This document shows, one piece after another, positions 1 to 64,000 of a stretch of DNA of 64,000 nucleotides (the stretch's first letter is position 1; the number at the start of each line of letters is the position of its first letter). Below the pieces are notes generated by a model. It ran no database searches, was not told the DNA's origin, and saw only the letters and a list, made by a program, of their open reading frames with translations. The DNA lies in NCBI RefSeq assembly GCF_000241345.1, contig NZ_BAED01000019.1, positions 62,001-126,000 of the forward strand, in the 5' to 3' direction. Made by a program: the position numbers and the translations under genes. This DNA is from Gordonia amarae NBRC 15530 (GTDB lineage Bacteria > Actinomycetota > Actinomycetes > Mycobacteriales > Mycobacteriaceae).

Positions 1-90
1 CTGAAGAACGTGGCCGCGATAGCTGCGCGCGCCAGACAAATTGACTGGTTGAGCCAGGGAGGGTTGGCAGAACACGCTGCGCCGCAGTAG
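1..90 (+). CDS. Possible C-terminal end of a gene cut by the window edge
   Basis: The first 29 codons are open in frame 1 and end at a TAG (88-90). The encoded tail, rich in Ala and Arg and ending in AEHAAPQ, has ordinary actinobacterial codon use, but I recognise no family. It may be the 3' end of a gene starting before the window, or chance. Confidence 0.25.
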   Translation: MKNVAAIAARARQIDWLSQGGLAEHAAPQ

Positions 91-145
91 GACGTCGGCG
101 CCAGGAGAAACTGGCGGGTACCGCCGGGTGCGTCATACATTCGGC

Positions 146-751
146 TTAGATGCGGACGTGACGGACGCCGACGGCCAGACGGTGCAACTGGTAGCGGAAG
201 GCATTGAGCCTGGGCGTCACCAGGTCGAGGTGGGCGTGTGAGGCGATGAACTCGACGACCTCAACAACAGTTCTGTTGTCGGTGGGCACGTGCGTGGCGA
301 AACGCTTCTCGCGCAGGGCAGTGACACATCGGTCGGCCTGCTGCATTGCCCATGCCTCGTCGGCACCGAGGACCCGCACAGCTCTGACACGACGCCGAAG
401 CCGAGCGTGAATGGTGTCGACCGACGCCGTGAGCGCGTAGTGCCGCACATCTACGCCCCGGCCCATCAGTCCGCCGACGATCTCGTCGAAGTAGTCGGCA
501 TCGACCAGCGTCATCGGAACGATGACCGGGACATCGGCATGCTTGTCGATCTGTGCCAGGGTCTCCACCACACCGGAACGCCACTGCGGACGGTCCTGAA
601 AATCCCCTCGCTGATCGGCGGGCAACATCCGGTGGATGCCGTACCCGAGTTGTTCGGGATCGGCGACATGTGCCGCGGTCAATCGGCGCTGTAGTTCGAA
701 TGCGGTCTGGGTCTTGCCTGCGCCGAACGCGCCATTGATCCACAGGAGCAT
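146..751 (-). CDS. P-loop ATP-binding protein, TmrB/AAA-like
   Basis: The 201-residue protein begins with a Walker A motif, GAFGAGKT, at residues 7-14, only a few residues after the start, as is typical of small cytoplasmic nucleoside-kinase-like or TmrB-like ATP-binding proteins. TmrB of Bacillus confers tunicamycin resistance; whether this protein does is not known. The N-terminal MLLWINGAFG pattern is characteristic of the family. There is no signal peptide or membrane segment. It stands alone, divergent from the PhoX-type gene, with about 180 bp between them. The family assignment is fairly sure; the substrate is unknown. Confidence 0.75.
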   Translation of the reverse strand: MLLWINGAFGAGKTQTAFELQRRLTAAHVADPEQLGYGIHRMLPADQRGDFQDRPQWRSGVVETLAQIDKHADVPVIVPMTLVDADYFDEIVGGLMGRGVDVRHYALTASVDTIHARLRRRVRAVRVLGADEAWAMQQADRCVTALREKRFATHVPTDNRTVVEVVEFIASHAHLDLVTPRLNAFRYQLHRLAVGVRHVRI

Positions 752-840
752 CCCGCCGAACCTACCACCGGATCACAGGCGGCAGGCGAGCCGAGGTCAC
801 CAGCCCGCAGCGTCTACCGGAAGTGTTGTGTTCGTGGTGA

Positions 841-867
841 GTTCACCTCGGCGTTGCCGTCGCGTTC
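841..867 (+). promoter_or_regulatory. Pho-box-like element upstream of the PhoX-type phosphatase gene
   Basis: A 27-bp stretch contains GTTCACC, GTTGCC and GTTC, with GTT trinucleotides at offsets 1, 13 and 24, close to an 11-bp helical repeat. It matches 24 of 27 positions with a second site at 6789-6815. Direct repeats of GTTCA(C/T)C with 11-bp phasing are the known PhoP/RegX3-type phosphate-response boxes in actinobacteria, and the gene that follows is a phosphatase, so a Pho-regulon role is inferred. Confidence 0.5.
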
Positions 868-933
868 AGCATCGTCTCTAGGTTCCCAGATGGTTCGTCC
901 GAGTCCCGGAGGACGTGCCGCCATCGCAGCCCA

Positions 934-3027
934 GTGATAGGAACCGTAGTGCGTATTCCGTTGCAGTTGTTCACTGCTGACACCCGGATCGGCCAGTCGT
1001 CCCGTGCCCGCGTCACCTGCCGCTACAAGTGCGGGGAGGCGTGCTGGCACGAACCCGGAAACACCAGTGACAACGCCTACTTCAGGGATATCGCACGCAC
1101 CGCGATCTCGCGTCGCAGCGCGCTGACCGCCGCCGGCGCGACGGTGCTCGGCGTCACCCTCGCCGCGTGCGGCGACGACAGCTCGTCGTCGACACCGGCA
1201 CCGAGTTCGGGCAGCACCGGCACCCCGGCCACCACCGAATCACCCAATGGCATGAAGTTCGCCGCGGTGGCACCGAACACCGAGGACAAGGTCGTCATCC
1301 CCGACGGCTACCAGCAGGCGATCGTCATCCGCTGGGGCGACCCGGTGATCCCCGGCGCACCCGAGTTCGACTTCAACAAGCAGACCCCGGAGGCGCAGGC
1401 CAAACAGTTCGGCTTCAACAACGATTTCGCCGGACTGATCCCCGTCGACGGCGTCGCCAACCACTACTACCTGGTCTGCAACCAGGAGTACACGACCGAA
1501 CTGTTCATGTTCCACGGCTACAAGGAGAACGCGCCCACCGAGGCGCAGGCGCGGATCGCGATGGCTGCACACGGCATCGTGGTCGTGGAGGTCGCCGCAG
1601 AGCGCGGCACCGGCGCACTCACACCCGTCATCGGCCCCCGCAACCGCAAACTGGACGCCGGCGCACCGTTCACGCTGACCGGCCCCGCCGCGGGCAGCGA
1701 CTTCGTCAAGACCTCCGCCGACCCGGACGGCACCACGATCCTCGGCACCATCGCCAACTGCTCGGGCGGCATCACTCCCTGGGGCACAATGCTTTCCGGC
1801 GAGGAGAACTACAACAACTACTTCTCCAACGCAAGCAAGGTCACCGACCCGAAGGCCGCCGAACACCTCAAGCGGTACTCCTTCGAGGACGACGCCGACA
1901 ATCACCATTGGGGACATTTCGAGAAGCGTTTCGACCTGGCTCAAGAACCCAACGAGGCCAACCGGTTCGGTTATGTCGTTGAGGTCGACCCACACTACCC
2001 GTCGTCCACACCGGTCAAGCACAGCGCGCTCGGTCGCACCAAACACGAGTCGGCGAACATCTACGTCATCGACTCGGGCCCGGACAAGGGTACCGTCGTC
2101 GCGTACACCGGCGACGACGAAAAGTTCGAGTACATCTACAAATTCGTGTCCAGCCGCAAGATCAAGTCGGGCCTGTCGGCGCGGGCGCGGGCGGAGAACC
2201 TGCGCATCCTCGACGAGGGCACCCTGTACGTGGCGACCTTCACCGGCGAGCCCGCCGACGGCACCGGCACCCTTCCCAAGAGCGGAAAGTTCGCCGGAAA
2301 GGGTTCGTGGGCGCCGTTGCTCACCGTGGGCGCCGACGGCAAGGCACAGTCGCATGTCGACGGATTCACCCCCGCCGAGGTGGCGGTGTTCACCCGCAGC
2401 GCCGCCGACAAGGCCGGCGCCACCAAGATGGACCGGCCCGAGGACATCGAACCCAACCCGCGCACCGGCAAGATCTACTGCGCACTGACCAACAACGACA
2501 AACGCGGCACCGAAGGCAAAGCGCCCGCCGACGCCGCGAACCCGCGCAACGAGAACAAAAACGGTCAGATCATCGAGATCACCGACAACCACACCGGCAC
2601 CGACTTCACGTGGGAGCTGCTGCTGGTGTGCGGCGATCCTGCCGCCGCCGACACCTACTACGGCGGCTTCGACAAAACGCAGGTCAGCCCGATCTCGTGC
2701 CCGGACAATGTGGCGTTCGACCCGCACGGGAATCTGTGGATCTCCACCGACGGCAACGCCCTGGACTCCAACGACGGCCTGTTCGCCGTCGCCCTCGACG
2801 GTGACCGGCGCGGTGAGACCAAACAGTTCCTCACCGTCCCCAAGGGCGCGGAAACCTGCGGCCCGATCATCGGCAACGACCGGGTGGTCGTGTGCGTGCA
2901 ACATCCCGGCGAGGAGGACGACCACTCCGCCGACAACCCGGCATCGCACTGGCCCGACGGCGGCACGTCCCAGCCGCGGCCCGCGGTCGTCGCGGTCTGG
3001 CGTGAGGGTGGCACGATCGGCACCTGA
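934..3027 (+). CDS. Tat-exported PhoX/DUF839-family phosphatase
   Basis: A 697-residue protein of the PhoX (DUF839) family, calcium/iron-dependent extracytoplasmic phosphatases. The N-terminal segment has the family pattern CRYKCGEACWHEPGNTSDN at residues 29-47, then a twin-arginine motif SRRSAL (59-64), a hydrophobic stretch and a lipobox-like LAAC with Cys79, so it is probably a Tat-exported lipoprotein followed by a Ser/Thr/Pro-rich spacer. The body is a beta-propeller-like DUF839 domain ending near the C terminus. The GTG at 934 is taken as start; GTG at 949 is also possible, and no well-placed ribosome binding site separates them. A Pho-box-like element lies about 90 bp upstream, consistent with induction by phosphate starvation. 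Confidence 0.88.
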   Translation: MIGTVVRIPLQLFTADTRIGQSSRARVTCRYKCGEACWHEPGNTSDNAYFRDIARTAISRRSALTAAGATVLGVTLAACGDDSSSSTPAPSSGSTGTPATTESPNGMKFAAVAPNTEDKVVIPDGYQQAIVIRWGDPVIPGAPEFDFNKQTPEAQAKQFGFNNDFAGLIPVDGVANHYYLVCNQEYTTELFMFHGYKENAPTEAQARIAMAAHGIVVVEVAAERGTGALTPVIGPRNRKLDAGAPFTLTGPAAGSDFVKTSADPDGTTILGTIANCSGGITPWGTMLSGEENYNNYFSNASKVTDPKAAEHLKRYSFEDDADNHHWGHFEKRFDLAQEPNEANRFGYVVEVDPHYPSSTPVKHSALGRTKHESANIYVIDSGPDKGTVVAYTGDDEKFEYIYKFVSSRKIKSGLSARARAENLRILDEGTLYVATFTGEPADGTGTLPKSGKFAGKGSWAPLLTVGADGKAQSHVDGFTPAEVAVFTRSAADKAGATKMDRPEDIEPNPRTGKIYCALTNNDKRGTEGKAPADAANPRNENKNGQIIEITDNHTGTDFTWELLLVCGDPAAADTYYGGFDKTQVSPISCPDNVAFDPHGNLWISTDGNALDSNDGLFAVALDGDRRGETKQFLTVPKGAETCGPIIGNDRVVVCVQHPGEEDDHSADNPASHWPDGGTSQPRPAVVAVWREGGTIGT

Positions 3028-3167
3028 CCACGTCACCGTGCCGGTGCATGCCCGCACACGGTCGCGGGTGTGCAGCGGTGGCGCAAGGTTGCCCTCGGTG
3101 GTCGACTGTGAAGTACCGTCGGATGGAGTTCATCGATCTACGGTGCAACAGGCAAGGAGAGTGCACC

Positions 3168-4187
3168 ATGGCCACCACACTGACCGAACTGCCGATTGTC
3201 GACATGTCGCTGGTCGACGGTGACGACACCGATCGCGCCATGTTCCGGCAGTCCCTTCTCGCCGCCACACACGAGGTCGGGTTCTTCTACCTCGTCGGCC
3301 ACGGCATCGACCGCGACACCCGAGACCGCCTGTTCGACACCGTCCGTGCGTTCTTCGCGCTGCCGGAGGCCGCCAAGTTCGACGTCGAGATGCTCAAGAG
3401 CCCGCACTTTCGCGGGTACACGCGATTCGGCGGTGAGTACACGCAGGGCGCGATCGACTGGCGCGAACAGATCGACCTGGCCGCCGAATACCCCTCGCTC
3501 GGTTCCGATCCCGGCTATCTGCGGCTCGACGGCCCCAACTTGTGGCCCGAGCTGGCCGGTTTCCGGGAGGTGATCACCGACTGGCAGAAGCGTTGTGGCG
3601 AGCTCGGATTGCGGCTCATGCGCGAGTGGGCCTCAAGCCTGGGCACCGACCGCGCCTTCTTCGACGACGCGTTCGCGCAGCGCCCGTCGACTCTGATGAA
3701 ACTGGTGCGGTATCCGGGCCGCGAGGATGCCGCGCAGCGGCAGGGCGTCGGTGCGCACAAGGACCCCGGCGTGCTCACTCTGCTGCTCATCGAACCGGGC
3801 AAGGGTGGGCTGCAGGTCGAGCACGACGGCGGCTGGATCGATGCCCCGCCCGTCGAGGACGCGTTCGTCGTCAACATCGGCGAACTGATGGAGTACGCGA
3901 CCGACGGTTACCTCAAGGCCACCATGCACCGGGTGCAGTCACCACCTGCGGGGACCGAACGCCTGTCGGTGCCGTTCTTCTTCAACCCTGCCCTCTCGTC
4001 GGCGATGCCCCGGATCGCGTTGCCGGCCGACCTCGCCGCCGATGCGCCCGGCGTCACCGACGACCCGCACAATCCGATCTCGGGCACCTTCGGTGAGAAT
4101 ATGATCAAAGCCCGCCTGCGCGCCCACCCGGACGTCGCCGCCCGGCATCACCCGGATCTGGTCGGCGCCACCACCCCCACGGAGTAG
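3168..4187 (+). CDS. 2-oxoglutarate/Fe(II)-dependent oxygenase, isopenicillin-N-synthase-like
   Basis: A 339-residue cytoplasmic oxygenase. An ATG with AAGGAG about 9 bases upstream sets the start at 3168; an open extension to 3048 lacks family similarity. The N-terminal LPIVDMS and GFFYLVGHGI blocks are typical of plant-type 2OG dioxygenases. The jelly-roll core shows the iron ligands HKD (H-x-D) and the distal His of MHRV, followed by the ERLS segment whose Arg and Ser bind 2-oxoglutarate. The substrate cannot be told from sequence. It is convergent with zwf, the two stop codons being 18 bp apart. Confidence 0.9.
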   Translation: MATTLTELPIVDMSLVDGDDTDRAMFRQSLLAATHEVGFFYLVGHGIDRDTRDRLFDTVRAFFALPEAAKFDVEMLKSPHFRGYTRFGGEYTQGAIDWREQIDLAAEYPSLGSDPGYLRLDGPNLWPELAGFREVITDWQKRCGELGLRLMREWASSLGTDRAFFDDAFAQRPSTLMKLVRYPGREDAAQRQGVGAHKDPGVLTLLLIEPGKGGLQVEHDGGWIDAPPVEDAFVVNIGELMEYATDGYLKATMHRVQSPPAGTERLSVPFFFNPALSSAMPRIALPADLAADAPGVTDDPHNPISGTFGENMIKARLRAHPDVAARHHPDLVGATTPTE

Positions 4188-4205
4188 CCGGCGACAACCA
4201 ACGCC

Positions 4206-5720
4206 TCACTTCTTGGCACGCCAGCCGCGTTCGAAGGGCAGCCGCCACGCGTGTGGCGCGATGAGCTGGTGGATCTGGTTGGGACCCCACGAACCGGGGG
4301 CGTACGGCTTGACCAGCGGCGGATCGGTGAGCAGCGGGATGGAGCGGTCCCACAATGATTCGATGCCGTCGGCGGTGGTGAACAGGGTGTGGTCGCCGGC
4401 CATCGCGTCGAGAATGAGCCGCTCGTACGCTTCGAGGACCTCGTCGGCCCGGTTGGTCTCCTCGGTTGAGAACTGCATTGACAACTTGTCCAGCCGCATC
4501 CCCGGCCCGGGGCGCTTGCCGTAGAACGACAACGACACCCGCGACTCGTCGGCCAGATCGAACGTCAGGTGATCGGGTCCCTGGCTGCCCACGCCCGACC
4601 CGGCCGGGAACATCGACTTCGGCGCCTCCTTGAAGGCAATGGAGATGATGCGCTGACCCTCGGCCATCCGTTTGCCGGTGCGCAGATAGAACGGGACACC
4701 CGCCCAGCGCCAGTTGTCGATGTGGGCGCGCAGCGCGATGAATGTCTCGGTGTCGGACTCGGGATGGACACCGGGTTCGTCGCGGTATCCGAGGTATTGG
4801 CCGCGGACCACATCGCTCGGCTTGATCGGCGTCAGCGACCGGAAGACCTTGTTCTTCTCCTCGGAGATCGCCATCGGTTCCAGCGCCGTCGGTGGTTCCA
4901 TCGCCACGAAAGCCATCACCTGGAACAGGTGGGTGACCACCATGTCCTTGTAGGCGCCGGTCGGCTCGTAGAACGCGGCGCGCGCGTCGAGGCCGAGGGC
5001 TTCGGGGATGTCGATCTGGATGTGTCCGATGAAGTTCCGGTTCCAGATCGGCTCGAACAACCCATTCGCGAACCGCAATGCCAGAATGTTCTGCGCCGCT
5101 TCCTTTCCCAGGAAATGATCGATGCGGAAGATCTGCTCCTCGGCGAACGTCTCATGCAGAAAATCGTTGAGCTTGATCGCCGACTGCAGGTCCTCGCCGA
5201 ACGGCTTCTCCATGATCACCCGGGACCGCTCGATCAGTCCGGCCTCACTCAGGGTGCTGATCACCGCCGGCGCCGCCTTGGGCGGCACGCTCAGATAGTG
5301 CAGACGCCGCACCCCGTCACCGAGTTCGGCCTCGCATTCGACCACCTTGGCTGCCAGTGCGGCCGGACCCGCCGACGACGGCACGTAGTGCAGCCGCGGC
5401 GCGAACGTCGCCCACTGCTCCGGGGTGAGTTTGCGCGCCCCGACGGCCTCGATCGAACGCCGCGCGAATTCACGGAACTCGTCGTTCGACATGTCGTCGA
5501 GTCCGGTGCCCACCACTTGCATGTCGGCGTTCAGATCGGAGGCCACCAGATAGCCGAGACCGCACAACAGTTTTCGCCGTGACAGATCACCTGTCGCCCC
5601 GAAGAGAACCACCACGTGCGGATGGCCCGAGTATTCGAATTGCCGTGCGCGAGCCCCCGGACTTGGATAGGCGATGGTCTGGGCGTGGTCGACGGAGTGG
5701 TCGTCAGCGCTCGCGGTCAT
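4206..5720 (-). CDS. zwf: Glucose-6-phosphate 1-dehydrogenase
   Basis: The 504-residue enzyme oxidises glucose 6-phosphate to 6-phosphogluconolactone with NADP(+), the entry to the pentose phosphate pathway. The dinucleotide-binding GATGDLSRR motif is at residues 41-49 and the substrate/catalytic signature RIDHFLGKE near residue 200. Length is normal for the family. The ATG at 5720 is chosen because it lies about 37 residues before the Rossmann motif; longer open extension upstream is Arg-rich and unlike the family. No opcA, tal or tkt gene is adjacent, so this may be a second isozyme rather than the copy in the central pentose phosphate operon. Confidence 0.95.
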   Translation of the reverse strand: MTASADDHSVDHAQTIAYPSPGARARQFEYSGHPHVVVLFGATGDLSRRKLLCGLGYLVASDLNADMQVVGTGLDDMSNDEFREFARRSIEAVGARKLTPEQWATFAPRLHYVPSSAGPAALAAKVVECEAELGDGVRRLHYLSVPPKAAPAVISTLSEAGLIERSRVIMEKPFGEDLQSAIKLNDFLHETFAEEQIFRIDHFLGKEAAQNILALRFANGLFEPIWNRNFIGHIQIDIPEALGLDARAAFYEPTGAYKDMVVTHLFQVMAFVAMEPPTALEPMAISEEKNKVFRSLTPIKPSDVVRGQYLGYRDEPGVHPESDTETFIALRAHIDNWRWAGVPFYLRTGKRMAEGQRIISIAFKEAPKSMFPAGSGVGSQGPDHLTFDLADESRVSLSFYGKRPGPGMRLDKLSMQFSTEETNRADEVLEAYERLILDAMAGDHTLFTTADGIESLWDRSIPLLTDPPLVKPYAPGSWGPNQIHQLIAPHAWRLPFERGWRAKK

Positions 5721-5824
5721 GGGCACATGCTTGCACGAAACGCCGCGTTTCGTCGGGAAGTGGCCGCGAGGTCGACGGATCAGCCGCCCCGCTGACCGGA
5801 TTCCGGCCGGCGCCGGGTGCGGGG

Positions 5825-6616
5825 TCAGCGTGGTGCGACCAGCAGTGGTTGCGCGACCACGGCGACGGTGCCGTGCTCGTCGCCCATCTCGCCCTGGGCC
5901 AGGCCGATACCGTCGGGTCCGACGGTGCTCCGCGCGTCGAGGAACAGCCAATCGCCGGCGGGCGGTCGTTCGATGGTGACGGTCACCGTCGGCGGAATGA
6001 AGAGCCAGGACTTCATCGGCAGTGGCCCGGACAGACCGTTGGTGGAGTCCGCGACGGTGAGCAGCCGCTGCACCGGCGACGTGGGTTCACCGGCGACGAG
6101 CGGCACCCGTAACCGCGCCCACACCGACGCCGGGCCCGGTTCGTAGCCGCCGGTGACGAACCGCCATTCGATCGCGCGGCCGTATCCCCAATCGGGACTC
6201 ACGCCGTCGAAGAACTCCGTCACCGCGGTCGCCGGAAGATCGGGCACGGCGGACGGCCGCCAATACTCGCCTGTCGAATCCGTGGTGGCATGGATCAACC
6301 ACGCACTGGCCTTCACCGCGAGTCGGTCACCGGCCCACAGCGACGCCTCGATCATCTCGATGCGACGGCCCGGCCGGACGACGCGGGTCTCGATGCGCAT
6401 GGTGCCCTGCGGAATCGAGCCCAGCATGTCGGCGGTGAACCGGGCAATCGCCAGCGTCTCGTCGGACCGGGCGGCCTCGATCGCCCGCGCCAGCAGCGCG
6501 GCCGGGGGACCGCCGTGCTGCATCGAAGGGTCCCAGGGGCTGGAGGTCGCCTGCGTCGACTCGAAAGTGTCGGGGTCATCGGTCGGCAGGTAGAAGGCAT
6601 CGAACGGCAGGGGCAT
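5825..6616 (-). CDS. TesB-like acyl-CoA thioesterase (double hotdog)
   Basis: A 263-residue protein of the thioesterase family with tandem hotdog folds. The HGGPPAALLARA block after residue 30 and the WLIHATTD/WRPSAVPD region are typical of actinobacterial acyl-CoA thioesterases. The ATG at 6616 is preceded by CAGGAG at good spacing. It is presumed to hydrolyse acyl-CoA in the cytoplasm; chain length is unknown. It is transcribed toward zwf with a 100-bp gap, and a distant relative sits at 36367-37152. Confidence 0.8.
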   Translation of the reverse strand: MPLPFDAFYLPTDDPDTFESTQATSSPWDPSMQHGGPPAALLARAIEAARSDETLAIARFTADMLGSIPQGTMRIETRVVRPGRRIEMIEASLWAGDRLAVKASAWLIHATTDSTGEYWRPSAVPDLPATAVTEFFDGVSPDWGYGRAIEWRFVTGGYEPGPASVWARLRVPLVAGEPTSPVQRLLTVADSTNGLSGPLPMKSWLFIPPTVTVTIERPPAGDWLFLDARSTVGPDGIGLAQGEMGDEHGTVAVVAQPLLVAPR

Positions 6617-6788
6617 CCTCGTTCTCCTGTTCCGGTGGCACAGAGTGATCCAGGCCCGTTCTCGTGTGCGGGGCCTGCGTCCGATGGTCCACGGTGGCGA
6701 GGTATCGGTGGTGACCGATCTGGAAACGGGTACCCGATCGTGATCGGGTGACCGGAAAAGCATGGCACGGTAACGACCGGCACGTCGT

Positions 6789-6815
6789 GTTCACCTCGGA
6801 GTTGCCGCCGAGTTC
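6789..6815 (+). promoter_or_regulatory. Second copy of the Pho-box-like element
   Basis: This 27-bp stretch is identical to 841-867 at 24 positions and, like it, sits about 90 bp before a start codon, here of the F420-enzyme gene at 6877. A possible -10 hexamer CATACT follows at about 6829. The match suggests both genes answer to one regulator. Confidence 0.45.
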
Positions 6816-6876
6816 CCCGATCGGACGCCATACTGAGCCTGTGTGTCTTACCCGCAACCAACCGTGAGGAGCGGTC

Positions 6877-7308
6877 ATGACTGAGAGTGCTGACTGGAAT
6901 ACACAGATCATCAACGAGTTTCACGCCAACGAGGGCCGGGTCGGCGGTGCCTTCGAAGGGGCGCCGATGATTCTTGTGCATCACGTCGGCCGCAAATCGG
7001 GTAAGCAGACCGTCACCCCGATGATGTACCTGGCCGACGAGAATGACCCCGACACCGTGCATGTGTTCGCATCCAAGGCGGGCGCGCCGACGAACCCCGC
7101 CTGGTACTACAACCTCACCGCCGCGGGGAGTGCTCGCGTCGAGATCGGCACCGAGGAGTTCGACGTCACCGTCACCGAGATCACCGGAGACGACCGTGAC
7201 CGCATCTACGCCGAGCAGGCCCGCCGGTACCCCGGATTCGCCGGGTACGCGGAAAAGACCGCAGGTATCCGCGTCATCCCGGTCCTCGCACTCCACCGCA
7301 TCCGGTGA
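6877..7308 (+). CDS. Deazaflavin (F420)-dependent nitroreductase family protein
   Basis: A 143-residue split-barrel protein of the DDN family, which bind reduced F420 in mycobacteria and relatives. The blocks HHVGRKSGKQTVTPMMY and GAPTNPAWYYNL are family signatures; the Lys/Ser-rich loop contacts the F420 phosphate and the Pro-x-Trp-Tyr segment lines the deazaflavin site. The ATG follows GAGGAGCG. The natural substrate is unknown; members act in quinone reduction and activation of nitro compounds. A Pho-box-like sequence upstream hints at phosphate-linked control. Confidence 0.9.
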   Translation: MTESADWNTQIINEFHANEGRVGGAFEGAPMILVHHVGRKSGKQTVTPMMYLADENDPDTVHVFASKAGAPTNPAWYYNLTAAGSARVEIGTEEFDVTVTEITGDDRDRIYAEQARRYPGFAGYAEKTAGIRVIPVLALHRIR

Positions 7309-7325
7309 CCTGGACGATCGAAGCA

Positions 7326-8213
7326 TCAATGATCAGCGTCAGGCCACTCACCACACGATTCGTCGGCGATGGCCGCCGGCGACGTCGATTCCGGTGATGG
7401 CTGCGCCGACGTCCCGTGCTCGATACCGAGCTTGTCCCGGAAAAAGGCAAGGACCTGATCGAGGGTGTCGCGGGTGGGTTGGCCGGGTTCATCGATCAGG
7501 TGGTCGGTGAGCACCGAGTGCGGCGGTCCCTGTCCGTCGGGGTTGGCCGACGAGTCGGGGAGTTCGACACCGATGAACGCGTCGCCGAGTTGTTCGCGCA
7601 GGAAGCGGAATCGGTCGGGCGGTGACAACTTGTCGCCGTCGAAACGCGCTCCGAGGACCTGCAGGCCGCCGGCGCACCGCGCTTTGACCACATCGAGGTC
7701 GGCGGAACCGATGTCGATGTTGTGACGCCGACCCGGGGTGATGGCCAGCGGCAGCGACGGCTGGGATAGGACCGGCGCGAGCATCCGGTCATCGACCGCC
7801 ATCGCGAGCGCGAATCCTCCGGTGACGCACATCCCGACCGCTCCGACACCGGGGCCGCCGCATTCGTCGTGGGCTTTGGCGGCCAGGCCACGCAGCCAGC
7901 GCACCACCGCCGACGACTTGCCGGTCGCGAAGATGGTGAACTCCCTTGATACGCACACCTTTCCGAGGGATTTGAGAAGCACAGACGGTCCGTGGGTGGT
8001 GCTGTCGGCGCCGTCGACACCAAACAGCGATGGCAGGTAGACGGTGCACCCGGCGGCGGCGACGCGCCGCGCGAACTCGATCACCTTGGGTGTGATACCC
8101 GGGATCTCCGCGATCACCACCACCGCCGGCCCCGATCCCAGCCGGTGGTAGCGGTGGATCATGTCGTCGTGGCAGAACGTGTCGGTAGCGAAGTCCGCGA
8201 GCAGTTCGGTCAT
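7326..8213 (-). CDS. Dienelactone hydrolase family protein
   Basis: From the ATG at 8213 this is a 295-residue alpha/beta hydrolase. The nucleophile elbow is GMCVTGG with Cys129, the Cys-for-Ser nucleophile diagnostic of dienelactone hydrolases, which open lactone rings in chlorocatechol and related pathways. A C-terminal tail of about 35 residues is low-complexity and acidic. An upstream extension to 8330 is open but not family-like. No aromatic-pathway genes are immediate neighbours, so the substrate is unassigned. It is convergent with the F420 enzyme 17 bp away. Confidence 0.85.
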   Translation of the reverse strand: MTELLADFATDTFCHDDMIHRYHRLGSGPAVVVIAEIPGITPKVIEFARRVAAAGCTVYLPSLFGVDGADSTTHGPSVLLKSLGKVCVSREFTIFATGKSSAVVRWLRGLAAKAHDECGGPGVGAVGMCVTGGFALAMAVDDRMLAPVLSQPSLPLAITPGRRHNIDIGSADLDVVKARCAGGLQVLGARFDGDKLSPPDRFRFLREQLGDAFIGVELPDSSANPDGQGPPHSVLTDHLIDEPGQPTRDTLDQVLAFFRDKLGIEHGTSAQPSPESTSPAAIADESCGEWPDADH

Positions 8214-8358
8214 CAGCTCAGTGTGCCGGACCAAAGGGTGGGTCGTCGCGTGTCGGTATCGGAGGTTCGGATCACGGTCGGTGGAGGTGGTCTCGCGCCA
8301 CAACGGTTCGTAGCGCGAGTCATCCTGCACCGTGGGTGAGGTCTGGCCCCGTCGATAC

Positions 8359-8374
8359 TGTGCTGTGCATCACA
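8359..8374 (+). promoter_or_regulatory. Candidate CRP/GlxR-type site
   Basis: TGTGC, six bases, then TCACA fits the CRP/GlxR consensus of TGTGA-N6-TCACA with one change. It lies about 10 bp before a possible -10 TACGAT of the secreted-protein gene at 8418, a position that would favour repression. Single-site evidence only. Confidence 0.3.
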
Positions 8375-8417
8375 GAACAGGCGTACGATGGGCAGACTGC
8401 TCGGAGAGGAGACGGCG

Positions 8418-8777
8418 ATGCCTGCACAAACCCGTTCCATCCTGGTCCGGACCGCCGCGATCGCGGCCGGTGCCGGAGTCGCTGCGCTGCTCACGGTGGC
8501 GGCCCCGGCGTCGGCGGATGTTCCGCCCGGCACCTACACGTCCACCACCTTGTCGGGCGGAACCGTGCTGCTGCAACGCAATGGGTACGTGCAGGGGCAC
8601 GACCTGGTCCTCATCGGGCGCTATCCGATCCACCCCAGGCGGGGCGGCGGCTACTACGTGGACTTCTTTCCCGGCCACCGCGTGTTCATGAACAGCGACG
8701 GCCACGGTGGCTACCGGGGCCCGGCGTTCCTCGGCGGCGTGCAGGTCGGCACGTTCACGCTGACTCCCCGCGGCTGA
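8418..8777 (+). CDS. Small secreted protein of unknown function
   Basis: A 119-residue protein with an N-terminal signal peptide: positive residues, an Ala/Val-rich hydrophobic core (residues 11-31) and a likely signal peptidase cleavage after APASA. The mature part of about 85 residues is rich in Gly, Tyr and beta-prone residues and has no Cys. I do not recognise a family. The ATG is preceded by GGAGAGGAG. Confidence 0.75.
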   Translation: MPAQTRSILVRTAAIAAGAGVAALLTVAAPASADVPPGTYTSTTLSGGTVLLQRNGYVQGHDLVLIGRYPIHPRRGGGYYVDFFPGHRVFMNSDGHGGYRGPAFLGGVQVGTFTLTPRG

Positions 8778-8901
8778 TCCGTCCGCATCTCGATGACGTG
8801 GCGGGCGCCACACCCGTCGTGGGACCATTGGCCCGTGTCGTTCCGGTACGGCAGTCGTAGCGTCAGCCTTACCACTGGTCAACGACGATCAAGGAGCGGT
8901 C

Positions 8902-9195
8902 ATGACATACGTCAGCATCTCGGCACTGGCATTCCCCAGGGGGATCGAGGCCGAGATCGAGAAGCGATTCGCCGAGCGCAAGAAGGCGGTCGACGCGGCC
9001 CCGGGTTTCGAGAGTTTCGAACTGCTCCGCCCCGTCGAGGGTGAGGACCGGTACTTGGTCGTAACCCGGTGGGATTCACAGGCGAACTACGAAAAGTGGG
9101 ATGCCACACGAAATCCCGACGCCCACACCGAAGACTCCAAACGAGGCATGAGCGTCGAGGTGTCGGGTTTCGAACTCGTCCAGCACGACGAATGA
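8902..9195 (+). CDS. IsdG/MhuD-type heme oxygenase homologue with altered catalytic Asn
   Basis: A 97-residue ferredoxin-like-fold (antibiotic biosynthesis monooxygenase family) protein that aligns without gaps to mycobacterial MhuD over its first 60 residues, including EKRFA, PGF, LLRPV-GE-RY and VVT-W. In IsdG/MhuD enzymes Asn7, Trp66 and His75 form the heme site. Here Trp66 and His75 are present but residue 7 is Ser. It may bind heme without normal turnover, or act on something else. The start follows AAGGAGCGGTC. It stands alone; no siderophore or heme uptake genes are adjacent. Confidence 0.8.
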   Translation: MTYVSISALAFPRGIEAEIEKRFAERKKAVDAAPGFESFELLRPVEGEDRYLVVTRWDSQANYEKWDATRNPDAHTEDSKRGMSVEVSGFELVQHDE

Positions 9196-9265
9196 GGCTC
9201 GTGGTCGGGTATGCCTGATTGGGTACGCCTGGTGCATTAGTCCGGCAGTCCCGGCGAGGAGTCGG

Positions 9266-10363
9266 TTACAGGGCCGACTTCAGCCGGGGGAGCTGCCGCA
9301 GCGGGTTGATGTGCTCGACCTCGTACCGCTGCTCGGCGGTGAAGACCGAGCTCAGACCCGGGGTCGGGTCCCCACTGCCGGTGAATACCATCTGACTGAA
9401 CGGCCAGTCCGATCCGAACACGATGTGCGAGCGGTCGGTTACCGCGAGGACCGCCCGCATCGCCGGCTCGGACGCACTCAATGCGGTGTCGTAGTAGAAG
9501 TTCCGAATCCACCTCTGCACATCGAGTGCCGCGGGACGCGGTGCGCCCTTGGGCCACAGGTCTCCGACCGGGGTTGCGGCCAGAACACCGAGTCGCCAGG
9601 ACAGGAACGGGACGGTACCGCCGGCGTGGGACAGCTGGAAACGTATGCCGGGATAGCGCTGCAAGGTTCCGCCCGCGATCAGCAGGGTCGCGGCGCGGGT
9701 GGTGTCGAAGGTGAACTCTTCGAGGAAGTCCGGCAGCGGAAGATTCGGTTTCGCGTTCGCCGGGATCGCGGCCGGGTGCACGAACACGAATGCCTTGCGC
9801 CGATTGAGCGCGGCCATGATCGGTTCGAAACGCGGATCACCGAGGTACACACCGTTGTACGCGCTGAGCAGGGTCACACCGTCGAGTTTCAGGACGTCGA
9901 GCGCGTACTCGATTTCCTTGAGCGAGGCGGCCACATCCGACATCGGCAGGGTCGCGAACGCGCCGAATCGTTTGCCGTGGGTGCGGAACAGTTTGGCGGC
10001 GTAGGTATTGCAGTAGCGGGCCATATCACGCGCATCCTTGGCCTTCAGGAACCCGACACCCGGATCGGACACCGACAGCGCCTGCGCCTGGATGCCCCAG
10101 CGGTCCATGAAGTCGATCGCCGATTCCGGCGACCACGCGGGCGTCGGATAACCACCGATGGTGTAGTGGCCGTGATCGAGAAGCGCGGCGCGGTACTCGG
10201 GCGGCAAGAAGTGGGCGTGCAGATCGATCCGGTAGCGGCCGCGCGGCGCGGGAGCGGCGCCGGCAGAAGGCGCCGCGGACGTCGCTGCGAGCCCGGCGGC
10301 GAGGGCGCCGGTCCCCACAAGCAGGGTTCGGCGGCCTATCGGCTGGATGGTATTGTCGGTCAT
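9266..10363 (-). CDS. Tat-exported amidohydrolase (ACMSD-like, amidohydrolase-2 family)
   Basis: A 365-residue metal-dependent hydrolase/decarboxylase of the amidohydrolase-2 family. Residues 1-40 look like a Tat signal ([15 protein letters not shown] then an Ala-rich tail ending AGAAP). The metal sites are visible as DLHAHF after the signal, FVHP, LSHAGG and FGSDWPFS. Aromatic carboxylate decarboxylases of this type usually work in the cytoplasm, so export is odd. The start overlaps the aldolase stop by 4 bp, making it the last gene of the meta-cleavage operon. The reaction is unknown; ring-fission or decarboxylation of an aromatic acid is possible. Confidence 0.82.
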
Positions 10364-11409
10364 GCGGATGCCTTTTCCTGTGTGGTCCGGTGGGTGTCTG
10401 CGGCGAGATCCAGCGCGATGTCGACGATCATGTCCTCCTGACCGCCGATCAACCTACGGCGACCGACTTCGAGCAGGATGCTGCGCGCATCGAGTCCGTA
10501 GGTGGCCGCGGCGTTTTCGGCGTGCCGCAGGAAACTGGAGTAGACGCCTGCGTAGCCGAGGGTGAGGGTTTCCCGGTCGACCTGTGCGGGACGATCCATC
10601 AACGGCCGCACCAGGTCGTCGGCGGCGTCCTGTAGCGCGAACAGATCGGCTTTGGTGCCCCACCCGGTGGTTTCGGCGACGGCGACGAACGATTCGAGCT
10701 GGCAATTGCCCGCACCCGCTCCGAGCCCGGCCAGCGACGCATCCACCCGCGTGGCGCCCTCCTCGACGGCGACGACGCTGTTGGCGACCGCCAGCGACAG
10801 GTTCTGGTGGGCGTGGATACCGATCTCGACCGCCGGATCGAGCACATCACGGTAGGCGCGGACCCGTTCGCGCACGCCGTCCATGGTCAGGCGCCCACCC
10901 GAATCGACCACGTACACGCAGTGCGCACCGTAGGACGCCATCAACGCTGCCTGGCCGGCGAGCGCCTCGGGGCCGCTGAGGTGGCTCATCATCAGGAACC
11001 CGGACACATCCATGCCCAGTGCGCGGGCGGTTTCGATCAGCTGCCGGGACACATCGGCCTCGGTGCAGTGGGTGGCCACCCGCACAGATCGCACACCCAG
11101 CTCATGTGCCCGCCGAAGATCGGCGGCGGTCCCGATCCCCGGCAGGATCAGCGTGGTGAGCCGCGCGTTCGTGATGTTCGCCGCCGCGGCCTCCAACCAT
11201 TCCCAGTCGGTGTTGCTGCCCGGGCCGTAGGTGAGGCTGCCACCGCCGAGACCGTCACCGTGCGCGACTTCGACGGCGTCGACACCGGCAGCGTCGACGG
11301 CGGCGACGATCAGCCCGAGCGTTTGCGGCGTGATCCGGTGACGCAACGCGTGCATACCATCGCGCAGGGTCACATCCTGTAGATACAGGGCGGGGGACGG
11401 ACGGGTCAT
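10360..11409 (-). CDS. 4-hydroxy-2-oxovalerate aldolase (DmpG/MhpE/BphI type)
   Basis: The 349-residue class II aldolase cleaves 4-hydroxy-2-oxoacids to pyruvate and an aldehyde, the last carbon-carbon cut of meta-cleavage pathways. Arg16, Asp17 and His20 (TLRDGMHA) and the metal-binding HAH of GIHAHQNLS are in place, as is the active-site Tyr in AGVYSSF. The start is an ATGA overlap with the upstream dehydrogenase fragment. Normally the enzyme channels acetaldehyde to a full-length acylating dehydrogenase partner, which here is truncated. Confidence 0.93.
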
Positions 11410-11936
11410 CGGGCCAACTCCTCACCGGCGCGCACGGCCGCCGACGTCATGATGTCGAGGTTTCCGGCGTACGCCGGCAGATAGTGGGCGGCGCCTTCGA
11501 CCTCCAGGAACACCGTCACCTGATGGGTGGCGTGAGCACCATCGGTCAACGTGTGCACCGGTGAGTCGGCGGGGATCTCGGCGAACTGGACCTGCTGTTT
11601 GAGTCGGTACCCGGGAACGTAGGAGGACACGTCCCCGACCATCGCGGTGATCGATGCGACGATCTCGTCGCGACGCACACCACCGGGATCATCGACCAGG
11701 GCCAGCACGGTGTCGCGCATGATCATCGGCGGATCGGCCGGATTCAGGATGATGATCGCCTTGCCGCGCCTGGCCCCACCGACCGTTTCGATGGCGTGCG
11801 AGGTGGTTTCGGTGTATTCATCGATATTGGCGCGTGCCCCCGGACCCGCCGACTTCGACGAGATGGACGCGACGATCTCGGCGTACGGCACCGGGACCAC
11901 CCGACTGATCGAGGCGACGATCGGGACGGACGTCAT
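11406..11936 (-). CDS. N-terminally truncated acetaldehyde dehydrogenase (DmpF/MhpF/BphJ type)
   Basis: The product is 176 residues against about 300-315 for the family. It matches only the C-terminal half: [24 protein letters not shown], the NIDEYTETT block, [20 protein letters not shown] and the [23 protein letters not shown] end. The whole Rossmann domain with GxGNIG and the catalytic Cys (in the TCGGQAT motif just before this point) is absent, and it is not found in another frame of the preceding gene. Both ends are nevertheless clean ATGA overlaps with the hydratase and aldolase. It cannot oxidise aldehyde; it may survive as a structural partner of the aldolase, since aldolases of this type need the dehydrogenase for stability. 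Confidence 0.85.
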
Positions 11937-12754
11937 CGGTACTGCTCCGGTTCCACGTGGGTTGCCACGGTGGCGACGGGGCTGCCGTCGGCCGAGAGCC
12001 TCGCTTCGATGCGGTCGCCGGGAGCGATCTGCGCCATCGGGCCGAGTGCACCGGACAGGATCACCTGACCTGCGGTCAACGGCGTGCCGTGGTCTCGGGC
12101 GGTTTCGGCGAGCCACAGCAGTGCGTTCAATGGGTCACCGAGGCAGGCATCGCCCGACCCGGTGGAGACGATCTCCCCGTTGATCGACATCGTCATCGCC
12201 ACATCGACGGGTGCGATATCGGCGGGGAGCCGGTCACCGAGAACGTACAGCCCGGAGCTGGCGTTGTCGGCGACGGTGTCGGCGAACCGGATATCCCAAT
12301 CGGCGATCCGACTGTCGACGATTTCCAATGCGGCCCAGGATGATTCGATGGCGTCGCGGACGGTGTTGAGGTCGAGTTCGGGGGAGTCGAGGTCGCGTGC
12401 GAGCACGAACGCGACCTCCGCCTCGGCCTTCGGCTGCAACAAGGCATCGGCGCCGATACCGGTGGCGGTCACATCCATGTCGGCAAACAGGAACCCGAAG
12501 TCGGGACGGTCCACGCCGAGTTGTGCCTGCACGGCGGGACTGGTGAGGCCGATCTTGCGGCCGACGATCCGGGCGCCACCGGCCAGCCGGTCGGCGACGA
12601 GCACCTGCTGGACCGCGTACGCGGCGTCGATGTCGTCGGCGCCGATGAACTCACGGATCGGAGCACACGGGACACGCGTGCGTTCGGCGGTCCGAAGCCG
12701 CTGGACCGCAGCGGTGATCATCGAATCAGCGGTAGTCATCGAATCAGGGGTCAT
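11933..12754 (-). CDS. 2-keto-4-pentenoate hydratase (MhpD/BphH type)
   Basis: A 273-residue hydratase adding water to 2-hydroxypenta-2,4-dienoate to give 4-hydroxy-2-oxovalerate. Family blocks [26 protein letters not shown] and the C-terminal SGALGP are clear. The ATG at 12754 overlaps the monooxygenase stop as ATGA. Two further in-frame ATGs at 12739 and 12721 lie in a short near-repeat (ATG...GATTCG twice), so the exact start is uncertain by up to 11 residues. Confidence 0.92.
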
Positions 12755-14466
12755 CGCGGGGAAGTCTCCTTCGGGGACGGCGGAACCGAGACCGGTGTGG
12801 GGCTGTGGGAGCCCGGCCGGATCTGCCGGATCAGCGCAGTGGTCAAGGTCTGCACATCGGTGTCGGCGCCGAACACGAACTTGTCCGGCCGCAGGACCAG
12901 CACGGTGCCCGGACCGTGCCCTGCTTTCCGCAACCACCCGGTCAGCAGGTCGTCGGTGTCCTCCAGATCGACCAGACCGGCCCGGCGCCGGCCGTCGCCG
13001 ATCTGCCCTTGCGGACGGTGCCCGGCCCGGTAGACGGTGGCATAGGTCGGCTCCACCGACTCCCATGTGGCGATCCGGCGGCCCAGAACCTCACGCGGGT
13101 CGACCTCGAAACCGATGACGGTCCACCCGATCCCGACGGTGTCGTCGAACCGGGCGCGCTTACCGTCGTAGGTGCGCATCGTCGGCTGAGGCGGCAGCGT
13201 GCCCTCGATGCCGCGCAGCGGCTTGCGGGGCAGCCCGAGGTAGGCGCCGCGTTTGAACCGGGGTTTGGGTTTCATCCCCGCCTTCCGGACCCAACCGGAC
13301 AGGCCCGGGACATGCAGCATCGACCACAGGCCGACATCCCGGCCGCGTGCGCGTCGCTCGTTCTTCTCCGAGACCAGCGACTTGTTGAGCACCGACAGAT
13401 CGATCATCGCCTTGGCATGCGGACGCCGCTCGGTCTCGTAGGTGTCCAGGATCGCCGGATCGGCACCGTGCCGCAGGACCGCGGCGAGTTTCCAGGACAG
13501 ATTGTCGGCATCCCGGACCCCGGCATTCATTCCCTGCCCGATGAACTGCGGCGTCATGTGCGCGGCGTCGCCGGCCAGCAGAATCCGCCCGGCCCGCCAC
13601 CGGTCGGCGACCACCGCGTTGAACGTGTACACCAGGCGACGCTTGACCTCCACCTCGTCGACGTCGACGAAGCGGCCGATCAGGCGCCGCACGGTCTCGT
13701 CGGCTTCGAAGTGATCCTTGTCGTCGTCATCGGTGAGCGCGAACTCGAAGCGGTGATGTCCGCCCGGCTGCGGACAGCTGACCGTCGGCAACGCCGGATC
13801 ACAGACGAAGTCGAAGTACGGAAGGTGCGCGAAGGCGTCGGTTCCGTCCTTAGCCTTGAGATCGACCACCAGCCAGCGTTCCGGAAAACTCTTGCCGGAC
13901 ATTTCGATTCCGAGTGATGTCCGCACGATGCTGCGGCCGCCGTCGGCGCCGACCAGGTACGACGCGGTGGTGCGTTCGATGTGTTCGGCGTCGACAGCCG
14001 CTTGTCCCGCTCCGTAGCCGCTGCCGGAGGTGGGTGCATGCTCGACGGTCACCGACAGCTTGTTCTGCTCGAACCCCACCACCTCACGGGACCGGCGGAC
14101 CACGACATTCGGGTACCGGTCGAGGAGCCGTTCGAGGGTGGTCTCCAAGTAAGGCTGGTACAGGAAGTTGGTGATCGGCCACCACATACGGCGGCTCGGT
14201 TCGCGGAACTGGACCAGCACCTTGCCGTCGGCGCGCACCCATTGCACCGCGGAATCGACGATCATGTCCTGGTGGATCTCGTCGGCGACACCGGCGGACT
14301 GGAAGACGCGCAGCGCCTCGTCGTCGGTGTAGACGGCGCGGGCGTTGCCGTAGAACCGGGGTTCGCGTTCGAGCACCAGCACCGACAAGCCGCGGCGGGC
14401 CAGTAGATGGGCCAGCGTCAGGCCGGTCGGGCCGAGGCCGACGATCGCGACATCGTAGTCGGTCAT
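12751..14466 (-). CDS. FAD-dependent aromatic hydroxylase, MhpA-like
   Basis: A 571-residue class A flavoprotein monooxygenase. The FAD-binding GLGPTGLTLAHLLARRG is at residues 10-26, the second dinucleotide motif LVGADGGRS in the middle and the ribityl-binding GDAAHMTPQFIGQGMNAG motif near residue 300. A thioredoxin-like C-terminal domain follows, as in MhpA and phenol hydroxylases. It is expected to ortho-hydroxylate a 3-hydroxyphenyl-alkanoate with NAD(P)H and oxygen, giving the catechol for the neighbouring dioxygenase. The start is an ATGA overlap with GGGAGG upstream. Open sequence further upstream on this frame is not family-like. Confidence 0.92.
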   Translation of the reverse strand: MTDYDVAIVGLGPTGLTLAHLLARRGLSVLVLEREPRFYGNARAVYTDDEALRVFQSAGVADEIHQDMIVDSAVQWVRADGKVLVQFREPSRRMWWPITNFLYQPYLETTLERLLDRYPNVVVRRSREVVGFEQNKLSVTVEHAPTSGSGYGAGQAAVDAEHIERTTASYLVGADGGRSIVRTSLGIEMSGKSFPERWLVVDLKAKDGTDAFAHLPYFDFVCDPALPTVSCPQPGGHHRFEFALTDDDDKDHFEADETVRRLIGRFVDVDEVEVKRRLVYTFNAVVADRWRAGRILLAGDAAHMTPQFIGQGMNAGVRDADNLSWKLAAVLRHGADPAILDTYETERRPHAKAMIDLSVLNKSLVSEKNERRARGRDVGLWSMLHVPGLSGWVRKAGMKPKPRFKRGAYLGLPRKPLRGIEGTLPPQPTMRTYDGKRARFDDTVGIGWTVIGFEVDPREVLGRRIATWESVEPTYATVYRAGHRPQGQIGDGRRRAGLVDLEDTDDLLTGWLRKAGHGPGTVLVLRPDKFVFGADTDVQTLTTALIRQIRPGSHSPTPVSVPPSPKETSPR

Positions 14467-15497
14467 GATGTGAGTCCTCCCGCGGCTGCGCCGCTGAGTT
14501 CGGGGACGGAGACCTCGCGGGCGCGGGCGCTGAGTACGGCCTGACGCACCTGGCTGAGGCGGTCGAGTGCGCGGAGGCCGACATCGTCGTGCCCCCAGAT
14601 GCTGATCCCCTGGTAGGTGGTGACTTCCCACGCCGCGTCGAGTTCGGGGGTGACGAGGACCGGGTTCCACCCGACTTCCAGTTCGAAGCCGGACGGGGTG
14701 ACGCAGTAGAACGACAGTTCGCGGTCGTTGGTGTGCTGGCCGACCGTCCACGCCATCCGGAAACCGAGGTCCGTGACGCGCTGGTAGGCGGCCAGCATGT
14801 CTTCGAGGTCGGCGACCTGAATGTTGACGTGCTGCACGCTGGTGCGGATGGGGTCGAGGCTGACGCCGCGGGTGCCGGCTAGCGCGATCGAGTGGTGGCG
14901 TTCGTTGACCCGCAGGAAGCGGATCTTCATCCGCACACCGGAGATGTTCTCGTCGATCAAATCGGACAGGTGCGCGTCGAACACGGTGTCGTAGTAACGG
15001 TGAATGCCCGCCGGGTCCTTCGTGGTGACCGCGACATGCCCCATGCCCGCTGCGCCGGTGACATAACCGGAGGTGATCATCCGCAGCGGTGTCACAGTGG
15101 TGCGTGCCGTCGTGAAGATCTCCTGCACAACACCCTTCGGTCCGGGGAACCGCCACAGCCGTTCCACCCCGCGCAGCGCCGCCTCTTCTGGGGTGCCCTC
15201 GTCCACGGGGACACCCCGGTCGACGAGCCGGGCGAGGATGCGGTCGAACGATCCGTGGTCGGTGACCTGCCAGCCGATGGCGGTCAGATCCTCGGCGGGT
15301 CCGCGCCGGATCAGGAACCGGCATTCATGGTCGTCGAGCCGGAAGCGCAGTGCGTCGCGGGACAGTTCGTCGACGTGCAGGCCGATCGCGTCGGCACCGA
15401 AACGATGCCAGTCCAGCATCTTGTTCGATTCGACGATCAGGTAGCCGAGCCGGACGTTCCCGTACACCGAGTCTGTGGACATCTGCCGGTCACTCAT
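14463..15497 (-). CDS. Type I extradiol (meta-cleavage) dioxygenase, vicinal-oxygen-chelate fold
   Basis: A 344-residue two-domain VOC dioxygenase. In the C-terminal domain the iron ligands are seen as GHVAV (His), QHVNIQV (His) and FELEVGW (Glu). It should open the catechol ring formed by the MhpA-like hydroxylase. It is 30-40 residues longer than typical BphC proteins, mainly by a C-terminal tail of Ala/Arg-rich sequence. Its start overlaps the hydrolase stop by 8 bp, with GGGAGA upstream. Confidence 0.92.
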   Translation of the reverse strand: MSDRQMSTDSVYGNVRLGYLIVESNKMLDWHRFGADAIGLHVDELSRDALRFRLDDHECRFLIRRGPAEDLTAIGWQVTDHGSFDRILARLVDRGVPVDEGTPEEAALRGVERLWRFPGPKGVVQEIFTTARTTVTPLRMITSGYVTGAAGMGHVAVTTKDPAGIHRYYDTVFDAHLSDLIDENISGVRMKIRFLRVNERHHSIALAGTRGVSLDPIRTSVQHVNIQVADLEDMLAAYQRVTDLGFRMAWTVGQHTNDRELSFYCVTPSGFELEVGWNPVLVTPELDAAWEVTTYQGISIWGHDDVGLRALDRLSQVRQAVLSARAREVSVPELSGAAAGGLTS

Positions 15498-16359
15498 CGG
15501 TGTCGTCTCCCAGGAAGCGGACGGCCATCTCGTTGAACAGGCCGGCACGTTCCCACTGCACCCAGTGACCGGTCCGGGCGGCGATGAACAGGTCGCAGTT
15601 GGGCATCGTTTCGACGAGCATCTGCCCGCCGGTGGGGCGATTGACCTTGTCGTCGGCGCCCCACACGACGAGCGTGCGGGCGGTGACCCCCGACAGTCGC
15701 CGGTCGCGGGTCAGATCCATCCGCAGCAAGGTGCGGGGAGCTTTCGGCCCCGACGGGCGACGCAACGGTGGGTTGGCCACCACCGCCGGGTCGATGCTGG
15801 CCTCGTACCGCAGGTCGATGAGATCGTCGGGCACCGAGGCTCCGTCGTACACGAGGTAGTCGCGGATGAACGTCTCGAGTTTCGCGCGGCTCGGCCCGTC
15901 CCCGGAATAGTAGTTCAGCAGCGCGTTCAGTCCCTTGGTCGGCAGCGCGCGGGTGGTGCCGATGCCGCCGGGGCCCATCAGGATGAGCCGGCCCACGCGG
16001 TCGGGCCGGTCCATCGCCAGCCGCAGCGCCGCGGCACCGCCGTACGAGTTGCCGACCAGGTGCGCGCGGTCGATGTCGAGGGCATCGAGGAGTCCGCGGA
16101 TCGCGGTGGCGAGGTCACCGAACGGGTCGTCCTGGTCGATGTCTTTGGTCGACCGGCCGTAACCGGGCATGTCCGGGACGATCACCCGGAAGTGCTCGGC
16201 GAGGGCGTCGATGTTCTTGGCGTAGTTCGAGGCACCGGACGCGCCGGCGCCGCCGCCGTGCAGGAGGACGACGGGAGTGCCGGAACCGGCCTCGGTCACG
16301 AACACCTCGCGGCGTCCGACGGGGATCAGTGACTCGGATCGGTGCGGGGGCACGGTCAT
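15490..16359 (-). CDS. Meta-cleavage product C-C hydrolase (MhpC/BphD/HsaD type)
   Basis: A 289-residue alpha/beta hydrolase that cuts the ring-fission product to 2-hydroxypenta-2,4-dienoate and a carboxylic acid. The oxyanion loop HGGGAGASG is at residues 34-42, the nucleophile Ser105 in GNSYGG, Asp in WGADDKVN and His in TGHWVQWE. It is the first gene of the seven-gene operon and is divergent from a TetR gene across a 114-bp region with two related operator-like sites. Confidence 0.93.
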   Translation of the reverse strand: MTVPPHRSESLIPVGRREVFVTEAGSGTPVVLLHGGGAGASGASNYAKNIDALAEHFRVIVPDMPGYGRSTKDIDQDDPFGDLATAIRGLLDALDIDRAHLVGNSYGGAAALRLAMDRPDRVGRLILMGPGGIGTTRALPTKGLNALLNYYSGDGPSRAKLETFIRDYLVYDGASVPDDLIDLRYEASIDPAVVANPPLRRPSGPKAPRTLLRMDLTRDRRLSGVTARTLVVWGADDKVNRPTGGQMLVETMPNCDLFIAARTGHWVQWERAGLFNEMAVRFLGDDTDE

Positions 16360-16376
16360 CGGGCAGCCTTTCGAAC

Positions 16377-16398
16377 GTTTCTGATGAAATCATCAAAT
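16377..16398. promoter_or_regulatory. Operator-like repeat 1 between the meta-cleavage operon and its TetR gene
   Basis: It contains the palindrome TGATGA-AA-TCATCA (16382-16395) inside a 22-bp unit beginning GTTTCTGAT. A second unit with the same beginning and the same ATCAA end lies 46 bp away. The pair suits a TetR-type repressor controlling both directions. Confidence 0.6.
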
Positions 16399-16422
16399 AG
16401 TTCGATCTGCCCGATGTCAAGG

Positions 16423-16444
16423 GTTTCTGATAATTTGATCAAGT
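16423..16444. promoter_or_regulatory. Operator-like repeat 2
   Basis: The unit begins GTTTCTGAT and contains TGAT-AATTTG-ATCA; it aligns with repeat 1 without gaps. It lies about 30 bp before the proposed GTG start of the TetR gene, so autoregulation is likely. Confidence 0.55.
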
Positions 16445-16473
16445 TAAGTGTCGGCTCAGGCTCAGGAGGTGCC

Positions 16474-17124
16474 GTGGGGACTGCGACGGAAGCAACCGGG
16501 CGACGTGCGGATCCGAGGCGCGCGCGTACGCGGGCCGCATTGCTGTCAGCGGGCCGTCACTTGCTCGCCGACGGCAAGGTCGCTGTCAGCATCCAGGAGA
16601 TCACCGACGCGGCCGGTGTTGGCTTCGGCAGCTTCTACAACCACTTCGACAGCAAAGAGGAACTGTTCGCCGAAGCGGTGGCTGATGCGCTCGACACCTG
16701 GGGGATGCTGCGCGACCAAGTGGTCGACGGGATCGACGACCCCGCAGAGGTTTTCGCGACCAGCTTCCGCATACTCGGCCGGGCGCAGCGGCACGTTCCC
16801 GAACTCGTGCAGGTGGTCCTGAGTCAAGGAATGTCGGTCCTGAACACCGACAGGGGAGTGCGTCCGCGCGCTGTCGCCGACCTGGACGAGGGAATCCGGC
16901 AAGGCCGATTCACTGTGCCGTCGAGTGAAATGGGCCTGATGATGTCGGGTAGTGCACTGCTCGGCCTGATGCAATTGCTGGCGGCTCACCCGGATCTCGA
17001 CGACGGGCGGGCATCGGACGACTACACCCGCCACGTCCTGCTCATGCTGGGGATCGACCGGGACGAGGCCGATCGCCTCGTCGGACTCCCGCTGCCGGAG
17101 GTTCCCATTCCGGGCCTGGACTGA
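16474..17124 (+). CDS. TetR-family regulator of the meta-cleavage operon
   Basis: From a GTG preceded by AGGAGG at 16474 the protein has 216 residues. The N-terminal helix-turn-helix shows SIQEITDAAGVGFGSFYNHFDSKEELF, the typical TetR recognition segment. The C-terminal ligand domain is of a common actinobacterial type. Being divergent from the aromatic operon with twin operator-like sites in between, it is most likely its repressor, released by a pathway intermediate. Confidence 0.88.
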   Translation: MGTATEATGRRADPRRARTRAALLSAGRHLLADGKVAVSIQEITDAAGVGFGSFYNHFDSKEELFAEAVADALDTWGMLRDQVVDGIDDPAEVFATSFRILGRAQRHVPELVQVVLSQGMSVLNTDRGVRPRAVADLDEGIRQGRFTVPSSEMGLMMSGSALLGLMQLLAAHPDLDDGRASDDYTRHVLLMLGIDRDEADRLVGLPLPEVPIPGLD

Positions 17125-17180
17125 TCGCCGGGCGAGGATCGCGCAGGCTGATTCCTTCGGTCGCCTGACAGGTGGTGCCT

Positions 17181-17197
17181 TGTCCGGCGTCCGGACA
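17181..17197. terminator. Hairpin between convergent genes
   Basis: TGTCCGG, three-base loop CGT, then CCGGACA: a perfect 7-bp stem between the TetR stop and the convergent secreted-protein stop. No strong T-run on either side. Confidence 0.45.
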
Positions 17198-17203
17198 GGG
17201 CGG

Positions 17204-17689
17204 CTACGGCGCGGTCAGCGTGCCGTAACCCGGAATGGTTGCCGGGATCGCGCCCGGTACCACCAGGGCGAGCACGACCTGCCCGGACCCGGTGTGTGCC
17301 TTCTTGAACAGGCCGGGATAGGTGGGATCGCCGAAGTTGCACGGCTGTACCGACGTGGCGCCGGTGCGGCCATTGCTCAGATTCGCCCAGTAAATGTCGA
17401 CCGGCTTGTACGCCGCGTTGGTGGAGCACAGTCCACCGCCGGCAACACTGAAGGTCACCACACCGCGCTGATTGCTGGACGCGTAGACGGTGGCCAGCCA
17501 CGGCGTGGGAATCAGCAGTCCACTGATCGTGATCCCTGCCGACGGAACATGCCACACCGGCACCTTCTTACTCGGCACCGGTTTCGGGGCTGCGTCAGCC
17601 GTTCCGGCCCCGACGGCCACGGCTCCCGTCGCCGCCACTGCCATCGCCGCTCCCGCTGCGGCCATCTTCTGCTTCCACTTGATTCGCAT
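17204..17689 (-). CDS. Secreted protein, paralogue A
   Basis: A 161-residue exported protein with a signal peptide (positive MRIKWKQK, Ala/Val-rich core, cleavage near ADAAP). The mature domain has paired Cys in GGGLCST and VQPCNF, consistent with one disulfide, and blocks VPVWHVPSAGITISG, TPWLATVYAS and HTGSGQVVLALVVPGAIP. I do not recognise the family. A paralogue with most residues identical in the mature part lies at 20301-20780. The start follows GGAGGTAACG. Its upstream element is shared with the paralogue. Confidence 0.85.
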   Translation of the reverse strand: MRIKWKQKMAAAGAAMAVAATGAVAVGAGTADAAPKPVPSKKVPVWHVPSAGITISGLLIPTPWLATVYASSNQRGVVTFSVAGGGLCSTNAAYKPVDIYWANLSNGRTGATSVQPCNFGDPTYPGLFKKAHTGSGQVVLALVVPGAIPATIPGYGTLTAP

Positions 17690-17744
17690 CGTTACCTCCG
17701 CGTCGTGTGTGACTCACCTCATACAAGCCATGTCGATGCGTCCG

Positions 17745-17766
17745 GCATTTTCATTACCGTGTCTAA
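17745..17766 (-). promoter_or_regulatory. Conserved upstream element of secreted paralogue A
   Basis: Read on the minus strand it begins TTAGACACGGTAA and ends in GC after an A-rich stretch; a nearly identical copy precedes paralogue B at 20834-20854. In both cases a -10-like TATGAG or TATAGG and a GGAGGT ribosome site follow toward the gene. Confidence 0.5.
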
Positions 17767-17820
17767 TTAGTCGTGGTGACGCCCTGCCTCTCCTGGGGTT
17801 GCACTACCGACCCCCGCTAT

Positions 17821-17870
17821 TCCGACTTTGCCCCCGAAAGTCGGACTACCTCCCGCGCTATTCCGACTTT
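17821..17870. promoter_or_regulatory. Three-copy TCCGACTTT element
   Basis: TCCGACTTT at 17821-17829 pairs perfectly with AAAGTCGGA at 17837-17845 (9-bp arms, 7-nt loop), and a third copy in direct orientation is at 17862-17870. Both direct copies are preceded by CGCTAT. The set lies just upstream of a 75-codon gene and could be a multi-site operator. Confidence 0.45.
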
Positions 17871-17908
17871 CGTGGCGGGTGAACCCTATGTACTGAGGAG
17901 GAGATGAA

Positions 17909-18136
17909 GTGGCGGAGCCGAGGATGCATCCGGTGTACATGTCCACTCCGATGATCAAAGGCGAACTCGTGGAGCTGTTGCGGGTGCTGGCACCGGAAAA
18001 GAAGTGGACGAAGACCCAGCGTCTCAAGGATTACGTCGCGTTCACGCTCGCCAGGTTTCCCGATTCCACGACGGACGCAGACGAGCTTCGGGCGCTGTTG
18101 CTCGCGCGGCATCTGAGCGATTGGCAACGACGGTGA
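17909..18136 (+). CDS. Small hypothetical protein
   Basis: A GTG with GAGGAGGA a few bases upstream opens a 75-residue frame. The product is basic, without signal or membrane segment; residues 17-60 look helical with a KTQRLKDYVAFTLARFP segment. I recognise no family. Its ribosome binding site and the repeated element upstream argue that it is real. Confidence 0.55.
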   Translation: MAEPRMHPVYMSTPMIKGELVELLRVLAPEKKWTKTQRLKDYVAFTLARFPDSTTDADELRALLLARHLSDWQRR

Positions 18137-18218
18137 TTGTGTTCCCGACCACAGGCGTGTAGCCTCACCCGCTAAGTGAAATGTTGATGTTTCACTCCTG
18201 GATTGTGAGGCTCCACCC

Positions 18219-19613
18219 ATGACCTTGTTTTCACGCACGGTGCTTTCGATGGCGGCTGTTGTCGCGCTCGCCGGTGTCGGGCTGGCGCCGCCGGCGTCGG
18301 CCGATACACCCAAACAGCAGGTGAAAGTGGCGCCGGCGAAAGCGATTCCGCTGCCGCAGGAACTCGATCCGTCGTTCTACGAGCCACCGAAAGCGACCTA
18401 CCAGGACAAGGAGCCGGGAGAGATCATCGCCGCCCGGCGCATCAACGCCGCCAACCTCGGTGTCGTGCCGCTCAACGTCGACGCGTGGCAACTCTCGTAC
18501 CGGTCGACGAACAGCCGCGGTGAGCCGATCGCCGCCGTGACGACCCTGGTCAAGCCCCGAGGCACCACCAAGGGGCCGCGCAAACTGGTGTCGATGCAGC
18601 TCGCGGAAGACTCACTCGCCGGATATTGCTCGACGTCGTACGCGGTGCAGCAGTGGTCGGCGGCCGCGCTGGCCGGACAGATCGTGGTCCCGGCCGAGAT
18701 GATCATCATGCAGGGAATGCTCGCCCAAGGCTGGGCGGTGGCGCTGCCCGACCACCAGGGACCGAACATGGCCTACGCCGCGGGTCCGCTCGGCGCACGG
18801 ATCACCCTCGACGGCATTCGCGCCGCCAAACGGTTCGCGCCGATTGGCGTCGGCGATGATTCTCCGGTCGGCCTCTACGGCTATTCCGGCGGCGCCATCG
18901 TCACCGGCCACGCCGCCGAACTCAAACAGACCTACGCACCCGAACTGAATATCGTCGGCGCCGCCGAGGGCGGTGTTCCCGCCGACCTCAAGGTAGTCCT
19001 GAACGCCTCGACGAACAACGTCACCAGCGGACTCATCCTGGGCGCGGTCATGGGCCTCGGCCGTGAATACCCGGACTTCCAGAAGTTCCTGAACAAACAC
19101 ATGAACGCCGAAGGCAAAGCGCTCGCCTCGCTCAAGAATCCCCTCTGCGTGCAGTACCAGTCGATTCTTCTGCCGTTCCTCAACATCAAGGGATTCCTGC
19201 GCTGGCCCGGTGACCCGGTGAATGCACCCGCCGTCAAACGGGTGCTCAACGAAACCAAGATGGGCAAGACAGTGCCGGATATGCCGATGTACATCTGGAA
19301 CAGCGCACTCGACGAAATCATCCCCGTCCGGCAGGTCGACACGCTCGTCCGCACCTACTGCCGCGACCCGAAAGCCTCGGTCACCTACACCCGAGACCAC
19401 TTGTCCGAGCACGTCATCGCCGAGATCTCGGGCGCACCGCTGGCCATCCTGTGGCTCAAGGACCGGCTTGACGGCAAGCCCGCCCAGCAACGTTGCGTGA
19501 CCCGCGACGAGCTGACGATGGGAACCGACGCCCGGTGGTGGCCGACGTTCTCCGACACCGTCGGCACTGTCGTCGCCGGGCTTTTCGGACAGCAGATCGG
19601 CCGCGGCAAGTAG
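18219..19613 (+). CDS. Secretory lipase (LIP family)
   Basis: A 464-residue exported alpha/beta hydrolase. Residues 1-29 form a signal peptide ending APPASADT. The nucleophile elbow GYSGG, the acid residue in NSALDEIIP and the His in DHLSEHV make the catalytic triad of secretory triacylglycerol lipases. Length fits the family. The product presumably acts outside the membrane on host or environmental lipids. The gene is followed 15 bp later by a TetR gene in the same direction. Confidence 0.9.
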   Translation: MTLFSRTVLSMAAVVALAGVGLAPPASADTPKQQVKVAPAKAIPLPQELDPSFYEPPKATYQDKEPGEIIAARRINAANLGVVPLNVDAWQLSYRSTNSRGEPIAAVTTLVKPRGTTKGPRKLVSMQLAEDSLAGYCSTSYAVQQWSAAALAGQIVVPAEMIIMQGMLAQGWAVALPDHQGPNMAYAAGPLGARITLDGIRAAKRFAPIGVGDDSPVGLYGYSGGAIVTGHAAELKQTYAPELNIVGAAEGGVPADLKVVLNASTNNVTSGLILGAVMGLGREYPDFQKFLNKHMNAEGKALASLKNPLCVQYQSILLPFLNIKGFLRWPGDPVNAPAVKRVLNETKMGKTVPDMPMYIWNSALDEIIPVRQVDTLVRTYCRDPKASVTYTRDHLSEHVIAEISGAPLAILWLKDRLDGKPAQQRCVTRDELTMGTDARWWPTFSDTVGTVVAGLFGQQIGRGK

Positions 19614-19628
19614 CCACGCAGGCGCCCG

Positions 19629-20279
19629 ATGAGAGGTCACCGTACCGTTGATCCGGTGAATGGTGAGGAGCGCACCTACGCCGGCAGGTCGACATCCGAT
19701 CGTGCCCGCGAACGCCGGGAACGCTTCCTCGACGCAGCCGTCGAGATCTTTGGGACCGACTGCTACGCGGGCAGCTCGGTCCCACAGATCTGCCGCACCG
19801 CGGGCCTGTCGAGCAGGCAGTTCTACCAGGAGTTCACCGACCGCGAACACCTGCTGCGCACCCTGTACGACACGATCCAGGACCGTGCCACCGAAGCCGT
19901 CGCAGGCACGGTCCTCGACCGGATCGCCGCGGGAGCCGACCTGGAGGACGTCCTCGACGCCGGGGTCCGGGCCTTCGTCGACTCCTTTCACGACCCGCGG
20001 ACGATCCGCATCGCGTTCGTCGAAGTCGTCGGCGTCAGCAAGACCTTCGAAGAGCACCGGCGGTTGCGGCGCGCGCAGTGGGCAGACCTCCTGCAGTCGG
20101 CCGTATCCGCCGGAGCCGAACGAGGACTGGCCTTCTCCACCGCCTCACCCCTGCAATGGACCGCCTACATCGGTGCGGTGAACGCGACGATCGTCGAGCG
20201 ATCGCTCAACCCCGACATCTCCCAAGACGACATCGTCCTGACGATGCGCACCCTGCTCCGCCCCGGGATCGTCGGCTGA
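19629..20279 (+). CDS. TetR-family regulator downstream of the lipase
   Basis: A 216-residue protein with an N-terminal TetR helix-turn-helix (AVEIFGTDCYAGSSVPQICRTAG, QFYQEFTDREHL). ATG at 19629 or GTG at 19656 could be the start. Being in the same direction and only 15 bp after the lipase gene, it is probably cotranscribed and may regulate it. Confidence 0.85.
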   Translation: MRGHRTVDPVNGEERTYAGRSTSDRARERRERFLDAAVEIFGTDCYAGSSVPQICRTAGLSSRQFYQEFTDREHLLRTLYDTIQDRATEAVAGTVLDRIAAGADLEDVLDAGVRAFVDSFHDPRTIRIAFVEVVGVSKTFEEHRRLRRAQWADLLQSAVSAGAERGLAFSTASPLQWTAYIGAVNATIVERSLNPDISQDDIVLTMRTLLRPGIVG

Positions 20280-20300
20280 CACGAACCTGCGCACCTATGT

Positions 20301-20780
20301 CTACGGGGCGCTGAGGGTTCCGTAGCCGGGAATGGTTGCCGGGATCGCGCCCGGTACCACCAGGGCCAGCACGACCTGCCCGGACCCTGTGTGTGCCTTC
20401 TTGAACAAGCCCGGGTAGGTGGGATCACCGAAGCTGCACGGCTGCACGGACGTGGCACCGCTGCGGCCGTTGCTGAGGTTGGCCCAGTGGATGTCGACCG
20501 GCTTGTACGCGGCATTCGTGGAACACAGCCCGCCGCCGGCGACACTGAAGGTCACGGTCCCGCGCTGATCGCTCGACGCGTACACGGTGGCCAGCCACGG
20601 CGTGGGGATCAGCAGTCCGCTGACGGTTATACCCACCGACGGAACGTGCCAGACCGGCACCTTCGTCGCCCGTGGGGGCGCCGCGTCGGCAATTCCGGTT
20701 CCCAGTGTGGCGGCCCCGCTCGCGACCACCGCGGTCGCCGCCCCTGCCGCGGCCAGCTTCTGTTTCCATCCGACGTGCAT
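20301..20780 (-). CDS. Secreted protein, paralogue B
   Basis: A 159-residue secreted protein nearly identical in its mature part to paralogue A at 17204-17689, with the same two Cys and the same ends. The start is ATG at 20780, preceded by GGAGGTGACG; an extension to 20801 adds MTHTEVT but lacks its own ribosome site. Signal peptide and cleavage (ADAAP) are conserved. The two copies lie in the same orientation on either side of the lipase/TetR pair, indicating a segmental duplication. Function unknown. Confidence 0.85.
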   Translation of the reverse strand: MHVGWKQKLAAAGAATAVVASGAATLGTGIADAAPPRATKVPVWHVPSVGITVSGLLIPTPWLATVYASSDQRGTVTFSVAGGGLCSTNAAYKPVDIHWANLSNGRSGATSVQPCSFGDPTYPGLFKKAHTGSGQVVLALVVPGAIPATIPGYGTLSAP

Positions 20781-20833
20781 CGTCACCTCCGTGTGTGTCA
20801 TTCACCCTATAGAGACCACGTCGCCAAGGTGCC

Positions 20834-20854
20834 GCATTTCGTTACCGTGTCTAA
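20834..20854 (-). promoter_or_regulatory. Conserved upstream element of secreted paralogue B
   Basis: Minus-strand TTAGACACGGTAACGAAATGC, one base shorter than the copy before paralogue A. Conservation of this block while the sequence between it and the gene has drifted suggests a retained regulator site. Confidence 0.5.
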
Positions 20855-20880
20855 CCACCTCACCCCGGGACGAGGGAAGT

Positions 20881-21128
20881 CACGCGCCGGTCGCGCTCGG
20901 ACTCGCGCAGCGGGCGCTGCAGGAGATCGCGGGAATCGTCAACAATAAGATCCGGCCGGGCTACGAGGGCTCGGTGGGTGACTCGGACCTGTTCCAACTC
21001 GACTTCATGCGGCACGAGGCCAAGTTCCGGGCGGCACAGGCCTACGTGTACGAGGTCTTCGGGGACGCCGAAGCCACCGCGGCACAGGGGATCGAGATCT
21101 CCGACGAGCAGCGCGCCCGTATGCGGGC
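20881..21128 (+). pseudogene. Fragment of an acyl-CoA dehydrogenase-fold gene (3' part)
   Basis: The frame reads ALGLAQRALQEIAG, then KIRPGYEGSVGDSDLFQ, then FRAAQAYVYEVFGDAEA and ISDEQRARMR, which is the C-terminal helical domain of acyl-CoA dehydrogenases or HsaA-type flavin monooxygenases. The N-terminal two thirds is missing and the frame runs into a different gene fragment near 21129. Confidence 0.65.
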
Positions 21129-21245
21129 GGTGACCACACCATTGTCGTCGGCGGTGTCATTGCGGCCGAGTCGGATACGGACGCGCAGCCGCTGACCTAT
21201 CACCGGCGGGGATTCGGCACGCACGCAGCACACGGCGACCGCTGA
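21129..21245 (+). pseudogene. Fragment of a flavin reductase gene (C-terminal end)
   Basis: In the frame ending at TGA 21243-21245 the sequence GDHTIVVGGVIAAESD followed by [12 protein letters not shown] resembles the conserved end of HpaC/HsaB-type flavin reductases (GDH-I-VG-V ... PL-y-RG-yG). Only about 38 codons remain. Its fusion to the preceding fragment suggests loss of a two-component monooxygenase locus. Confidence 0.5.
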
Positions 21246-21289
21246 GGCCGGGTCTGCCACGGCCGAACATCAGCAGATCCTCGCCCGGG

Positions 21290-21372
21290 ATTCTCGATGC
21301 GATCGCCAATGCGCTGCGCCTCGACGATGCCGAACGCGCCCATCTTTTCGATCTGGCGCCACCCTCAACCAC
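21290..21372 (+). pseudogene. Fragment of an XRE (MmyB-like) regulator gene
   Basis: The frame [20 protein letters not shown] then DLAPPS is the hallmark of the second half of the helix-turn-helix domain in MmyB-like XRE regulators. Nothing of the recognition helices or ligand domain remains. Confidence 0.6.
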
Positions 21373-21414
21373 TCGATTCCACCGGCTGAACGTGCGACCA
21401 CGGAACCGAAGCCA

Positions 21415-21585
21415 GTGGTGATCGGTCCGCGAGTGTGGGTCGGTGCGAACTCGACGATCGTGCCCGGCGTGCGCATCGGTGAAGGGGCGATCGTCGCCGC
21501 CGGGTCGGTCGTCACCAAGGACGTAGCACCGAACACCATCGTCGGCGGAGTTCCGGCCAAACCGATCCGCGAGATCGACGCCTGA
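21415..21585 (+). pseudogene. Fragment of a hexapeptide-repeat acetyltransferase gene
   Basis: The frame [19 protein letters not shown] ... [17 protein letters not shown] ... [11 protein letters not shown] ends at TGA 21583-21585 and is the left-handed beta-helix end of a maltose/galactoside O-acetyltransferase-like protein. The first two thirds is missing. The remaining 130 bp before the next gene show nothing recognisable. Confidence 0.7.
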
Positions 21586-21716
21586 GGATCAGGCAGCCAC
21601 ACTGATCATGGCGTCCTGCCCGTCCATGCCGGTGCGCCACCGGGCGGCGAAGTGTCGCTGGTTGTGGTGGTGGTGCCCGAACGTACTTCCTCAATCGCAT
21701 GTCGCCTCCGGTCCGG

Positions 21717-22714
21717 CTACAGCGTCAGCATGACCTTCGTTGCGGTTCGCCCATCCATCGCGGAGTACCCCTGCGCGGCCTGATCGAGGGGAAGCACCAG
21801 GTCGAATACCTTGCCGGGATCGATCTCGCGTTTCCAGATCCGGTCAATCAGGGTGGGCAGGTACTTCCGGACCGGAGCGGGACCGCCGTGTAGATGGACC
21901 GCGGCGAAGAAGACCTGATCCATGGGCAGCGTCACGCCGTCGTGCGCGACACCGACGAAGCCGATGTGTCCGCCGGATCGGCAGGCGCAAATAGCCTGCA
22001 TGAACGACTCCTGGGTACCGACCGCCTCGATGACGCTGTGCGCACCCAGCCCGTCGGTCAGTTGCTTGATCTCCGCAATTCCCTCGGCGCCGCGCTCCTC
22101 GACGATGTCGGTCGCGCCGTATTCGCGTGCCAGCTTCTGTCGTTCGGGATGACGCGACATCGCGATGATCCGGTCGGCTCCCATCTGTTTGGCGGCGAGC
22201 ACCCCCATCAGACCGACCGCACCGTCACCGACCACGGCAACCGTCTTTCCTGGCCCGGCTTCCGCGGCGTCCGCGGCGAACCAGCCGGTGCCCAGCACAT
22301 CCGACGCGGCAAGCAACGATGGGATCAGATCGGGTGCCGGCTCGCCCGGAGTCTTCACCAGGTCCCGTCGGCGTAGGGGATACGCGCCTTTTCAGCCTGG
22401 GTTCCGATTCCACCGTGCACGAACTCGGCATGCACGCATTTCGACGGGTAGCCGTCGAGGCAGATCGGACACTCGCCGCACGAGATGACGAAACTGCCGA
22501 CGACGAAGTCGCCCGGTCTTAGGGTCCGCACCGCCGAACCGACTTTTTCGACGACGCCGACGTACTCGTGCCCCATCTTGGTACGGTCGACCGGCTCGAC
22601 GCCTCGGTACGGCCAGAGGTCAGACCCGCAGATGCAGGTGGCGGCGAGCCGGATCACCGCGTCACGTTCGGTGACGACGACGCTTCCGGGGGCATCCATG
22701 ATGACTGCTCGTAC
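21717..22714 (-). pseudogene. Zinc-dependent alcohol dehydrogenase, frameshifted and start-damaged
   Basis: Two adjoining frames make up one medium-chain alcohol dehydrogenase: 22358-22699 carries CICGSDLWPYRG, GHEYVGVVE and the four structural-zinc Cys (SCGECPICLDGYPSKC), and 21717-22358 carries the NAD domain (VVGDGAVGLMGVLAAKQ). They break at about 22361 where GACGGGACCTGGTGA gives a stop; one extra C would restore GTLVKTPGEP, the normal family reading. A good ribosome site (GAAGGAG) lies 8 bases before GTA at 22714-22712, where relatives have ATG followed by RAVIM, and 10 or so residues of the N-terminal strand are absent between PGSVVV and ERDAVIRL. Three independent lesions make a real pseudogene more likely than an assembly error. 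Confidence 0.85.
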
Positions 22715-22972
22715 CTCGGCGACTCCTTCGGTTCATTCGCACCTTGCATGTGCTTTCCATCCAGTTGAACACGTCGCACAGGTGTGGGGGAGTCTTCGTC
22801 GAGACAGGTACCGCGAGGGACTCCCAGCCATGTTGGCGACCGCATCACCACCATGCATCCCCAAACCGATCACCTCGGCGGGTCGCGTCGGAGTGATTGC
22901 TCTGCCAGCACAGAAGTACGTGCCACCTGGTACGGCCACCTGGGGCCAGTAGATTGAGGGACATGTTCCTCG

Positions 22973-23320
22973 GTGAGGCCCGGACTATCGGAGTGCGCCA
23001 GAGACGCCGCATGTAGCGCCGAATTCAACCGATCGTTCTACATAGCGTTCGCGTTGCTGGTCGTGTTGTCCGTGTGGATCACGCTGTCGATGTTTGCGAC
23101 TGTCGACGTTGTCAGCAACCACCTCGGCCTCCAGCGCAGTCTCGTGTGGCTTGGTGTCGTGCGGGCGGGCCCCATCGTTGGTGCTGTCGTATGGCGACTG
23201 AGCAGGCGGTACGCCCGGCGAGCTGTTGTCGCAGTCGACGGCTGTCGCGTGGCGTCATCAGGTCAGTCACGCAGTGCGGAGCGCGCGGTACACCGCCTCC
23301 CCGATGAACGAACCCAGTGA
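22973..23320 (+). CDS. Small membrane protein, PLDc_N-like
   Basis: From GTG 22973 a 115-residue protein with two predicted membrane helices (AFALLVVLSVWITLSMFA and SLVWLGVVRAGPIVGAVVW) separated by a short polar loop, as in phospholipase-D N-terminal-like small membrane proteins. The C-terminal 35 residues overlap the convergent TetR gene by 54 bp and look non-conserved. The ribosome site is weak. Possibly itself decaying. Confidence 0.45.
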   Translation: MRPGLSECARDAACSAEFNRSFYIAFALLVVLSVWITLSMFATVDVVSNHLGLQRSLVWLGVVRAGPIVGAVVWRLSRRYARRAVVAVDGCRVASSGQSRSAERAVHRLPDERTQ

Positions 23321-23923
23321 GTCCGGCGTCCAGGTCGGCGCAGCGTCGTCCTGTGCCAGGAGTGTGCGCACCGCACCTTCGCCGGAGGAGACCCACAGTT
23401 CGACCAGCGCCGGCAGTTTGGCTTCGGCGTCGAGGGTTCCCCAGGAGCGCAATGTGGGTTTCAGCAGTTTCGCACAGCGCGCCGAGACCACTGATCGTCC
23501 GCGTCCGAACAGGTCCATGACTTCCACGTCGGGGCTTCCGTACAGCAGCAGCCACGCCTGCGGCCGCGCTTGGACCGCTGTCAGCAGAGCCACAAAACCG
23601 TCGATGAAGACGCCCTCGGTGGCGTCGACCTGCCGATTGCGAAGGATCTGCGCGATGGCTTCGCCGAAGTAGCGTTCTTCGCGCGCGATCAACGCCTCGA
23701 GAATCTGCGTGCGTCCGGGGAAGGCCGCGTAGACCACCGGCCTGGTCACCTTCATGCGTTGGGCAATCGCGACGACGGTGACCGCGGAGATGCCCGACTC
23801 CACGGCGATCTCCAACGCGACGTCGAGGATCTGCGGTCGACGGCGTTCCGGGCCCAGGTGCGCAGCCCGTCGCTTCGACGTGGCGGCAGTGCCCGCCTCT
23901 ACCGTGGGTGACATCGCCGACAC
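23267..23923 (-). CDS. TetR-family regulator, cotranscribed with the MpaB-like gene
   Basis: A 218-residue TetR protein with helix-turn-helix SAVTVVAIAQRMKVTRPVVYAAFPGRTQIL. The GTG start shares one base with the TAG stop of the upstream MpaB-like gene (TAGTG), so the two are translationally coupled. The perfect 19-bp palindrome at 24915-24933 in front of that operon is its probable operator. Confidence 0.87.
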   Translation of the reverse strand: MSAMSPTVEAGTAATSKRRAAHLGPERRRPQILDVALEIAVESGISAVTVVAIAQRMKVTRPVVYAAFPGRTQILEALIAREERYFGEAIAQILRNRQVDATEGVFIDGFVALLTAVQARPQAWLLLYGSPDVEVMDLFGRGRSVVSARCAKLLKPTLRSWGTLDAEAKLPALVELWVSSGEGAVRTLLAQDDAAPTWTPDSLGSFIGEAVYRALRTA

Positions 23924-24891
23924 TATGAGGCGCTCGATGACTGACCACGTCCCAGGCGGCCATATCGTTTCCGGGCGTCCTCGACGGTGACGACCGACGG
24001 CGTCGACGGGGGAGACACAGTGATGTGCTGGTGGTACAGCTTTCCGGTCATCGGCCCGATGGTCTGACGCAGCCCTGCTGACAGGGCTTCGGGGTGGCTC
24101 GCAGCGGCGGCGACCGCCGCACGAACGAGCGGCCGATACACGACCTCAAGACCCCATGGGAGCTCAAATCCGCCGAGCTCACGCATCCATCGCGGAAGCG
24201 TCGAGATCGCTGCCGGCGCCATCAGATGCGCGCCGAGCCAGAGACGTGCGCCCTTTGAATACGGAGTGAACAGCAGATAGTGCATTCCGCGTCGTGCACG
24301 CTCGGAGACGCACAGCGAGGGGCGGACCTGCTCGAAGTATTCGCGAACCTCGGCACGACTGGCCGGCACGCCGGAGCCCTTGCATGTCTGGAGCTGCGCG
24401 GCGATGACACACTCCTCCCAGTACCGGGCCTCTTCGTCCGGCGACAGTGGGCCGGGACCGTACATCTCGAAGCACTTGAGTACCGAATGCCAGCCGGTCA
24501 CATGGATCCAGAGCTGTGAGTCAGGATTGTTGGCACTGTAGCGCCTGCCGGTGACCGGATCGATACCGGTCGACTTCGCATGCACGGCCATGAGGTGTTC
24601 GGAGGCTTCGATCGCCATCTGGCTGTCGCCGACGGCGGCGATCAGGAAGTAGGCGAACGTGTGGTCGAGCCGGCCGAACGGGTCGTCGTAGATGCCACCG
24701 AGATCGGCGACGGCCGCGGTCAGTGCCGGATCGAAGTGTTCGAGGGCGACCGCACGCTGGAAACCGATCGCCGCGGTCGGGGCGGTCCACACCTTCCAGG
24801 TGGGGGAGCCGGGTCCGAAGAACCCGTAGTCGACACTGCGGATCTGCAGCTCAGGCGCACTGAACTGCGGACGATCGACGGTGGTGGGCAC
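23923..24891 (-). CDS. MpaB/latex-clearing-protein-like oxygenase (DUF2236)
   Basis: A 322-residue protein of the oxygenase MpaB family (DUF2236), heme-b-containing proteins related to rubber oxygenase Lcp and mycophenolic acid biosynthesis MpaB. DPFGRLDHT, the conserved helices around WIHVTGWHSVL, and a C-terminal helical part are visible. The GTG at 24891, with AAGGAGC 8 bases upstream, is the start; upstream open codons cover the operator. Cytoplasmic or membrane-associated; substrate unknown. First gene of a two-gene operon with a TetR gene. Confidence 0.8.
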   Translation of the reverse strand: MPTTVDRPQFSAPELQIRSVDYGFFGPGSPTWKVWTAPTAAIGFQRAVALEHFDPALTAAVADLGGIYDDPFGRLDHTFAYFLIAAVGDSQMAIEASEHLMAVHAKSTGIDPVTGRRYSANNPDSQLWIHVTGWHSVLKCFEMYGPGPLSPDEEARYWEECVIAAQLQTCKGSGVPASRAEVREYFEQVRPSLCVSERARRGMHYLLFTPYSKGARLWLGAHLMAPAAISTLPRWMRELGGFELPWGLEVVYRPLVRAAVAAAASHPEALSAGLRQTIGPMTGKLYHQHITVSPPSTPSVVTVEDARKRYGRLGRGQSSSAS

Positions 24892-24914
24892 GATCCGAGC
24901 TCCTTTATACAGTG

Positions 24915-24933
24915 GTGAATGAATTTCATTCAC
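24915..24933. promoter_or_regulatory. TetR operator in front of the MpaB-like operon
   Basis: GTGAATGAATTTCATTCAC is a perfect palindrome with 9-bp arms around one central base. It lies 24 bp before the start of the MpaB-like gene, in or just after the promoter, and the TetR gene is the second gene of the same operon. Confidence 0.75.
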
Positions 24934-24987
24934 GAATGTAGCATGCTTGACGCACAAGGGGAGCGGTGAACCGAACCCGTACATTTT

Positions 24988-25458
24988 TCAGCAGCACGAG
25001 GAGGCCGGTGTGCAGCACACCGAGCCCTGTGGTGCCTGCGTCAGGCCCAGGTCGGAGCCCTCCGGGGCGAGGGCGGGGGCCTCGCCGAAGGTGTCTGAGT
25101 CGGCCAGGACGGTGTAGACCTCCCAGCGTTCGCCGTCGGGGGCGCCGACCCACACCTTGTCCTGGGTGGCGAAACAGCAGGTGGTGTTCATCTGCTCCTC
25201 GGTGAACAGCCCTTCGCCGGCGAGGCGTGCGATCTCGCCGTGCACGGTCTCGCTGGAGTCGACTTCGACACCGAGATGGTTGATGGTGCCACCCTCGCCG
25301 CGGTTCTCCAGCAGGACCAGTTTCAGTGCGGGTTCGGCGATTGCGAAGTTCGCATAGCCGGGCTTGACCTTCGCGGGGGTGGTGTTGAACAGCTTGCTGT
25401 AGAACGCGATTGACGCTTCCAGGTCGTCGACGTTGAGAGCGAGTTGGACGCGGGACAT
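24988..25458 (-). CDS. ArsI/CadI-family vicinal-oxygen-chelate protein
   Basis: A 156-residue VOC protein. Metal ligands of C-As lyase ArsI correspond to Gln5, His61 and Glu113, and the vicinal cysteines that hold trivalent arsenic are Cys94-Cys95 (NTTCCFATQDKVWV). The C-terminal tail carries CCTPASSCC, an extra soft-metal motif. ArsI demethylates methylarsenite and related organoarsenicals; CadI is the cadmium-induced mycobacterial relative, so either name could apply. The ATG follows GGAGGT. It is divergent from an ArsR gene across two operator-like palindromes. Confidence 0.88.
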   Translation of the reverse strand: MSRVQLALNVDDLEASIAFYSKLFNTTPAKVKPGYANFAIAEPALKLVLLENRGEGGTINHLGVEVDSSETVHGEIARLAGEGLFTEEQMNTTCCFATQDKVWVGAPDGERWEVYTVLADSDTFGEAPALAPEGSDLGLTQAPQGSVCCTPASSCC

Positions 25459-25472
25459 GAGTACCTCCAAGG

Positions 25473-25490
25473 CTTCGATGAATGTCGAAG
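25473..25490. promoter_or_regulatory. ArsR operator box 1
   Basis: CTTCGATGAATGTCGAAG has 6-bp inverted arms and matches the layout of box 2 at 25519-25536. It lies immediately upstream of the ArsI/CadI ribosome binding site. Confidence 0.6.
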
Positions 25491-25518
25491 TATTCGACTG
25501 CTCTGTTGTAACCCATAA

Positions 25519-25536
25519 CTTTGATATATGTCAAAG
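25519..25536. promoter_or_regulatory. ArsR operator box 2
   Basis: CTTTGATATATGTCAAAG is a near-perfect 18-bp palindrome of the TTGA-N6-TCAA type bound by ArsR/SmtB repressors. It lies 20 bp before the ArsR start, so the repressor should control itself and the divergent gene. Confidence 0.7.
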
Positions 25537-25555
25537 GGTTGGTAGATTGGACGGT

Positions 25556-25909
25556 ATGCCCAAGCCATTGCCCGTCATCGATGTCAGCGCTCCGATCTGC
25601 TGTGCACCTCTGGCGGCCGGGCCGATGTCGGCCGAGGATGCGGTCGAGCTCGCGCTGCGACTCAAAGCTCTCGCCGACCCTGCCCGTATCCAGATGATGT
25701 CGCTGCTGATGGCGAATCCGGCCCGCGAGATGACCGCCGGCGATCTCGCCGCCGCGGTCGACGTTTCCGGCGGCACCGCGACGCATCACCTCAACCAGCT
25801 CCGTGGGGCAGGCTTGGTCACCTCGGAACGTCGCGGTGTGAACAATTTCTATCGCGCTGAACCTGCCAGCCTCGAAGCGCTCCGTGGGGTCCTCGACACT
25901 TGTTGCTGA
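25556..25909 (+). CDS. arsR: ArsR/SmtB-family metalloregulator
   Basis: A 117-residue winged-helix repressor. The LKALADPARIQMMSLLM helix and the recognition helix GTATHHLNQLRGAGLVTSERRG are typical. Cysteines sit near the N terminus (ICCAP) and at the very end (TCC), a layout like actinobacterial arsenic or cadmium sensors. ATG at 25556 chosen because it follows the operator. It is divergent from the ArsI/CadI gene and upstream of a reductase-like gene. Confidence 0.9.
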   Translation: MPKPLPVIDVSAPICCAPLAAGPMSAEDAVELALRLKALADPARIQMMSLLMANPAREMTAGDLAAAVDVSGGTATHHLNQLRGAGLVTSERRGVNNFYRAEPASLEALRGVLDTCC

Positions 25910-26063
25910 ACGGTCGGTCGTGGTTCGGGTGGGGAGGTCGTCGGATCCGGCGACCGGCGAGGCCGATCAGAATTGGATCACAGAGGCGCACTACTGAATA
26001 CCCTGCATATCCGATTACTGCGTATGGCACCTAGTAGTCACCGGACAGGGGAGCCCGTGCGCC

Positions 26064-26474
26064 ATGCCTGAACCCATTAAGGTGCTCTTTGTGTGCGTGA
26101 GCAACCGCGGCAAATCTGTAATGGCCGAGCATCTCACGCCGATGGTCACCGATCGGATCTCTGCGGCGTCGGCCGGGACCAGTGCGAAGATCGGCGGCCG
26201 GGTCAACGACCTGTCCGCTCAGGTGCTCGCTGAGGTCGGCGCCGACGTCGCCGAACATCAGCCTCGCCAACTCGCCGACGAGCTGATGCGGGCCGTGGAT
26301 CTGGTCGTGGTGGTCGGCACTGCCGTCGTCACGCCGCCGGAGGGCGTCGCCCTTGAGGTGTGGAACACCGACGAACCGTCCGAACGTGGCATCGACGGCA
26401 TCGAACGGATGCGGCTGATCCGCGACGACATCACTAACCGGATCCGCACTCTTGCCGACCGGCTCGGGCGGTAG
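26064..26474 (+). CDS. Low-molecular-weight phosphatase-fold arsenate reductase-like protein
   Basis: A 136-residue protein with the P-loop at the N terminus, VLFVCVSNRGKSVMAEHL. The usual CX5R reads CX5K here, a form seen in actinobacterial arsenate reductase-like proteins. It could reduce arsenate with mycothiol/mycoredoxin or act as a phosphatase. It lies 155 bp downstream of arsR in the same direction. No Acr3 or ArsB efflux gene is present nearby. Confidence 0.75.
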   Translation: MPEPIKVLFVCVSNRGKSVMAEHLTPMVTDRISAASAGTSAKIGGRVNDLSAQVLAEVGADVAEHQPRQLADELMRAVDLVVVVGTAVVTPPEGVALEVWNTDEPSERGIDGIERMRLIRDDITNRIRTLADRLGR

Positions 26475-26618
26475 GCGAGAGCGCGACGCGCCTCGGGAAC
26501 GCATCAGTGCAGGTTGTCGGCTCGTGCCGAAAATCAATCCGCCGGAGCAGTGTTGGGTGACAACGGATCTGAGACAAGTGACAAGTACTTGAGACTCGCC
26601 ACCTCGGAGATCAATGAC

Positions 26619-27122
26619 TCACGGGTGGGTGAATCCGGGATAGCCGTTCGCCGCTACGTCGGTGCATCGGCTGATGTAGCCGGATCCGATGTAAAAGGTG
26701 AACGTGCGCCACTTGCCGGGGATGTTGGCGCCCAGGTACCAGGAGTCGGCAGTCTGGAAAAGTGTCTTCTCGGCCATCCCGGCGACGTCGGTCATCCACT
26801 TGTCCTGCGCGTCCTCGTCGGCCTCGATTCGCTGCTTTCCCGTCCGTTCGGTGTAGGCGATCGCGTCGCTGATCCATTCGACGTTGTGCTCGTTGTTGAG
26901 GAGAACGTTGCCGATCACCGCGACGCCGCCGGGCGCGGTCGGCAGGAAGAGGTTCGGGAGGCCGGCGGTGGCCACCCCGAGGTAGGTCTTCGGTCCCTGG
27001 GCCCACGCGTTGTTGAGGCTGCGCCCGCCGACGCCGCAGATATCAACCTTCGAGAGCGCGCCCGTCACCGCATCGAAGCCGGTGGCCAGTACCAGGATGT
27101 CGATCGGCCGCGGGCGCCCGGC
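26619..27122 (-). pseudogene. 3' remnant of a Baeyer-Villiger/flavin-containing monooxygenase gene
   Basis: The open frame of 167 codons starts after a TGA at 27123-27125 and reads IDILVLATGFDAVTGAL, then GVATAGLPNLF, IGNVLLNNEHNVEWI and ending NGYPGFTHP. These are the C-terminal blocks of Baeyer-Villiger monooxygenases (the ATGFD motif normally lies two thirds along a 500-600 residue protein). The FAD- and NADP-binding parts are absent. At its broken end it abuts a TetR remnant that points the other way. Confidence 0.85.
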
Positions 27123-27260
27123 TCACTGGAGCAACGTGAGGCGCTGCTCGCGGCCAGCGATGTGCCGGTCATCGCCGAGTCGGCGACCGAGTCGGCCTTC
27201 GATTTTCGAGCTGAATACGAGGCCGGCCTGGAGCTGCTGCTGCGCGGTATCGGGGCGTGA
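27123..27260 (+). pseudogene. 3' remnant of a TetR-family gene
   Basis: Forty-five codons ending at TGA 27258-27260 read like the last helices of a TetR ligand domain (LEQREALLAASDVPVIA ... FRAEYEAGLELLLRG). The DNA-binding half is missing. Its broken end meets the broken end of the monooxygenase remnant, so one deletion appears to have removed both 5' halves and the shared promoter. Confidence 0.6.
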
Positions 27261-27288
27261 GTCGCCGGTCCGCGTGTTGTTTGGGTGG

Positions 27289-27948
27289 CTACGCGGAGGC
27301 CAGCAGTCCGGTGATCGTGATGCGGATCAGATCGCGGACGGTGTCGGTGAAGTCCATCTGGCCGGCGGCGAGTTGCGGGTAGAGGTCGTACGCGGCCTGG
27401 ATGGCCGGCGCCGGACGGGACTGCGGCCAGGCTCCGGCGGTGAGCAGGATGGTGTAGGCGAGCACCTGCCACGCTTGCGCCTCGGAGAGCTCGGGCACTG
27501 CACGCACCATCGCACGGACGACGGTCTGGACCTCGCCGCCGATCGCGTACTTGTGCTGCATCGCCACCTCGGTGGAGATGTTGCGTTCTAGGACGGCCGA
27601 CTGCGCGCTGATCAGGTCGCACAGCACCGGTCGTGCGGCGATTGACTCTGCCATCAAGTCGGCGACCTGGGCGATTCGTTCGGCGCGATCAGCGGGGGTT
27701 TCGACGAGCATCGCGTCGACTTGCGCTGCCCACTGGTGGAGCTCGGCGTCGAGCAGTTGCAGCAGGATCGCTTCGCGGGATTCGAAGTAGCGCAACACGT
27801 TTGACTTCGCCAGGCCGACCCGGCGACTCAGCTCGTTGAGGCTGACCTGGGCCACCGGCATCTCCTCGAGCATATCGCTCGCGACAGCGAGGATGCGCTG
27901 GCGCCGCACCTCTCGCTGTTCATCGCTGCGTGCACGTTGGAAACTCAT
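27289..27948 (-). CDS. TetR-family regulator
   Basis: A 219-residue TetR protein: RRQRILAVASDMLEE, then the recognition segment SLNELSRRVGLAKSNVLRYFESREAIL, then a C-terminal domain. ATG at 27948 is used; GTG/ATG options a few codons upstream exist. A long palindrome at 27966-27997 directly in front of it is probably its operator. On the other side of the palindrome only a transposase scrap remains, so its original divergent target may have been lost. Confidence 0.87.
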   Translation of the reverse strand: MSFQRARSDEQREVRRQRILAVASDMLEEMPVAQVSLNELSRRVGLAKSNVLRYFESREAILLQLLDAELHQWAAQVDAMLVETPADRAERIAQVADLMAESIAARPVLCDLISAQSAVLERNISTEVAMQHKYAIGGEVQTVVRAMVRAVPELSEAQAWQVLAYTILLTAGAWPQSRPAPAIQAAYDLYPQLAAGQMDFTDTVRDLIRITITGLLASA

Positions 27949-27965
27949 GTCAACCATATTTACAG

Positions 27966-27997
27966 ACCACCCGTCTCTTGACAAGAGACCGGGTGGT
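27966..27997. promoter_or_regulatory. Long palindromic operator of the TetR gene at 27289
   Basis: ACCACCCG and CGGGTGGT flank the perfect inner palindrome TCTCTTGACAAGAGA (27974-27988). The centre includes TTGACA, which can serve as a -35 on the plus strand with TAATTT 18 bp downstream, and TTGTCA as a -35 on the minus strand with TAAATA 16 bp on, so it may control divergent promoters. Confidence 0.65.
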
Positions 27998-28025
27998 TCA
28001 TTAATTTGGATCGTATCGAACAGAG

Positions 28026-28184
28026 GTCTTGGCCCGGTTTCCGGCGATGCCGGCCACGGTGATCGCCGAACGTGTCGGCTGGTCCGGTGGCCGGTCCTGG
28101 TTCGCCGAGAACGTCGCCCGAATCCGGCCTGAGTATGCTCCGGCCGATCCGTGTGATCGTCTGGTGCATTGCCCGGGTGAGTGA
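28026..28184 (+). pseudogene. IS21-type transposase (IstA) fragment
   Basis: Fifty-two codons read VLARFPAMPATVIAERVGW, then WFAENVARIRPEYAPADP, then a stop. This is the segment following the N-terminal helix-turn-helix of IS21-family IstA transposases (normally FPKMPATVIAERIGW ... VAELRPxYLPxDP). No start, DDE domain, IstB or terminal repeats are visible, so only a scrap of the element remains. Confidence 0.7.
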
Positions 28185-28352
28185 GCAGTTCATTGAGCCA
28201 TGCCAGGCGCTGGTCTGAGTGATCGTCGGGGTTGTTTTGGCTTGCCGGAAATCGATATTCACTGAGCGGTTGATCTTGCTGCTCTTCGCCCAGATAAAGA
28301 ACGTCCGGATCAAGTGGCGGGTGGTCGGACCCGATGCTAGTTACAGTGGTTT

Positions 28353-28380
28353 ACTTAACATAATGTATATTATCGGCTTG
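28353..28380 (-). other. dif: Candidate chromosome dimer resolution site dif
   Basis: Read on the minus strand the 28 bp are: XerC-side arm CAAGCCGATAA, centre TATACA, XerD-side arm TTATGTTAAGT. As I recall the actinobacterial dif consensus (CCGATAA arm, T-V-N-ACA centre, TTATGTCAAGT arm), 24 of 28 positions agree, and the XerD arm differs from that of E. coli dif (TTATGTTAAAT) by one base. It lies in a locally AT-rich, gene-free stretch. XerC/XerD would resolve chromosome dimers here at cell division. Confidence 0.85.
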
Positions 28381-28780
28381 CTCTGGACCTGGGTGAATCG
28401 CACGGTAGTGGCGTGATGCCTGGGTGCCGACGGCGTCATGTCCTGGTGCACTGCATCGGCCCTGCGGCAGCCGAGTGGCGACACCCGGCCGGACGATCGA
28501 GGTCGCGTTGGCGTGAGCAACTATGCGGTTTGACGAGGGTCTGATGCGGACGACTCGTGGCGGTGCGGGGCCGGCCGAACGAAACGCGGCGCTCGTGGCC
28601 GGTGGACAGTATCCGGCTCAATTCGTAGCGGCCGTATGGTCCCCCTTGGATCCCCGAGGCCGGCGACCGTGGTTCCCGGGTCCGGAGTGACGCCATTCTC
28701 TCCCCCGGTAGCAGGCAAACCGTCACTGTGACGTATCGGGGGATCAGCCATGTCGGCTACTCCGGCTGAACATACCCAAA
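28381..28780. other. Stretch without recognisable genes
   Basis: About 400 bp following the dif candidate. Several open frames exist on both strands, but none has a ribosome binding site, family similarity or convincing codon use. It is probably remnant sequence too degraded to identify. Confidence 0.5.
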
Positions 28781-28808
28781 TGTATGGATAATCTGAAATA
28801 TCCATACA
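28781..28808. repeat. AT-rich perfect inverted repeat
   Basis: TGTATGGATA, eight bases, TATCCATACA: 10-bp perfect arms. It sits 3 bp from a GC-rich hairpin. It may be an operator or part of the terminator region of the LGFP gene. Confidence 0.5.
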
Positions 28809-28811
28809 ACG

Positions 28812-28847
28812 GAGCGGCGCCGGTCCGGTGTGGACACGGCGCCGCTC
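28812..28847 (-). terminator. Terminator-like hairpin after the LGFP lipoprotein gene
   Basis: GAGCGGCGCCG and CGGCGCCGCTC form a perfect 11-bp stem with a 14-nt loop, beginning 18 bp after the stop codon of the LGFP gene on the minus strand. It lacks a clear U-run, as is common in actinobacteria. Confidence 0.65.
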
Positions 28848-28864
28848 GTTGTTGACGTGTTCGT

Positions 28865-29605
28865 CTACAGGCCGGACGGCACGACCTTGCCGTTCACGGT
28901 CACCTCGACCTTGCCGGTCTTGGTGTTGAAGGTGACCTTGCCGTGCTCGAAGGTCGAGACCTTCAGATTGCCTTCGGTTTGCTCATCACTGGTAGCTGTG
29001 CCCAGTGGGCCGGCCGAACCGTTGGTACCGGTGGTCTCCGGCGTGCCGTCGGCCGCGCGCGGAACGTTCCAGGCGTCGCGGATCTTGCCCCAGGTGATGT
29101 ACGCGGGTGTGCCGGCATCTCCGTTCTTGGCGGTGATCGCGCCGCCTTCGAACTGCTGGAACACAACACCGCTGTCACGGGTGCCGGCGTTGCGGTCACC
29201 GTCGAGCGGCTTGCCGAGGTCCTTCTTCTGGGCTGAGGTGGCCGACTTGTACTTGGCCGCGATCGGTCCGGTCAGCGTCACGTCGCGGCCCTGCGCACCG
29301 GACAGTGTCACATCGGAGCCTGAGTCCGAATCCTCCCCCGCGGTCTCCGAGGCGGATGCGTCGTCGGTGGCGCTGGCATCGGCCGATTCGTCCTCGCTGG
29401 GTGCTGATTCGCTCGGAGCTGATTCGCTCGACGGTGCCGCGGATGTGTCATCGGTTGCTGCCGTTGAGGTGTCGGACACGGCAACGGTCGTCGACGCGCT
29501 GGTCGATGCGCTGTCGCTGTCGTCATCGCTGCAGGCGGCGCCGATCAGCGCGACGGCGGCCAGACCGGCGACGACGGCCATCCGGCGGTGGGCGAGCTTG
29601 GTCAT
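28865..29605 (-). CDS. LGFP-repeat lipoprotein
   Basis: A 246-residue lipoprotein. The signal ends in LIGAAC (lipobox), followed by about 75 residues of Ser/Thr/Ala/Asp/Glu-rich linker (residues 26-100). The C-terminal half has LGFP-type repeats (AAKYKSATSAQKKDLGKPLDG, FQQFEGGAITAKNG-TPAYI, WGKIRDAWN, FEHGKVTFNTKTGKVEV). LGFP modules occur in cell-wall proteins of mycolic-acid actinobacteria and are thought to bind the envelope. ATG at 29605 with GAGAGGAACCC upstream. Confidence 0.88.
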   Translation of the reverse strand: MTKLAHRRMAVVAGLAAVALIGAACSDDDSDSASTSASTTVAVSDTSTAATDDTSAAPSSESAPSESAPSEDESADASATDDASASETAGEDSDSGSDVTLSGAQGRDVTLTGPIAAKYKSATSAQKKDLGKPLDGDRNAGTRDSGVVFQQFEGGAITAKNGDAGTPAYITWGKIRDAWNVPRAADGTPETTGTNGSAGPLGTATSDEQTEGNLKVSTFEHGKVTFNTKTGKVEVTVNGKVVPSGL

Positions 29606-29821
29606 AGGGTTCCTCTCGGTTCCGGGTCATTCGAGCGGCCGGGGGGGAACCGCTCGACGGTCTGACTCTAGCGGTACGGACCGTGCGGTAGGTTCTCGTT
29701 CGCCGGAGCGGCGTTCGGCATGTCGTGACGTGGATCCCGGTGCGCCCGCCGATCGGCAACTCGTGTGCAACGAATCGCGCCATAGTGTGGTTCAGGCCAC
29801 ATCGTGTGAGGAGTATCGGAA

Positions 29822-30412
29822 ATGGGACAGACAACGTTGCGTGACCTGATGGCACTGCCGACTTCACCGGCGCCGCTGAGTGATTCGGCGCTGATCATGA
29901 TCGACTGCCAGAACACCTACACCCAGGGCGTGATGGAACTCGACGGCGTTCAGAACGCACTCGACGTCGGTGCCGAACTCCTCGACAAGGCGCGCGGGCT
30001 CGGTGTTCCGGTGTTGCATATCGTGCACGATGCCGGCGAAGGCAGCCCGTATGACGTCAACGCCGAGATCGGCCAGATCGCCGACAAGGTCGCCCCACGC
30101 GACGGCGAGCCGGTGATCATCAAGAACTTCCCCAACTCCTTCGTCGGCACCGATCTCGATGACCAGCTGAAGGCGCTCGGCAAGACCAACCTGGTTGTGG
30201 CCGGTTTCATGACCCACATGTGCGTCAATTCGACGGCGCGGGGGGCGTTCAATCTGGGCTACTCCCCTGCGGTCGTCGCCTCGGCCACCGCGACCCGGAG
30301 CCTGCCCGGCGCGGGCGGCGTCGAGGCGGACGCATTGCAGGTGGCGAGCCTGGCCGCGATCGCCGACCTGTTCGGGCTGGTTGTCCCCGACGTCGCGGCG
30401 ATTCCGGAGTAG
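29822..30412 (+). CDS. Isochorismatase-like cysteine hydrolase
   Basis: A 196-residue cytoplasmic hydrolase of the isochorismatase/nicotinamidase superfamily. The triad Asp (MIDCQNTY), Lys (IIKNFPNSF) and nucleophilic Cys (GFMTHMCVNSTAR) is intact. Substrate unknown; nicotinamide-like amides or isochorismate-like ethers are typical. The stop overlaps the next gene's GTG start (TAGTG), so the two are coupled. Confidence 0.9.
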   Translation: MGQTTLRDLMALPTSPAPLSDSALIMIDCQNTYTQGVMELDGVQNALDVGAELLDKARGLGVPVLHIVHDAGEGSPYDVNAEIGQIADKVAPRDGEPVIIKNFPNSFVGTDLDDQLKALGKTNLVVAGFMTHMCVNSTARGAFNLGYSPAVVASATATRSLPGAGGVEADALQVASLAAIADLFGLVVPDVAAIPE

Positions 30413-30783
30413 TGGCCCCGCCGGAGCCGGCCGAGCAGCGTCAGGTCCTACTCGACGAACGCACCCGGACGCTGGCGCTGATCGAGTCGCTGACGGCGAG
30501 ATTGTCGGAGGTGGTCGAGGCGTCGGCGGACGAGGCCTCCGACGACGAACACGACCCGGAGGGCACGACACTGGCCGTCGAACGCGGTCAGCTCGTTGCC
30601 CAGCTGGCCCGCTCCAGGGTGCGTGTCGAGGAGATCGATGCCGCCCTGGAACGCCTGGGCCGGGGTGCGTACGGCGTGTGCCAAACGTGTGGGACTCCTA
30701 TCGACCCCGAACGGCTCGAAGTGCTGCCCGCCGCCCGGCAATGTGTCAGGTGCGCGATGCACGGCGGGTCGACACGCTGGTGA
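30412..30783 (+). CDS. DksA/TraR-type zinc finger protein
   Basis: A 123-residue protein with an N-terminal coiled-coil-like helical hairpin (residues 5-75, rich in Glu, Arg and Leu) and a C-terminal C4 zinc finger CQTCGTPIDPERLEVLP...CVRC. Proteins of this layout bind the secondary channel of RNA polymerase. The GTG start shares a base with the preceding TAG stop. Confidence 0.85.
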   Translation: MAPPEPAEQRQVLLDERTRTLALIESLTARLSEVVEASADEASDDEHDPEGTTLAVERGQLVAQLARSRVRVEEIDAALERLGRGAYGVCQTCGTPIDPERLEVLPAARQCVRCAMHGGSTRW

Positions 30784-30808
30784 TCGGGTCGGCACCGGTG
30801 CTGCGTCA

Positions 30809-31666
30809 CTAACCGAGGTGGCGGTCCGCGATGAACGCGGTCGCCGAATGGGCCGCGTGAGTCGCGGCGTTGTGCAGATCCTCGCCCTCGGCGAGTCGTA
30901 TTGCCAGCACGCCGGCGAAATGGTCACCGGCACCTGTGGTTTCCACGCCTTCGGCAGCCGGGATAACGGCGATCGAGGAGGTTCGCTCGGGCGTGGCGAC
31001 GATGACACCGCGGGCGCCCAGCGTGATGACCGCCGATGCCGTGTACTTGAGCAGCGCCCCGGCGATGTCGGTGCCGATGCCGGCGTAAGCCCTCGCCTCG
31101 TGTTCGTTGACGACGAGTGGATCGGCGGCGGCAAGTACCTGCTCCGGCAGCGGCGCGACCGGGCTGGGATTGAGAACGAATCGTCTACGGTGATGCGTAC
31201 ACCAGCGGGCCACGGATTCGGTGACAGCCCTGGGGCTTTCGAGCTGGGTGAGCACGACATGAGGGTCGAGCGCGTCCAGCGCGGTGACCACGGCCCCGGC
31301 GGACAGCAACGAATTCGCACCCGGGATGACCACGATCCGGTTGTCGCCGGACGCATCGACCTCGATGAACGCGCGTCCGCTCGTGTCGCCCTCGACACCG
31401 ACGTACGTGACATCGACACCCGTGGACCGGGCGTTCGCCAGCATCGCCGCACCGGCGGAGTCGTCGCCGACCGTGCCTATCAGTGCCACAGATGACTCGG
31501 CGTCGGCGGCGGATGCGGCGGCGATCGCCTGGTTGGCGCCCTTTCCACCGCACCGTTCCCGCACCGACGACCCGAGGACGGTCTCCCCCACACCCGGCCG
31601 GACGTCAACGGTCACGACCACGTCCATGTTGAGGGTGCCGACGACGGCGACTCGCGTGGGACTCAC
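30809..31666 (-). CDS. Ribokinase-like PfkB-family carbohydrate kinase
   Basis: A 285-residue PfkB kinase. The N-terminal signature GGKGANQAIAAA (which binds the sugar) and the C-terminal anion hole/catalytic base motif TTGAGDHFAGVLA are intact, as in ribokinase, which phosphorylates D-ribose with ATP. GTG at 31666 is the start; upstream open codons are not family-like. No ribose transporter lies nearby, so the sugar is not certain. Confidence 0.88.
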   Translation of the reverse strand: MSPTRVAVVGTLNMDVVVTVDVRPGVGETVLGSSVRERCGGKGANQAIAAASAADAESSVALIGTVGDDSAGAAMLANARSTGVDVTYVGVEGDTSGRAFIEVDASGDNRIVVIPGANSLLSAGAVVTALDALDPHVVLTQLESPRAVTESVARWCTHHRRRFVLNPSPVAPLPEQVLAAADPLVVNEHEARAYAGIGTDIAGALLKYTASAVITLGARGVIVATPERTSSIAVIPAAEGVETTGAGDHFAGVLAIRLAEGEDLHNAATHAAHSATAFIADRHLG

Positions 31667-31824
31667 GTCGCGGACGCTACCACCGGAGGTCCCTGAGTAG
31701 ACTCTGAACACCAAACCTCGCTGATAGCAACGGATTCCGGAGCCTACGGCAAGTCTTGCCCGGTTTCTGCGCACCGGCGGACTAGCATCGATTGTCGGGA
31801 CCACGACGGGATGCGAGGTTGACG

Positions 31825-32298
31825 ATGTGCCAATACTGCGGGTGCCGGGAGATGCCACTGCTACGCGACTACACCGCCGAACATGAACGGGCGATCAACC
31901 TGGGCGGAGGTGCGGTGCGGGCACTCGACGCCGGTGACACCGCAAAAGCCCAGAACCTTGCCGAACGGATGGCAGAGGAACTGCGCACCCACTGGCGCGG
32001 CGAGGAGGCCGGGCTGTTCACGCAACTTCTCGACGAGGACGACATCTTCGCCGAGTACATCGATCCGCTCGTGCAGGAGCACCGCGACCTCGACGCGTTC
32101 ATGGTGTCGATGGACCTGTCGAATCCGGCCGATCAGACCAGGTTCCGCGACGAGGTGTCCGCGCTGCACGAACACATCGCCAAGGAAGAGGATTCGCTCT
32201 TCCCCGCTTCAGTCACCACCCTGTCCGGCGATCAGTGGGACGCCGCGATAGCGGCGTGGTACACCGCCCACCCGGGTGCCACGATGCTCGAAGCCTGA
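31825..32298 (+). CDS. Hemerythrin-like iron-binding protein
   Basis: A 157-residue four-helix HHE/hemerythrin-domain protein. Start MCQYCGCRE is typical of actinobacterial hemerythrin-like proteins. His and Glu/Asp ligands are seen in YTAEHERAI, LRTHWRGEE, VQEHRDLD and LHEHIAKEED. Members bind a diiron centre and sense or scavenge oxygen, NO or peroxide. ATG at 31825 follows GGTTGACG; the upstream extension is not family-like. Confidence 0.88.
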   Translation: MCQYCGCREMPLLRDYTAEHERAINLGGGAVRALDAGDTAKAQNLAERMAEELRTHWRGEEAGLFTQLLDEDDIFAEYIDPLVQEHRDLDAFMVSMDLSNPADQTRFRDEVSALHEHIAKEEDSLFPASVTTLSGDQWDAAIAAWYTAHPGATMLEA

Positions 32299-32427
32299 AC
32301 AAGAACGTTTCGGCAGGCCCACGACAGGCAAGCGAAGCGGACGGAGTCTCACGGCGATGCTCGGCAGCCGAACCTACCGCTGGGTACGCTCGGCAGAAGC
32401 GTCACTGACAACGATCAAGGAGATCCC

Positions 32428-32772
32428 ATGACCGCCTATCAGAAGGTTTTCGGCATCGTCAACAAGGCCGTTCTGCCCGCGTTCGGTGTGCCCGTCATCA
32501 ACAAGGCGCTGGGTAAGTCGATGACCGTGGTGACCTACACCGGACGGCGTTCCGGCAAGACCATCGAACTCCCCGTGGCCTACAAGCGGTCGGGTGACAC
32601 CGTCACCATCTTTGTGGTGGCACCCGACCAGAAGCAGTGGTGGCGCAACTTCACCGGAGAGGGCGGACCGGTCAGCCTCGCCCTCGACGGCGGCACCCGG
32701 ACCGGCCATGCGGTGAGCAGCCGCGACGACGCCGGCAAGGTCGCCGTGAAGGTGACGCTCGACAGCCTGTGA
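32428..32772 (+). CDS. Deazaflavin/PNPOx-like split-barrel protein
   Basis: A 114-residue protein of the F420-binding nitroreductase (DDN) superfamily: TYTGRRSGKTIELPVAY matches the F420-contact loop and KQWWRNF the later conserved motif. It is shorter than the 143-residue member at 6877. ATG follows AAGGAGATCCC. Function unknown. Confidence 0.82.
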   Translation: MTAYQKVFGIVNKAVLPAFGVPVINKALGKSMTVVTYTGRRSGKTIELPVAYKRSGDTVTIFVVAPDQKQWWRNFTGEGGPVSLALDGGTRTGHAVSSRDDAGKVAVKVTLDSL

Positions 32773-32938
32773 CGTTGCCCAGCTAAGTAACGGGACTCGG
32801 TGTCTCCGGCGGAACATATCTGACGGGAGCAGCGAACCTTTGACAAGAGTTTCCGATATGTCGCACCTGTGCCATATTGTTCAGTGCGTTCCACTCTGGT
32901 GCAGGGTGGCTGACCTGATCTTTTGTCAAGGAGACCCG

Positions 32939-34000
32939 ATGTCCTTATCCGACTACGAAGACCGTGCATACGAGCGCGTCAAGGACCGCAAGGAGAAGGA
33001 TCTCAACAAGACCGTGCGGCGGATTGTGCCCAAATCTGTGAAGCAGTACGGGCGCAAGGTCGCTGACAAGGTGCAGGCGACGCCGGGGGCCGACAAGGTT
33101 GTCGACGCGGGTTCAGCGGCACTGGCCACTGCCGCTGAAGGCGCTGGCAAGTTTATGCTGCGAACGGGTCAACTGACCACCAGTGCAGACCGTGTGGCAA
33201 ACGCCTACCGCAAACGTGGCCATGTCGTCACGAGCATCTCAGATATTCGGGCTCTCGACTTGGCGGAGATCGACAAGGTCGCATCGTTCCGGCGGCTCCA
33301 GTACACCTACGCGGTTACTGCTGCGACCGAAGGAGCCGCAACCGGTCTTGCCGTGAGTGGTGGCCAGGTAGCTGTTGCCGCTGGTGGTGTCGCTGGCATG
33401 GGAGCGGGTGCAGCTCCGGGGCTTGGCGTCGTTGCCGGTGCGGCAGGAGTCGACATTGCTGCAATGCTGACCGCCTGCAGCAGAGCGGTGGCGCATGTAG
33501 CGCTCTATTACGGCTACGACCCACGAGACCCTGCGGAAGAAGTATTCATGATGCAGGTCATTGGGTTGGGCATCGCTGGTACGGCGAGCGGCAAAGCCGT
33601 CGCCTATCAACAGCTAGCCGTGTTGACTCAGAAACTGGCGCGGAATGCGACTTGGGCCGAACTGAACAAGCACACGTTGACCAAAGTGGTTCAGAAATTT
33701 GCAACATCATTTAGCCAGAAGATGACTAAGAGGAAGCTTGGTCAGTTCATTCCGCTCGCTGGCGTCGGAATCGGAGCCGCGATGAACTACAAGATGCTCG
33801 ACGACGTCGCAGAGGCCGCCTACTGGGCATATCGTGAGCGTCTGCTCATTGACAAGGGCGCGGTGAGCAACCCTGTATCGGTTGTGGTGACCGATCCGTC
33901 CGACGCAGATGCGATCGATGTTGTCGCCTTGGTTGAGGACTCCGCCGACGTAGACGACGGTTCTCAAACGGTCACGTCGCCTGGTGGCAATCTGTCTTGA
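32939..34000 (+). CDS. EcsC-family protein
   Basis: A 353-residue protein of the EcsC family, whose role is poorly known; EcsC accompanies the Ecs ABC transporter in Bacillus. A charged N terminus (residues 1-55) precedes a long Gly/Ala-rich hydrophobic middle (about 115-190) that may insert into the membrane, then IPLAGVGIGAAMNYKMLDDVAEAAYWAYRERLL, the family's best-conserved end, and an acidic tail. AAGGAG precedes ATG 32939. Codons are visibly less GC-rich than in neighbours, suggesting transfer. Confidence 0.8.
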   Translation: MSLSDYEDRAYERVKDRKEKDLNKTVRRIVPKSVKQYGRKVADKVQATPGADKVVDAGSAALATAAEGAGKFMLRTGQLTTSADRVANAYRKRGHVVTSISDIRALDLAEIDKVASFRRLQYTYAVTAATEGAATGLAVSGGQVAVAAGGVAGMGAGAAPGLGVVAGAAGVDIAAMLTACSRAVAHVALYYGYDPRDPAEEVFMMQVIGLGIAGTASGKAVAYQQLAVLTQKLARNATWAELNKHTLTKVVQKFATSFSQKMTKRKLGQFIPLAGVGIGAAMNYKMLDDVAEAAYWAYRERLLIDKGAVSNPVSVVVTDPSDADAIDVVALVEDSADVDDGSQTVTSPGGNLS

Positions 34001-34045
34001 GCCTAGACGGCCAAGTCGGTGCGATCGCTCCACTCGTCGGCCGAC

Positions 34046-34080
34046 CTTTGTCGGCCGGGGGTAGTTCCCGGCCGACAAAG
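34046..34080. terminator. Strong bidirectional hairpin terminator
   Basis: CTTTGTCGGCCGGG, 7-nt loop, CCCGGCCGACAAAG: perfect 14-bp arms between the convergent EcsC and CoA-transferase genes. The A/T ends (CTTTG/CAAAG) supply short U-tracts in both directions. Confidence 0.85.
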
Positions 34081-34088
34081 CCTATGCA

Positions 34089-35627
34089 CTACTTCATCGA
34101 GCCGGTCTCCAGGTAGCGCTGGTGGAAGGCGAACGTCTCACCGAGAAGGTGGGGTGTCTGGCCGGCGCCGGTGGCCGCCTGCGCACGCAGGAAGTAGTCG
34201 TCGAGCGCGTCCCGGTAGTCCGGGTGGGCGCACTTGTCGATCATGGCGCGGGCACGTTTGCGCGGTGACAGGCTGCGCAGGTCGGCGAGGCCTTGCTCGG
34301 TGACGATCACCTGGACGTCGTGCTCGGTGTGGTCGACGTGCGGCACCATCGGCACTATCGCGGAGATCGCTCCCCCACGTGCCGTGGACGGACTCAGGAA
34401 GATCGACACGAAGCCGTTGCGGGCGAAGTCGCCGGAACCGCCGATACCGTTCATGATCTTGGTGCCCATGATGTGGGTCGAGTTCACGTTGCCGTAGATG
34501 TCGGCTTCGAGCATGCCGTTCATCGCGATGAGACCGAGCCTGCGGACCACCTCGGGGTGATTGCTGATCTCCTGGGGCCGCAGGATGATCCGGCTGTGGT
34601 AGAAGTCGATGTTGGCCTGCAGGTCCTCGAAACCGGCGTCGCTCAGTGCGAGGGCGGTGGTCGAGGCGTGGGTGACGATGCCCTCCTTGATCAGGTGCAG
34701 CATGCCGTCCTGAATAACCTCGGTGTAGCAGCTCAATCCCCGGTATCCACCGTGGTCGAGGCCGCCGAGCACAGCGTTGGCCACGTTGCCGATACCCGCT
34801 TGCAGCGGCAGCAGGGTGTCGGCGGGCAGACGGCCGGCCTTCACCTCGTGGGCGAAGAAGTCGAGGACGTGATCGGCGATGGCCTGGCTGACGGCGTCCG
34901 GCGCGGTCACCGGGCTGCCCGCATCGGGTGAGTGGGTGCGGACCACGGCGACCACCTTGTCGGGGTCGACGCGGAAGGTGGGCTGGCCGATGCGGTCGTC
35001 GACCTTGGTGATCATGATCGGTTTGCGGTTCGGCGGTAGTGCGGTGCCGTAGTAGATGTCGTGCATGCCCTCGATGTGCGAGGGGATCCCGGAGTTGACC
35101 TCGAGGATGACCTTCTCGGCGACGTCGAGCCAGGTCTTGTTGTTGCCGACCGATGCCGACGGGATCAGCTCGCCCGATTCGGTGATGCCGGAGACCTCGA
35201 CGATCGCGATGTCGACCTTGCCGTAGTAGCCGAGCCACACCTGCTGCGCCACATGCGACAGGTGGATGTCGACGTAGTCCATGGTGCCGGAGTTGATGCG
35301 GCCGCGGGCGGTCGGTTCCGACTGGTACGGCATGCGCAGGGCGATGCCGTCGACCTCGGCGAGCAGGCGTTCGGTGTCGGTGGACACCGATGCGCCGGTC
35401 AGGAGGTTGATCGCGAAATCGGTACCCGCGGCACGGACCTGGCCGATACGGGCGGCGAGCGCCGGAATGGTGTCCTTGGGCGTACCGGCGCTGGCGAAAC
35501 CGCTGATTGCGACTGTGTCGCCGGGATGGATGAACTTGACCGCGTCGTCAGCGGAGACCACCCGCTGACGAAAGGCGGCGGACCGAATGCGGTCAGTGGA
35601 CTCGGCCTGGGCTGTTGACGTGCTCAC
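34089..35627 (-). CDS. Acetyl-CoA hydrolase/CoA-transferase
   Basis: A 512-residue Cat1-type family I CoA-transferase, moving CoA between acetyl/propionyl/succinyl-CoA and carboxylates. GFASAGTPKDTIPAL near residue 45, the central GIGNVANAVLGGL oxyanion-loop motif, NGIGGSGDFARNG and a C-terminal PRKRARAMI block are typical. GTG at 35627 is chosen since it fits the family N terminus (VSTSTAQAES...); further upstream frame is Arg-rich. A secreted-protein gene begins on the other strand 200 bp away. Confidence 0.9.
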   Translation of the reverse strand: MSTSTAQAESTDRIRSAAFRQRVVSADDAVKFIHPGDTVAISGFASAGTPKDTIPALAARIGQVRAAGTDFAINLLTGASVSTDTERLLAEVDGIALRMPYQSEPTARGRINSGTMDYVDIHLSHVAQQVWLGYYGKVDIAIVEVSGITESGELIPSASVGNNKTWLDVAEKVILEVNSGIPSHIEGMHDIYYGTALPPNRKPIMITKVDDRIGQPTFRVDPDKVVAVVRTHSPDAGSPVTAPDAVSQAIADHVLDFFAHEVKAGRLPADTLLPLQAGIGNVANAVLGGLDHGGYRGLSCYTEVIQDGMLHLIKEGIVTHASTTALALSDAGFEDLQANIDFYHSRIILRPQEISNHPEVVRRLGLIAMNGMLEADIYGNVNSTHIMGTKIMNGIGGSGDFARNGFVSIFLSPSTARGGAISAIVPMVPHVDHTEHDVQVIVTEQGLADLRSLSPRKRARAMIDKCAHPDYRDALDDYFLRAQAATGAGQTPHLLGETFAFHQRYLETGSMK

Positions 35628-35824
35628 CCTGATGAAAATACGCCGTTGGCGGGCCGCCGCAATTCGGTTACGCAGATAACTCTCCGGAGACTTCGGGATA
35701 CTGGCCGGTACCGTCCCGGGTGCCGTCGGCGACGGTCCGTCCGTCGAACGACGAGTGTCTGGCCGGGCGTCGCGATGAGGTGTGTAGTGGGTGAAACGGC
35801 GTCGAGACGAGAAGGTCCACAGCG

Positions 35825-36361
35825 ATGGGTGAGGCGAGCCGAGCACGACGGATCCGCGTGGGAGCGGCGATGACGACAGTGGTCGCCACCACTGCCCTGG
35901 CGCCGGGGGTGGCCGCGGCCTCTCCCACTGACGTGACACGTCCGGCGACGCTGTGCCGAGCGGTCGTCGGTTATCCGTACGCGCCCTTCATGAAGATCCG
36001 TGAGACGGTGACCGTCGAGCAGGCGTGGCGGTTCGTCGCACAGCCCGACGGCAAGTCCACCAACGCACCGAGGACTGGCACCGTCGACGTCAGGATCGAC
36101 ACCGATTCCAACTACGGTCCGATCTACCGGACCGACATCGGAGTCCACTGGCGCAACAGGACCACCGGACGGTCCGGCGTCGCGACCGGTTCGGGGCATA
36201 TCGCCGGAGACGCCGTGTATCTGGCGGTCGAGGATGTCACCACGGGTGCTGGTGATGTGCGATTCCGGTTTGTCTTCACCACTGTCGGCACCGCCGGCGG
36301 CTCGGCGTCGTGGAACCAGCACGGATCGTGCACGGCCCAGCGTGATTACCGGGTGCTCTGA
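35825..36361 (+). CDS. Secreted protein of unknown function
   Basis: A 178-residue protein with an N-terminal signal (RRIRVGAAMTTVVATTALAPGVAAASP; likely cleavage after AAA or ASP). The mature portion is beta-rich with Cys in ATLCRAVV and GSCTAQRD that may pair. No recognised family. GTG/ATG choices: ATG 35825 is the first and has weak SD. Confidence 0.65.
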   Translation: MGEASRARRIRVGAAMTTVVATTALAPGVAAASPTDVTRPATLCRAVVGYPYAPFMKIRETVTVEQAWRFVAQPDGKSTNAPRTGTVDVRIDTDSNYGPIYRTDIGVHWRNRTTGRSGVATGSGHIAGDAVYLAVEDVTTGAGDVRFRFVFTTVGTAGGSASWNQHGSCTAQRDYRVL

Positions 36362-36366
36362 GCGCT

Positions 36367-37152
36367 TCAGCCGAAGACGGCCACCGTTTGGGTTCCGATC
36401 AGGACGGGCGCACCGTCGGCATCCCACATCGTCATCTGCTGGGCCGAGTAGCCGCTGTGGGCGACGACGCTGACCGAGCGCAGCAGGAACCAGCCGTTGG
36501 GGTCGACGGGCTTGTCTGCGCAGATGTTGACCGTCCACGACATGGTGCTGATGGGTGCCCAGCCGGTGAATGCTGCCATCGCGGCCGGTGGCAATGCATC
36601 GCCGAGGGCAACCAGCGCTACGTCCGGGTCGACGCCGGTGGCGTCGAGATGCCGTACCCAGCAGAGCAGTTCGGGGTACTCGGCACCGGTGAGCGGGGTG
36701 GCTCCGCCGGCGACACGGGTATCGAAGTTGTGGACGAACGCCGGCGTGAGGTCACCGGCCCTCGGTGACTCGGGGCATTCGTGCGGGCCGGGGACTTCGG
36801 GTACCGCGAGGACCGCATGGGTGACGGCGGACTCGCGCGTCCCCGAGAAGATCAGCGAGGAGGTGGCCGCGACCTGGCCGCCGCTGATGCCCTCGACGGC
36901 GTAGCTGGTCGCCGACCGGCCACGGCGCAGGCTGCGTGGATGTACCGACACGGTGCCCGATGCCGGTGCGGTGAAGGCGAACTGCGCGGACCGTAGTGGT
37001 GGCAGTGCGTCGCCGGCGGATGCCTGCGCGGCGGCGACCGTCAGTGCGGCGGTCAGCCCGCCGTAGGCGGTGCGTCCCTGGGTCCAGGTGTCCGGGATGG
37101 CGAATTCCTCGCCCGCGGTGAAGGTGTCGAGGGTCTCGTTCAGTGTGCCCAC
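36367..37152 (-). CDS. TesB-like thioesterase family protein
   Basis: A 261-residue double-hotdog thioesterase: WTQGRTAYGGLTAAL near residue 25, RSLRRGRSATSYAVEG, and the second hotdog ending TMWDADGAPVLIGTQTVAVFG. GTG at 37152 with AAAGGAAC upstream is the start, overlapping the dehydrogenase stop by 13 bp. A much longer open frame upstream in the same frame is the shadow of the alcohol dehydrogenase gene. Presumed cytoplasmic acyl-CoA hydrolase paired with the dehydrogenase. Confidence 0.82.
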   Translation of the reverse strand: MGTLNETLDTFTAGEEFAIPDTWTQGRTAYGGLTAALTVAAAQASAGDALPPLRSAQFAFTAPASGTVSVHPRSLRRGRSATSYAVEGISGGQVAATSSLIFSGTRESAVTHAVLAVPEVPGPHECPESPRAGDLTPAFVHNFDTRVAGGATPLTGAEYPELLCWVRHLDATGVDPDVALVALGDALPPAAMAAFTGWAPISTMSWTVNICADKPVDPNGWFLLRSVSVVAHSGYSAQQMTMWDADGAPVLIGTQTVAVFG

Positions 37153-38288
37153 GTGCGGGTGTTCCTTTCGTGTTGCGGTGCCCTGTGCAGTACCAGTTTG
37201 GTGGTCCGAGCCTGGTACGCGTTCGGGGCGTCGTCCCAGTCGGCGAGCGTCGTGGTCACGAGCTCGGCCGGAAAATCGGTGTCGGCGACGAACTTCAGCA
37301 ACTCCGGAAGCACCGGACGGACATGGGAGACGCTGATCCGCAGTGTCGCGGTGTTGGCGTACATCTGCATCAGTGGCACTTTGGTGCCCGGCGGCACGTA
37401 GTACCCGACGGGTGTGCAGAGTCCGCCGGGGGTCAGCGACCGCAGCGCGGCGTCGACGCCCGCGGCGCTGGAGGTGCCTTCGACCGCGAGGTCGTAGCGG
37501 CCGGGCAGGTCGGCGGGCCGGAGCTTGCCCATGCGGACCTGACGCGGCGTGGCGCCGAGCTTCTCGGCGATGGCAAGACGTTCGGGACGGTGGTCGACGT
37601 AGTCGACGGTGCCGGCTCCCAGCGCCACGGCCAGACCGGCGGCGTAGAGGCCGATGCTCTGCGCGGCGCCGCCGAGGATCACCACGGATCCGCCGGGTCG
37701 TTCGGCGAGGCCGGGTGCCACGCAGCGCCAGGCGTCGGCGAGGTTGTCGCTGGCGGCGGCCACCCGCAGCGGGTCGACGCCCGCGGGCACTTTCACGAGC
37801 ATGTGGTCGGCGTAAGGCACGCGCAGCCGGTCGACGACCATGCCGCCCCACGGTCCGCTCGCCGGCCCGAAACCGTAGGCGGCCAGGGTGCTGGTGGATG
37901 TGGTCGAGCACTTGGCGGTCAGTCCGCGGCGGCACTCGACGCACTCGCCGCACGAGACGGCCCACGGCACGACGACGATGTCGCCGATCTGAAGTCCGGT
38001 GACCTCGTCACCGAGTTCGACGATCTCGGCGATGCATTCGTGGCCGATGGCGAACGGGCCCTGGAACGGGATGTGTCCGCAGATGCTGCCGACGATCGGG
38101 TCGACGAGGCCCGCTTTCATGCCGAGTTGCATGGCACGGGAGACATTGCGGTGGATGGGGAGGGTGTCGCCGTCGCAGCGTCCGGCGACGAACGGCCGCA
38201 CAATCGCATCCCGTGGTTGCTCCAGCCGCGGGTTGGGCTTCTCGCGCCATTCGAGTTGGTGGGCCTTGATGAAGTTCAGCTCACGCAT
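37140..38288 (-). CDS. Zinc-dependent alcohol dehydrogenase
   Basis: A 382-residue medium-chain dehydrogenase. Catalytic zinc ligands fit GRCDGD and GHECIAE; the four structural-zinc Cys are in SCGECVECRRGLTAKC; the NAD motif is GGAAQSIGLYAAGLA. Substrate is unknown. It precedes the thioesterase gene in an operon and is divergent from a TetR gene, with the palindrome TATAAC-ACTC-GTTATA between them. Confidence 0.88.
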   Translation of the reverse strand: MRELNFIKAHQLEWREKPNPRLEQPRDAIVRPFVAGRCDGDTLPIHRNVSRAMQLGMKAGLVDPIVGSICGHIPFQGPFAIGHECIAEIVELGDEVTGLQIGDIVVVPWAVSCGECVECRRGLTAKCSTTSTSTLAAYGFGPASGPWGGMVVDRLRVPYADHMLVKVPAGVDPLRVAAASDNLADAWRCVAPGLAERPGGSVVILGGAAQSIGLYAAGLAVALGAGTVDYVDHRPERLAIAEKLGATPRQVRMGKLRPADLPGRYDLAVEGTSSAAGVDAALRSLTPGGLCTPVGYYVPPGTKVPLMQMYANTATLRISVSHVRPVLPELLKFVADTDFPAELVTTTLADWDDAPNAYQARTTKLVLHRAPQHERNTRTWAH

Positions 38289-38379
38289 CGAACACCCCCG
38301 GTGTGTGGAGTGTGCGACGGGCGTCGCCGGACAGTTGAATCATCGGCATCGAAGGTCACCTCGTTGATCGGCCAGCGGT

Positions 38380-38395
38380 TATAACACTCGTTATA
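38380..38395. promoter_or_regulatory. Palindromic operator between alcohol dehydrogenase and TetR genes
   Basis: TATAACACTCGTTATA has perfect 6-bp arms; outer GGT/ACC bases extend the symmetry. It lies 92 bp from the dehydrogenase start and 56 bp from the TetR start. Confidence 0.6.
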
Positions 38396-38451
38396 CCGCG
38401 CTTCGGACGCTACGCTAAGACAGTCGTCATAAGCAAGGGTGGAGGACTCGA

Positions 38452-39036
38452 ATGGCCACACGCACACCGCGCGATCAGCTCATCGCCGGCGCCGCCGATC
38501 TGCTGGCGCGGCGCGGGCTGCGCGCCACCAGCGTGCGGGATCTCGCCAAACACTCCGGCGCTCCCCTGGGCTCGACCTACCACTACTTTCCCGGCGGCAA
38601 GTCGCAACTCGCTGTGGAGGCCGTCGGCTATACCAGCGCCTTCATCTCGCGCGTACTGGTCCGCGAACTCGCTGCCTCGGGGCCGGTGGACGGATTTCGC
38701 TCGTTCCTCGACATGTGGCGGAAGATCGTGACCGACAGTGATTTCCGTGCCGGCTGTCCGGTCCTGGCCGTCGCCGTCGAGGAACCCGACGATGACGACG
38801 ATGCTCCGCTGAACGCGGCGTCCGCGGCGTTCGACGACTGGGTACGTATCCTCGCCGGCTCCCTCGTCGAGCACGGCGCCGGCGAGGCCACCGCGAGGCA
38901 GACGGCCACACTGGTGGTGGCTTCGGTCGAGGGCACGGTCGCCATCTGCCGGGCCCAGCGCAGCACGGCGGCTCTCGATGACATCGACGCGGTTCTCGCG
39001 CCGCTGCTGCGCCGGGCGATCGGCACCACAGGCTGA
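38452..39036 (+). CDS. TetR-family regulator (LmrA/YxaF-like)
   Basis: A 194-residue TetR protein. Helix-turn-helix: TSVRDLAKHSGAPLGSTYHYFPGGKSQL. The C-terminal half with RAGCPVLAVAVEEPDDD matches the LmrA/YxaF ligand-domain type. ATG with GTGGAGGACTCG upstream. Probably represses the divergent dehydrogenase/thioesterase operon and itself. Confidence 0.87.
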   Translation: MATRTPRDQLIAGAADLLARRGLRATSVRDLAKHSGAPLGSTYHYFPGGKSQLAVEAVGYTSAFISRVLVRELAASGPVDGFRSFLDMWRKIVTDSDFRAGCPVLAVAVEEPDDDDDAPLNAASAAFDDWVRILAGSLVEHGAGEATARQTATLVVASVEGTVAICRAQRSTAALDDIDAVLAPLLRRAIGTTG

Positions 39037-39100
39037 CCCGCACACTTCTGACTCGTACCGGCCGCCCGGACCTCAATCGGCCATGGTCGCGGCCGCTGTG

Positions 39101-40132
39101 ATGGACACTTCAATGGTGAGTATCACGACAGTAGCGGCCGTCGACTATCACACCGGCGGTGAGCCTTTCCGGATCGTCGAACAGGTCCCGGATCTGGCCG
39201 GAGGCACTGTTGCCGCGAAAAGGGTTGCAGCCGTAAATGATCCGGATATCGACGGGCTGCGCCGGTTCCTGTGTTTCGAGCCACGCGGCCATGCCGACAT
39301 GTACGGCGGATTCCTTGTGCCGCCCGATGACGACGGCGCGCATCTCGGGGTGCTGTTCTGGCACAAGGACGGTTTCTCCACCGCGTGCGGGCACGGCACG
39401 ATCGCCCTGGGTGCGTGGGCCGTGGGCACCGGGCGGGTGCCCGCCGACCCGACCGGTGTGACCGATGTGGTCATCGACGTGCCGTCCGGCCGGGTCACCG
39501 CGCGTGTGCTCTCAGCGGGCCGCCGGGTCACGGGGGTGGAATTCGTGAATGTCCCCACCTATCTGCTGCACCGCGATATCGCGGTGCCCACCTCGCGTGG
39601 GACCGTCGGTGTGGACGTGACTTACGGAGGTGCGATCTACGCGCAGGTCGATGCCCGCGGCATAGGGCTGGAGGTGAATCCGGAGTCGCTGACCGAACTG
39701 ATCGCCCTCGGGCGCGAAGTGAAGCGGGTCCTGCACGATTCGCCGTACGCCGAGCACCCCTCCGACGACAGACTCAGCGGCATCTACGGCACCATCTTCT
39801 ACACCGACGACGGGTCCGACGCCGACGGCAACCCGTGCCAGCGCAACGTGACGATCTTCGCCGACGGCCAGGTGGACCGCTCCCCCTGCGGATCCGGCAC
39901 CAGCGCCCGGGTGGCGACGCTCGCGGCGCGGGGCGTACTCGGTGACGGCCACAGGCTTGTGAACCGCTCCATCGTCGATTCGGTGTTTCATGCCCGGGTC
40001 GGCGCGAGGTGCGAGGCCGACGGCCATGACGCGGTGATCCCCGTGGTGCTGGGCACCGCCTACCGCACCGGCGAGCACCGGTTCACCGCCGATCCCGACG
40101 ACGACCTGGTGCCCGGCTTCGTGCTGCGCTGA
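39101..40132 (+). CDS. Proline racemase / hydroxyproline epimerase family enzyme (copy 1)
   Basis: A 343-residue member of the proline racemase superfamily. Both catalytic cysteines are present: TACGHGTIALG and DRSPCGSGTSAR, so it should epimerise or racemise rather than dehydrate (3-hydroxyproline dehydratases have Thr/Ser at one site). Start could be ATG 39101, ATG 39113 or GTG 39116; no clear ribosome site decides. Convergent with the Rieske oxygenase gene 4 bp away. A second, divergent copy lies in the hydroxyproline operon at 51066. Confidence 0.87.
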   Translation: MDTSMVSITTVAAVDYHTGGEPFRIVEQVPDLAGGTVAAKRVAAVNDPDIDGLRRFLCFEPRGHADMYGGFLVPPDDDGAHLGVLFWHKDGFSTACGHGTIALGAWAVGTGRVPADPTGVTDVVIDVPSGRVTARVLSAGRRVTGVEFVNVPTYLLHRDIAVPTSRGTVGVDVTYGGAIYAQVDARGIGLEVNPESLTELIALGREVKRVLHDSPYAEHPSDDRLSGIYGTIFYTDDGSDADGNPCQRNVTIFADGQVDRSPCGSGTSARVATLAARGVLGDGHRLVNRSIVDSVFHARVGARCEADGHDAVIPVVLGTAYRTGEHRFTADPDDDLVPGFVLR

Positions 40133-40136
40133 CCTC

Positions 40137-41828
40137 TCAGCCGGTGGACAGCCGGCGTTCGCGTGGTTGTCGTTGTTCGACACGCAGATCGCTGAGCGGT
40201 GTGGAGCAGCACAGCAGGATCTTGCCGTTGTCGATGTCGCGCTGCCGGATTCCGCCGTTGTGGTTCATGTCGACCTGGCCGTCGACGAGTACCGACTTGC
40301 AGGTACCGCAGTGACCTTCGCGGCATTGTGAGGCCACCTCGATGCCCGCGCCGAGGGCCGCATCGAGGATCGTCTGATCCGCTGCGCAGACGACTGTCTC
40401 GCCGGTCCGGGTGAACTCGATCGTGTACGTGTCGGTGGCGGTGTCCCGGGTTCTGGGTTCCGGGTGTGCCGTGCCAGGCGGCGGGTTATCGGTATCCGAC
40501 TGCGGTGGCTGTGGTGTGGTCCGGGTGCCGGCGACGGTGGAACCGTTGAGCTGGGCGTCGAGCCGTCCCACGTACCAGGAGACGAACGCCTCGACGTCGT
40601 CCTCGACGAGTGAGTACGGCCCGGGCACGTACCCCGGGTCGCCGACGCCGTTCTGGGTGCGTTCGACGAGGTCGCAGTCCTCGGCGTTGGTGTGCTCCCA
40701 CACGTGGGTGAGTTCGTCGAGGCGGTAGTCGATGCCTTCGTGGGCGTCCCGGTGCACGAGCCAGGTGGTGCGGACCATCGTCCGCGCGGGTGAGACGGGC
40801 AGGACGGAGAACACGACGGCGCAGTCGCTGAGCAGGTGGAACCACGCGTTCGGTTGCCAGTGCATGTGGAAGTCGCCGAACGCGCGGTCGCGGATCTGCC
40901 CGAGCAGTCTGGTGGACACCGGTGCGCCCTCGGCGCCGTACGAGGCGCCGAGGCCCTTCAGCGGCATGTGGTCGACCATGAATCCGGTGACCCGCGTGTC
41001 GAGTTCACGGATATGTGCGGACGGGAACCCAATGGCGTCACGGGCGGCGGACAGTGCCGAGGTCGCCGCCTGATACTGCTCGAACACCGGCCGCTGCCGG
41101 GCGGGAATCTTGCTCTCGTCGAACCGGTGAAACGGGAAGTACGCCCCGAGCAGCGCCGGATGGTTGGCTTCGCAATGGTGGCACTCGCGGTTGTTCTCCA
41201 TCGTGAGTTTCCAGTTGCCCTCCTCGATGACGACGCTCTGCTGCGCGACCTTGGTGTTCGCCAGATCGAACGGCAGCAGGTACGGCTCGACCGTCGCGGC
41301 CACCTCATCGATGTCGCTCGGGGCCTCGGATGACAGGCAGATGAAGATCAGGCCGGCGATGGTGCGCACATGGACGGTGCGTAACCCGAAGCGGGCCTTG
41401 TCGAACGTCGCCGGCTGGTTCTCGGCGAACCGCAGGGTGCCGTCGGTGCCGTAGGTCCATTGGTGGTAGGGGCACACGATGTTGCCGACGGCACCGCAGC
41501 GGTCGTCGAGCAGCCGGGCACCACGGTGCCGGCACACGTTGCGGAAGGCCCGGACCTGACCGTCGTCGTCGCGGACGACGATGACCGATTCGGTTCCGAC
41601 CTCGACGGTCACGTAGTCACCGTCGTCGGGTAGTTCGGCCTCGGCGGCGACGAAGATCCAATGGGTGCCGAAGATGAGTGACACGTCGAGGTCGAAGATA
41701 TCGGGGCTGGTGTAGAACGGCGCCTCCAGCGTGTGCCCGGGAACTCGCCGTGCCGTCAGCGCGGCGGCGTCCACATGGTGGGGTTCATTGCTGCCGCCGA
41801 GGGCGACGGCGTCGGTGAGTGTGGTCAT
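40137..41828 (-). CDS. Rieske non-heme iron oxygenase fused to a plant-type [2Fe-2S] ferredoxin
   Basis: A 563-residue fusion. Residues 1-425 are a GbcA/stachydrine-demethylase-type oxygenase: Rieske ligands C99-R-H101 and C119-x2-H122, mononuclear iron ligands H218 and H223 in the NNREC..CEANHP motif, and a later Asp. Residues 430-465 are a Pro/Thr-rich linker, and 466-563 form a ferredoxin with C502-x4-C507-x2-C510 and C540. Usual GbcA proteins are about 410-430 residues, with the ferredoxin carried on a separate reductase. It is expected to demethylate a quaternary ammonium such as a proline betaine. AAGGAG precedes ATG 41828. Confidence 0.9.
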   Translation of the reverse strand: MTTLTDAVALGGSNEPHHVDAAALTARRVPGHTLEAPFYTSPDIFDLDVSLIFGTHWIFVAAEAELPDDGDYVTVEVGTESVIVVRDDDGQVRAFRNVCRHRGARLLDDRCGAVGNIVCPYHQWTYGTDGTLRFAENQPATFDKARFGLRTVHVRTIAGLIFICLSSEAPSDIDEVAATVEPYLLPFDLANTKVAQQSVVIEEGNWKLTMENNRECHHCEANHPALLGAYFPFHRFDESKIPARQRPVFEQYQAATSALSAARDAIGFPSAHIRELDTRVTGFMVDHMPLKGLGASYGAEGAPVSTRLLGQIRDRAFGDFHMHWQPNAWFHLLSDCAVVFSVLPVSPARTMVRTTWLVHRDAHEGIDYRLDELTHVWEHTNAEDCDLVERTQNGVGDPGYVPGPYSLVEDDVEAFVSWYVGRLDAQLNGSTVAGTRTTPQPPQSDTDNPPPGTAHPEPRTRDTATDTYTIEFTRTGETVVCAADQTILDAALGAGIEVASQCREGHCGTCKSVLVDGQVDMNHNGGIRQRDIDNGKILLCCSTPLSDLRVEQRQPRERRLSTG

Positions 41829-41900
41829 ACCGGCGGCTCCTTCTCTGTTCTGTCCCGGAAATGGAGGTGGTGTCGTGATCGATGTTCGGTGGTGAGTGGA

Positions 41901-41936
41901 CGGATGGCCGGCGGCGACACCGGCGCCGGCCATCCG
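41901..41936 (-). terminator. Terminator-like hairpin after the MFS gene
   Basis: CGGATGGCCGGC and GCCGGCCATCCG form a 12-bp perfect stem around a 12-nt GC-rich loop, starting 22 bp after the MFS stop on the minus strand. It may attenuate read-through into the Rieske gene. Confidence 0.6.
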
Positions 41937-41958
41937 TATCAGCACGCGAGGTGCCAAC

Positions 41959-43347
41959 TCAGTGGGAGAACGTCGCCGCGGTCTCCGACAGGCTCTTGCC
42001 CTTGGTTTCCGGTGCCAGCGCCTGCGACAGCAGGGTGCCCGCCAGGATGATGATCGCAGCGATCGTCAGGCTCGTCGCCATCCCGAGGTTGTCGATCGAC
42101 CACGGCAGCAGGAAGGTACCGAGGCCGGCGCCGATGCGGCTGCAGGCCGAGGCGAAGCCGGTGCCGATGCCACGGACCTCGGTCGGGAACACCTCGCCCG
42201 GATATACCGACGTCAGCGTGTTCACGCCGGAATTGATGAACGAGAACGCCAGCAGCATCGTCAGCATCAGCCAGCCGGGGCCATCCCACCACGCCAGGAT
42301 CAGGATCAGCACGAGCGTCACCCACTGGGGCGGGATCGTCAGGGCGCGGCGGCCGAGTTTGTCGAGCAGCGCGGCCGTCGTGGCGACACCGAGGGTTGCC
42401 GCGACGGTCATGCCGACGGCACCGAACGCACTGTCCTCACCGAAACCGAAGTCTTCGAGCACGACCACCGCGAAGGTGGCGATCGCGAAGTACGGTGTGG
42501 AGGCGCAGAACCAGAACCCGGAGGCGAACACGGTGGCGCGGATGTTCTCCTTGTTGAACAGGTCGGCGAATCGTCCTTCCTTGCCGCTGGTTTCCTCCTT
42601 GTGCTTGGCCTCCAGCTCGATCTCCATCGCCTCGACCACGTTCATGTAGCGCTTGGCGATGGACTGGCCTTCGGCGATGCGGCCCTTCTGCAGGAGCCAG
42701 CGCGGTGATTCGGGCAGTCCGAGCCGGGCGATGAACAGGATCACCGCGATGACCGTCGAGGAGCCGAGGATGATGCGCCAGTTGATACCCGCGTTGTCCA
42801 TGAGGGTGCCGATGAAGAACGCGATCATGAAGCCGAAGTACCAGGCGAGCACCGTCGACCCCAGGAGCCGGCCTCGGAGTCTGGCCGGTGCGAACTCGCT
42901 CAGCAGTGGCCAGCCGATGGCGTATTCGCCGCCGATCGCGACACCCATGAGCAACCGGATAACGAAAAGCTGAATCCAGTCGTCGACGAAGAACTGGCCG
43001 ATGGCGATGAAGAACTGCAGGAACGAGGCGAGGACGAACAGCCCCATGTCCATCAGGAACATCGGTTTGCGGCCCCACTTGTCGGTGGCCCAACCACAGA
43101 TGGGGGCACCGATGAAGATGCCGAACAGCGGTCCCGCGGCGATCAGGCCGAGTTCGAGGGAGTTGATGTTCAGGCTGTCCTCGATGGTCGAGGTGACCGG
43201 GCCGATGATGCCGAGGATGTAGCCGTCGAGGATCATGCCGCCGACCATCACCGCGACGAGGCGGAACATGAATTTGCGTTTGAACGACTCTGAGGTGACA
43301 TCGACTGCGGGCGTGTGGGCTTCGGGTGTTTCGTCTAGCGTGGACAT
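41959..43347 (-). CDS. MFS transporter, sugar-porter-like (betaine uptake candidate)
   Basis: A 462-residue inner-membrane transporter with about 12 hydrophobic segments. GWATDKWGRKPMF between helices 2 and 3 and the PESPRWLLQKGR loop after helix 6 mark a sugar-porter-like MFS. The central loop is charged (EAMEIELEAKHKEETSGKEG). From its place between a Rieske demethylase and a flavin demethylase it probably imports a betaine such as stachydrine or hydroxyproline betaine. ATG with AGGAGC upstream. Confidence 0.87.
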   Translation of the reverse strand: MSTLDETPEAHTPAVDVTSESFKRKFMFRLVAVMVGGMILDGYILGIIGPVTSTIEDSLNINSLELGLIAAGPLFGIFIGAPICGWATDKWGRKPMFLMDMGLFVLASFLQFFIAIGQFFVDDWIQLFVIRLLMGVAIGGEYAIGWPLLSEFAPARLRGRLLGSTVLAWYFGFMIAFFIGTLMDNAGINWRIILGSSTVIAVILFIARLGLPESPRWLLQKGRIAEGQSIAKRYMNVVEAMEIELEAKHKEETSGKEGRFADLFNKENIRATVFASGFWFCASTPYFAIATFAVVVLEDFGFGEDSAFGAVGMTVAATLGVATTAALLDKLGRRALTIPPQWVTLVLILILAWWDGPGWLMLTMLLAFSFINSGVNTLTSVYPGEVFPTEVRGIGTGFASACSRIGAGLGTFLLPWSIDNLGMATSLTIAAIIILAGTLLSQALAPETKGKSLSETAATFSH

Positions 43348-43486
43348 GGCACGTGCTCCTGGGGAATCGGTGTGCTGCACATGGGTTCTCCTAGAAAAAT
43401 GTGGATGTGGGATCGAGCGATCGGTCCAACCCCCGCGGTGGGCCGAGTGAACTTCTGGTGGCGCTGATTTCGAGGTGACGCGGACT

Positions 43487-45538
43487 TCAGATGGCGCTGC
43501 ACAATCGCAGCGCGTCGAGCACGGCCGCGGGGATGTCGCGGCCGGCGACGGCATCGCCGATGCGGTACAGGGCGAAGCTGCCGTCGGGGTTTGCGGTGGC
43601 CGGTTGTGGCCGCCTGGCGAGCAGTTCGCGGATGGCGATCTGCCCGAGATTTGTGGACTGTGGGCGTAGTGCCTCGTACAGTTCGGGGTCCGGTTGGGTG
43701 CCGTGTTCGATGACGACGGCGTCGCAGACCTTTTCGCGGACCGCGATGGAGCCGTCGGTCTTCAGCCTGGCGATGAGTCTGCCGTCGCGGCGTTCGATGC
43801 CGACGAGTCGCTGCAGGACGGTGGTGCGTACGTCGTGTTCGGCCATCAGCGCGAAGTATCCGGTGGCCGGGGACCCTCCGACATCGGGGGCGACGCTGCG
43901 TTCGGGTGTGGCGTATTCGATGGATCTAGCCGTGCGGGTGAGGCTTTCGATCGCATCGAGGGCCTGGTGCCCGCCATGGTCGTCGTAGACCAGGACGTCG
44001 CCGGTGAGCTTGCGGGCACCGGTGAGCACATCGCAGGTGTCGATGGCCATGTCGTCGCCGGTGACGCCGATCCGTGGGTTCGGGGTGCCGCCGGTCGCGA
44101 GGATCACCACGTCGGCGGCGGAGATCAGGTCGTGGTCGGCGTCGGGGTCGATGTAGCGGTTGCGGTGTAGCTCGACGCCGAGCCGCGCACATTCGGCGAC
44201 CCGCCAGTCGATGATTCCGATGAGGTCGCGACGCCGTTCGCTGAGGGCCGCGAGCGCGACCTGCCCGCCGAAGCGGTCGGCGGCCTCGTACAGGGCGACG
44301 CGGTGCCCGCGTTCGGCGAGGACGCGGGCGGCCTCCAGTCCGGCGGGCCCGCCGCCGACCACCACGCAGTGTTTGCGGGCGTCGCTGTCGGCCGGTGGAA
44401 TACGCTGTGGTACTTCATCTTCGCGGCCGGTGGCCGGATTGTGGATGCAGTTGGCGCGGCCGCTGGAGTAGATACCGTCGATGCACAGGCTCGCGCCGAC
44501 GCAGGGCCGGATCTGATCGGCGCGTCCGGTGCGGGTCTTGACCGGCAGATCCGGGTCGGCCATCAGCGCGCGCACCATACCCACCATGTCGAGCAGGCCC
44601 TCGGCGATGGCGTAGCGGGCGGTGGCCACGTCGTTGATGCGGCCCGCGTGCATGATCGGGGTGGCGAGCTGCTTTTTCACCGTGCCGGCGAACTCCAGGT
44701 GCGGGGCCGACGGGGTGAACATCGGGGGGATCATCTTGGTCAGCGCGGCGTCGGTGTCGACGTTGCCGCGGGTGATGGACAGGAAGTCGACGCCTGCCGC
44801 CTCGAATCCCTTGCACATCAGCAGTCCTTCGTCGGCGACGATGCCGGAGCCGTCCTCGCGCAACTCGTCCAGCGACAGGCGCACGCCGACGATGAAATCG
44901 GCGCCGACCGCCTCACGCACCGCCGCGAAGACCTCGAGCGGGAACCGCATGCGGTTCTCCAGCGTGCCGCCGTACTCGTCGTCGCGGTGGTTGTGGAACG
45001 GCGAGAGGAACTCGTCGAGCAGATGACTGCTGTAGGCGGACAGCTCGATGCCGTCGAGGCCGGCGGCCTGGCACCGTTGTGCGGTGTCGGCGAACTCCCG
45101 GGCGATGCGCCGCAGGTCGGTGATTTCGGCCGTGCGGGAGAACGACCGGTGCGCCGGTTCGCGGGTTCCCGACGCCGACACCGCCGGAACCCATGCGCCG
45201 GTCCGGCCGAGGACGCGGTGCCCCATGTGGGTCAGTTGGGTCATCACCGCCGCACCCTGCTCGTGGACGTCGTCGGCAAGTGCCCGCAGGTAGGGCACCG
45301 CCTCGTCCCGGTACAGTTCCAGATTCCCGAACGGGGGTGCGCAGTCCGGACTGACCAGGGCGCTGCCGCCGATCATCGTCAGGGCGACTCCCCCACGGGC
45401 CTTCTCGCGGTGGTAGGCGCGATAGCGGTCCTTGGGCAGGCCGTCGTCGCTGTAGGACGGTTCGTGCGAGGTGCTCACGAGACGGTTGCGCAGGGTCAGG
45501 TTCTTGATGGTGAACGGGGTGAAGAGCGGGTCTGGCAT
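43487..45538 (-). CDS. NADH:flavin oxidoreductase, N-methylproline-demethylase-like
   Basis: A 683-residue protein of the trimethylamine-dehydrogenase/dienoyl-CoA-reductase family: an FMN TIM barrel (residues 1-340), iron-sulfur segment, and a C-terminal FAD/NAD domain (VVVGGGPAGLEAARVLAERGH). In the iron-sulfur segment the Cys pattern is C346-x2-Ala349-x2-C352-x11-C364, so one of the four expected [4Fe-4S] ligands is Ala. Relatives act on N-methylproline or similar amines in betaine breakdown, which fits the Rieske and MFS neighbours. ATG with GGAGGAGAACGTC upstream. Confidence 0.87.
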   Translation of the reverse strand: MPDPLFTPFTIKNLTLRNRLVSTSHEPSYSDDGLPKDRYRAYHREKARGGVALTMIGGSALVSPDCAPPFGNLELYRDEAVPYLRALADDVHEQGAAVMTQLTHMGHRVLGRTGAWVPAVSASGTREPAHRSFSRTAEITDLRRIAREFADTAQRCQAAGLDGIELSAYSSHLLDEFLSPFHNHRDDEYGGTLENRMRFPLEVFAAVREAVGADFIVGVRLSLDELREDGSGIVADEGLLMCKGFEAAGVDFLSITRGNVDTDAALTKMIPPMFTPSAPHLEFAGTVKKQLATPIMHAGRINDVATARYAIAEGLLDMVGMVRALMADPDLPVKTRTGRADQIRPCVGASLCIDGIYSSGRANCIHNPATGREDEVPQRIPPADSDARKHCVVVGGGPAGLEAARVLAERGHRVALYEAADRFGGQVALAALSERRRDLIGIIDWRVAECARLGVELHRNRYIDPDADHDLISAADVVILATGGTPNPRIGVTGDDMAIDTCDVLTGARKLTGDVLVYDDHGGHQALDAIESLTRTARSIEYATPERSVAPDVGGSPATGYFALMAEHDVRTTVLQRLVGIERRDGRLIARLKTDGSIAVREKVCDAVVIEHGTQPDPELYEALRPQSTNLGQIAIRELLARRPQPATANPDGSFALYRIGDAVAGRDIPAAVLDALRLCSAI

Positions 45539-45694
45539 GACGTTCTCCTCCGCGAATGGCGTCGGCGGGACGGCCGGTCAACTGCGCGCGTACTTTCGGG
45601 GCTGCACTGCGATGTGGCTGAGTTAAACCATGAGGCCTGTACTCGTCCCCGAACCCCTTTACACTCGTCTGCGATTCGGGTGAGTCAAAAAAAG

Positions 45695-45721
45695 ATGAAC
45701 GACGAAGTGACGGCCACATGA
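45695..45721 (+). CDS. Tiny upstream reading frame overlapping the fusion regulator start
   Basis: ATG AAC GAC GAA ... TGA encodes eight residues and its stop overlaps the regulator's ATG as ATGA. Its first 11 bases (ATGAACGACGA) are repeated exactly at the regulator start 23 bp on. It might couple translation, or be a duplicated start. Weak ribosome site (A-run). Confidence 0.3.
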   Translation: MNDEVTAT

Positions 45722-47406
45722 ACGACGAGAGATCGGCACTCCGGCAAGCGGATCGTGAGGTCCTGCTGCGTACCGCACGGTCACGGACCGCGCCGCACGG
45801 TCTGGTGACGCGGGCGCAGATCGTGCTCGACTGCGCCGACAGCGGTGTTGCCGAGGCCGCCCGGCGGGCCGGTGTCAGCACCGCGACGGCGTCGAAATGG
45901 GTGCGCAGGTTCGCCGAGGCCGGGATCGACGGGCTCCGGGACACGCCCCGGTCGGGGCGGCCGTCGGCGGGAGCGGCGGACATCGAGCGCATCCTGCGCT
46001 ACGCCCTGGTCAGTCCGCCCGCCGGATCGCCGCGCTGGTCGACACGGCTGATCGCGCAGGACATCGGCATCAGCCAGGCGACTGTCAGCCGAGTGCGGCG
46101 GCGCTTCTATCCGCAACCTGAACCCGACAGCCGGTTCGTGCCCGACGCGTCGGCGTTGGTCCTGATCTACGTCGATGTCGACGACAGCGGTTGTGCCGTC
46201 GGCTTTCACCGCACCGACCGGGCCTCGTCGGAGGTCGCGGCGGGGGCCGCTCTGCTCGATACCGTCGAGACCATCGCATGCGCGTCGCTGCTGCGGCGCC
46301 CACACGACGGCTATCCGTCCGCCGAGGGGTCAGGTGCCAGGGAGTCCGGTGCTGCCGGCGCCGACCGCGGGACACCGCGGGCCGTGGCACTGTTGCGGCG
46401 GGCGGCATCCCGGCTGCCGGCCACCCCACCGGTGACATTGGTGATCGATGTTCCGCTCGATGACGCGGCGCGGCGGTGGCTGGCGCAGCATCCCGGGTTC
46501 ACGGTGCGGACGTTGACGCCCACCGAGTGGCTGATGGCGGTGCACCGCATCGCCGACTCCGTCGACAGCCGTCAGCTCACCGAGTTGCGGGCCGTCGCGG
46601 ACGAGATCCGGAGAGCGTATGGGCGTTCGGGCACCAGGTTCACCTGGTCGCGCACCGATGTTCCCGACCGCGCGCGGGACACGACCGCGGTGGTGCGTGA
46701 CCCGGTCGACGATGATCTCGCCCAGGTGGTGAGCGCGCTGTGCACGGCGATCACCGAGGGCGAACTCGGCGCGGGTTCGGAGGTCATGGTGCGGACCCTC
46801 GCCCGGCGGACGGCGATGTCCTCGGGACGGGTGGCGGAAGCGTTGGCGCGGCTGGCAGCCGAGGCGTTACTCGACCAGAGCGGCGGAAAGTACCTGGTAC
46901 CGTTGCCCGGTGCTCGTGATGTGATCGAAACCTACACCGCCCGTGGGCTTCTGGGAACCGCGATCGCGCGCAGGCTGGCCTCCTCCCCCGATCCGCTGCC
47001 GGCGTCGATCGATGACTTCCTGGAGCGGCTCGAGGTGTGTGACCGGATGGGGCTGGCGCACGAGGCGCACATGATCGATCTCGATTTCCAGAACGAGCTT
47101 GCCAAGGCTGCGGAGATGCCGCGTATCGGCTGGATGTTTGTGCAGTTGTCGTTGCAGTTGCGGCTGTTTGTCACCATTATCGGCCTCGACTACAAATACC
47201 CGACGCGGGAGATTGTCGACGATGGGCTTCTGCTCGTATCACAATGCCGGGCAAAGGATCCCGAGGCCGCGGTGGCCGCTTGGCGGGGCAAGGTCGACAA
47301 CTGTGCCCGCTACATGCTGCAGTATCTGGAGGTGATGACCGGCCGCCGTCAGGATCTGCCGGGGCGTTCGGTCAGGGCGCGGCCCAGCGGCCGCGGGTCT
47401 GACTGA
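45718..47406 (+). CDS. Domesticated IS630 transposase fused to a GntR/FCD regulator
   Basis: A 562-residue chimera. Residues 20-130 are the paired helix-turn-helix of IS630/Tc1-type transposases (AARRAGVSTATASKWVRRF, GLRDTPRSGRP, ATVSRVRRRF). Residues 145-312 follow the transposase catalytic core in order: ALVLIYVDVD, LVIDVPLDDAARRWLAQHPGF, LTPTEWLMAVHRIA, FTWSRTD, matching IS630 CVDE-, LVLDN-ATHK-WLxxHPRF, FTPTSxSWLNxVERFF and FxWTKTAD. The third acid (Glu of VER) is His, so it is catalytically dead. Residues 330-395 form a GntR winged helix and 400-545 an all-alpha FCD ligand domain. Divergent from the betaine demethylation genes, it is probably their regulator. Confidence 0.85.
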   Translation: MNDERSALRQADREVLLRTARSRTAPHGLVTRAQIVLDCADSGVAEAARRAGVSTATASKWVRRFAEAGIDGLRDTPRSGRPSAGAADIERILRYALVSPPAGSPRWSTRLIAQDIGISQATVSRVRRRFYPQPEPDSRFVPDASALVLIYVDVDDSGCAVGFHRTDRASSEVAAGAALLDTVETIACASLLRRPHDGYPSAEGSGARESGAAGADRGTPRAVALLRRAASRLPATPPVTLVIDVPLDDAARRWLAQHPGFTVRTLTPTEWLMAVHRIADSVDSRQLTELRAVADEIRRAYGRSGTRFTWSRTDVPDRARDTTAVVRDPVDDDLAQVVSALCTAITEGELGAGSEVMVRTLARRTAMSSGRVAEALARLAAEALLDQSGGKYLVPLPGARDVIETYTARGLLGTAIARRLASSPDPLPASIDDFLERLEVCDRMGLAHEAHMIDLDFQNELAKAAEMPRIGWMFVQLSLQLRLFVTIIGLDYKYPTREIVDDGLLLVSQCRAKDPEAAVAAWRGKVDNCARYMLQYLEVMTGRRQDLPGRSVRARPSGRGSD

Positions 47407-48031
47407 TATGGGTGCGCATCAGATCCTCCACCAGCTCCGGGTTGCGGGCGGCGATGGCGTCGACGATCGCGTGATGTTCGCGGGCTGATTCGGCGAGCAG
47501 GCCGCGTTCGGACAGGGACGCCAGACCGTACAGGCGGGTGTTGGCGCGTAGATCGGACACGATGGCGGTGGCCCGGGTATTGCCGGTATAGCCGAGGATT
47601 TTCAGGTGAAAGGCCCGGTCGGCCTCGGTGTAGGCGATCAGATCACCGGCTGCGGCACCGTCGACGATCGCGTCTGCCAGCGCGCGCAGACCCGGCAGGT
47701 CGGCCTCCGGGATGAGCAGAGCCGCGCGCCCGGTGAGGGCGGGTTCGATCAGCATCCGCAGGTCGGTGATGTTGTCAAGGTCGGATTCGTCCATCACGGT
47801 GACCCGGTAACCCTTGTTGGGCACGGTGGTCACCAGATTCTCCCGGACGAGGTCGAGCATCGCCTCGCGGACCGGGGTGGCCGAGATGCCGAAGCGTTCA
47901 CCGAGGGCCGGTGCCGAGTACACCTCGCCGGGTTCGAGTTCACCGGCGATGATCGCCGCACGCAGGGCGCGGGTCACCTGCTCGCGCAGACTCACCTTGT
48001 CGAACTGACGCAGGTTGGTGATCGTCAACAC
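47372..48031 (-). CDS. GntR/FCD-family regulator of the hydroxyproline operon
   Basis: A 219-residue regulator: winged helix SLREQVTRALRAAIIAGELEPG ... SATPVREAMLDLVRENLV, then an FCD domain with DLRMLIEP and metal/ligand His residues (RAFHLKILGY, EHHAIVDAI). GTG at 48031 overlaps the stop of the upstream dehydrogenase subunit by 7 bp and follows AAGGGGG. Its 3' end overlaps the 3' end of the convergent fusion regulator by 35 bp. Last gene of the eight-gene operon. Confidence 0.9.
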   Translation of the reverse strand: MLTITNLRQFDKVSLREQVTRALRAAIIAGELEPGEVYSAPALGERFGISATPVREAMLDLVRENLVTTVPNKGYRVTVMDESDLDNITDLRMLIEPALTGRAALLIPEADLPGLRALADAIVDGAAAGDLIAYTEADRAFHLKILGYTGNTRATAIVSDLRANTRLYGLASLSERGLLAESAREHHAIVDAIAARNPELVEDLMRTHISQTRGRWAAP

Positions 48032-49593
48032 GTGCCCCCTTCCGTCGCCGTGGTCCCGGTCGCGGCACCGTCCGGTCGATCGTATCGGACCTGGTCGGCG
48101 CTACCGGGTTCGTGCGTGTCACGGGCCGTCGCGGCATCGTCGCCGGCGAGTTCACCGAGGGTGACGGGTGCGGCGATGACCCGTTTGGCGATCGGTGCGA
48201 GCTCGTCGGCACCGGGGCGGCCGCAGGGCGAGGCGATGGCCGCGGTGGCGAAGCCGCACACCCGTCCCTGGCACCACCCCATGCCGGGCCGGGCGATGAG
48301 TTTGGCGGTGCGGGCGTCGGCGGCGCCCAGGTCGTCCCTGGCATTCTGCAACGATCCGAACGTCGTTTCCTCGCACCGGCACACGAGTGTGTCCGGGCGC
48401 AGCCAGTCCTGCCAGTGTTCCGGGACGGGGTGGGCGGTGTGCATGGCCGCGGCGAACCGTCTGCCGCGGGTGATACGCGAAGTCAGCGTTCGGACCGTTC
48501 GTGGGTGGGGTTCACGGTGGCCGCCGTCGACGGCGGCGGTCGTACCGGCGAGTTCACCCTCGGCCACCGCGAGTGCGGCACCGCCGACACCGGTGGCCTC
48601 ACCGGCCACATACACACCGGGTACGGTCGACCGCTGCGCCGCGTCGACGACCGCGACCAGCGAGCCGTCGACATCGACACGCGTGGCGGCCCCGGCGGCG
48701 GTGATCAATTCCAGCGACGGGGTGAAGCCCCACCCGAACGCCACCAGATCGACGTCCACCGTCTGTGCGCGCTCATCGATGCGCCCGTCACGGCCCAGCC
48801 GCGCCAGCGTCGCCGACGTCACCCGATCGTCCCCGTGTACCGCGGTCACCACGGTGCACGTCCGGTACGGAATCCGGTGCCGCGCCAGATGATAGGCGTA
48901 CTCGGCGCCCTCGATCGCCTTCGCCGGCATGGCGAGCGCGCCGAGCGGATTGCGGGCCCAGCCACGGATCACCGCCGCCGCCTCGCACACCGCGACCACC
49001 TCGGCACCGGCCTGGGCGAGGCCGGTGGCCACCGGCAGCAGGAACGGTCCGGTACCCGCGACGAGCGCGCGGGCACCGGCGACGGTGCGGTGTGCTTTGA
49101 GCAGCGCCTGTACCCCACCGGCGGCCATCACCCCGGGCAGGTCCCAGCCCGGTACCGGCAGTTGGCGGTCGTAGCCTCCGGTGCACAGGATCAGCCTTCT
49201 CGCGCGGACGGCTGCGGGTCCCTGATGTGCTCCGAAGGAGGCGGTCAGGTGCAAGGTGAAGGGTGTCGAGGGATCGGCGGGTGGCTCGAGGAACCACACC
49301 TGCCGGGAGAACAGTGCCGAGATCCGGCCGGTGCCGACGTGCATGCGGAGTGTGTCACGCAAACCGGTGTAGGTGCGCCACAGGTGGTGGCCCCGATTCT
49401 CGTCCGTCGGTCGTGTGCGTTCGTCGGGGTGACGCCAGAACTGACCGCCGGTCTGGGCGGCCGAATCGATCAGGGTGACCGTCAGTCCGGCGTCGGCGGC
49501 GGCGACCGTGGCGGCGAGCCCGGCGGGTCCGGCACCCACGACGGCGACATCGGCGACAGGTATTCCGCTCGCCGCGGAGTCCGGCTCACGCAC
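48025..49593 (-). CDS. FAD/NAD-binding subunit of D-hydroxyproline dehydrogenase (HcnB/LhpF-type)
   Basis: A 522-residue flavoprotein subunit with VVGAGPAGLAATVAAADAG near the N terminus, a second dinucleotide fold (ALVAGTGPFLLPVATGLA) and, near the C terminus, a BFD-like Cys cluster VCRCEE ... GMGWCQGRVC that holds an Fe-S centre. Such proteins join a DAO-like subunit and a small ferredoxin-like subunit in amine/hydroxyproline dehydrogenases. GTG at 49593 is preferred because GGGGAG lies 8 bases upstream; GTG at 49617 is an alternative. Overlaps the small-subunit stop. Confidence 0.85.
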   Translation of the reverse strand: MREPDSAASGIPVADVAVVGAGPAGLAATVAAADAGLTVTLIDSAAQTGGQFWRHPDERTRPTDENRGHHLWRTYTGLRDTLRMHVGTGRISALFSRQVWFLEPPADPSTPFTLHLTASFGAHQGPAAVRARRLILCTGGYDRQLPVPGWDLPGVMAAGGVQALLKAHRTVAGARALVAGTGPFLLPVATGLAQAGAEVVAVCEAAAVIRGWARNPLGALAMPAKAIEGAEYAYHLARHRIPYRTCTVVTAVHGDDRVTSATLARLGRDGRIDERAQTVDVDLVAFGWGFTPSLELITAAGAATRVDVDGSLVAVVDAAQRSTVPGVYVAGEATGVGGAALAVAEGELAGTTAAVDGGHREPHPRTVRTLTSRITRGRRFAAAMHTAHPVPEHWQDWLRPDTLVCRCEETTFGSLQNARDDLGAADARTAKLIARPGMGWCQGRVCGFATAAIASPCGRPGADELAPIAKRVIAAPVTLGELAGDDAATARDTHEPGSADQVRYDRPDGAATGTTATEGGTC

Positions 49594-49897
49594 GGTTATC
49601 GACTCCCCTGACGCCACCGCTTTCGCAGATCATGGCCCGCGCGGCGGGAACCATGCAGGCCCGCTGGTTGGGGCGCCCGTCCACGGTCAGCAGACAGTCG
49701 AAGCAGATACCGATACCGCAGAACAGGCCGCGGGGTGCTCCGCCGACGCGGGTACTGCGCCAGGACGTGATGCCGGAGTCGGTCAGGGCGGCTCCGACGC
49801 TCTGACCGGGACGGGCGGTGACGGGGCGTCCGTCGAATTCGAACGTGAGGGCGCCGGTGGTGATGCCTTCTGGGGTGTTGTTGCCGGGTCCGGTCAC
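49586..49897 (-). CDS. [2Fe-2S] ferredoxin-like small subunit of D-hydroxyproline dehydrogenase
   Basis: A 103-residue protein with GLFCGIGICFDC ... QRAC: cysteines spaced C-x4-C-x2-C-x11-C for a [2Fe-2S] cluster, as in HcnA-type small subunits. GTG at 49897, with AGGAG upstream, overlaps the preceding stop as GTGA. It lies between the two flavoprotein subunits and should shuttle electrons between them. Confidence 0.88.
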   Translation of the reverse strand: MTGPGNNTPEGITTGALTFEFDGRPVTARPGQSVGAALTDSGITSWRSTRVGGAPRGLFCGIGICFDCLLTVDGRPNQRACMVPAARAMICESGGVRGVDNRA

Positions 49898-51069
49898 GTG
49901 GGGACTCCTGTGGGGGCGGGCGCAAGGGTGGGACGGTCGGGGGCGAACGGGGTCAGCGGCAGCTCGGTGGGCTGCCCGGTCATGGCCTGCACCAGTAGTT
50001 TTGCCGTGCCCACCGACAGGCCGATGCCGGCGCCCTCGTGGCCGGTGGCGTGCCACAGGCCGGGGGTGCGCGGATCCTCGCCGATCACCGGCAGGTGGTC
50101 GGGGCAGTACGGCCGGAACCCGAGATAGGTGCGCATCACCGACACCTGCCGTAGCGACGGATACAGGCGCAGTGCCTTGGCGGCGATCTCCCGGATCGCG
50201 GGCAGGGACGGTGTCTTGTCGAAGCCGACGCGTTCGCGGGACGAGCCGATGAGCACCGTGCCGCCCTCGGTGCCCTCGATGACGGTCGAGGTTTGCAGTC
50301 CGGCGTCGCCGCTTTGGGTGGCCGCGACGTACTCACCGGCATACACCTTGTGAAAGACGGTGGGCGGCAATGGTTCCGTGACGAGGACGAAACCGCGGCG
50401 CGGGAGTACCGGAAGATGGTTGCCCGCGAGGGCGGCGACTTCCCCCGCCCACGCACCGGCGCAGTTCACCACGATGGGGGCGCTGATTTCTCCCGAACTC
50501 GTCCGCACCCCGGTCACCCGGTCGCCGGCGGTGACGAATCCGGTGACCGGGGTGTCGGTGTGGACCGTCGCCCCGCGGCTGCGCGCCATGCGCAGCAGGT
50601 GGGCGGCCAGCAGGATCGGCTGGACCTGGCAGTCCTGCGGGTAGAACGCCGCCGAGGCGATGTCCCGGGTCAGGTGTGGTTCGAGGGTCGGTACCTCGTC
50701 CAATGGCACGTCCTGCACGATCACCCCCGCCGCACGCTGCCGTTCGGCGAGGTCGGTCAGGCCGTCGCGTCCTTCGGTGGTGGCCGCCACCACGAGCCCG
50801 CCCTTGAAGTCGAACTCCCAGAGCGCGCGGAAGTCGACGAGTTCGTCGGCCCACACGCGGTGCGAGTACAGCGCCAGATCCAGTTCGGGTCCGGGTTCCT
50901 TGTCGGAGACGAGCAGGTTGCCCTCACAGGAGCTCGAACTGCCCGAGACGATGGCGCCGCGCTCGACGACGGTCACCGACAGCCCGGCGCCCGTGGCGTA
51001 CCAGGCGACGGCGGCGCCGACCGCCCCGGCACCGATCACCACCACATCGCAAGCGGAATGCCGGGTCAC
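49894..51069 (-). CDS. DAO-like FAD subunit of D-hydroxyproline dehydrogenase
   Basis: A 391-residue D-amino-acid-oxidase-fold protein. VVVIGAGAVGAAVAWYATGAG binds FAD at the N terminus; GFRPYCPDHLPVIGE and HEGAGIGLSVGTAKLL are the conserved C-terminal FAD/substrate segments. Within the operon it should oxidise cis-4-hydroxy-D-proline to pyrroline-4-hydroxy-2-carboxylate. GTG start overlaps the epimerase stop (GTGA). Confidence 0.9.
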   Translation of the reverse strand: MTRHSACDVVVIGAGAVGAAVAWYATGAGLSVTVVERGAIVSGSSSSCEGNLLVSDKEPGPELDLALYSHRVWADELVDFRALWEFDFKGGLVVAATTEGRDGLTDLAERQRAAGVIVQDVPLDEVPTLEPHLTRDIASAAFYPQDCQVQPILLAAHLLRMARSRGATVHTDTPVTGFVTAGDRVTGVRTSSGEISAPIVVNCAGAWAGEVAALAGNHLPVLPRRGFVLVTEPLPPTVFHKVYAGEYVAATQSGDAGLQTSTVIEGTEGGTVLIGSSRERVGFDKTPSLPAIREIAAKALRLYPSLRQVSVMRTYLGFRPYCPDHLPVIGEDPRTPGLWHATGHEGAGIGLSVGTAKLLVQAMTGQPTELPLTPFAPDRPTLAPAPTGVPT

Positions 51070-52067
51070 AACTCGAAACCGGCGGGAAAGGGGTCGGTGG
51101 GGTCGAGCATGTACTGGGCGGTTCCGGTCAACCAGGCCCGGCCGGTGATGGTGGGGATCACCGCTTCGATGCCGGCCACGGTGGTGGTGTCGACGAGGCG
51201 TCCGGTGAACCGGCTGCCGATGTAGGACTCGTTGACGAAGTCGGTGTGCAACGGCAGTTCACCGCGGGCGTGCAACTGCGCCATGCGGGCGCTGGTGCCG
51301 GTGCCGCACGGTGACCGGTCGAACCAGCCGGGATGGATCGCCATCGCGTGCCGCGAATGCCGGGCATCCGACCCGGGGGCCTTGAGGTACACGTGATGGC
51401 AGCCGCCGATGTCGGGGCGTTCGGGGTGGACCGGACGATTCTGGCCGTTGATCGCGTCCATGATCGTCAGACCGGCATCGAGCAACTGCTGCTTGGCCTT
51501 TCGTTCGAACGGCAGGCCGAGCGAGTCGAGGTCGACGATGGCGTAGAAGTTGCCGCCGAAGGCCATGTCGTAGGTGACCTGCCCGAACCCGGGTACCTCC
51601 ACCGCCAGGTCGAGGCCGACGCTGAACGAGGGCACATTGCGGATGGTCACCGACTCCGCGTGGCCGTCGCTCACCGCGACGTCGGCGATCACCAGACCGG
51701 CCGGGGTGTCCAGGCGCAGCGTGGTGACCGGTTCGGTGACCGGCACCATCCCCGTCTCCACCAGCACCGTGGCGGTGCCGATGGTGCCGTGCCCGCACAT
51801 CGGCAGCAGCCCGGACACCTCGATGAACAGCACCCCGAAATCGGCGTCGGACCGGGTGGGTGGTTGCAGGATGGACCCGCTCATCGACGCGTGGCCGCGT
51901 GGTTCGCGCATCAGCAGCTTGCGCAGGCCATCGTTGTTGTCGATGAACCACTGCCGCCGCTCGGCCATGGTGGTGCCCGGGAACACCCCGACACCGCCGG
52001 TGATCACGCGGGTCGGCATGCCCTCGGTGTGTGAGTCGACGGCGTGGTAGACGTGCGTGGTCCTCAA
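51066..52067 (-). CDS. 4-hydroxyproline 2-epimerase (proline racemase family, copy 2)
   Basis: A 333-residue enzyme with both catalytic cysteines, LPMCGHGTIGT and DRSPCGTGTSARM, and the DSHTEGMPTRVI N-terminal block typical of 4-hydroxyproline epimerases. It would convert trans-4-hydroxy-L-proline to the cis-D form for the dehydrogenase. The start is a TTG at 52067, overlapping the dehydrogenase stop as TTGA, with no good ribosome site, so translation is probably coupled. Confidence 0.92.
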   Translation of the reverse strand: MRTTHVYHAVDSHTEGMPTRVITGGVGVFPGTTMAERRQWFIDNNDGLRKLLMREPRGHASMSGSILQPPTRSDADFGVLFIEVSGLLPMCGHGTIGTATVLVETGMVPVTEPVTTLRLDTPAGLVIADVAVSDGHAESVTIRNVPSFSVGLDLAVEVPGFGQVTYDMAFGGNFYAIVDLDSLGLPFERKAKQQLLDAGLTIMDAINGQNRPVHPERPDIGGCHHVYLKAPGSDARHSRHAMAIHPGWFDRSPCGTGTSARMAQLHARGELPLHTDFVNESYIGSRFTGRLVDTTTVAGIEAVIPTITGRAWLTGTAQYMLDPTDPFPAGFEL

Positions 52068-53524
52068 CGGAGCGTATCCGGGTCGAGGGTGCCGTCCACC
52101 CGGCGCGGGGCCGGTATCGACTGGTCGTCGCGCAGCTCACCGGGCAGCAGGTGCTGCGGGAAGCCCTGCCAGGCGACGGCCCGGACGAAGCGGCTCAGGG
52201 CCGCGGTGCCCACCGAGGTGGTGCCGGGGGTGGTGCTGGCCGGGTAGGGGCCGCCGTGCTGCTGGGCGTAGGTCACCGATACCCCGGTCGGCCACTGGTT
52301 CCACAGGATGCGGCCCGCTTTGCGGGTCAGGACGGTGGCCAGCGGACCGACGATCGCGTCGTCGGGTTCGGCGGCGAGCGTGGCGGTGAGTTGGCCGTGC
52401 AATTTGCCGGCGATCGTCAGCAGGTCGGCGGGATCGGTGTAGGTCACCACCAGGGCCGTGGGGCCGAAGCATTCGGTGACCAGCTCGTCGAAGCCGGCGA
52501 TCAGTGTGGTGCTGTCGGTGGTGAGCAGGGCGGGAGTCGGGGGATCGACCTCCGGGCCGCCGCCCGCGAGCAGCTCCACTCCCGCATGGCCGGCGAGACT
52601 GTCGCGTACCTTGCTGTGCGCCTGGGCGATTCCGCTGTGCAGGAGCAGGTGCCCGGCCGGTATCGCCGCCTCGCGGAGCAGCTCCGGGATGGCCGAGTCC
52701 GCGGGGACGAGGAGGATGCCCGGCTTGGTGCAGAACTGCCCCTGCCCGAGCGTGAACGATCCGAGGAAACCGTCGGCGATCTCCTGTGCCCGGGAGTCCG
52801 CCGCGGCCGCGGTGACGAACACCGGGTTGACGCTGCCGAGTTCACCGTAGAACGGGATCGGCTCGGGACGGGCCTGGGCGATGTTGAAAAGTGCCCGGCC
52901 GCCGGGGATTCCGCCGGTAAACGCGCCGGCCTTGATGCCGGGGTGCGCGAGGACGGCCCGGCTGTCGGCTTCGGAACGGACCAGGGCGAACAGTCCCGCG
53001 GGTGCCCCGGCGGCGTCGAGGGCGTCGATGACGACGGCGCCCGTCGCCTCCGACAGCTCGGGATGGCCGGGGTGGGTCTTGTAGATCACCGGGCACCCGG
53101 CCGCGAGGGCGGAGGCGGTGTCGCCGCCCGCTGTGCTGAACGCGAACGGGAAGTTGGAGGCGCCGAACACGAGCACCGGTCCGAGCGGAACCGAGGTGCG
53201 GCGCAGATCGGGGCGGGGTGCGCCCATGGGCCACTGCGGGTCGGCGTGGTCGATCCGCACATCGAGGTGCTCCCCCGCCGCCGCGGCATCGGCGAGCAGC
53301 CGGATCTGGAAGGTGGTGCGGGTCAGTTCGCTGGTCAGCCGTGCCTGCGGCAGGTGCGACTCGTCCAGCGCGATGGGGATCAGCCGGTCGGCGGCGGCGT
53401 CGAGGGCGTCGGCGACGGCGTGCAGGATCCGCCGACGTTCGGCGGGTTCGGTTGCCGCCCACCGGTCGCCTGCCGCGACGGTGGCGGACACCAGGTCATC
53501 GATGTGTTGCTGCGGTGCGGTCAT
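52064..53524 (-). CDS. 2-oxoglutarate semialdehyde (2,5-dioxovalerate) dehydrogenase
   Basis: A 486-residue aldehyde dehydrogenase. Catalytic Cys in GQFCTKPG and the general-base Glu in ELGSVNPVF are intact; FGASNFPFAFSTAGGDTASALAAGCPV is the cofactor segment typical of alpha-ketoglutarate semialdehyde dehydrogenases, which produce 2-oxoglutarate as the last step of hydroxyproline breakdown. ATG with AAGGAGAAGACATG context. Upstream gap of 69 bp. Confidence 0.92.
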   Translation of the reverse strand: MTAPQQHIDDLVSATVAAGDRWAATEPAERRRILHAVADALDAAADRLIPIALDESHLPQARLTSELTRTTFQIRLLADAAAAGEHLDVRIDHADPQWPMGAPRPDLRRTSVPLGPVLVFGASNFPFAFSTAGGDTASALAAGCPVIYKTHPGHPELSEATGAVVIDALDAAGAPAGLFALVRSEADSRAVLAHPGIKAGAFTGGIPGGRALFNIAQARPEPIPFYGELGSVNPVFVTAAAADSRAQEIADGFLGSFTLGQGQFCTKPGILLVPADSAIPELLREAAIPAGHLLLHSGIAQAHSKVRDSLAGHAGVELLAGGGPEVDPPTPALLTTDSTTLIAGFDELVTECFGPTALVVTYTDPADLLTIAGKLHGQLTATLAAEPDDAIVGPLATVLTRKAGRILWNQWPTGVSVTYAQQHGGPYPASTTPGTTSVGTAALSRFVRAVAWQGFPQHLLPGELRDDQSIPAPRRVDGTLDPDTLR

Positions 53525-53593
53525 GTCTTCTCCTTGGTCGATCCCGGGCGGGTGCGGGGCCGGGCGCGCGTGAACTTGGCCGGGCGATACAGA

Positions 53594-54556
53594 TTATGTT
53601 CCGCCGGTGGGTTTTTGGTGCCGGTCGACGATGGTGGTCGCCAGTACCAGGTCTTCCCATGACATTCCCACACCCGAGTACACGGCGGGGGTGTCCGGCC
53701 GCCGCCGGAACCGGCCGGTGACCAGATCGGCGAGATTGGCCGGTGGCTGTCTCGCCCAGTCGTCGGCGGTGCGGGCCCGCAGCAGATTGCCGCCTTCTCG
53801 CATCGCTGACGCCCGCGCCTCGACGACGACGTCGGCGCGGCGCACCAGTTCCGGTGGGAGCTCGGCGTTCTGGGGCCCGTGGGCACCCACAGCGGCGACA
53901 ACGGTGTGCGGCCCGATGAGCGCGGCGTCGACAACCGGTGTCGGCGAGCTGGTGGCGGTCAGGACGACCGCGGCACCGGGGACGTCGGCGGGTGTACCCG
54001 CCCGCACTGCTAGCCCGGGTCTGGTTGTCTCACCGATGAATTCGTTGATGGCCCCGGGGAGGCGGCCGATCACCGCGGCGTCGATGGGGCCGAGTACCGA
54101 ACGCATGGTCTGCAAGTGGCGCCGTGCCTGTGGACCGGTGCCGTAGACCACCATGGGCAACGGGCCGGGTGGTCGGGGCGGTCCTGCGGCCAGGAGCTCA
54201 CGGATGGCCAGGACGGTGACGGCAGGGGTCCGGATCAGGGTCAGTTCGGGACCGTCGAGCAGTGCTCGCGGGGCAAGGTCGTCGCTGCCGACGAGCACGT
54301 AGACGCCCTGGATCTTCGGTTTTCCGCGGGCCGGGTTGTCCGGCGCGACGGTGAGTACCTTGACGCCCGCAGCGGCGCGGCCGCGGGCCGGCATGAGCAG
54401 GAACTCTCCCCCGGGCGCCGGTGAGAACAGCCGTGGGTCGTCGAGTTCGGGATCCACCGATCCCGAGACCAGCGCGTCACAGATCGCATCGACGGCCTCC
54501 GTCGGTGTGATCAGTGCACCGATGTCGGCGGCGGACAGCACCTCGACGGTTCCCAT
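53594..54556 (-). CDS. Ornithine cyclodeaminase/mu-crystallin family, pyrroline-2-carboxylate reductase-like
   Basis: A 320-residue NAD(P)-dependent enzyme of the ornithine cyclodeaminase/mu-crystallin family. GGEFLLMPARG and the nucleotide loop VVYGTGPQARRHLQTM are visible. In hydroxyproline clusters such proteins reduce pyrroline-2-carboxylate to L-proline. It starts 3 bp after the DHDPS-like stop. Confidence 0.85.
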   Translation of the reverse strand: MGTVEVLSAADIGALITPTEAVDAICDALVSGSVDPELDDPRLFSPAPGGEFLLMPARGRAAAGVKVLTVAPDNPARGKPKIQGVYVLVGSDDLAPRALLDGPELTLIRTPAVTVLAIRELLAAGPPRPPGPLPMVVYGTGPQARRHLQTMRSVLGPIDAAVIGRLPGAINEFIGETTRPGLAVRAGTPADVPGAAVVLTATSSPTPVVDAALIGPHTVVAAVGAHGPQNAELPPELVRRADVVVEARASAMREGGNLLRARTADDWARQPPANLADLVTGRFRRRPDTPAVYSGVGMSWEDLVLATTIVDRHQKPTGGT

Positions 54557-54559
54557 GGC

Positions 54560-55459
54560 TCAGTTGTACCCGGCTGCGATCGCGTTTTCGGTGGCCTTGG
54601 TGACAGCGGCGGTGAACTCGGGCGACAGCGGCGACCGCGGCGGCCGGCACACGCCGCCCTTGCGGCCGACCATGTCCATCGACAGCTTGATGGCCTGCAC
54701 GAACTCGGTCTTGGAGTCCCAGCGCAGCAGCGGATGCAGATCCCGGTACAGCGGCAGCGCGGCGACCGCGTCCTCAGGCTTGCCGGAGGTGGCCAGGTCG
54801 TACAACTTGCGGCAGGCGTTAGGGAAGGCGTTGGGGTAGCCGGCGATCCAGCCGGTCGCACCGCCCAGGCCTACCTCGAGCAGTACGTCGTCGGAGCCGA
54901 TGAGCACGTCGAGTTCGGGGGCGAGTTCGTGGATCTCGTAGATGCGGCGCGGGTCGCCGGTGAACTCCTTGACCGCCTTGATGTAACCGAGGCCGTGCAG
55001 TTCGGCGAGCAGGTCGGGCATCATGTCGACCTTGGTGTCGAGCGGATTGTTGTAGGCGACGATCGGCAGGCCCACCTGCGCCACGCGGCGGTAGTGGTCG
55101 ACGACGGTGGCGCGGTCGGCGCGGAAGGTGTTGGGCGGCAACAGCAGAATCGACTGGGCACCGGCCTCGGCGGCCTGCTGCGCCCAGCGCACCGATTCGA
55201 GGGCGCCGTAGGCGCCGCATCCGGGCATCACCCGGAAACCCTCGGGGGCGGCGTCGACGGCGATCTGCACGACCTTGGCGCGTTCGGTGTCGGTGAGGGT
55301 CTGGTACTCCCCGAGCGAGCCGTTCGGCGTGACGCCGTCCATTCCGTTTTCGGCGAGCCACACCACTTCCTGTTCCCAGGCGTCGTAGTCGACGGACAGG
55401 TCGTCGTTGAACGGCAGGGCGGTGGCGACGTGAATACCGCGCCAGGGCTGCTGGGTCAT
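54560..55459 (-). CDS. DHDPS-family pyrroline-4-hydroxy-2-carboxylate deaminase
   Basis: A 299-residue class I aldolase-fold enzyme. GSLGEYQTL (GxxGE), the Tyr in LPIVAYNNP and the Schiff-base Lys in IKAVKEFTGD are present. In this operon it should deaminate/dehydrate pyrroline-4-hydroxy-2-carboxylate to 2-oxoglutarate semialdehyde. ATG at 55459 follows GAGGAG. First gene of the operon; an inverted repeat at 55553-55574 lies upstream. Confidence 0.9.
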   Translation of the reverse strand: MTQQPWRGIHVATALPFNDDLSVDYDAWEQEVVWLAENGMDGVTPNGSLGEYQTLTDTERAKVVQIAVDAAPEGFRVMPGCGAYGALESVRWAQQAAEAGAQSILLLPPNTFRADRATVVDHYRRVAQVGLPIVAYNNPLDTKVDMMPDLLAELHGLGYIKAVKEFTGDPRRIYEIHELAPELDVLIGSDDVLLEVGLGGATGWIAGYPNAFPNACRKLYDLATSGKPEDAVAALPLYRDLHPLLRWDSKTEFVQAIKLSMDMVGRKGGVCRPPRSPLSPEFTAAVTKATENAIAAGYN

Positions 55460-55552
55460 GGGTGATCTCCTCGGGGCGTGTGGTGGTGGGAGGATTGAGA
55501 GGTCTGTTATGTGACATTGCACCATGCTGGTGCTGGTCTTTTTGGGAGGTTG

Positions 55553-55574
55553 TGGCACTACGATAGCAGTGCCA
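55553..55574. promoter_or_regulatory. Inverted repeat upstream of the hydroxyproline operon
   Basis: TGGCACT, eight bases, AGTGCCA: perfect 7-bp arms. The octamer CATTGCAC also occurs twice nearby (55514-55521 and 55573-55580). Likely binding site of the operon's GntR regulator. Confidence 0.5.
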
Positions 55575-55614
55575 TTGCACTGTTACAAGGGGTGGATGTG
55601 GTGCTCCGGCGGCA

Positions 55615-56664
55615 ATGTCGGACGTGGTGGCTACCCTCTGCGACATGACCGAACCCCGGCGTATGGCGTCGACCGACCGTCGCGACACCGACCGCCCCGA
55701 ATGGTTCGAGGACTTCATGCAGTCACGGACCCGGATGGGCCGCTCCCCGCACACGCTGCGCGCGCTGCGGCAGGACTTCGACGCCATCGCCACCCTGATC
55801 CTCGGCGGCTCCGACGAGCTGTCGGTGCTCGAGATCCGTCAGGTGACCAAGCGGTCCATCCAGCGCGCCTTCAGCGATTACGCCGACACCCACCGTTCCA
55901 ACAGCTATCTGCGGTGCTGGTCGACATGGAATCAGTTGTGCGACTGGCTGATCGACAACGATTACCTGAACCGGATCAACCCGATGCGGACCGTCGAACG
56001 CCGTCGGCCCGAGCGGCATCACCCGAAGTCGCTGACGGCCGAGGAGATCGGGAAACTGATCGATGCCGCGTGGCAGGAGAACAACCCACCACGGAGCTGG
56101 CCCGAACTCGAGCACGCCGTCGTCGCCGTCGGGGTGCTCACCGGGGTGCGGGAGGCCGAACTGATCAGCCTGAACATCAACAGCATCCGGCACACCGAGC
56201 AGGGGCCGGTGCTGCATGTGCGTGGCAAGGGCAGCAAGGACCGGTCGATTCCGTTCGAGCCGGAGCTGCTCGAGATCATCGAGACGTATCTGCGCTCACG
56301 GACACAGGTGTTCCGGCCCCGGGCATCGGCGCGGCGCGACACTCTCGACCGCTTCGCCCCCGATGATCCGCTGTTCGTCGGTGCCGACGGTGAACGCATC
56401 ACCGTCGGCACGCTCCAATCCCGCGTCGGCAGACTGTTCAAACGTGCCGGGGTGCCGACGAAACCCGGTGCGCTGCTGCACTCCTTGCGGCACACCTACG
56501 CCACCGTGCTCGCCGACACCGGGATCAATCCGTACCAGTTGCGCACTCTGCTCGGCCACGAGTCCGCCGAGACCTCGCAGCGATACATCGCGGCGGCGGG
56601 TCAGGAGAACCGGGGCGCCGCCGCCCGCAACCCGCTGTACGCCCAGTTGGGCCGATCGGTCTGA
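55615..56664 (+). CDS. Tyrosine recombinase/integrase
   Basis: A 349-residue site-specific recombinase with an N-terminal SAM-like core-binding domain (residues 25-120) and C-terminal catalytic domain. The catalytic set is complete: Arg in TGVREAEL, Lys in GKGSKDRS, HSLRHTYA (His-x-x-Arg), His in LLGHESAETS and Tyr in QRYIAAAG. It resembles XerC/XerD-like recombinases more than phage integrases. ATG 55615 or ATG 55645 may be the start. No attachment repeats, excisionase or phage genes are near; it is divergent from the hydroxyproline operon and convergent with kynU. Confidence 0.88.
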   Translation: MSDVVATLCDMTEPRRMASTDRRDTDRPEWFEDFMQSRTRMGRSPHTLRALRQDFDAIATLILGGSDELSVLEIRQVTKRSIQRAFSDYADTHRSNSYLRCWSTWNQLCDWLIDNDYLNRINPMRTVERRRPERHHPKSLTAEEIGKLIDAAWQENNPPRSWPELEHAVVAVGVLTGVREAELISLNINSIRHTEQGPVLHVRGKGSKDRSIPFEPELLEIIETYLRSRTQVFRPRASARRDTLDRFAPDDPLFVGADGERITVGTLQSRVGRLFKRAGVPTKPGALLHSLRHTYATVLADTGINPYQLRTLLGHESAETSQRYIAAAGQENRGAAARNPLYAQLGRSV

Positions 56665-56670
56665 CCCGGT

Positions 56671-57903
56671 CTATCCGCCGAGTTGTTCGGCGATCGCCGA
56701 CACCCCGGCCAGCACCTCGGGGAAGGAGGTGCTCAGCGGGCTGAGTCCGAGCCGGATCCCGTCGGGCCGCCGGAAGTCCGGGATGATCCCCCGCTCCCAC
56801 AGCGTGGCGGTGACCGCTTTGAAGTCGGGGTGATCGATGGTGATGTGCCCGCCTCGTCGTTGTGGATCACGGGGTGAGGACACGACCACGCCGCGGTCGC
56901 CGAGCACGGTGTCGACGGCCTGCAGCGCGAACTCGGTGAGCGCCACCGACTTCGCCCGGATCGCGGTGATCCCGGCTTCGGCGATCAGGTCGACAGAGTC
57001 CTGGATCGGCAGCATCCCGATGATCGCCGGTGTGCCGCTGATGACCCGCCGGATACCCTGCGCGGGAACATATCCCTGTTCCATCTCAAATGGGTTGTGC
57101 CGGCCCATCCAGCCCCACACCGGCTGCCGGAAGTCGTCGAGGTGGCAGGCCGCGACATAGGCGAAGGCCGGTGATCCGGGTCCGCCGTTGAGGTACTTGT
57201 AGGTGCACCCGGCGGCGAAGTCGACTCCCCAGCCGTCGAGGTCGACCTCGACCGACCCGGCCGAATGGCACAGGTCGAGCAGCAGCAGTGCCCCTGCCTC
57301 GTGAATGATGTCGACGGCGGCGGGCACGTCGATCAGGTAGCCGGAGCGGTAGGCGACATGGCTGAGCACCACCAGCGCCGTCTGCGCGGACACCACGGCG
57401 TCCAGGGCGTCGGTGGTGACCCCGCCGGCCAGGTCGACGTCGATCCAGCGCACGACAAGACCCCGGTCGGCGGCGATCGACTCGATCAGATACCTGTCGG
57501 TGGGAAAGTTCTCCCGATCCAGGACGATCTCGGTGCGGCCGGGCCGTAGATTCAGCGCACCGCACGCCAGTTTGTACAGCAGCACCGTGGTGGAATCACC
57601 GATCGTCGTCTGCCCGGCCGCGGCGCCGAGCACGATGTCACCGAGACGGTCACCGATCGTCAGCGGTAACTCGTACCAGCTCTCGTCCCAGCCGCGAATG
57701 AGCCGGCCGGCCCACTCGTCGGTGACGAATGCCGCCAGCCGCTCAGCTGACGCCGCCAGCGGCCGTCCCAGCGAATTCCCGTCCAGGTAGGCGACGATCC
57801 CCGGATCGTCGTGGCGCAGGAAACGGGACCGGTACCCGATCAGTGGGTCTGCCTCATCGAGGGAGGCCGCGGTGTCGGCGAGTTCGAAAAGCGACGATGT
57901 CAT
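56671..57903 (-). CDS. kynU: Kynureninase
   Basis: A 410-residue PLP enzyme cleaving L-kynurenine to anthranilate and alanine. YLDGNSLGRPL near residue 40, the LDLCHSAGS segment and the PLP-Lys motif CTYKYLNGGPG are diagnostic. No tryptophan dioxygenase or formamidase gene is adjacent. Convergent with the recombinase gene, stops 6 bp apart. Confidence 0.94.
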   Translation of the reverse strand: MTSSLFELADTAASLDEADPLIGYRSRFLRHDDPGIVAYLDGNSLGRPLAASAERLAAFVTDEWAGRLIRGWDESWYELPLTIGDRLGDIVLGAAAGQTTIGDSTTVLLYKLACGALNLRPGRTEIVLDRENFPTDRYLIESIAADRGLVVRWIDVDLAGGVTTDALDAVVSAQTALVVLSHVAYRSGYLIDVPAAVDIIHEAGALLLLDLCHSAGSVEVDLDGWGVDFAAGCTYKYLNGGPGSPAFAYVAACHLDDFRQPVWGWMGRHNPFEMEQGYVPAQGIRRVISGTPAIIGMLPIQDSVDLIAEAGITAIRAKSVALTEFALQAVDTVLGDRGVVVSSPRDPQRRGGHITIDHPDFKAVTATLWERGIIPDFRRPDGIRLGLSPLSTSFPEVLAGVSAIAEQLGG

Positions 57904-57942
57904 GCGACGAGCCTAAAGTGCGGCGCCGTAAGGGGCGGGACT

Positions 57943-58854
57943 TCAGGTGGTCTCCTCCAGGCGCCAGTCCTCGTAGGCGCGTGGATCTCCGATCGGTTCG
58001 ATGTGGATCGTCGGGATCACATCGTCGACGGCCGATTCCAGCCGGGACTCGACCCGCTCGGCCAGGTCGTGCGCACGCTGCACTGTCCAGTCACCGGGTA
58101 CCAGCATGTGCAGCTGCACGAACCGGATGTGTCCTGATTCCCGGGTCCGCACGTCGTGGAAGGTCACCTCGGGTGACCGGAAGTCGGCGAGAACGGCGTC
58201 GATCGCGGTGCGTTGCTCGTCGGGAAGCGCCTTGTCCATCAGCCCGGCCGCAGCTCGGCCGACCAGTCCCCCGCCGACGAACAGGATGTTGATCGCGACG
58301 GCGATCGCCACGATCGGATCGAGGATGCTCCACCCGGTGATAGCGACCAGCGCGATCGCCACCAGGATCCCGGCAGTGGTCCACACATCGGTCGCCAGAT
58401 GTTTGCCGTCGGCCTCCAGGGTCACCGACCTGCTGCGCCGGCCCGCCCGGATCAGGGCCCAGGCGACTGCGCCGTTGATCACGCTCGCGATCACCGAGAT
58501 CAGCAGACCCACCCCGGCCGACTCGATGTCCTTGGGGTTCAGCAGGCGTTCGACGGCACTGACGATGATCACCACCGCCGCGATCGCGATGCAGGTGCCC
58601 TCGATGATCGCCGAGAAATACTCGCTTTTCTGATGACCGAAGTTGTGGGTGGCGTCGGGTGGGCGGGCGGCGACCTTCAGCGCCACGAACGCCACCACCG
58701 CGGCAACCAGATTGACCACCGATTCGGCGGCGTCCGAGAGCAGACCGACCGAACCGGTGATCAGCCACGCGGTCATCTTCAACGCGATGGTGAGCGCCGC
58801 CGCCGCGATACTGAGCAGCGCCCAGCGGCTCAGATCCTGTGTCGTGTGGGCCAT
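57943..58854 (-). CDS. Cation diffusion facilitator transporter
   Basis: A 303-residue CDF protein: six membrane helices, metal-site residues in LLSDAAES (helix 2) and HLATDVWTT (helix 5), and a C-terminal cytoplasmic domain from about residue 215 (FHDVRTRESGHIRFVQLHMLV). It exports divalent metals such as Zn or Mn, Fe; the Asp-for-His in helix 2 departs from the classical Zn-specific site. Single gene. Confidence 0.9.
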   Translation of the reverse strand: MAHTTQDLSRWALLSIAAAALTIALKMTAWLITGSVGLLSDAAESVVNLVAAVVAFVALKVAARPPDATHNFGHQKSEYFSAIIEGTCIAIAAVVIIVSAVERLLNPKDIESAGVGLLISVIASVINGAVAWALIRAGRRSRSVTLEADGKHLATDVWTTAGILVAIALVAITGWSILDPIVAIAVAINILFVGGGLVGRAAAGLMDKALPDEQRTAIDAVLADFRSPEVTFHDVRTRESGHIRFVQLHMLVPGDWTVQRAHDLAERVESRLESAVDDVIPTIHIEPIGDPRAYEDWRLEETT

Positions 58855-58906
58855 GGTCTCATCATCGCCCGTGGCCCAGGGTTGCGCCGGGATACCGGGC
58901 CGTGAG

Positions 58907-60214
58907 CTACCCGCTGCGGGAGTCGATCAGTGCTGTCAGCTCGTGCGCCGCCGCACGTGAGTCGTCCGATACGAGGTGCCCGTCACGCACCACCCACCGG
59001 CCCGCGACCATCACGTCCCGGGGCCGCCGGCCGGGCGATGCCCACAGCAGACCCTCGATCCGGTCGGCGACACCGGCGTCGAACACGTCGTCGCAGTCCC
59101 AGATGCACAGGTCCGCCGCCGCACCCGGCCGCAGATGCCCGATGTCGGTGCGGCCCAGGCCCTGTGCCGAGCCCTCGGTACACATCCCCAGCAGGGTGCC
59201 GCCGGACACGGGGTCGCCGACGAGCCCGGAAACCTGCATCGCCAGTCGTGCGTCGGCGAGCAGGTGACCGCCGTCGTTGCTGCCGCCCCCGCTGGTGCCC
59301 ATGCCCACCGGAACTCCGGCCCGCAGCAGCGAGGCCACCGGGGCGATACCCCAGCCCATCGGCACATCACATCCGGGGGCGTGTGTCGCCGTCACCCCGC
59401 GGGCGGCGAGCATGTCGATCTCACCGTCGGTGATCTCGCACAGGTGCGCGACGGTCACGCCGGGTTCGAGCCAGCCCCACTCGTCGAGCAGTTCCAGCGG
59501 TCGCCGGCCGTAGCGGTCGGCGGCGATGGCGACGTCGACCTGCTCGTTGGCCTGTGTTCTGCGGCGCAGCCCCAGCGACATGGCCACCTCGCGCAGTGCC
59601 GCGAATGTCTCCGGTCCGTCGGCGTGCACCCCTGACGGACCGACGGCCAGCTGGAGTTTCCCGTCGTCGCTGATACCACCGTGGCTACCGGGCAGGTACG
59701 TGTCGTGGATCGCCGCGATCGACTCGGCGGCCGTGGCCGGGTCGTCGCGGGCCGTGCCCCGGACGAAGACCAGTCGTGCTCCCACGCCGGCCGCGGATTC
59801 GATGGTCGCCCCGGCCAACTCGACCGGATCGATACCGTCGGGCCAGGTCAGGTGATGATCGGCGACGGTGGTCACTCCGCACAGCAACGATTCGGCCAGG
59901 CCCACCCGGGCCGCGGCGGCACCGAGTTCGGGATCGACGCGTAGTCGTCCGTAGGCCGCCGACATCTGCGCCAGCCAGTCGCTCATCACCGCGAACCGGG
60001 TGCCCGGCAGGGTCCGGAACGCGCTTTGCAGCAGGTGATGATGAGCGTTGATCAGGCCGGCGGTCACCACACAACCGGAGGCGTCGATGACCTCGCCCGG
60101 CCCGTCCGGTGGTGCCGCGGACGCGATCTGGCCGTCATCGACATGGATCGGGGCATCGGTGACCGTCGCGCCGTCGATGACGACGGTGCCGCCCTCAATC
60201 CGGGTGGAGGTCAC
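58907..60214 (-). CDS. 8-oxoguanine deaminase/triazine-hydrolase-like amidohydrolase
   Basis: A 435-residue metal-dependent deaminase of the amidohydrolase (ATZ/TRZ) family. Metal and catalytic motifs: NAHHHLLQ, GPSGVHADG, VAHLCEITD and TSGGGSNDGG; the set resembles 8-oxoguanine deaminases. It likely deaminates or hydrolyses a purine or other N-heterocycle. GTG at 60214 overlaps the reductase stop (GTGA). Confidence 0.85.
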   Translation of the reverse strand: MTSTRIEGGTVVIDGATVTDAPIHVDDGQIASAAPPDGPGEVIDASGCVVTAGLINAHHHLLQSAFRTLPGTRFAVMSDWLAQMSAAYGRLRVDPELGAAAARVGLAESLLCGVTTVADHHLTWPDGIDPVELAGATIESAAGVGARLVFVRGTARDDPATAAESIAAIHDTYLPGSHGGISDDGKLQLAVGPSGVHADGPETFAALREVAMSLGLRRRTQANEQVDVAIAADRYGRRPLELLDEWGWLEPGVTVAHLCEITDGEIDMLAARGVTATHAPGCDVPMGWGIAPVASLLRAGVPVGMGTSGGGSNDGGHLLADARLAMQVSGLVGDPVSGGTLLGMCTEGSAQGLGRTDIGHLRPGAAADLCIWDCDDVFDAGVADRIEGLLWASPGRRPRDVMVAGRWVVRDGHLVSDDSRAAAHELTALIDSRSG

Positions 60215-61170
60215 AGTTCCAGGACCAGTCGTCCACTGGTGCAACGGGAGACGCAGATCATCATCGACTCGTTCTCGGCCCGCTCCTCCGGGGTGAGTAC
60301 GGTGTCGCGGTGGTCGACCTCGCCGCTGACCACTCCCACCTCGCAGGTACCGCAGATACCGTCGCGGCACGACGAGACGGTCACCACCCCGGCGTCGTCG
60401 AGGACGTCGAGGATCGTCTTGTCCTCGGGTACGACGGTGGTCAGACCCGACATCGCCAGGTCGACCTCGAACGCCGTGTTGGCCAGGGTCTCCTCCCCCG
60501 TGGCGACGAACTTCTCCGCGAACACGTCGACGGCCCGAAGATCTACGCAGGCGGCGGTCACATCGGTGACCATGGCCGGGGGCCCGCACACGTAGACCGC
60601 GGTGCCGGGCGGCAGGTCCGTCAGCGCCGCGGTGAAGTCCACCCGCCCCGACACCGACGTCTCCTGGATGGTCACGCGATCGGGGTGGCGGGCGGCCAGT
60701 TCGGCGGCGTAGGCCATCTCGGTGATCGTGCGTCCCGAGTAGATCAGCCGCCACGGCCGGCCGAAAAGTTCGGTGGCTTCGATGAGCGCGAGGATCGGGG
60801 TGATGCCGACACCGCCCGCGACGAACACGTACTCCAGCGCCCGGGTCAACGGGAAGTGATTTCGTGGGGCACCGATATCGGTGGTGTCACCGACGTTGAG
60901 GCTCGCGTGGATCGATGCCGAACCGCCGCGGCTGTCGTCGCGGTGTTCCACGGCGACGCGGTACCCGGTGAGGTCGTCGACGGAGGAACACAGCGAGTAC
61001 TGGCGGATGATCCCCCCCGGGGAGGTGACATCGATGTGGGAACCGGCGGTCCAGGCGGGCAGCGCCTCGCCGTCGACCGGGGTGAGGGTGAACTCGTCGA
61101 TGCGGTCGGTGAGCGAGCGTCGGGAACGGACCTGTACGGCAATGGTTGTGGTGGATGCGGAGTCGGACAC
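60211..61170 (-). CDS. Phthalate-dioxygenase-reductase-type oxidoreductase
   Basis: A 319-residue reductase: FMN/FAD-binding RQYSLCS, NAD-binding GGVGITPILAL, and a C-terminal plant-type [2Fe-2S] domain CRDGICGTC ... MICVSRC. It passes electrons from NADH to a Rieske-type oxygenase. Coupled to the amidohydrolase gene. Its oxygenase partner may lie beyond the window; it might also serve the ferredoxin-fused Rieske enzyme 19 kb away, which is an inference. Confidence 0.88.
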   Translation of the reverse strand: MSDSASTTTIAVQVRSRRSLTDRIDEFTLTPVDGEALPAWTAGSHIDVTSPGGIIRQYSLCSSVDDLTGYRVAVEHRDDSRGGSASIHASLNVGDTTDIGAPRNHFPLTRALEYVFVAGGVGITPILALIEATELFGRPWRLIYSGRTITEMAYAAELAARHPDRVTIQETSVSGRVDFTAALTDLPPGTAVYVCGPPAMVTDVTAACVDLRAVDVFAEKFVATGEETLANTAFEVDLAMSGLTTVVPEDKTILDVLDDAGVVTVSSCRDGICGTCEVGVVSGEVDHRDTVLTPEERAENESMMICVSRCTSGRLVLEL

Positions 61171-61227
61171 GACGGGAACCTTTCAGGAGAAAGGCCATCC
61201 CTTTTGCCGGTGCCCAGCCAGGGAACC

Positions 61228-61857
61228 TCAGTCCCGCGACGGCGCCGGAGTGGCTTCCGCGGCCTGAACCACGATCAGCCTGGCCGGCTCGTCGCCGGCC
61301 GCACGCCATCTGTGCGGAATGTCGCCACGATAGTAGAGGCTGTCTCCGGCGTGCAATTCGACGGTGCGTTCGCCACCGAGATCGATCTGGATGGAGCCGG
61401 AGATGACGTGCACCCATTCGTCCTGTTCGTGGCAGTAGAAATTGTCGAACTCGGCGCGACTGATGACCTGTTCCTGCGGGTAGAAGGCGGCGGTGCCCGA
61501 GATCAGGAGCCGCGAGAAACCCTCGCGTTCATGCTCGCTGGTCTGCGGGATCACCACACCCTCGTGCGCACGGACCACCTGCACCCCGTCGGGAATATCG
61601 CCGAGGCCGGCGGCCGGTGATGCGGGGGTCTGTGCGGCGAGCATCAGGTTGACCTGCGTGGTGCCCAGGGCCGCGGCGATCCGGTCGAGGGTGGCCATGC
61701 TCGGCCGGGCGAGTCCACGTTCGAGCTGAGACAGAAACGGATGAGATATCCCCGCCTCGGCGGCGAGGGTCTTGAGCGTCCGGCCCTGCGCGAGCCGGGT
61801 CCGCCGGATCTCGGACCCGACGGCCTTCAGTGCCTGGTCGGGGGTGGAAAGCGTCAC
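61228..61857 (-). CDS. XRE-family regulator with cupin sensor domain
   Basis: A 209-residue regulator: N-terminal helix-turn-helix (LKTLAAEAGISHPFLSQLERGLARPSM) and C-terminal cupin (HEQDEWVHVISGSIQI, LHAGDSLYYRGDIPHRW). Start taken as GTG 61857. It lies 57 bp before the reductase gene in the same direction and divergent from the cytosine-deaminase-like gene, with the palindrome at 62040-62058 between. Confidence 0.88.
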   Translation of the reverse strand: MTLSTPDQALKAVGSEIRRTRLAQGRTLKTLAAEAGISHPFLSQLERGLARPSMATLDRIAAALGTTQVNLMLAAQTPASPAAGLGDIPDGVQVVRAHEGVVIPQTSEHEREGFSRLLISGTAAFYPQEQVISRAEFDNFYCHEQDEWVHVISGSIQIDLGGERTVELHAGDSLYYRGDIPHRWRAAGDEPARLIVVQAAEATPAPSRD

Positions 61858-62039
61858 GGTGGGAGGACCTCGCTTCCGGGCATGAGGGCTCGCACGCGGA
61901 CCCCCGAGTCGTGTTGCTGCTGAGTCAACGACTACCACGTCGCAGGCCGCAACGAAGAGCGTCGCAAGCCGAAACGAACGGTGCGCAAGGCGAAGCATTG
62001 CGGTAACACAACGGAAACCAAGGCTCCTTATCGTTGCCG

Positions 62040-62058
62040 ATGTTGACCGTATCAACAT
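62040..62058. promoter_or_regulatory. Palindrome in the divergent region of the deaminase cluster
   Basis: ATGTTGA, five bases, TCAACAT: perfect 7-bp arms, in the 313-bp gene-free interval 61858-62170. Candidate operator for the XRE-cupin regulator. Nothing else in the interval is recognisable apart from a GAGGA ribosome site before 62171. Confidence 0.5.
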
Positions 62059-62170
62059 TCGGTCATCCCCTCGTCGACCAGCCACGACGAACCTCTCGAC
62101 ATCCGAATATCGGTTCATCCCTCCACCTTTCGATCACACCAGCACACTTCTCGACCACCCTGAGGAATCC

Positions 62171-63424
62171 ATGCAGACCGGTTCACCTCCCGTGCGCGGG
62201 CTCACCGCCCGCCTCGGCGACGGATCGCTCGTCGACATCACCCTGACCCCGCCCGGGGACTCGGGTGTGCGGGTGGCACGGATCGATCCGGCGGCATCAC
62301 GAGGCGTGGAAAAGTCACGTGCGCAAGAGGGTTGGCTCGACCTGACCGACCACATCCTGTTCGGCGCCGCCGCCGAACCGCACGCTCACCTCGACAAGGC
62401 GCTGAGCTGGAGCGAACTCACCCCGCCGCTGGGCGATCTGCGTGCCGCGATCGCGAGCTGGGACGAGGGCGTCAACCGCTTCACCGAGGACGCCTACGTC
62501 GAGCGGGCCCGCCGCGCTGCCCTGATGATGCTCGGCAACGGCTACACCGCGATCCGTACCCATGTGAACGCTGCCGTCGCCGATGACCCGACCCGTGCGG
62601 TGCGGGCCATCGACCGCGTGCGCCGCGAACTCGCCGGGCTGATCACCATCCAGATCGTGTTCCTGCCGGCCTCGACGGTCACCGATGAGGTGGTGCTTGC
62701 CGCGCTCGACGCGGGGGCCGATATGGTCGGCGGCGCACCGCATCTGGCCGACGATCCGCTCGCCGATCTGCACCGGCTGCTCGACATCGCCGAGGCGCGC
62801 GGCGTCGGCACCGACATGCACATCGACGAGTTTCTGCACGGCGACCACCTCACCATCACCGCCTACGCCGACAGGGTGGCCGCGTGGCCGGCCGACCGGA
62901 TCCGCACCGCGAGCCACTGCAGCAGGCTGTCCACATTGTCGGTGGCCGAGCTGGCCGACGTCACCGACCGGCTCGCCGCTGCGCGGGTGGGGGTGGTCGC
63001 GTTGCCGATCACCAACCTGTACCTGCAGGGGCACGACGGACCGGGCCGCGGTCAGCGCGCCATCGCTCCGATCAGCGCCCTGCGCGCCGGAGGTGTCACG
63101 GTCTGCGCCGGTGCCGACAATCTGCGCGATCCGTTCAATCCGCTCGGACGCGCCGATCCACTCGAAACGGCCGCCTTGAGTGTGGTTGCCGCACACCAGA
63201 GTCCGGCCGGTTCGATCGACCTGGTCACCGGTGATGTCCGGCGCGTACTCGGCCTCGAACCGGCCGGTCCTGCCGTCGGCGCCCGAGCCGACTTCCTCGC
63301 TGTGCGAGGCGCCGACACCGTCGATGTCATCGCCACCGCACCCGCCGACCGGGTTGTCATCGTGGGAGGCACCGTTGTCGCCCGCACCGAGACCCACCGC
63401 GAGATCGCGTTCGCCTGCCGCTGA
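62171..63424 (+). CDS. Cytosine-deaminase-like amidohydrolase
   Basis: A 417-residue CodA-like amidohydrolase: EPHAHLDKALSW, TDMHIDEF, SHCSRLS and GADNLRDPFNPLG carry the metal-binding His and the catalytic residues. It should deaminate or hydrolyse a pyrimidine or similar ring compound. ATG with GAGGAATCC upstream. The ABC transporter gene follows 82 bp later. Confidence 0.85.
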   Translation: MQTGSPPVRGLTARLGDGSLVDITLTPPGDSGVRVARIDPAASRGVEKSRAQEGWLDLTDHILFGAAAEPHAHLDKALSWSELTPPLGDLRAAIASWDEGVNRFTEDAYVERARRAALMMLGNGYTAIRTHVNAAVADDPTRAVRAIDRVRRELAGLITIQIVFLPASTVTDEVVLAALDAGADMVGGAPHLADDPLADLHRLLDIAEARGVGTDMHIDEFLHGDHLTITAYADRVAAWPADRIRTASHCSRLSTLSVAELADVTDRLAAARVGVVALPITNLYLQGHDGPGRGQRAIAPISALRAGGVTVCAGADNLRDPFNPLGRADPLETAALSVVAAHQSPAGSIDLVTGDVRRVLGLEPAGPAVGARADFLAVRGADTVDVIATAPADRVVIVGGTVVARTETHREIAFACR

Positions 63425-63506
63425 CGCGACCCGACCAGCCCGGTTTCCCGTTCCGCCCCTCTGACCCTGCCCCGACCACCCCCGATTGCGACCTCACGGA
63501 GGCGTT

Positions 63507-64000
63507 ATGACCAGCCCACAGACCTCAGCCACCGAGGCCCCGGACGCTCCCGATCCGAGCACCCACCCGCTCGTCGGGTTCGAACACTGCGAACTGCGTT
63601 ACCCGAACGGCACCCACGCCCTCAGCGACGTGAATCTGACGGTGCGCGAGGGGGAGTTCGTCTCCGTCGTCGGCCCGTCGGGATGCGGCAAGTCGACGCT
63701 GCTGCGCCTGTCGGCGGGTCTGGAGAAGATCACCGGCGGCTACCTGCAGTGCGGTGCCCAGCGCACCGGGTACGTCTTCCAGGACGCCACACTGCTGCCG
63801 TGGCGCAGCGTCGTCGACAACGTGGCGCTGCTCGGCGAACTCGACGGGGTGAGTAAGGCCGAACGCCGCAAGCGGGCCGAGGAGGCCATCGGCACGGTCG
63901 GTCTGACCGGTTTCGAAAACCATCTGCCCCATCAGCTTTCCGGTGGCATGCGGATGCGCGTGTCGCTGGCCCGGGCGCTGACCCTGGAGCCGGAACTGTT
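63507..64000 (+). CDS. ABC transporter ATP-binding protein, NitT/TauT type (cut by window end)
   Basis: From ATG 63507 (GGAGG upstream) the frame runs off the window after 164 codons. Walker A GPSGCGKST, Q-loop VFQDATLLPWRSV, and signature LSGGMRMRVSLARAL are all present. The LLPWRSVxxNV pattern marks the nitrate/sulfonate/taurine-type importers, which often carry pyrimidine or thiamine-precursor compounds. Likely supplies the amidohydrolases of this cluster. Confidence 0.93.
   Translation, partial: MTSPQTSATEAPDAPDPSTHPLVGFEHCELRYPNGTHALSDVNLTVREGEFVSVVGPSGCGKSTLLRLSAGLEKITGGYLQCGAQRTGYVFQDATLLPWRSVVDNVALLGELDGVSKAERRKRAEEAIGTVGLTGFENHLPHQLSGGMRMRVSLARALTLEPEL

Follow-up and report, generated by a model that had tools for sequence, protein, structure and literature searches.

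Does a single reading frame in Gordonia amarae NBRC 15530 encode an IS630 transposase that has been built into a GntR/FCD transcription regulator and, if so, how did the hybrid arise and what does it bind? The gene lies in a stretch of 64,000 nucleotides (contig NZ_BAED01000019.1, positions 62,001 to 126,000), hereafter the window, whose coordinates are used throughout. A first-pass annotation had described one 562-residue frame carrying an IS630 paired helix-turn-helix (HTH), a transposase core, a GntR winged helix and an FCD domain, beside proline/betaine genes. The frame is indeed one gene of 562 codons with no internal stop, and the central reading is supported by its relatives, by trees and by core profiles. 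Its parts are as follows.

45718..47406, plus strand: fusion regulator gene, 562 aa, with IS630 paired HTH, predicted eroded IS630 core, GntR winged helix and FCD
45748..46122, plus strand: IS630-type paired HTH, residues ~11-135 (Pfam, NCBIfam, AF2 block means)
46135..46653, plus strand: predicted eroded IS630 DDE core, residues 140-312, with H164, D244 and H276 (core-only profile searches, triad alignment)
46723..46875, plus strand: GntR winged helix, residues 336-386, degenerate (Pfam, 22.5 bits, cutoff 27)
46927..47286, plus strand: FCD domain, residues 404-523 (Pfam, 38.5 bits, cutoff 24.3)

Four overlapping Pfam models (HTH_32, HTH_29, HTH_23 and HTH_28) fall within residues 31-126, and the NCBIfam IS630 model NF033545 matches residues 32-129 at 57.9 bits, below its whole-protein cutoff of 100. 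The GntR winged helix is present where it had been proposed, but is itself degenerate in the window member and falls short of the Pfam cutoff. No TnpB family is among the Pfam and NCBIfam matches listed for the window protein. A genuine IS630 transposase matches Pfam DDE_3, which is absent from the matches listed for the window protein and nine scanned fusion proteins; for this reason, residues 140-312, the core, were examined on their own. As to mobile-element boundaries, the gene has a degenerate left-end core upstream and a linker without a right end. A chance or assembly chimera was ruled out by near-full-length relatives in other genomes, with 46% (L001, a Pseudonocardia MAG) and 51% (G025) identity.

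Searches for other members, as the first-pass annotation had suggested, recovered 20 related loci, distributed over 19 actinobacterial genomes, L001 and G898 being counted once (loci, genomes and families carry our labels L, G and f). At genus level, 3 of 59 genomes carried relatives, and at order level 9 of 397, each of these two counts including the genome of the window; family f16 had them in 6 of 112 genomes. In family f14, 12 of 200 genomes passed, eight with the fusion and four with transposase-length frames only. The class search matched 51 of 394 genomes, mostly through frames of transposase length or pieces; loci were taken from the best only, leaving out a 593-aa frame at G563:C11, and G652 and G767 were added. 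At the strict E of 1e-66, at which a member like L060 would be missed, the phylum sample returned the window's own genome only (1 of 246). Three candidates per genome were scored for the order and the class, and five for the phylum. The fusion was found in none of 600 stretches of viral contigs, and none of 463 matching plasmid records reached 80% coverage. Among the five incomplete loci, the shortened copy of G021 lacks the HTH pair, HTH1 is partly deleted in G899, the second copy in G419 has an in-frame stop, the middle is unrecognisable in G652, and both HTH1 and the middle are unrecognisable in G767.

Such broken or cut copies, including L042 with its in-frame stop and L004 without an HTH pair, are what would be expected if the gene were a chance fusion heading for pseudogene status. 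Against this, 15 of the 20 loci, spread over families f1, f14 and f16, have the HTH pair, middle, GntR and FCD intact in one frame, members have neighbours in common, and dN/dS among six f16 copies (79-90% identical) is far under 1 in the HTH pair (0.16), GntR (0.19) and FCD (0.24). We give the decaying by-product almost no credence. In the middle segment the ratio is 0.58; these values describe f16, a subgroup other than the window's, in which the middle was not independently recognised. Within f16, the HTH pair is as constrained as GntR and FCD, and the middle is relaxed.

An alternative is that no whole transposase was captured, the N-terminus being a generic paired HTH from elsewhere and the middle an unrelated linker, as the missing DDE_3 matches in every fusion scanned would allow. 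A forward profile was built from the excised cores of four window-clade rows (P0001-P0004) and run against 571 ORFs. Genuine IS630 frames were matched at a best full-sequence E of 1.4e-7, and 40 IS630 frames or pieces, many of them near-copies, lay above the inclusion line; among the other fusions only L038 passed it. A profile from three L038-type cores matched transposases at E 1.8e-27. The reverse profile, made from 17 transposase cores and run against 1492 partly redundant targets, matched L038, L040, L041, L129 and L042 at E 3e-16 to 5e-23 and the window at E 0.0061 (12.8 bits). Values were weak for L130 (0.028), L001 (0.24), L003 (1.1) and L034 (4.5), and L004, four f16 copies, L131, L097, L044 and L060 were not matched. 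The L038 core retains the colinear motifs 'HLLVDG...WLAGHPRFHQHAVAPDGSWIDEV...FSWTK'. Transposase descent of the middle segment thus appears plain in the L038 type and is moderately supported in the window clade. The claim is limited by subgroup because the f16 middle matched transposase cores in neither direction (best 0.16), with L034 alone at 0.0053; in f16 it is the joint tree and the neighbouring parts that suggest a transposase-derived middle.

When the window was aligned with 17 transposases, all of which read D, D, E, the triad positions fell on H164, D244 and H276. The core had been described as shortened, with its third acid replaced by His, and the His call stands; the first acid, however, had been placed in 'ALVLIYVDVD', a strand that aligns with the non-catalytic 'GLYLDPP', and at its real position, H164, the acid is gone. 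By this alignment, the DDE/DDD catalytic triad is lost in the window protein. Among 16 aligned fusions, L042 reads DDE, L038 and L041 read DDD, and 13 are without three acids, the placement being unsure where the core is not recognised by the transposase profile; among the nine core-supported rows (window, L001, L003, L004, L038, L040, L041, L129 and L042), three acids are missing in six. The stretch from first to second acid spans 57-80 residues in all 16 fusions versus 82-83 in transposases. A D, D, D triad is used by mariner elements, and L038 and L041 (D-D-D) and L042 (D-D-E) may retain catalysis at the aligned triad. L042 (1831-3438, minus strand), the second copy in G419, has its in-frame stop in FCD, yet is the sole fusion with D, D, E.

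Structure prediction had been proposed as a check on the RNase H-like core. From two sequences, AF2 gave a mean pLDDT of 51.7 and a core without order; with ten added IS630 rows, which bias the model towards a transposase shape, the mean was 65.3 and the core only partial. The HTH pair (block means 66-95 across residues 11-130), GntR and FCD were modelled with confidence. Residues 222-304 form helix, strand, helix, strand, helix at low-to-middling confidence, an order that would suit the latter half of an RNase H sheet and is not proof of it, but residues 131-220 have pLDDT below 50 and no order. Since AF2 gives the core only partial order, the core claim is carried by sequence homology. Foldseek with the window model returned GntR-type regulators for all of the 50 matches listed, and the model fold of the C-terminal part matches the FCD regulators VanR/McbR. 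The disorder at residues 131-220, the reverse-profile E of just 0.0061 for the window and the misses for f16, L097, L044, L060 and L004 would all suit an unrelated linker. Set against them are the L038-type scores of 3e-16 to 5e-23, the match of the window-clade profile to transposases at 1.4e-7, and the right-end codons, left end and single tree for all members considered below, and we regard a generic HTH with an unrelated linker as highly improbable.

Trees of both halves support a single fusion event, which probably took place long ago. In the FCD tree (29 rows, midpoint-drawn), the 15 fusions lie on one side of a branch with support of 100/99 and adjoin four standalone GntR/FCD regulators. 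In the N-terminal tree (62 rows), a branch with support of 100/100 separates 15 fusions from 47 IS630 rows. The four standalone regulators (L125, L126, L127 and L083, families f49/f53) are the nearest FCD relatives, and the searched pathway genes were not found within the stretches examined around them. The N-terminal tree also holds a lone eroded IS630-like protein (L014, 1147-3015, minus strand) on an end branch of 2.41, adjoined by a LysR-like frame (labelled by eye) at 2050-2928 on the plus strand; it is perhaps a second domestication, without FCD. At L063 (1228-2571), a 448-aa IS630 transposase has its HTH unit duplicated, the extra copy standing at the N-terminus.

The manner of fusion may be legible in the linker. 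In 22 of 50 transposases, a DS tripeptide encoded by the right inverted repeat stands at residue +21 past FxW; 17 of these were reported at +21, and five more were first reported at +10 where an earlier LDS had matched first. The right-end codons read, for example, AATTAAYGACTCAGGACACTAG, the TAG of which is the stop. Right-end-like codons (GACTC) occur in fusions L038 and L041 (NDS at +21), L096 and L042 (KDS at +21) and L040 (NDS at +20), the chance of DS at +20/+21 being p 0.015-0.027 each, and L034 and L098 have GACTCA at +10. The right-end matrix scores high only in L098 (13.5), L041 (11.2) and L034 (9.8); scores are low in L038 (-3.3) and in L040, L042 and L096 (1.8-4.1). L004 offers only a doubtful SDS, and no right-end fossil was found in the window linker (score -12.5), L001, L003 or the f16 group. 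Right-end codons 20-21 residues past FxW, retained by several of the less eroded members, point to read-through of the element's stop into the downstream gene, and the fusion gene probably arose in this way, from an IS630 element reading through into a gntR gene.

Both ends of genuine IS630 elements of this type frequently read CTAGTGTCCTGAGTC(A/G)..., and a corresponding left end was sought upstream of the fusion genes.

45679..45694, plus strand: IS630 left-end-like core GGTGAGTCAAAAAAAG, presumptive operator/promoter element (significant for the family)

A 16-bp matrix of the inner part of the left end was made from 25 genuine ends and run over the upstream 220 bp of 18 fusion genes. Hand-picking of 25 loci from 62 transposase frames yielded 31 unique ends; the 25 ends with TGAGTC/TGGGTC were kept and six of another type were dropped. 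In 15 of the 18 fusions, the highest-scoring site begins 46-63 bp ahead of one and the same HTH1 codon (binomial 9e-14, for an interval picked post hoc, after the sites had been seen). L039, L097 and L060 miss this position; in L060, where HTH1 is gone, the gene's own start served as anchor. The end-to-HTH1 distance in genuine elements is 67-73 bp, measurable in four of six tried. The site reached p<0.05 against shuffles in 12 of 18 fusions and against natural windows of the same loci in 12 of 14, and ranked first among ~32-36 thousand positions in six loci. Fisher's combined values were 2e-12 (13 'non-redundant' rows of our choosing), 1.4e-13 (all 18) and 3e-14 (14 loci against natural windows), which are not strict probabilities because the rows are homologous. 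With the full 23-bp end matrix, p<0.05 was reached in only 5 of 18, the outer CTAGTGTC part being lost. The family thus appears to keep a trace of the IS630 left end upstream of most members. In the window, a check for IS630-like ends at 45540-45717 had been suggested; a degenerate candidate, GGTGAGTCAAAAAAAG, does lie there in the family position, but it is weak and not significant in the window alone (p 0.18 against shuffles, p 0.089 against natural windows, rank 63 of 127,970).

The left-end core sits in the presumed -35/-10 spacer of the regulator, the boxes being judged by eye. This placement would also suit a protein in which only GntR/FCD works, the IS630 part being passive ballast and TGAGTCA an inherited promoter spacer, not an operator; the relaxed f16 middle (dN/dS 0.58), the partial loss of HTH1 in L098, its complete loss in L060 and the loss of the HTH pair in L004 are in keeping with it. 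Passive ballast is hard to square with an HTH segment constrained like the GntR helix in the six f16 copies (0.16 vs 0.19), and the degenerate part in the window clade is the GntR helix (22.5, 22.4, 16.8 and 18.5 bits); moreover, divergence of this order would seldom leave promoter spacers conserved. We judge it unlikely and favor an HTH pair that still binds DNA. As for the GntR helix elsewhere, two f16 rows score 38.4 and 46.5 bits, and four L034/L038-type rows 55-66 bits.

A second motif, the palindrome TTGTNNACAA, occurs with 0-1 mismatch in 6 of 18 upstream regions (L034, L098, L038, L040, L041 and L096), each time 43-44 bp upstream of the left-end core. In five of these rows (without L040), the two sites score 4.5 and 4.2 of 5 for conservation, against 2.9 of 5 for the DNA that separates them. 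The palindrome was picked by eye from six sequences, which makes its shuffle p of 0.001-0.064 post hoc. It was not found upstream in the window and its clade, and is absent in f16 members, although the GntR helix lies above the cut-off in the two f16 rows scanned.

The FCD site is altered as well. Three metal-site His positions read Q458, G and K525 in the window, K525 lying just outside the Pfam match, and D-Q-x-K is found in all 15 aligned fusion loci (16 rows, one a duplicate). The four nearest standalone regulators have a half-lost D-Q-H-H, and of the 10 remaining distinct FCD rows, 8 have D-H-H-H, which we take to be the metal site.

What the regulator might sense and control is suggested by its neighbours, which are named by nearest models; none of the scanned window neighbours reaches its NCBIfam cut-off.

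38978..40132, plus strand: proline racemase family protein (nearest model)
40137..41957, minus strand: Rieske oxygenase carrying a fused Fer2 domain; the closest model is glycine betaine monooxygenase GbcA (394 bits against a cutoff of 670)
41959..43476, minus strand: MFS transporter (nearest model)
43487..45538, minus strand: OYE/FMN-flavoprotein, divergent target candidate with a putative N-demethylase role (nearest model, synteny)
47372..48031, minus strand: second, ordinary GntR/FCD regulator, tail-to-tail with the fusion gene
48025..55558, minus strand: block of seven genes presumed to serve hydroxyproline catabolism (names from nearest models), listed next
48025-49617, minus strand: SoxA/HcnA-like (nearest model; the HcnA label is our assumption)
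49586-50056, minus strand: small protein without a model match, presumably 2Fe-2S-like
49894-51069, minus strand: FAD oxidase (nearest model)
51066-52067, minus strand: 4-hydroxyproline epimerase-like (nearest model)
52064-53524, minus strand: aldehyde dehydrogenase (nearest model)
53594-54556, minus strand: ornithine cyclodeaminase-like (nearest model)
54560-55558, minus strand: DHDPS-like (nearest model)

The second GntR gene runs tail-to-tail into the fusion gene and shares 35 bp with it (47372-47406). Synteny was compared over 16 fusion loci, the window and 15 others of 12.7-18 kb each. An OYE gene lies near the fusion in 9 of 16; in two, which are the most distant members, a PutA-type proline dehydrogenase is divergent; an AGCS amino-acid carrier, which the L042 stretch contains, lies within the stretch in three; MFS stands alone in one; and none of the searched genes was found beside the fusion at one, L074. 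A BCCT transporter accompanies a Rieske gene at two f16 loci. Proline or hydroxyproline betaine is demethylated by Rieske and OYE enzymes, after which hydroxyproline is broken down. In G025, an S-(hydroxymethyl)mycothiol dehydrogenase (686 bits, cutoff 513) lies between the regulator and OYE, which fits formaldehyde from N-demethylation. From this gene context, we infer a betaine/proline-type ligand for FCD. A Phage_integrase-family gene (55615-56664, plus strand) directly adjoins the hydroxyproline genes. The hydroxyproline block may have been mobile in the past.

We consider it probable that the gene is a read-through fusion kept as a ligand-sensing regulator of proline/betaine/hydroxyproline catabolism, with the left end of the element as its operator. 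A single IS630 element would have lain just upstream of a gntR/FCD gene in the distant past, and loss of its stop, the TAG of the right end, would have let the transposase read through into the regulator. Hosts would then have retained the hybrid, which as a one-component regulator would control the breakdown of proline, betaine and hydroxyproline, as the neighbouring genes suggest. Going by its conservation, the paired HTH, built for transposon ends, would still bind the left end retained in the hybrid's promoter, and because the left-end core lies in the presumed -35/-10 spacer, this binding would make the gene autoregulated. In the L034 and L038 types, the GntR helix may contact a further site at the divergent promoter, 43-44 bp off, if the post hoc motif is its target; in the window clade, DNA would be read mainly by the HTH pair. 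The catalytic core is eroding, with the triad gone in the window, and FCD would sense a proline-type ligand through its remodelled D-Q-x-K site, upon which the complex is released or rearranged. A more elaborate version, which we hold only tentatively and think doubtful, is a ligand-controlled frozen transposon paired-end complex, in which two kinds of DNA-binding head hold the IS630 end of the hybrid's promoter and either the GntR palindrome TTGTNNACAA, 43-44 bp off at the divergent promoter, or an intragenic fossil right end, and a proline-type ligand opens the bridge.

If the read-through account holds, its route can be read in the DNA: an element beside a gene, a stop lost, an end kept as likely operator, a core eroding and a DNA-binding part held. 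Members can be ranked in steps, from L038, where the core is nearly complete, down to L060, where no core is recognisable, and the joint origin of a regulator and of the site it binds becomes testable.

Several known systems resemble parts of this protein. It shares with IS630/Tc1-mariner transposases (actinobacterial IS630, CTAGTGTCCTGAGTC ends) the paired HTH, the FxW tail, the left-end motif upstream, a recognisable core in the window clade and L038 type and, in some fusions, right-end codons; it differs in the H-D-H triad of the window, the shortened stretch between first and second acid, the lack of element boundaries and the attached GntR/FCD. VanR/McbR-type GntR/FCD regulators (6z74, 4p9f and TM0439 3fms) have the same C-terminal winged helix and FCD by sequence and model fold, whereas the fusions have D-Q-x-K at the FCD site and, in the window clade, a degenerate winged helix; we know of none of that kind with an IS630 part before the winged helix. 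TldR derives from TnpB, which is no DDE transposase; it is targeted by guide RNA and is not known to have a ligand sensor. TldRs are described as RNA-guided transcription factors (PMC13418256). The window fusion is likewise a transposon-derived bacterial protein turned regulator, but appears to be of DDE-type descent and is joined to a putative metabolite sensor.

DNA transposases captured as transcription factors are well known in animals and plants. Vertebrate host-transposase fusion transcription factors arose in several captures by splicing, and join the DNA-binding part of a DNA transposase to a host effector domain. The present fusions also join a transposase DNA-binding part to a host domain; unlike the vertebrate ones, they are bacterial, probably stem from one capture via stop-codon read-through, carry a metabolite sensor and keep a transposon end upstream. 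In the accessible text of the open-licence literature, we found no case of a bacterial DDE-type transposase joined to a metabolite sensor. What appears to be new here is a bacterial DDE-type transposase/sensor fusion that has kept its own transposon end.
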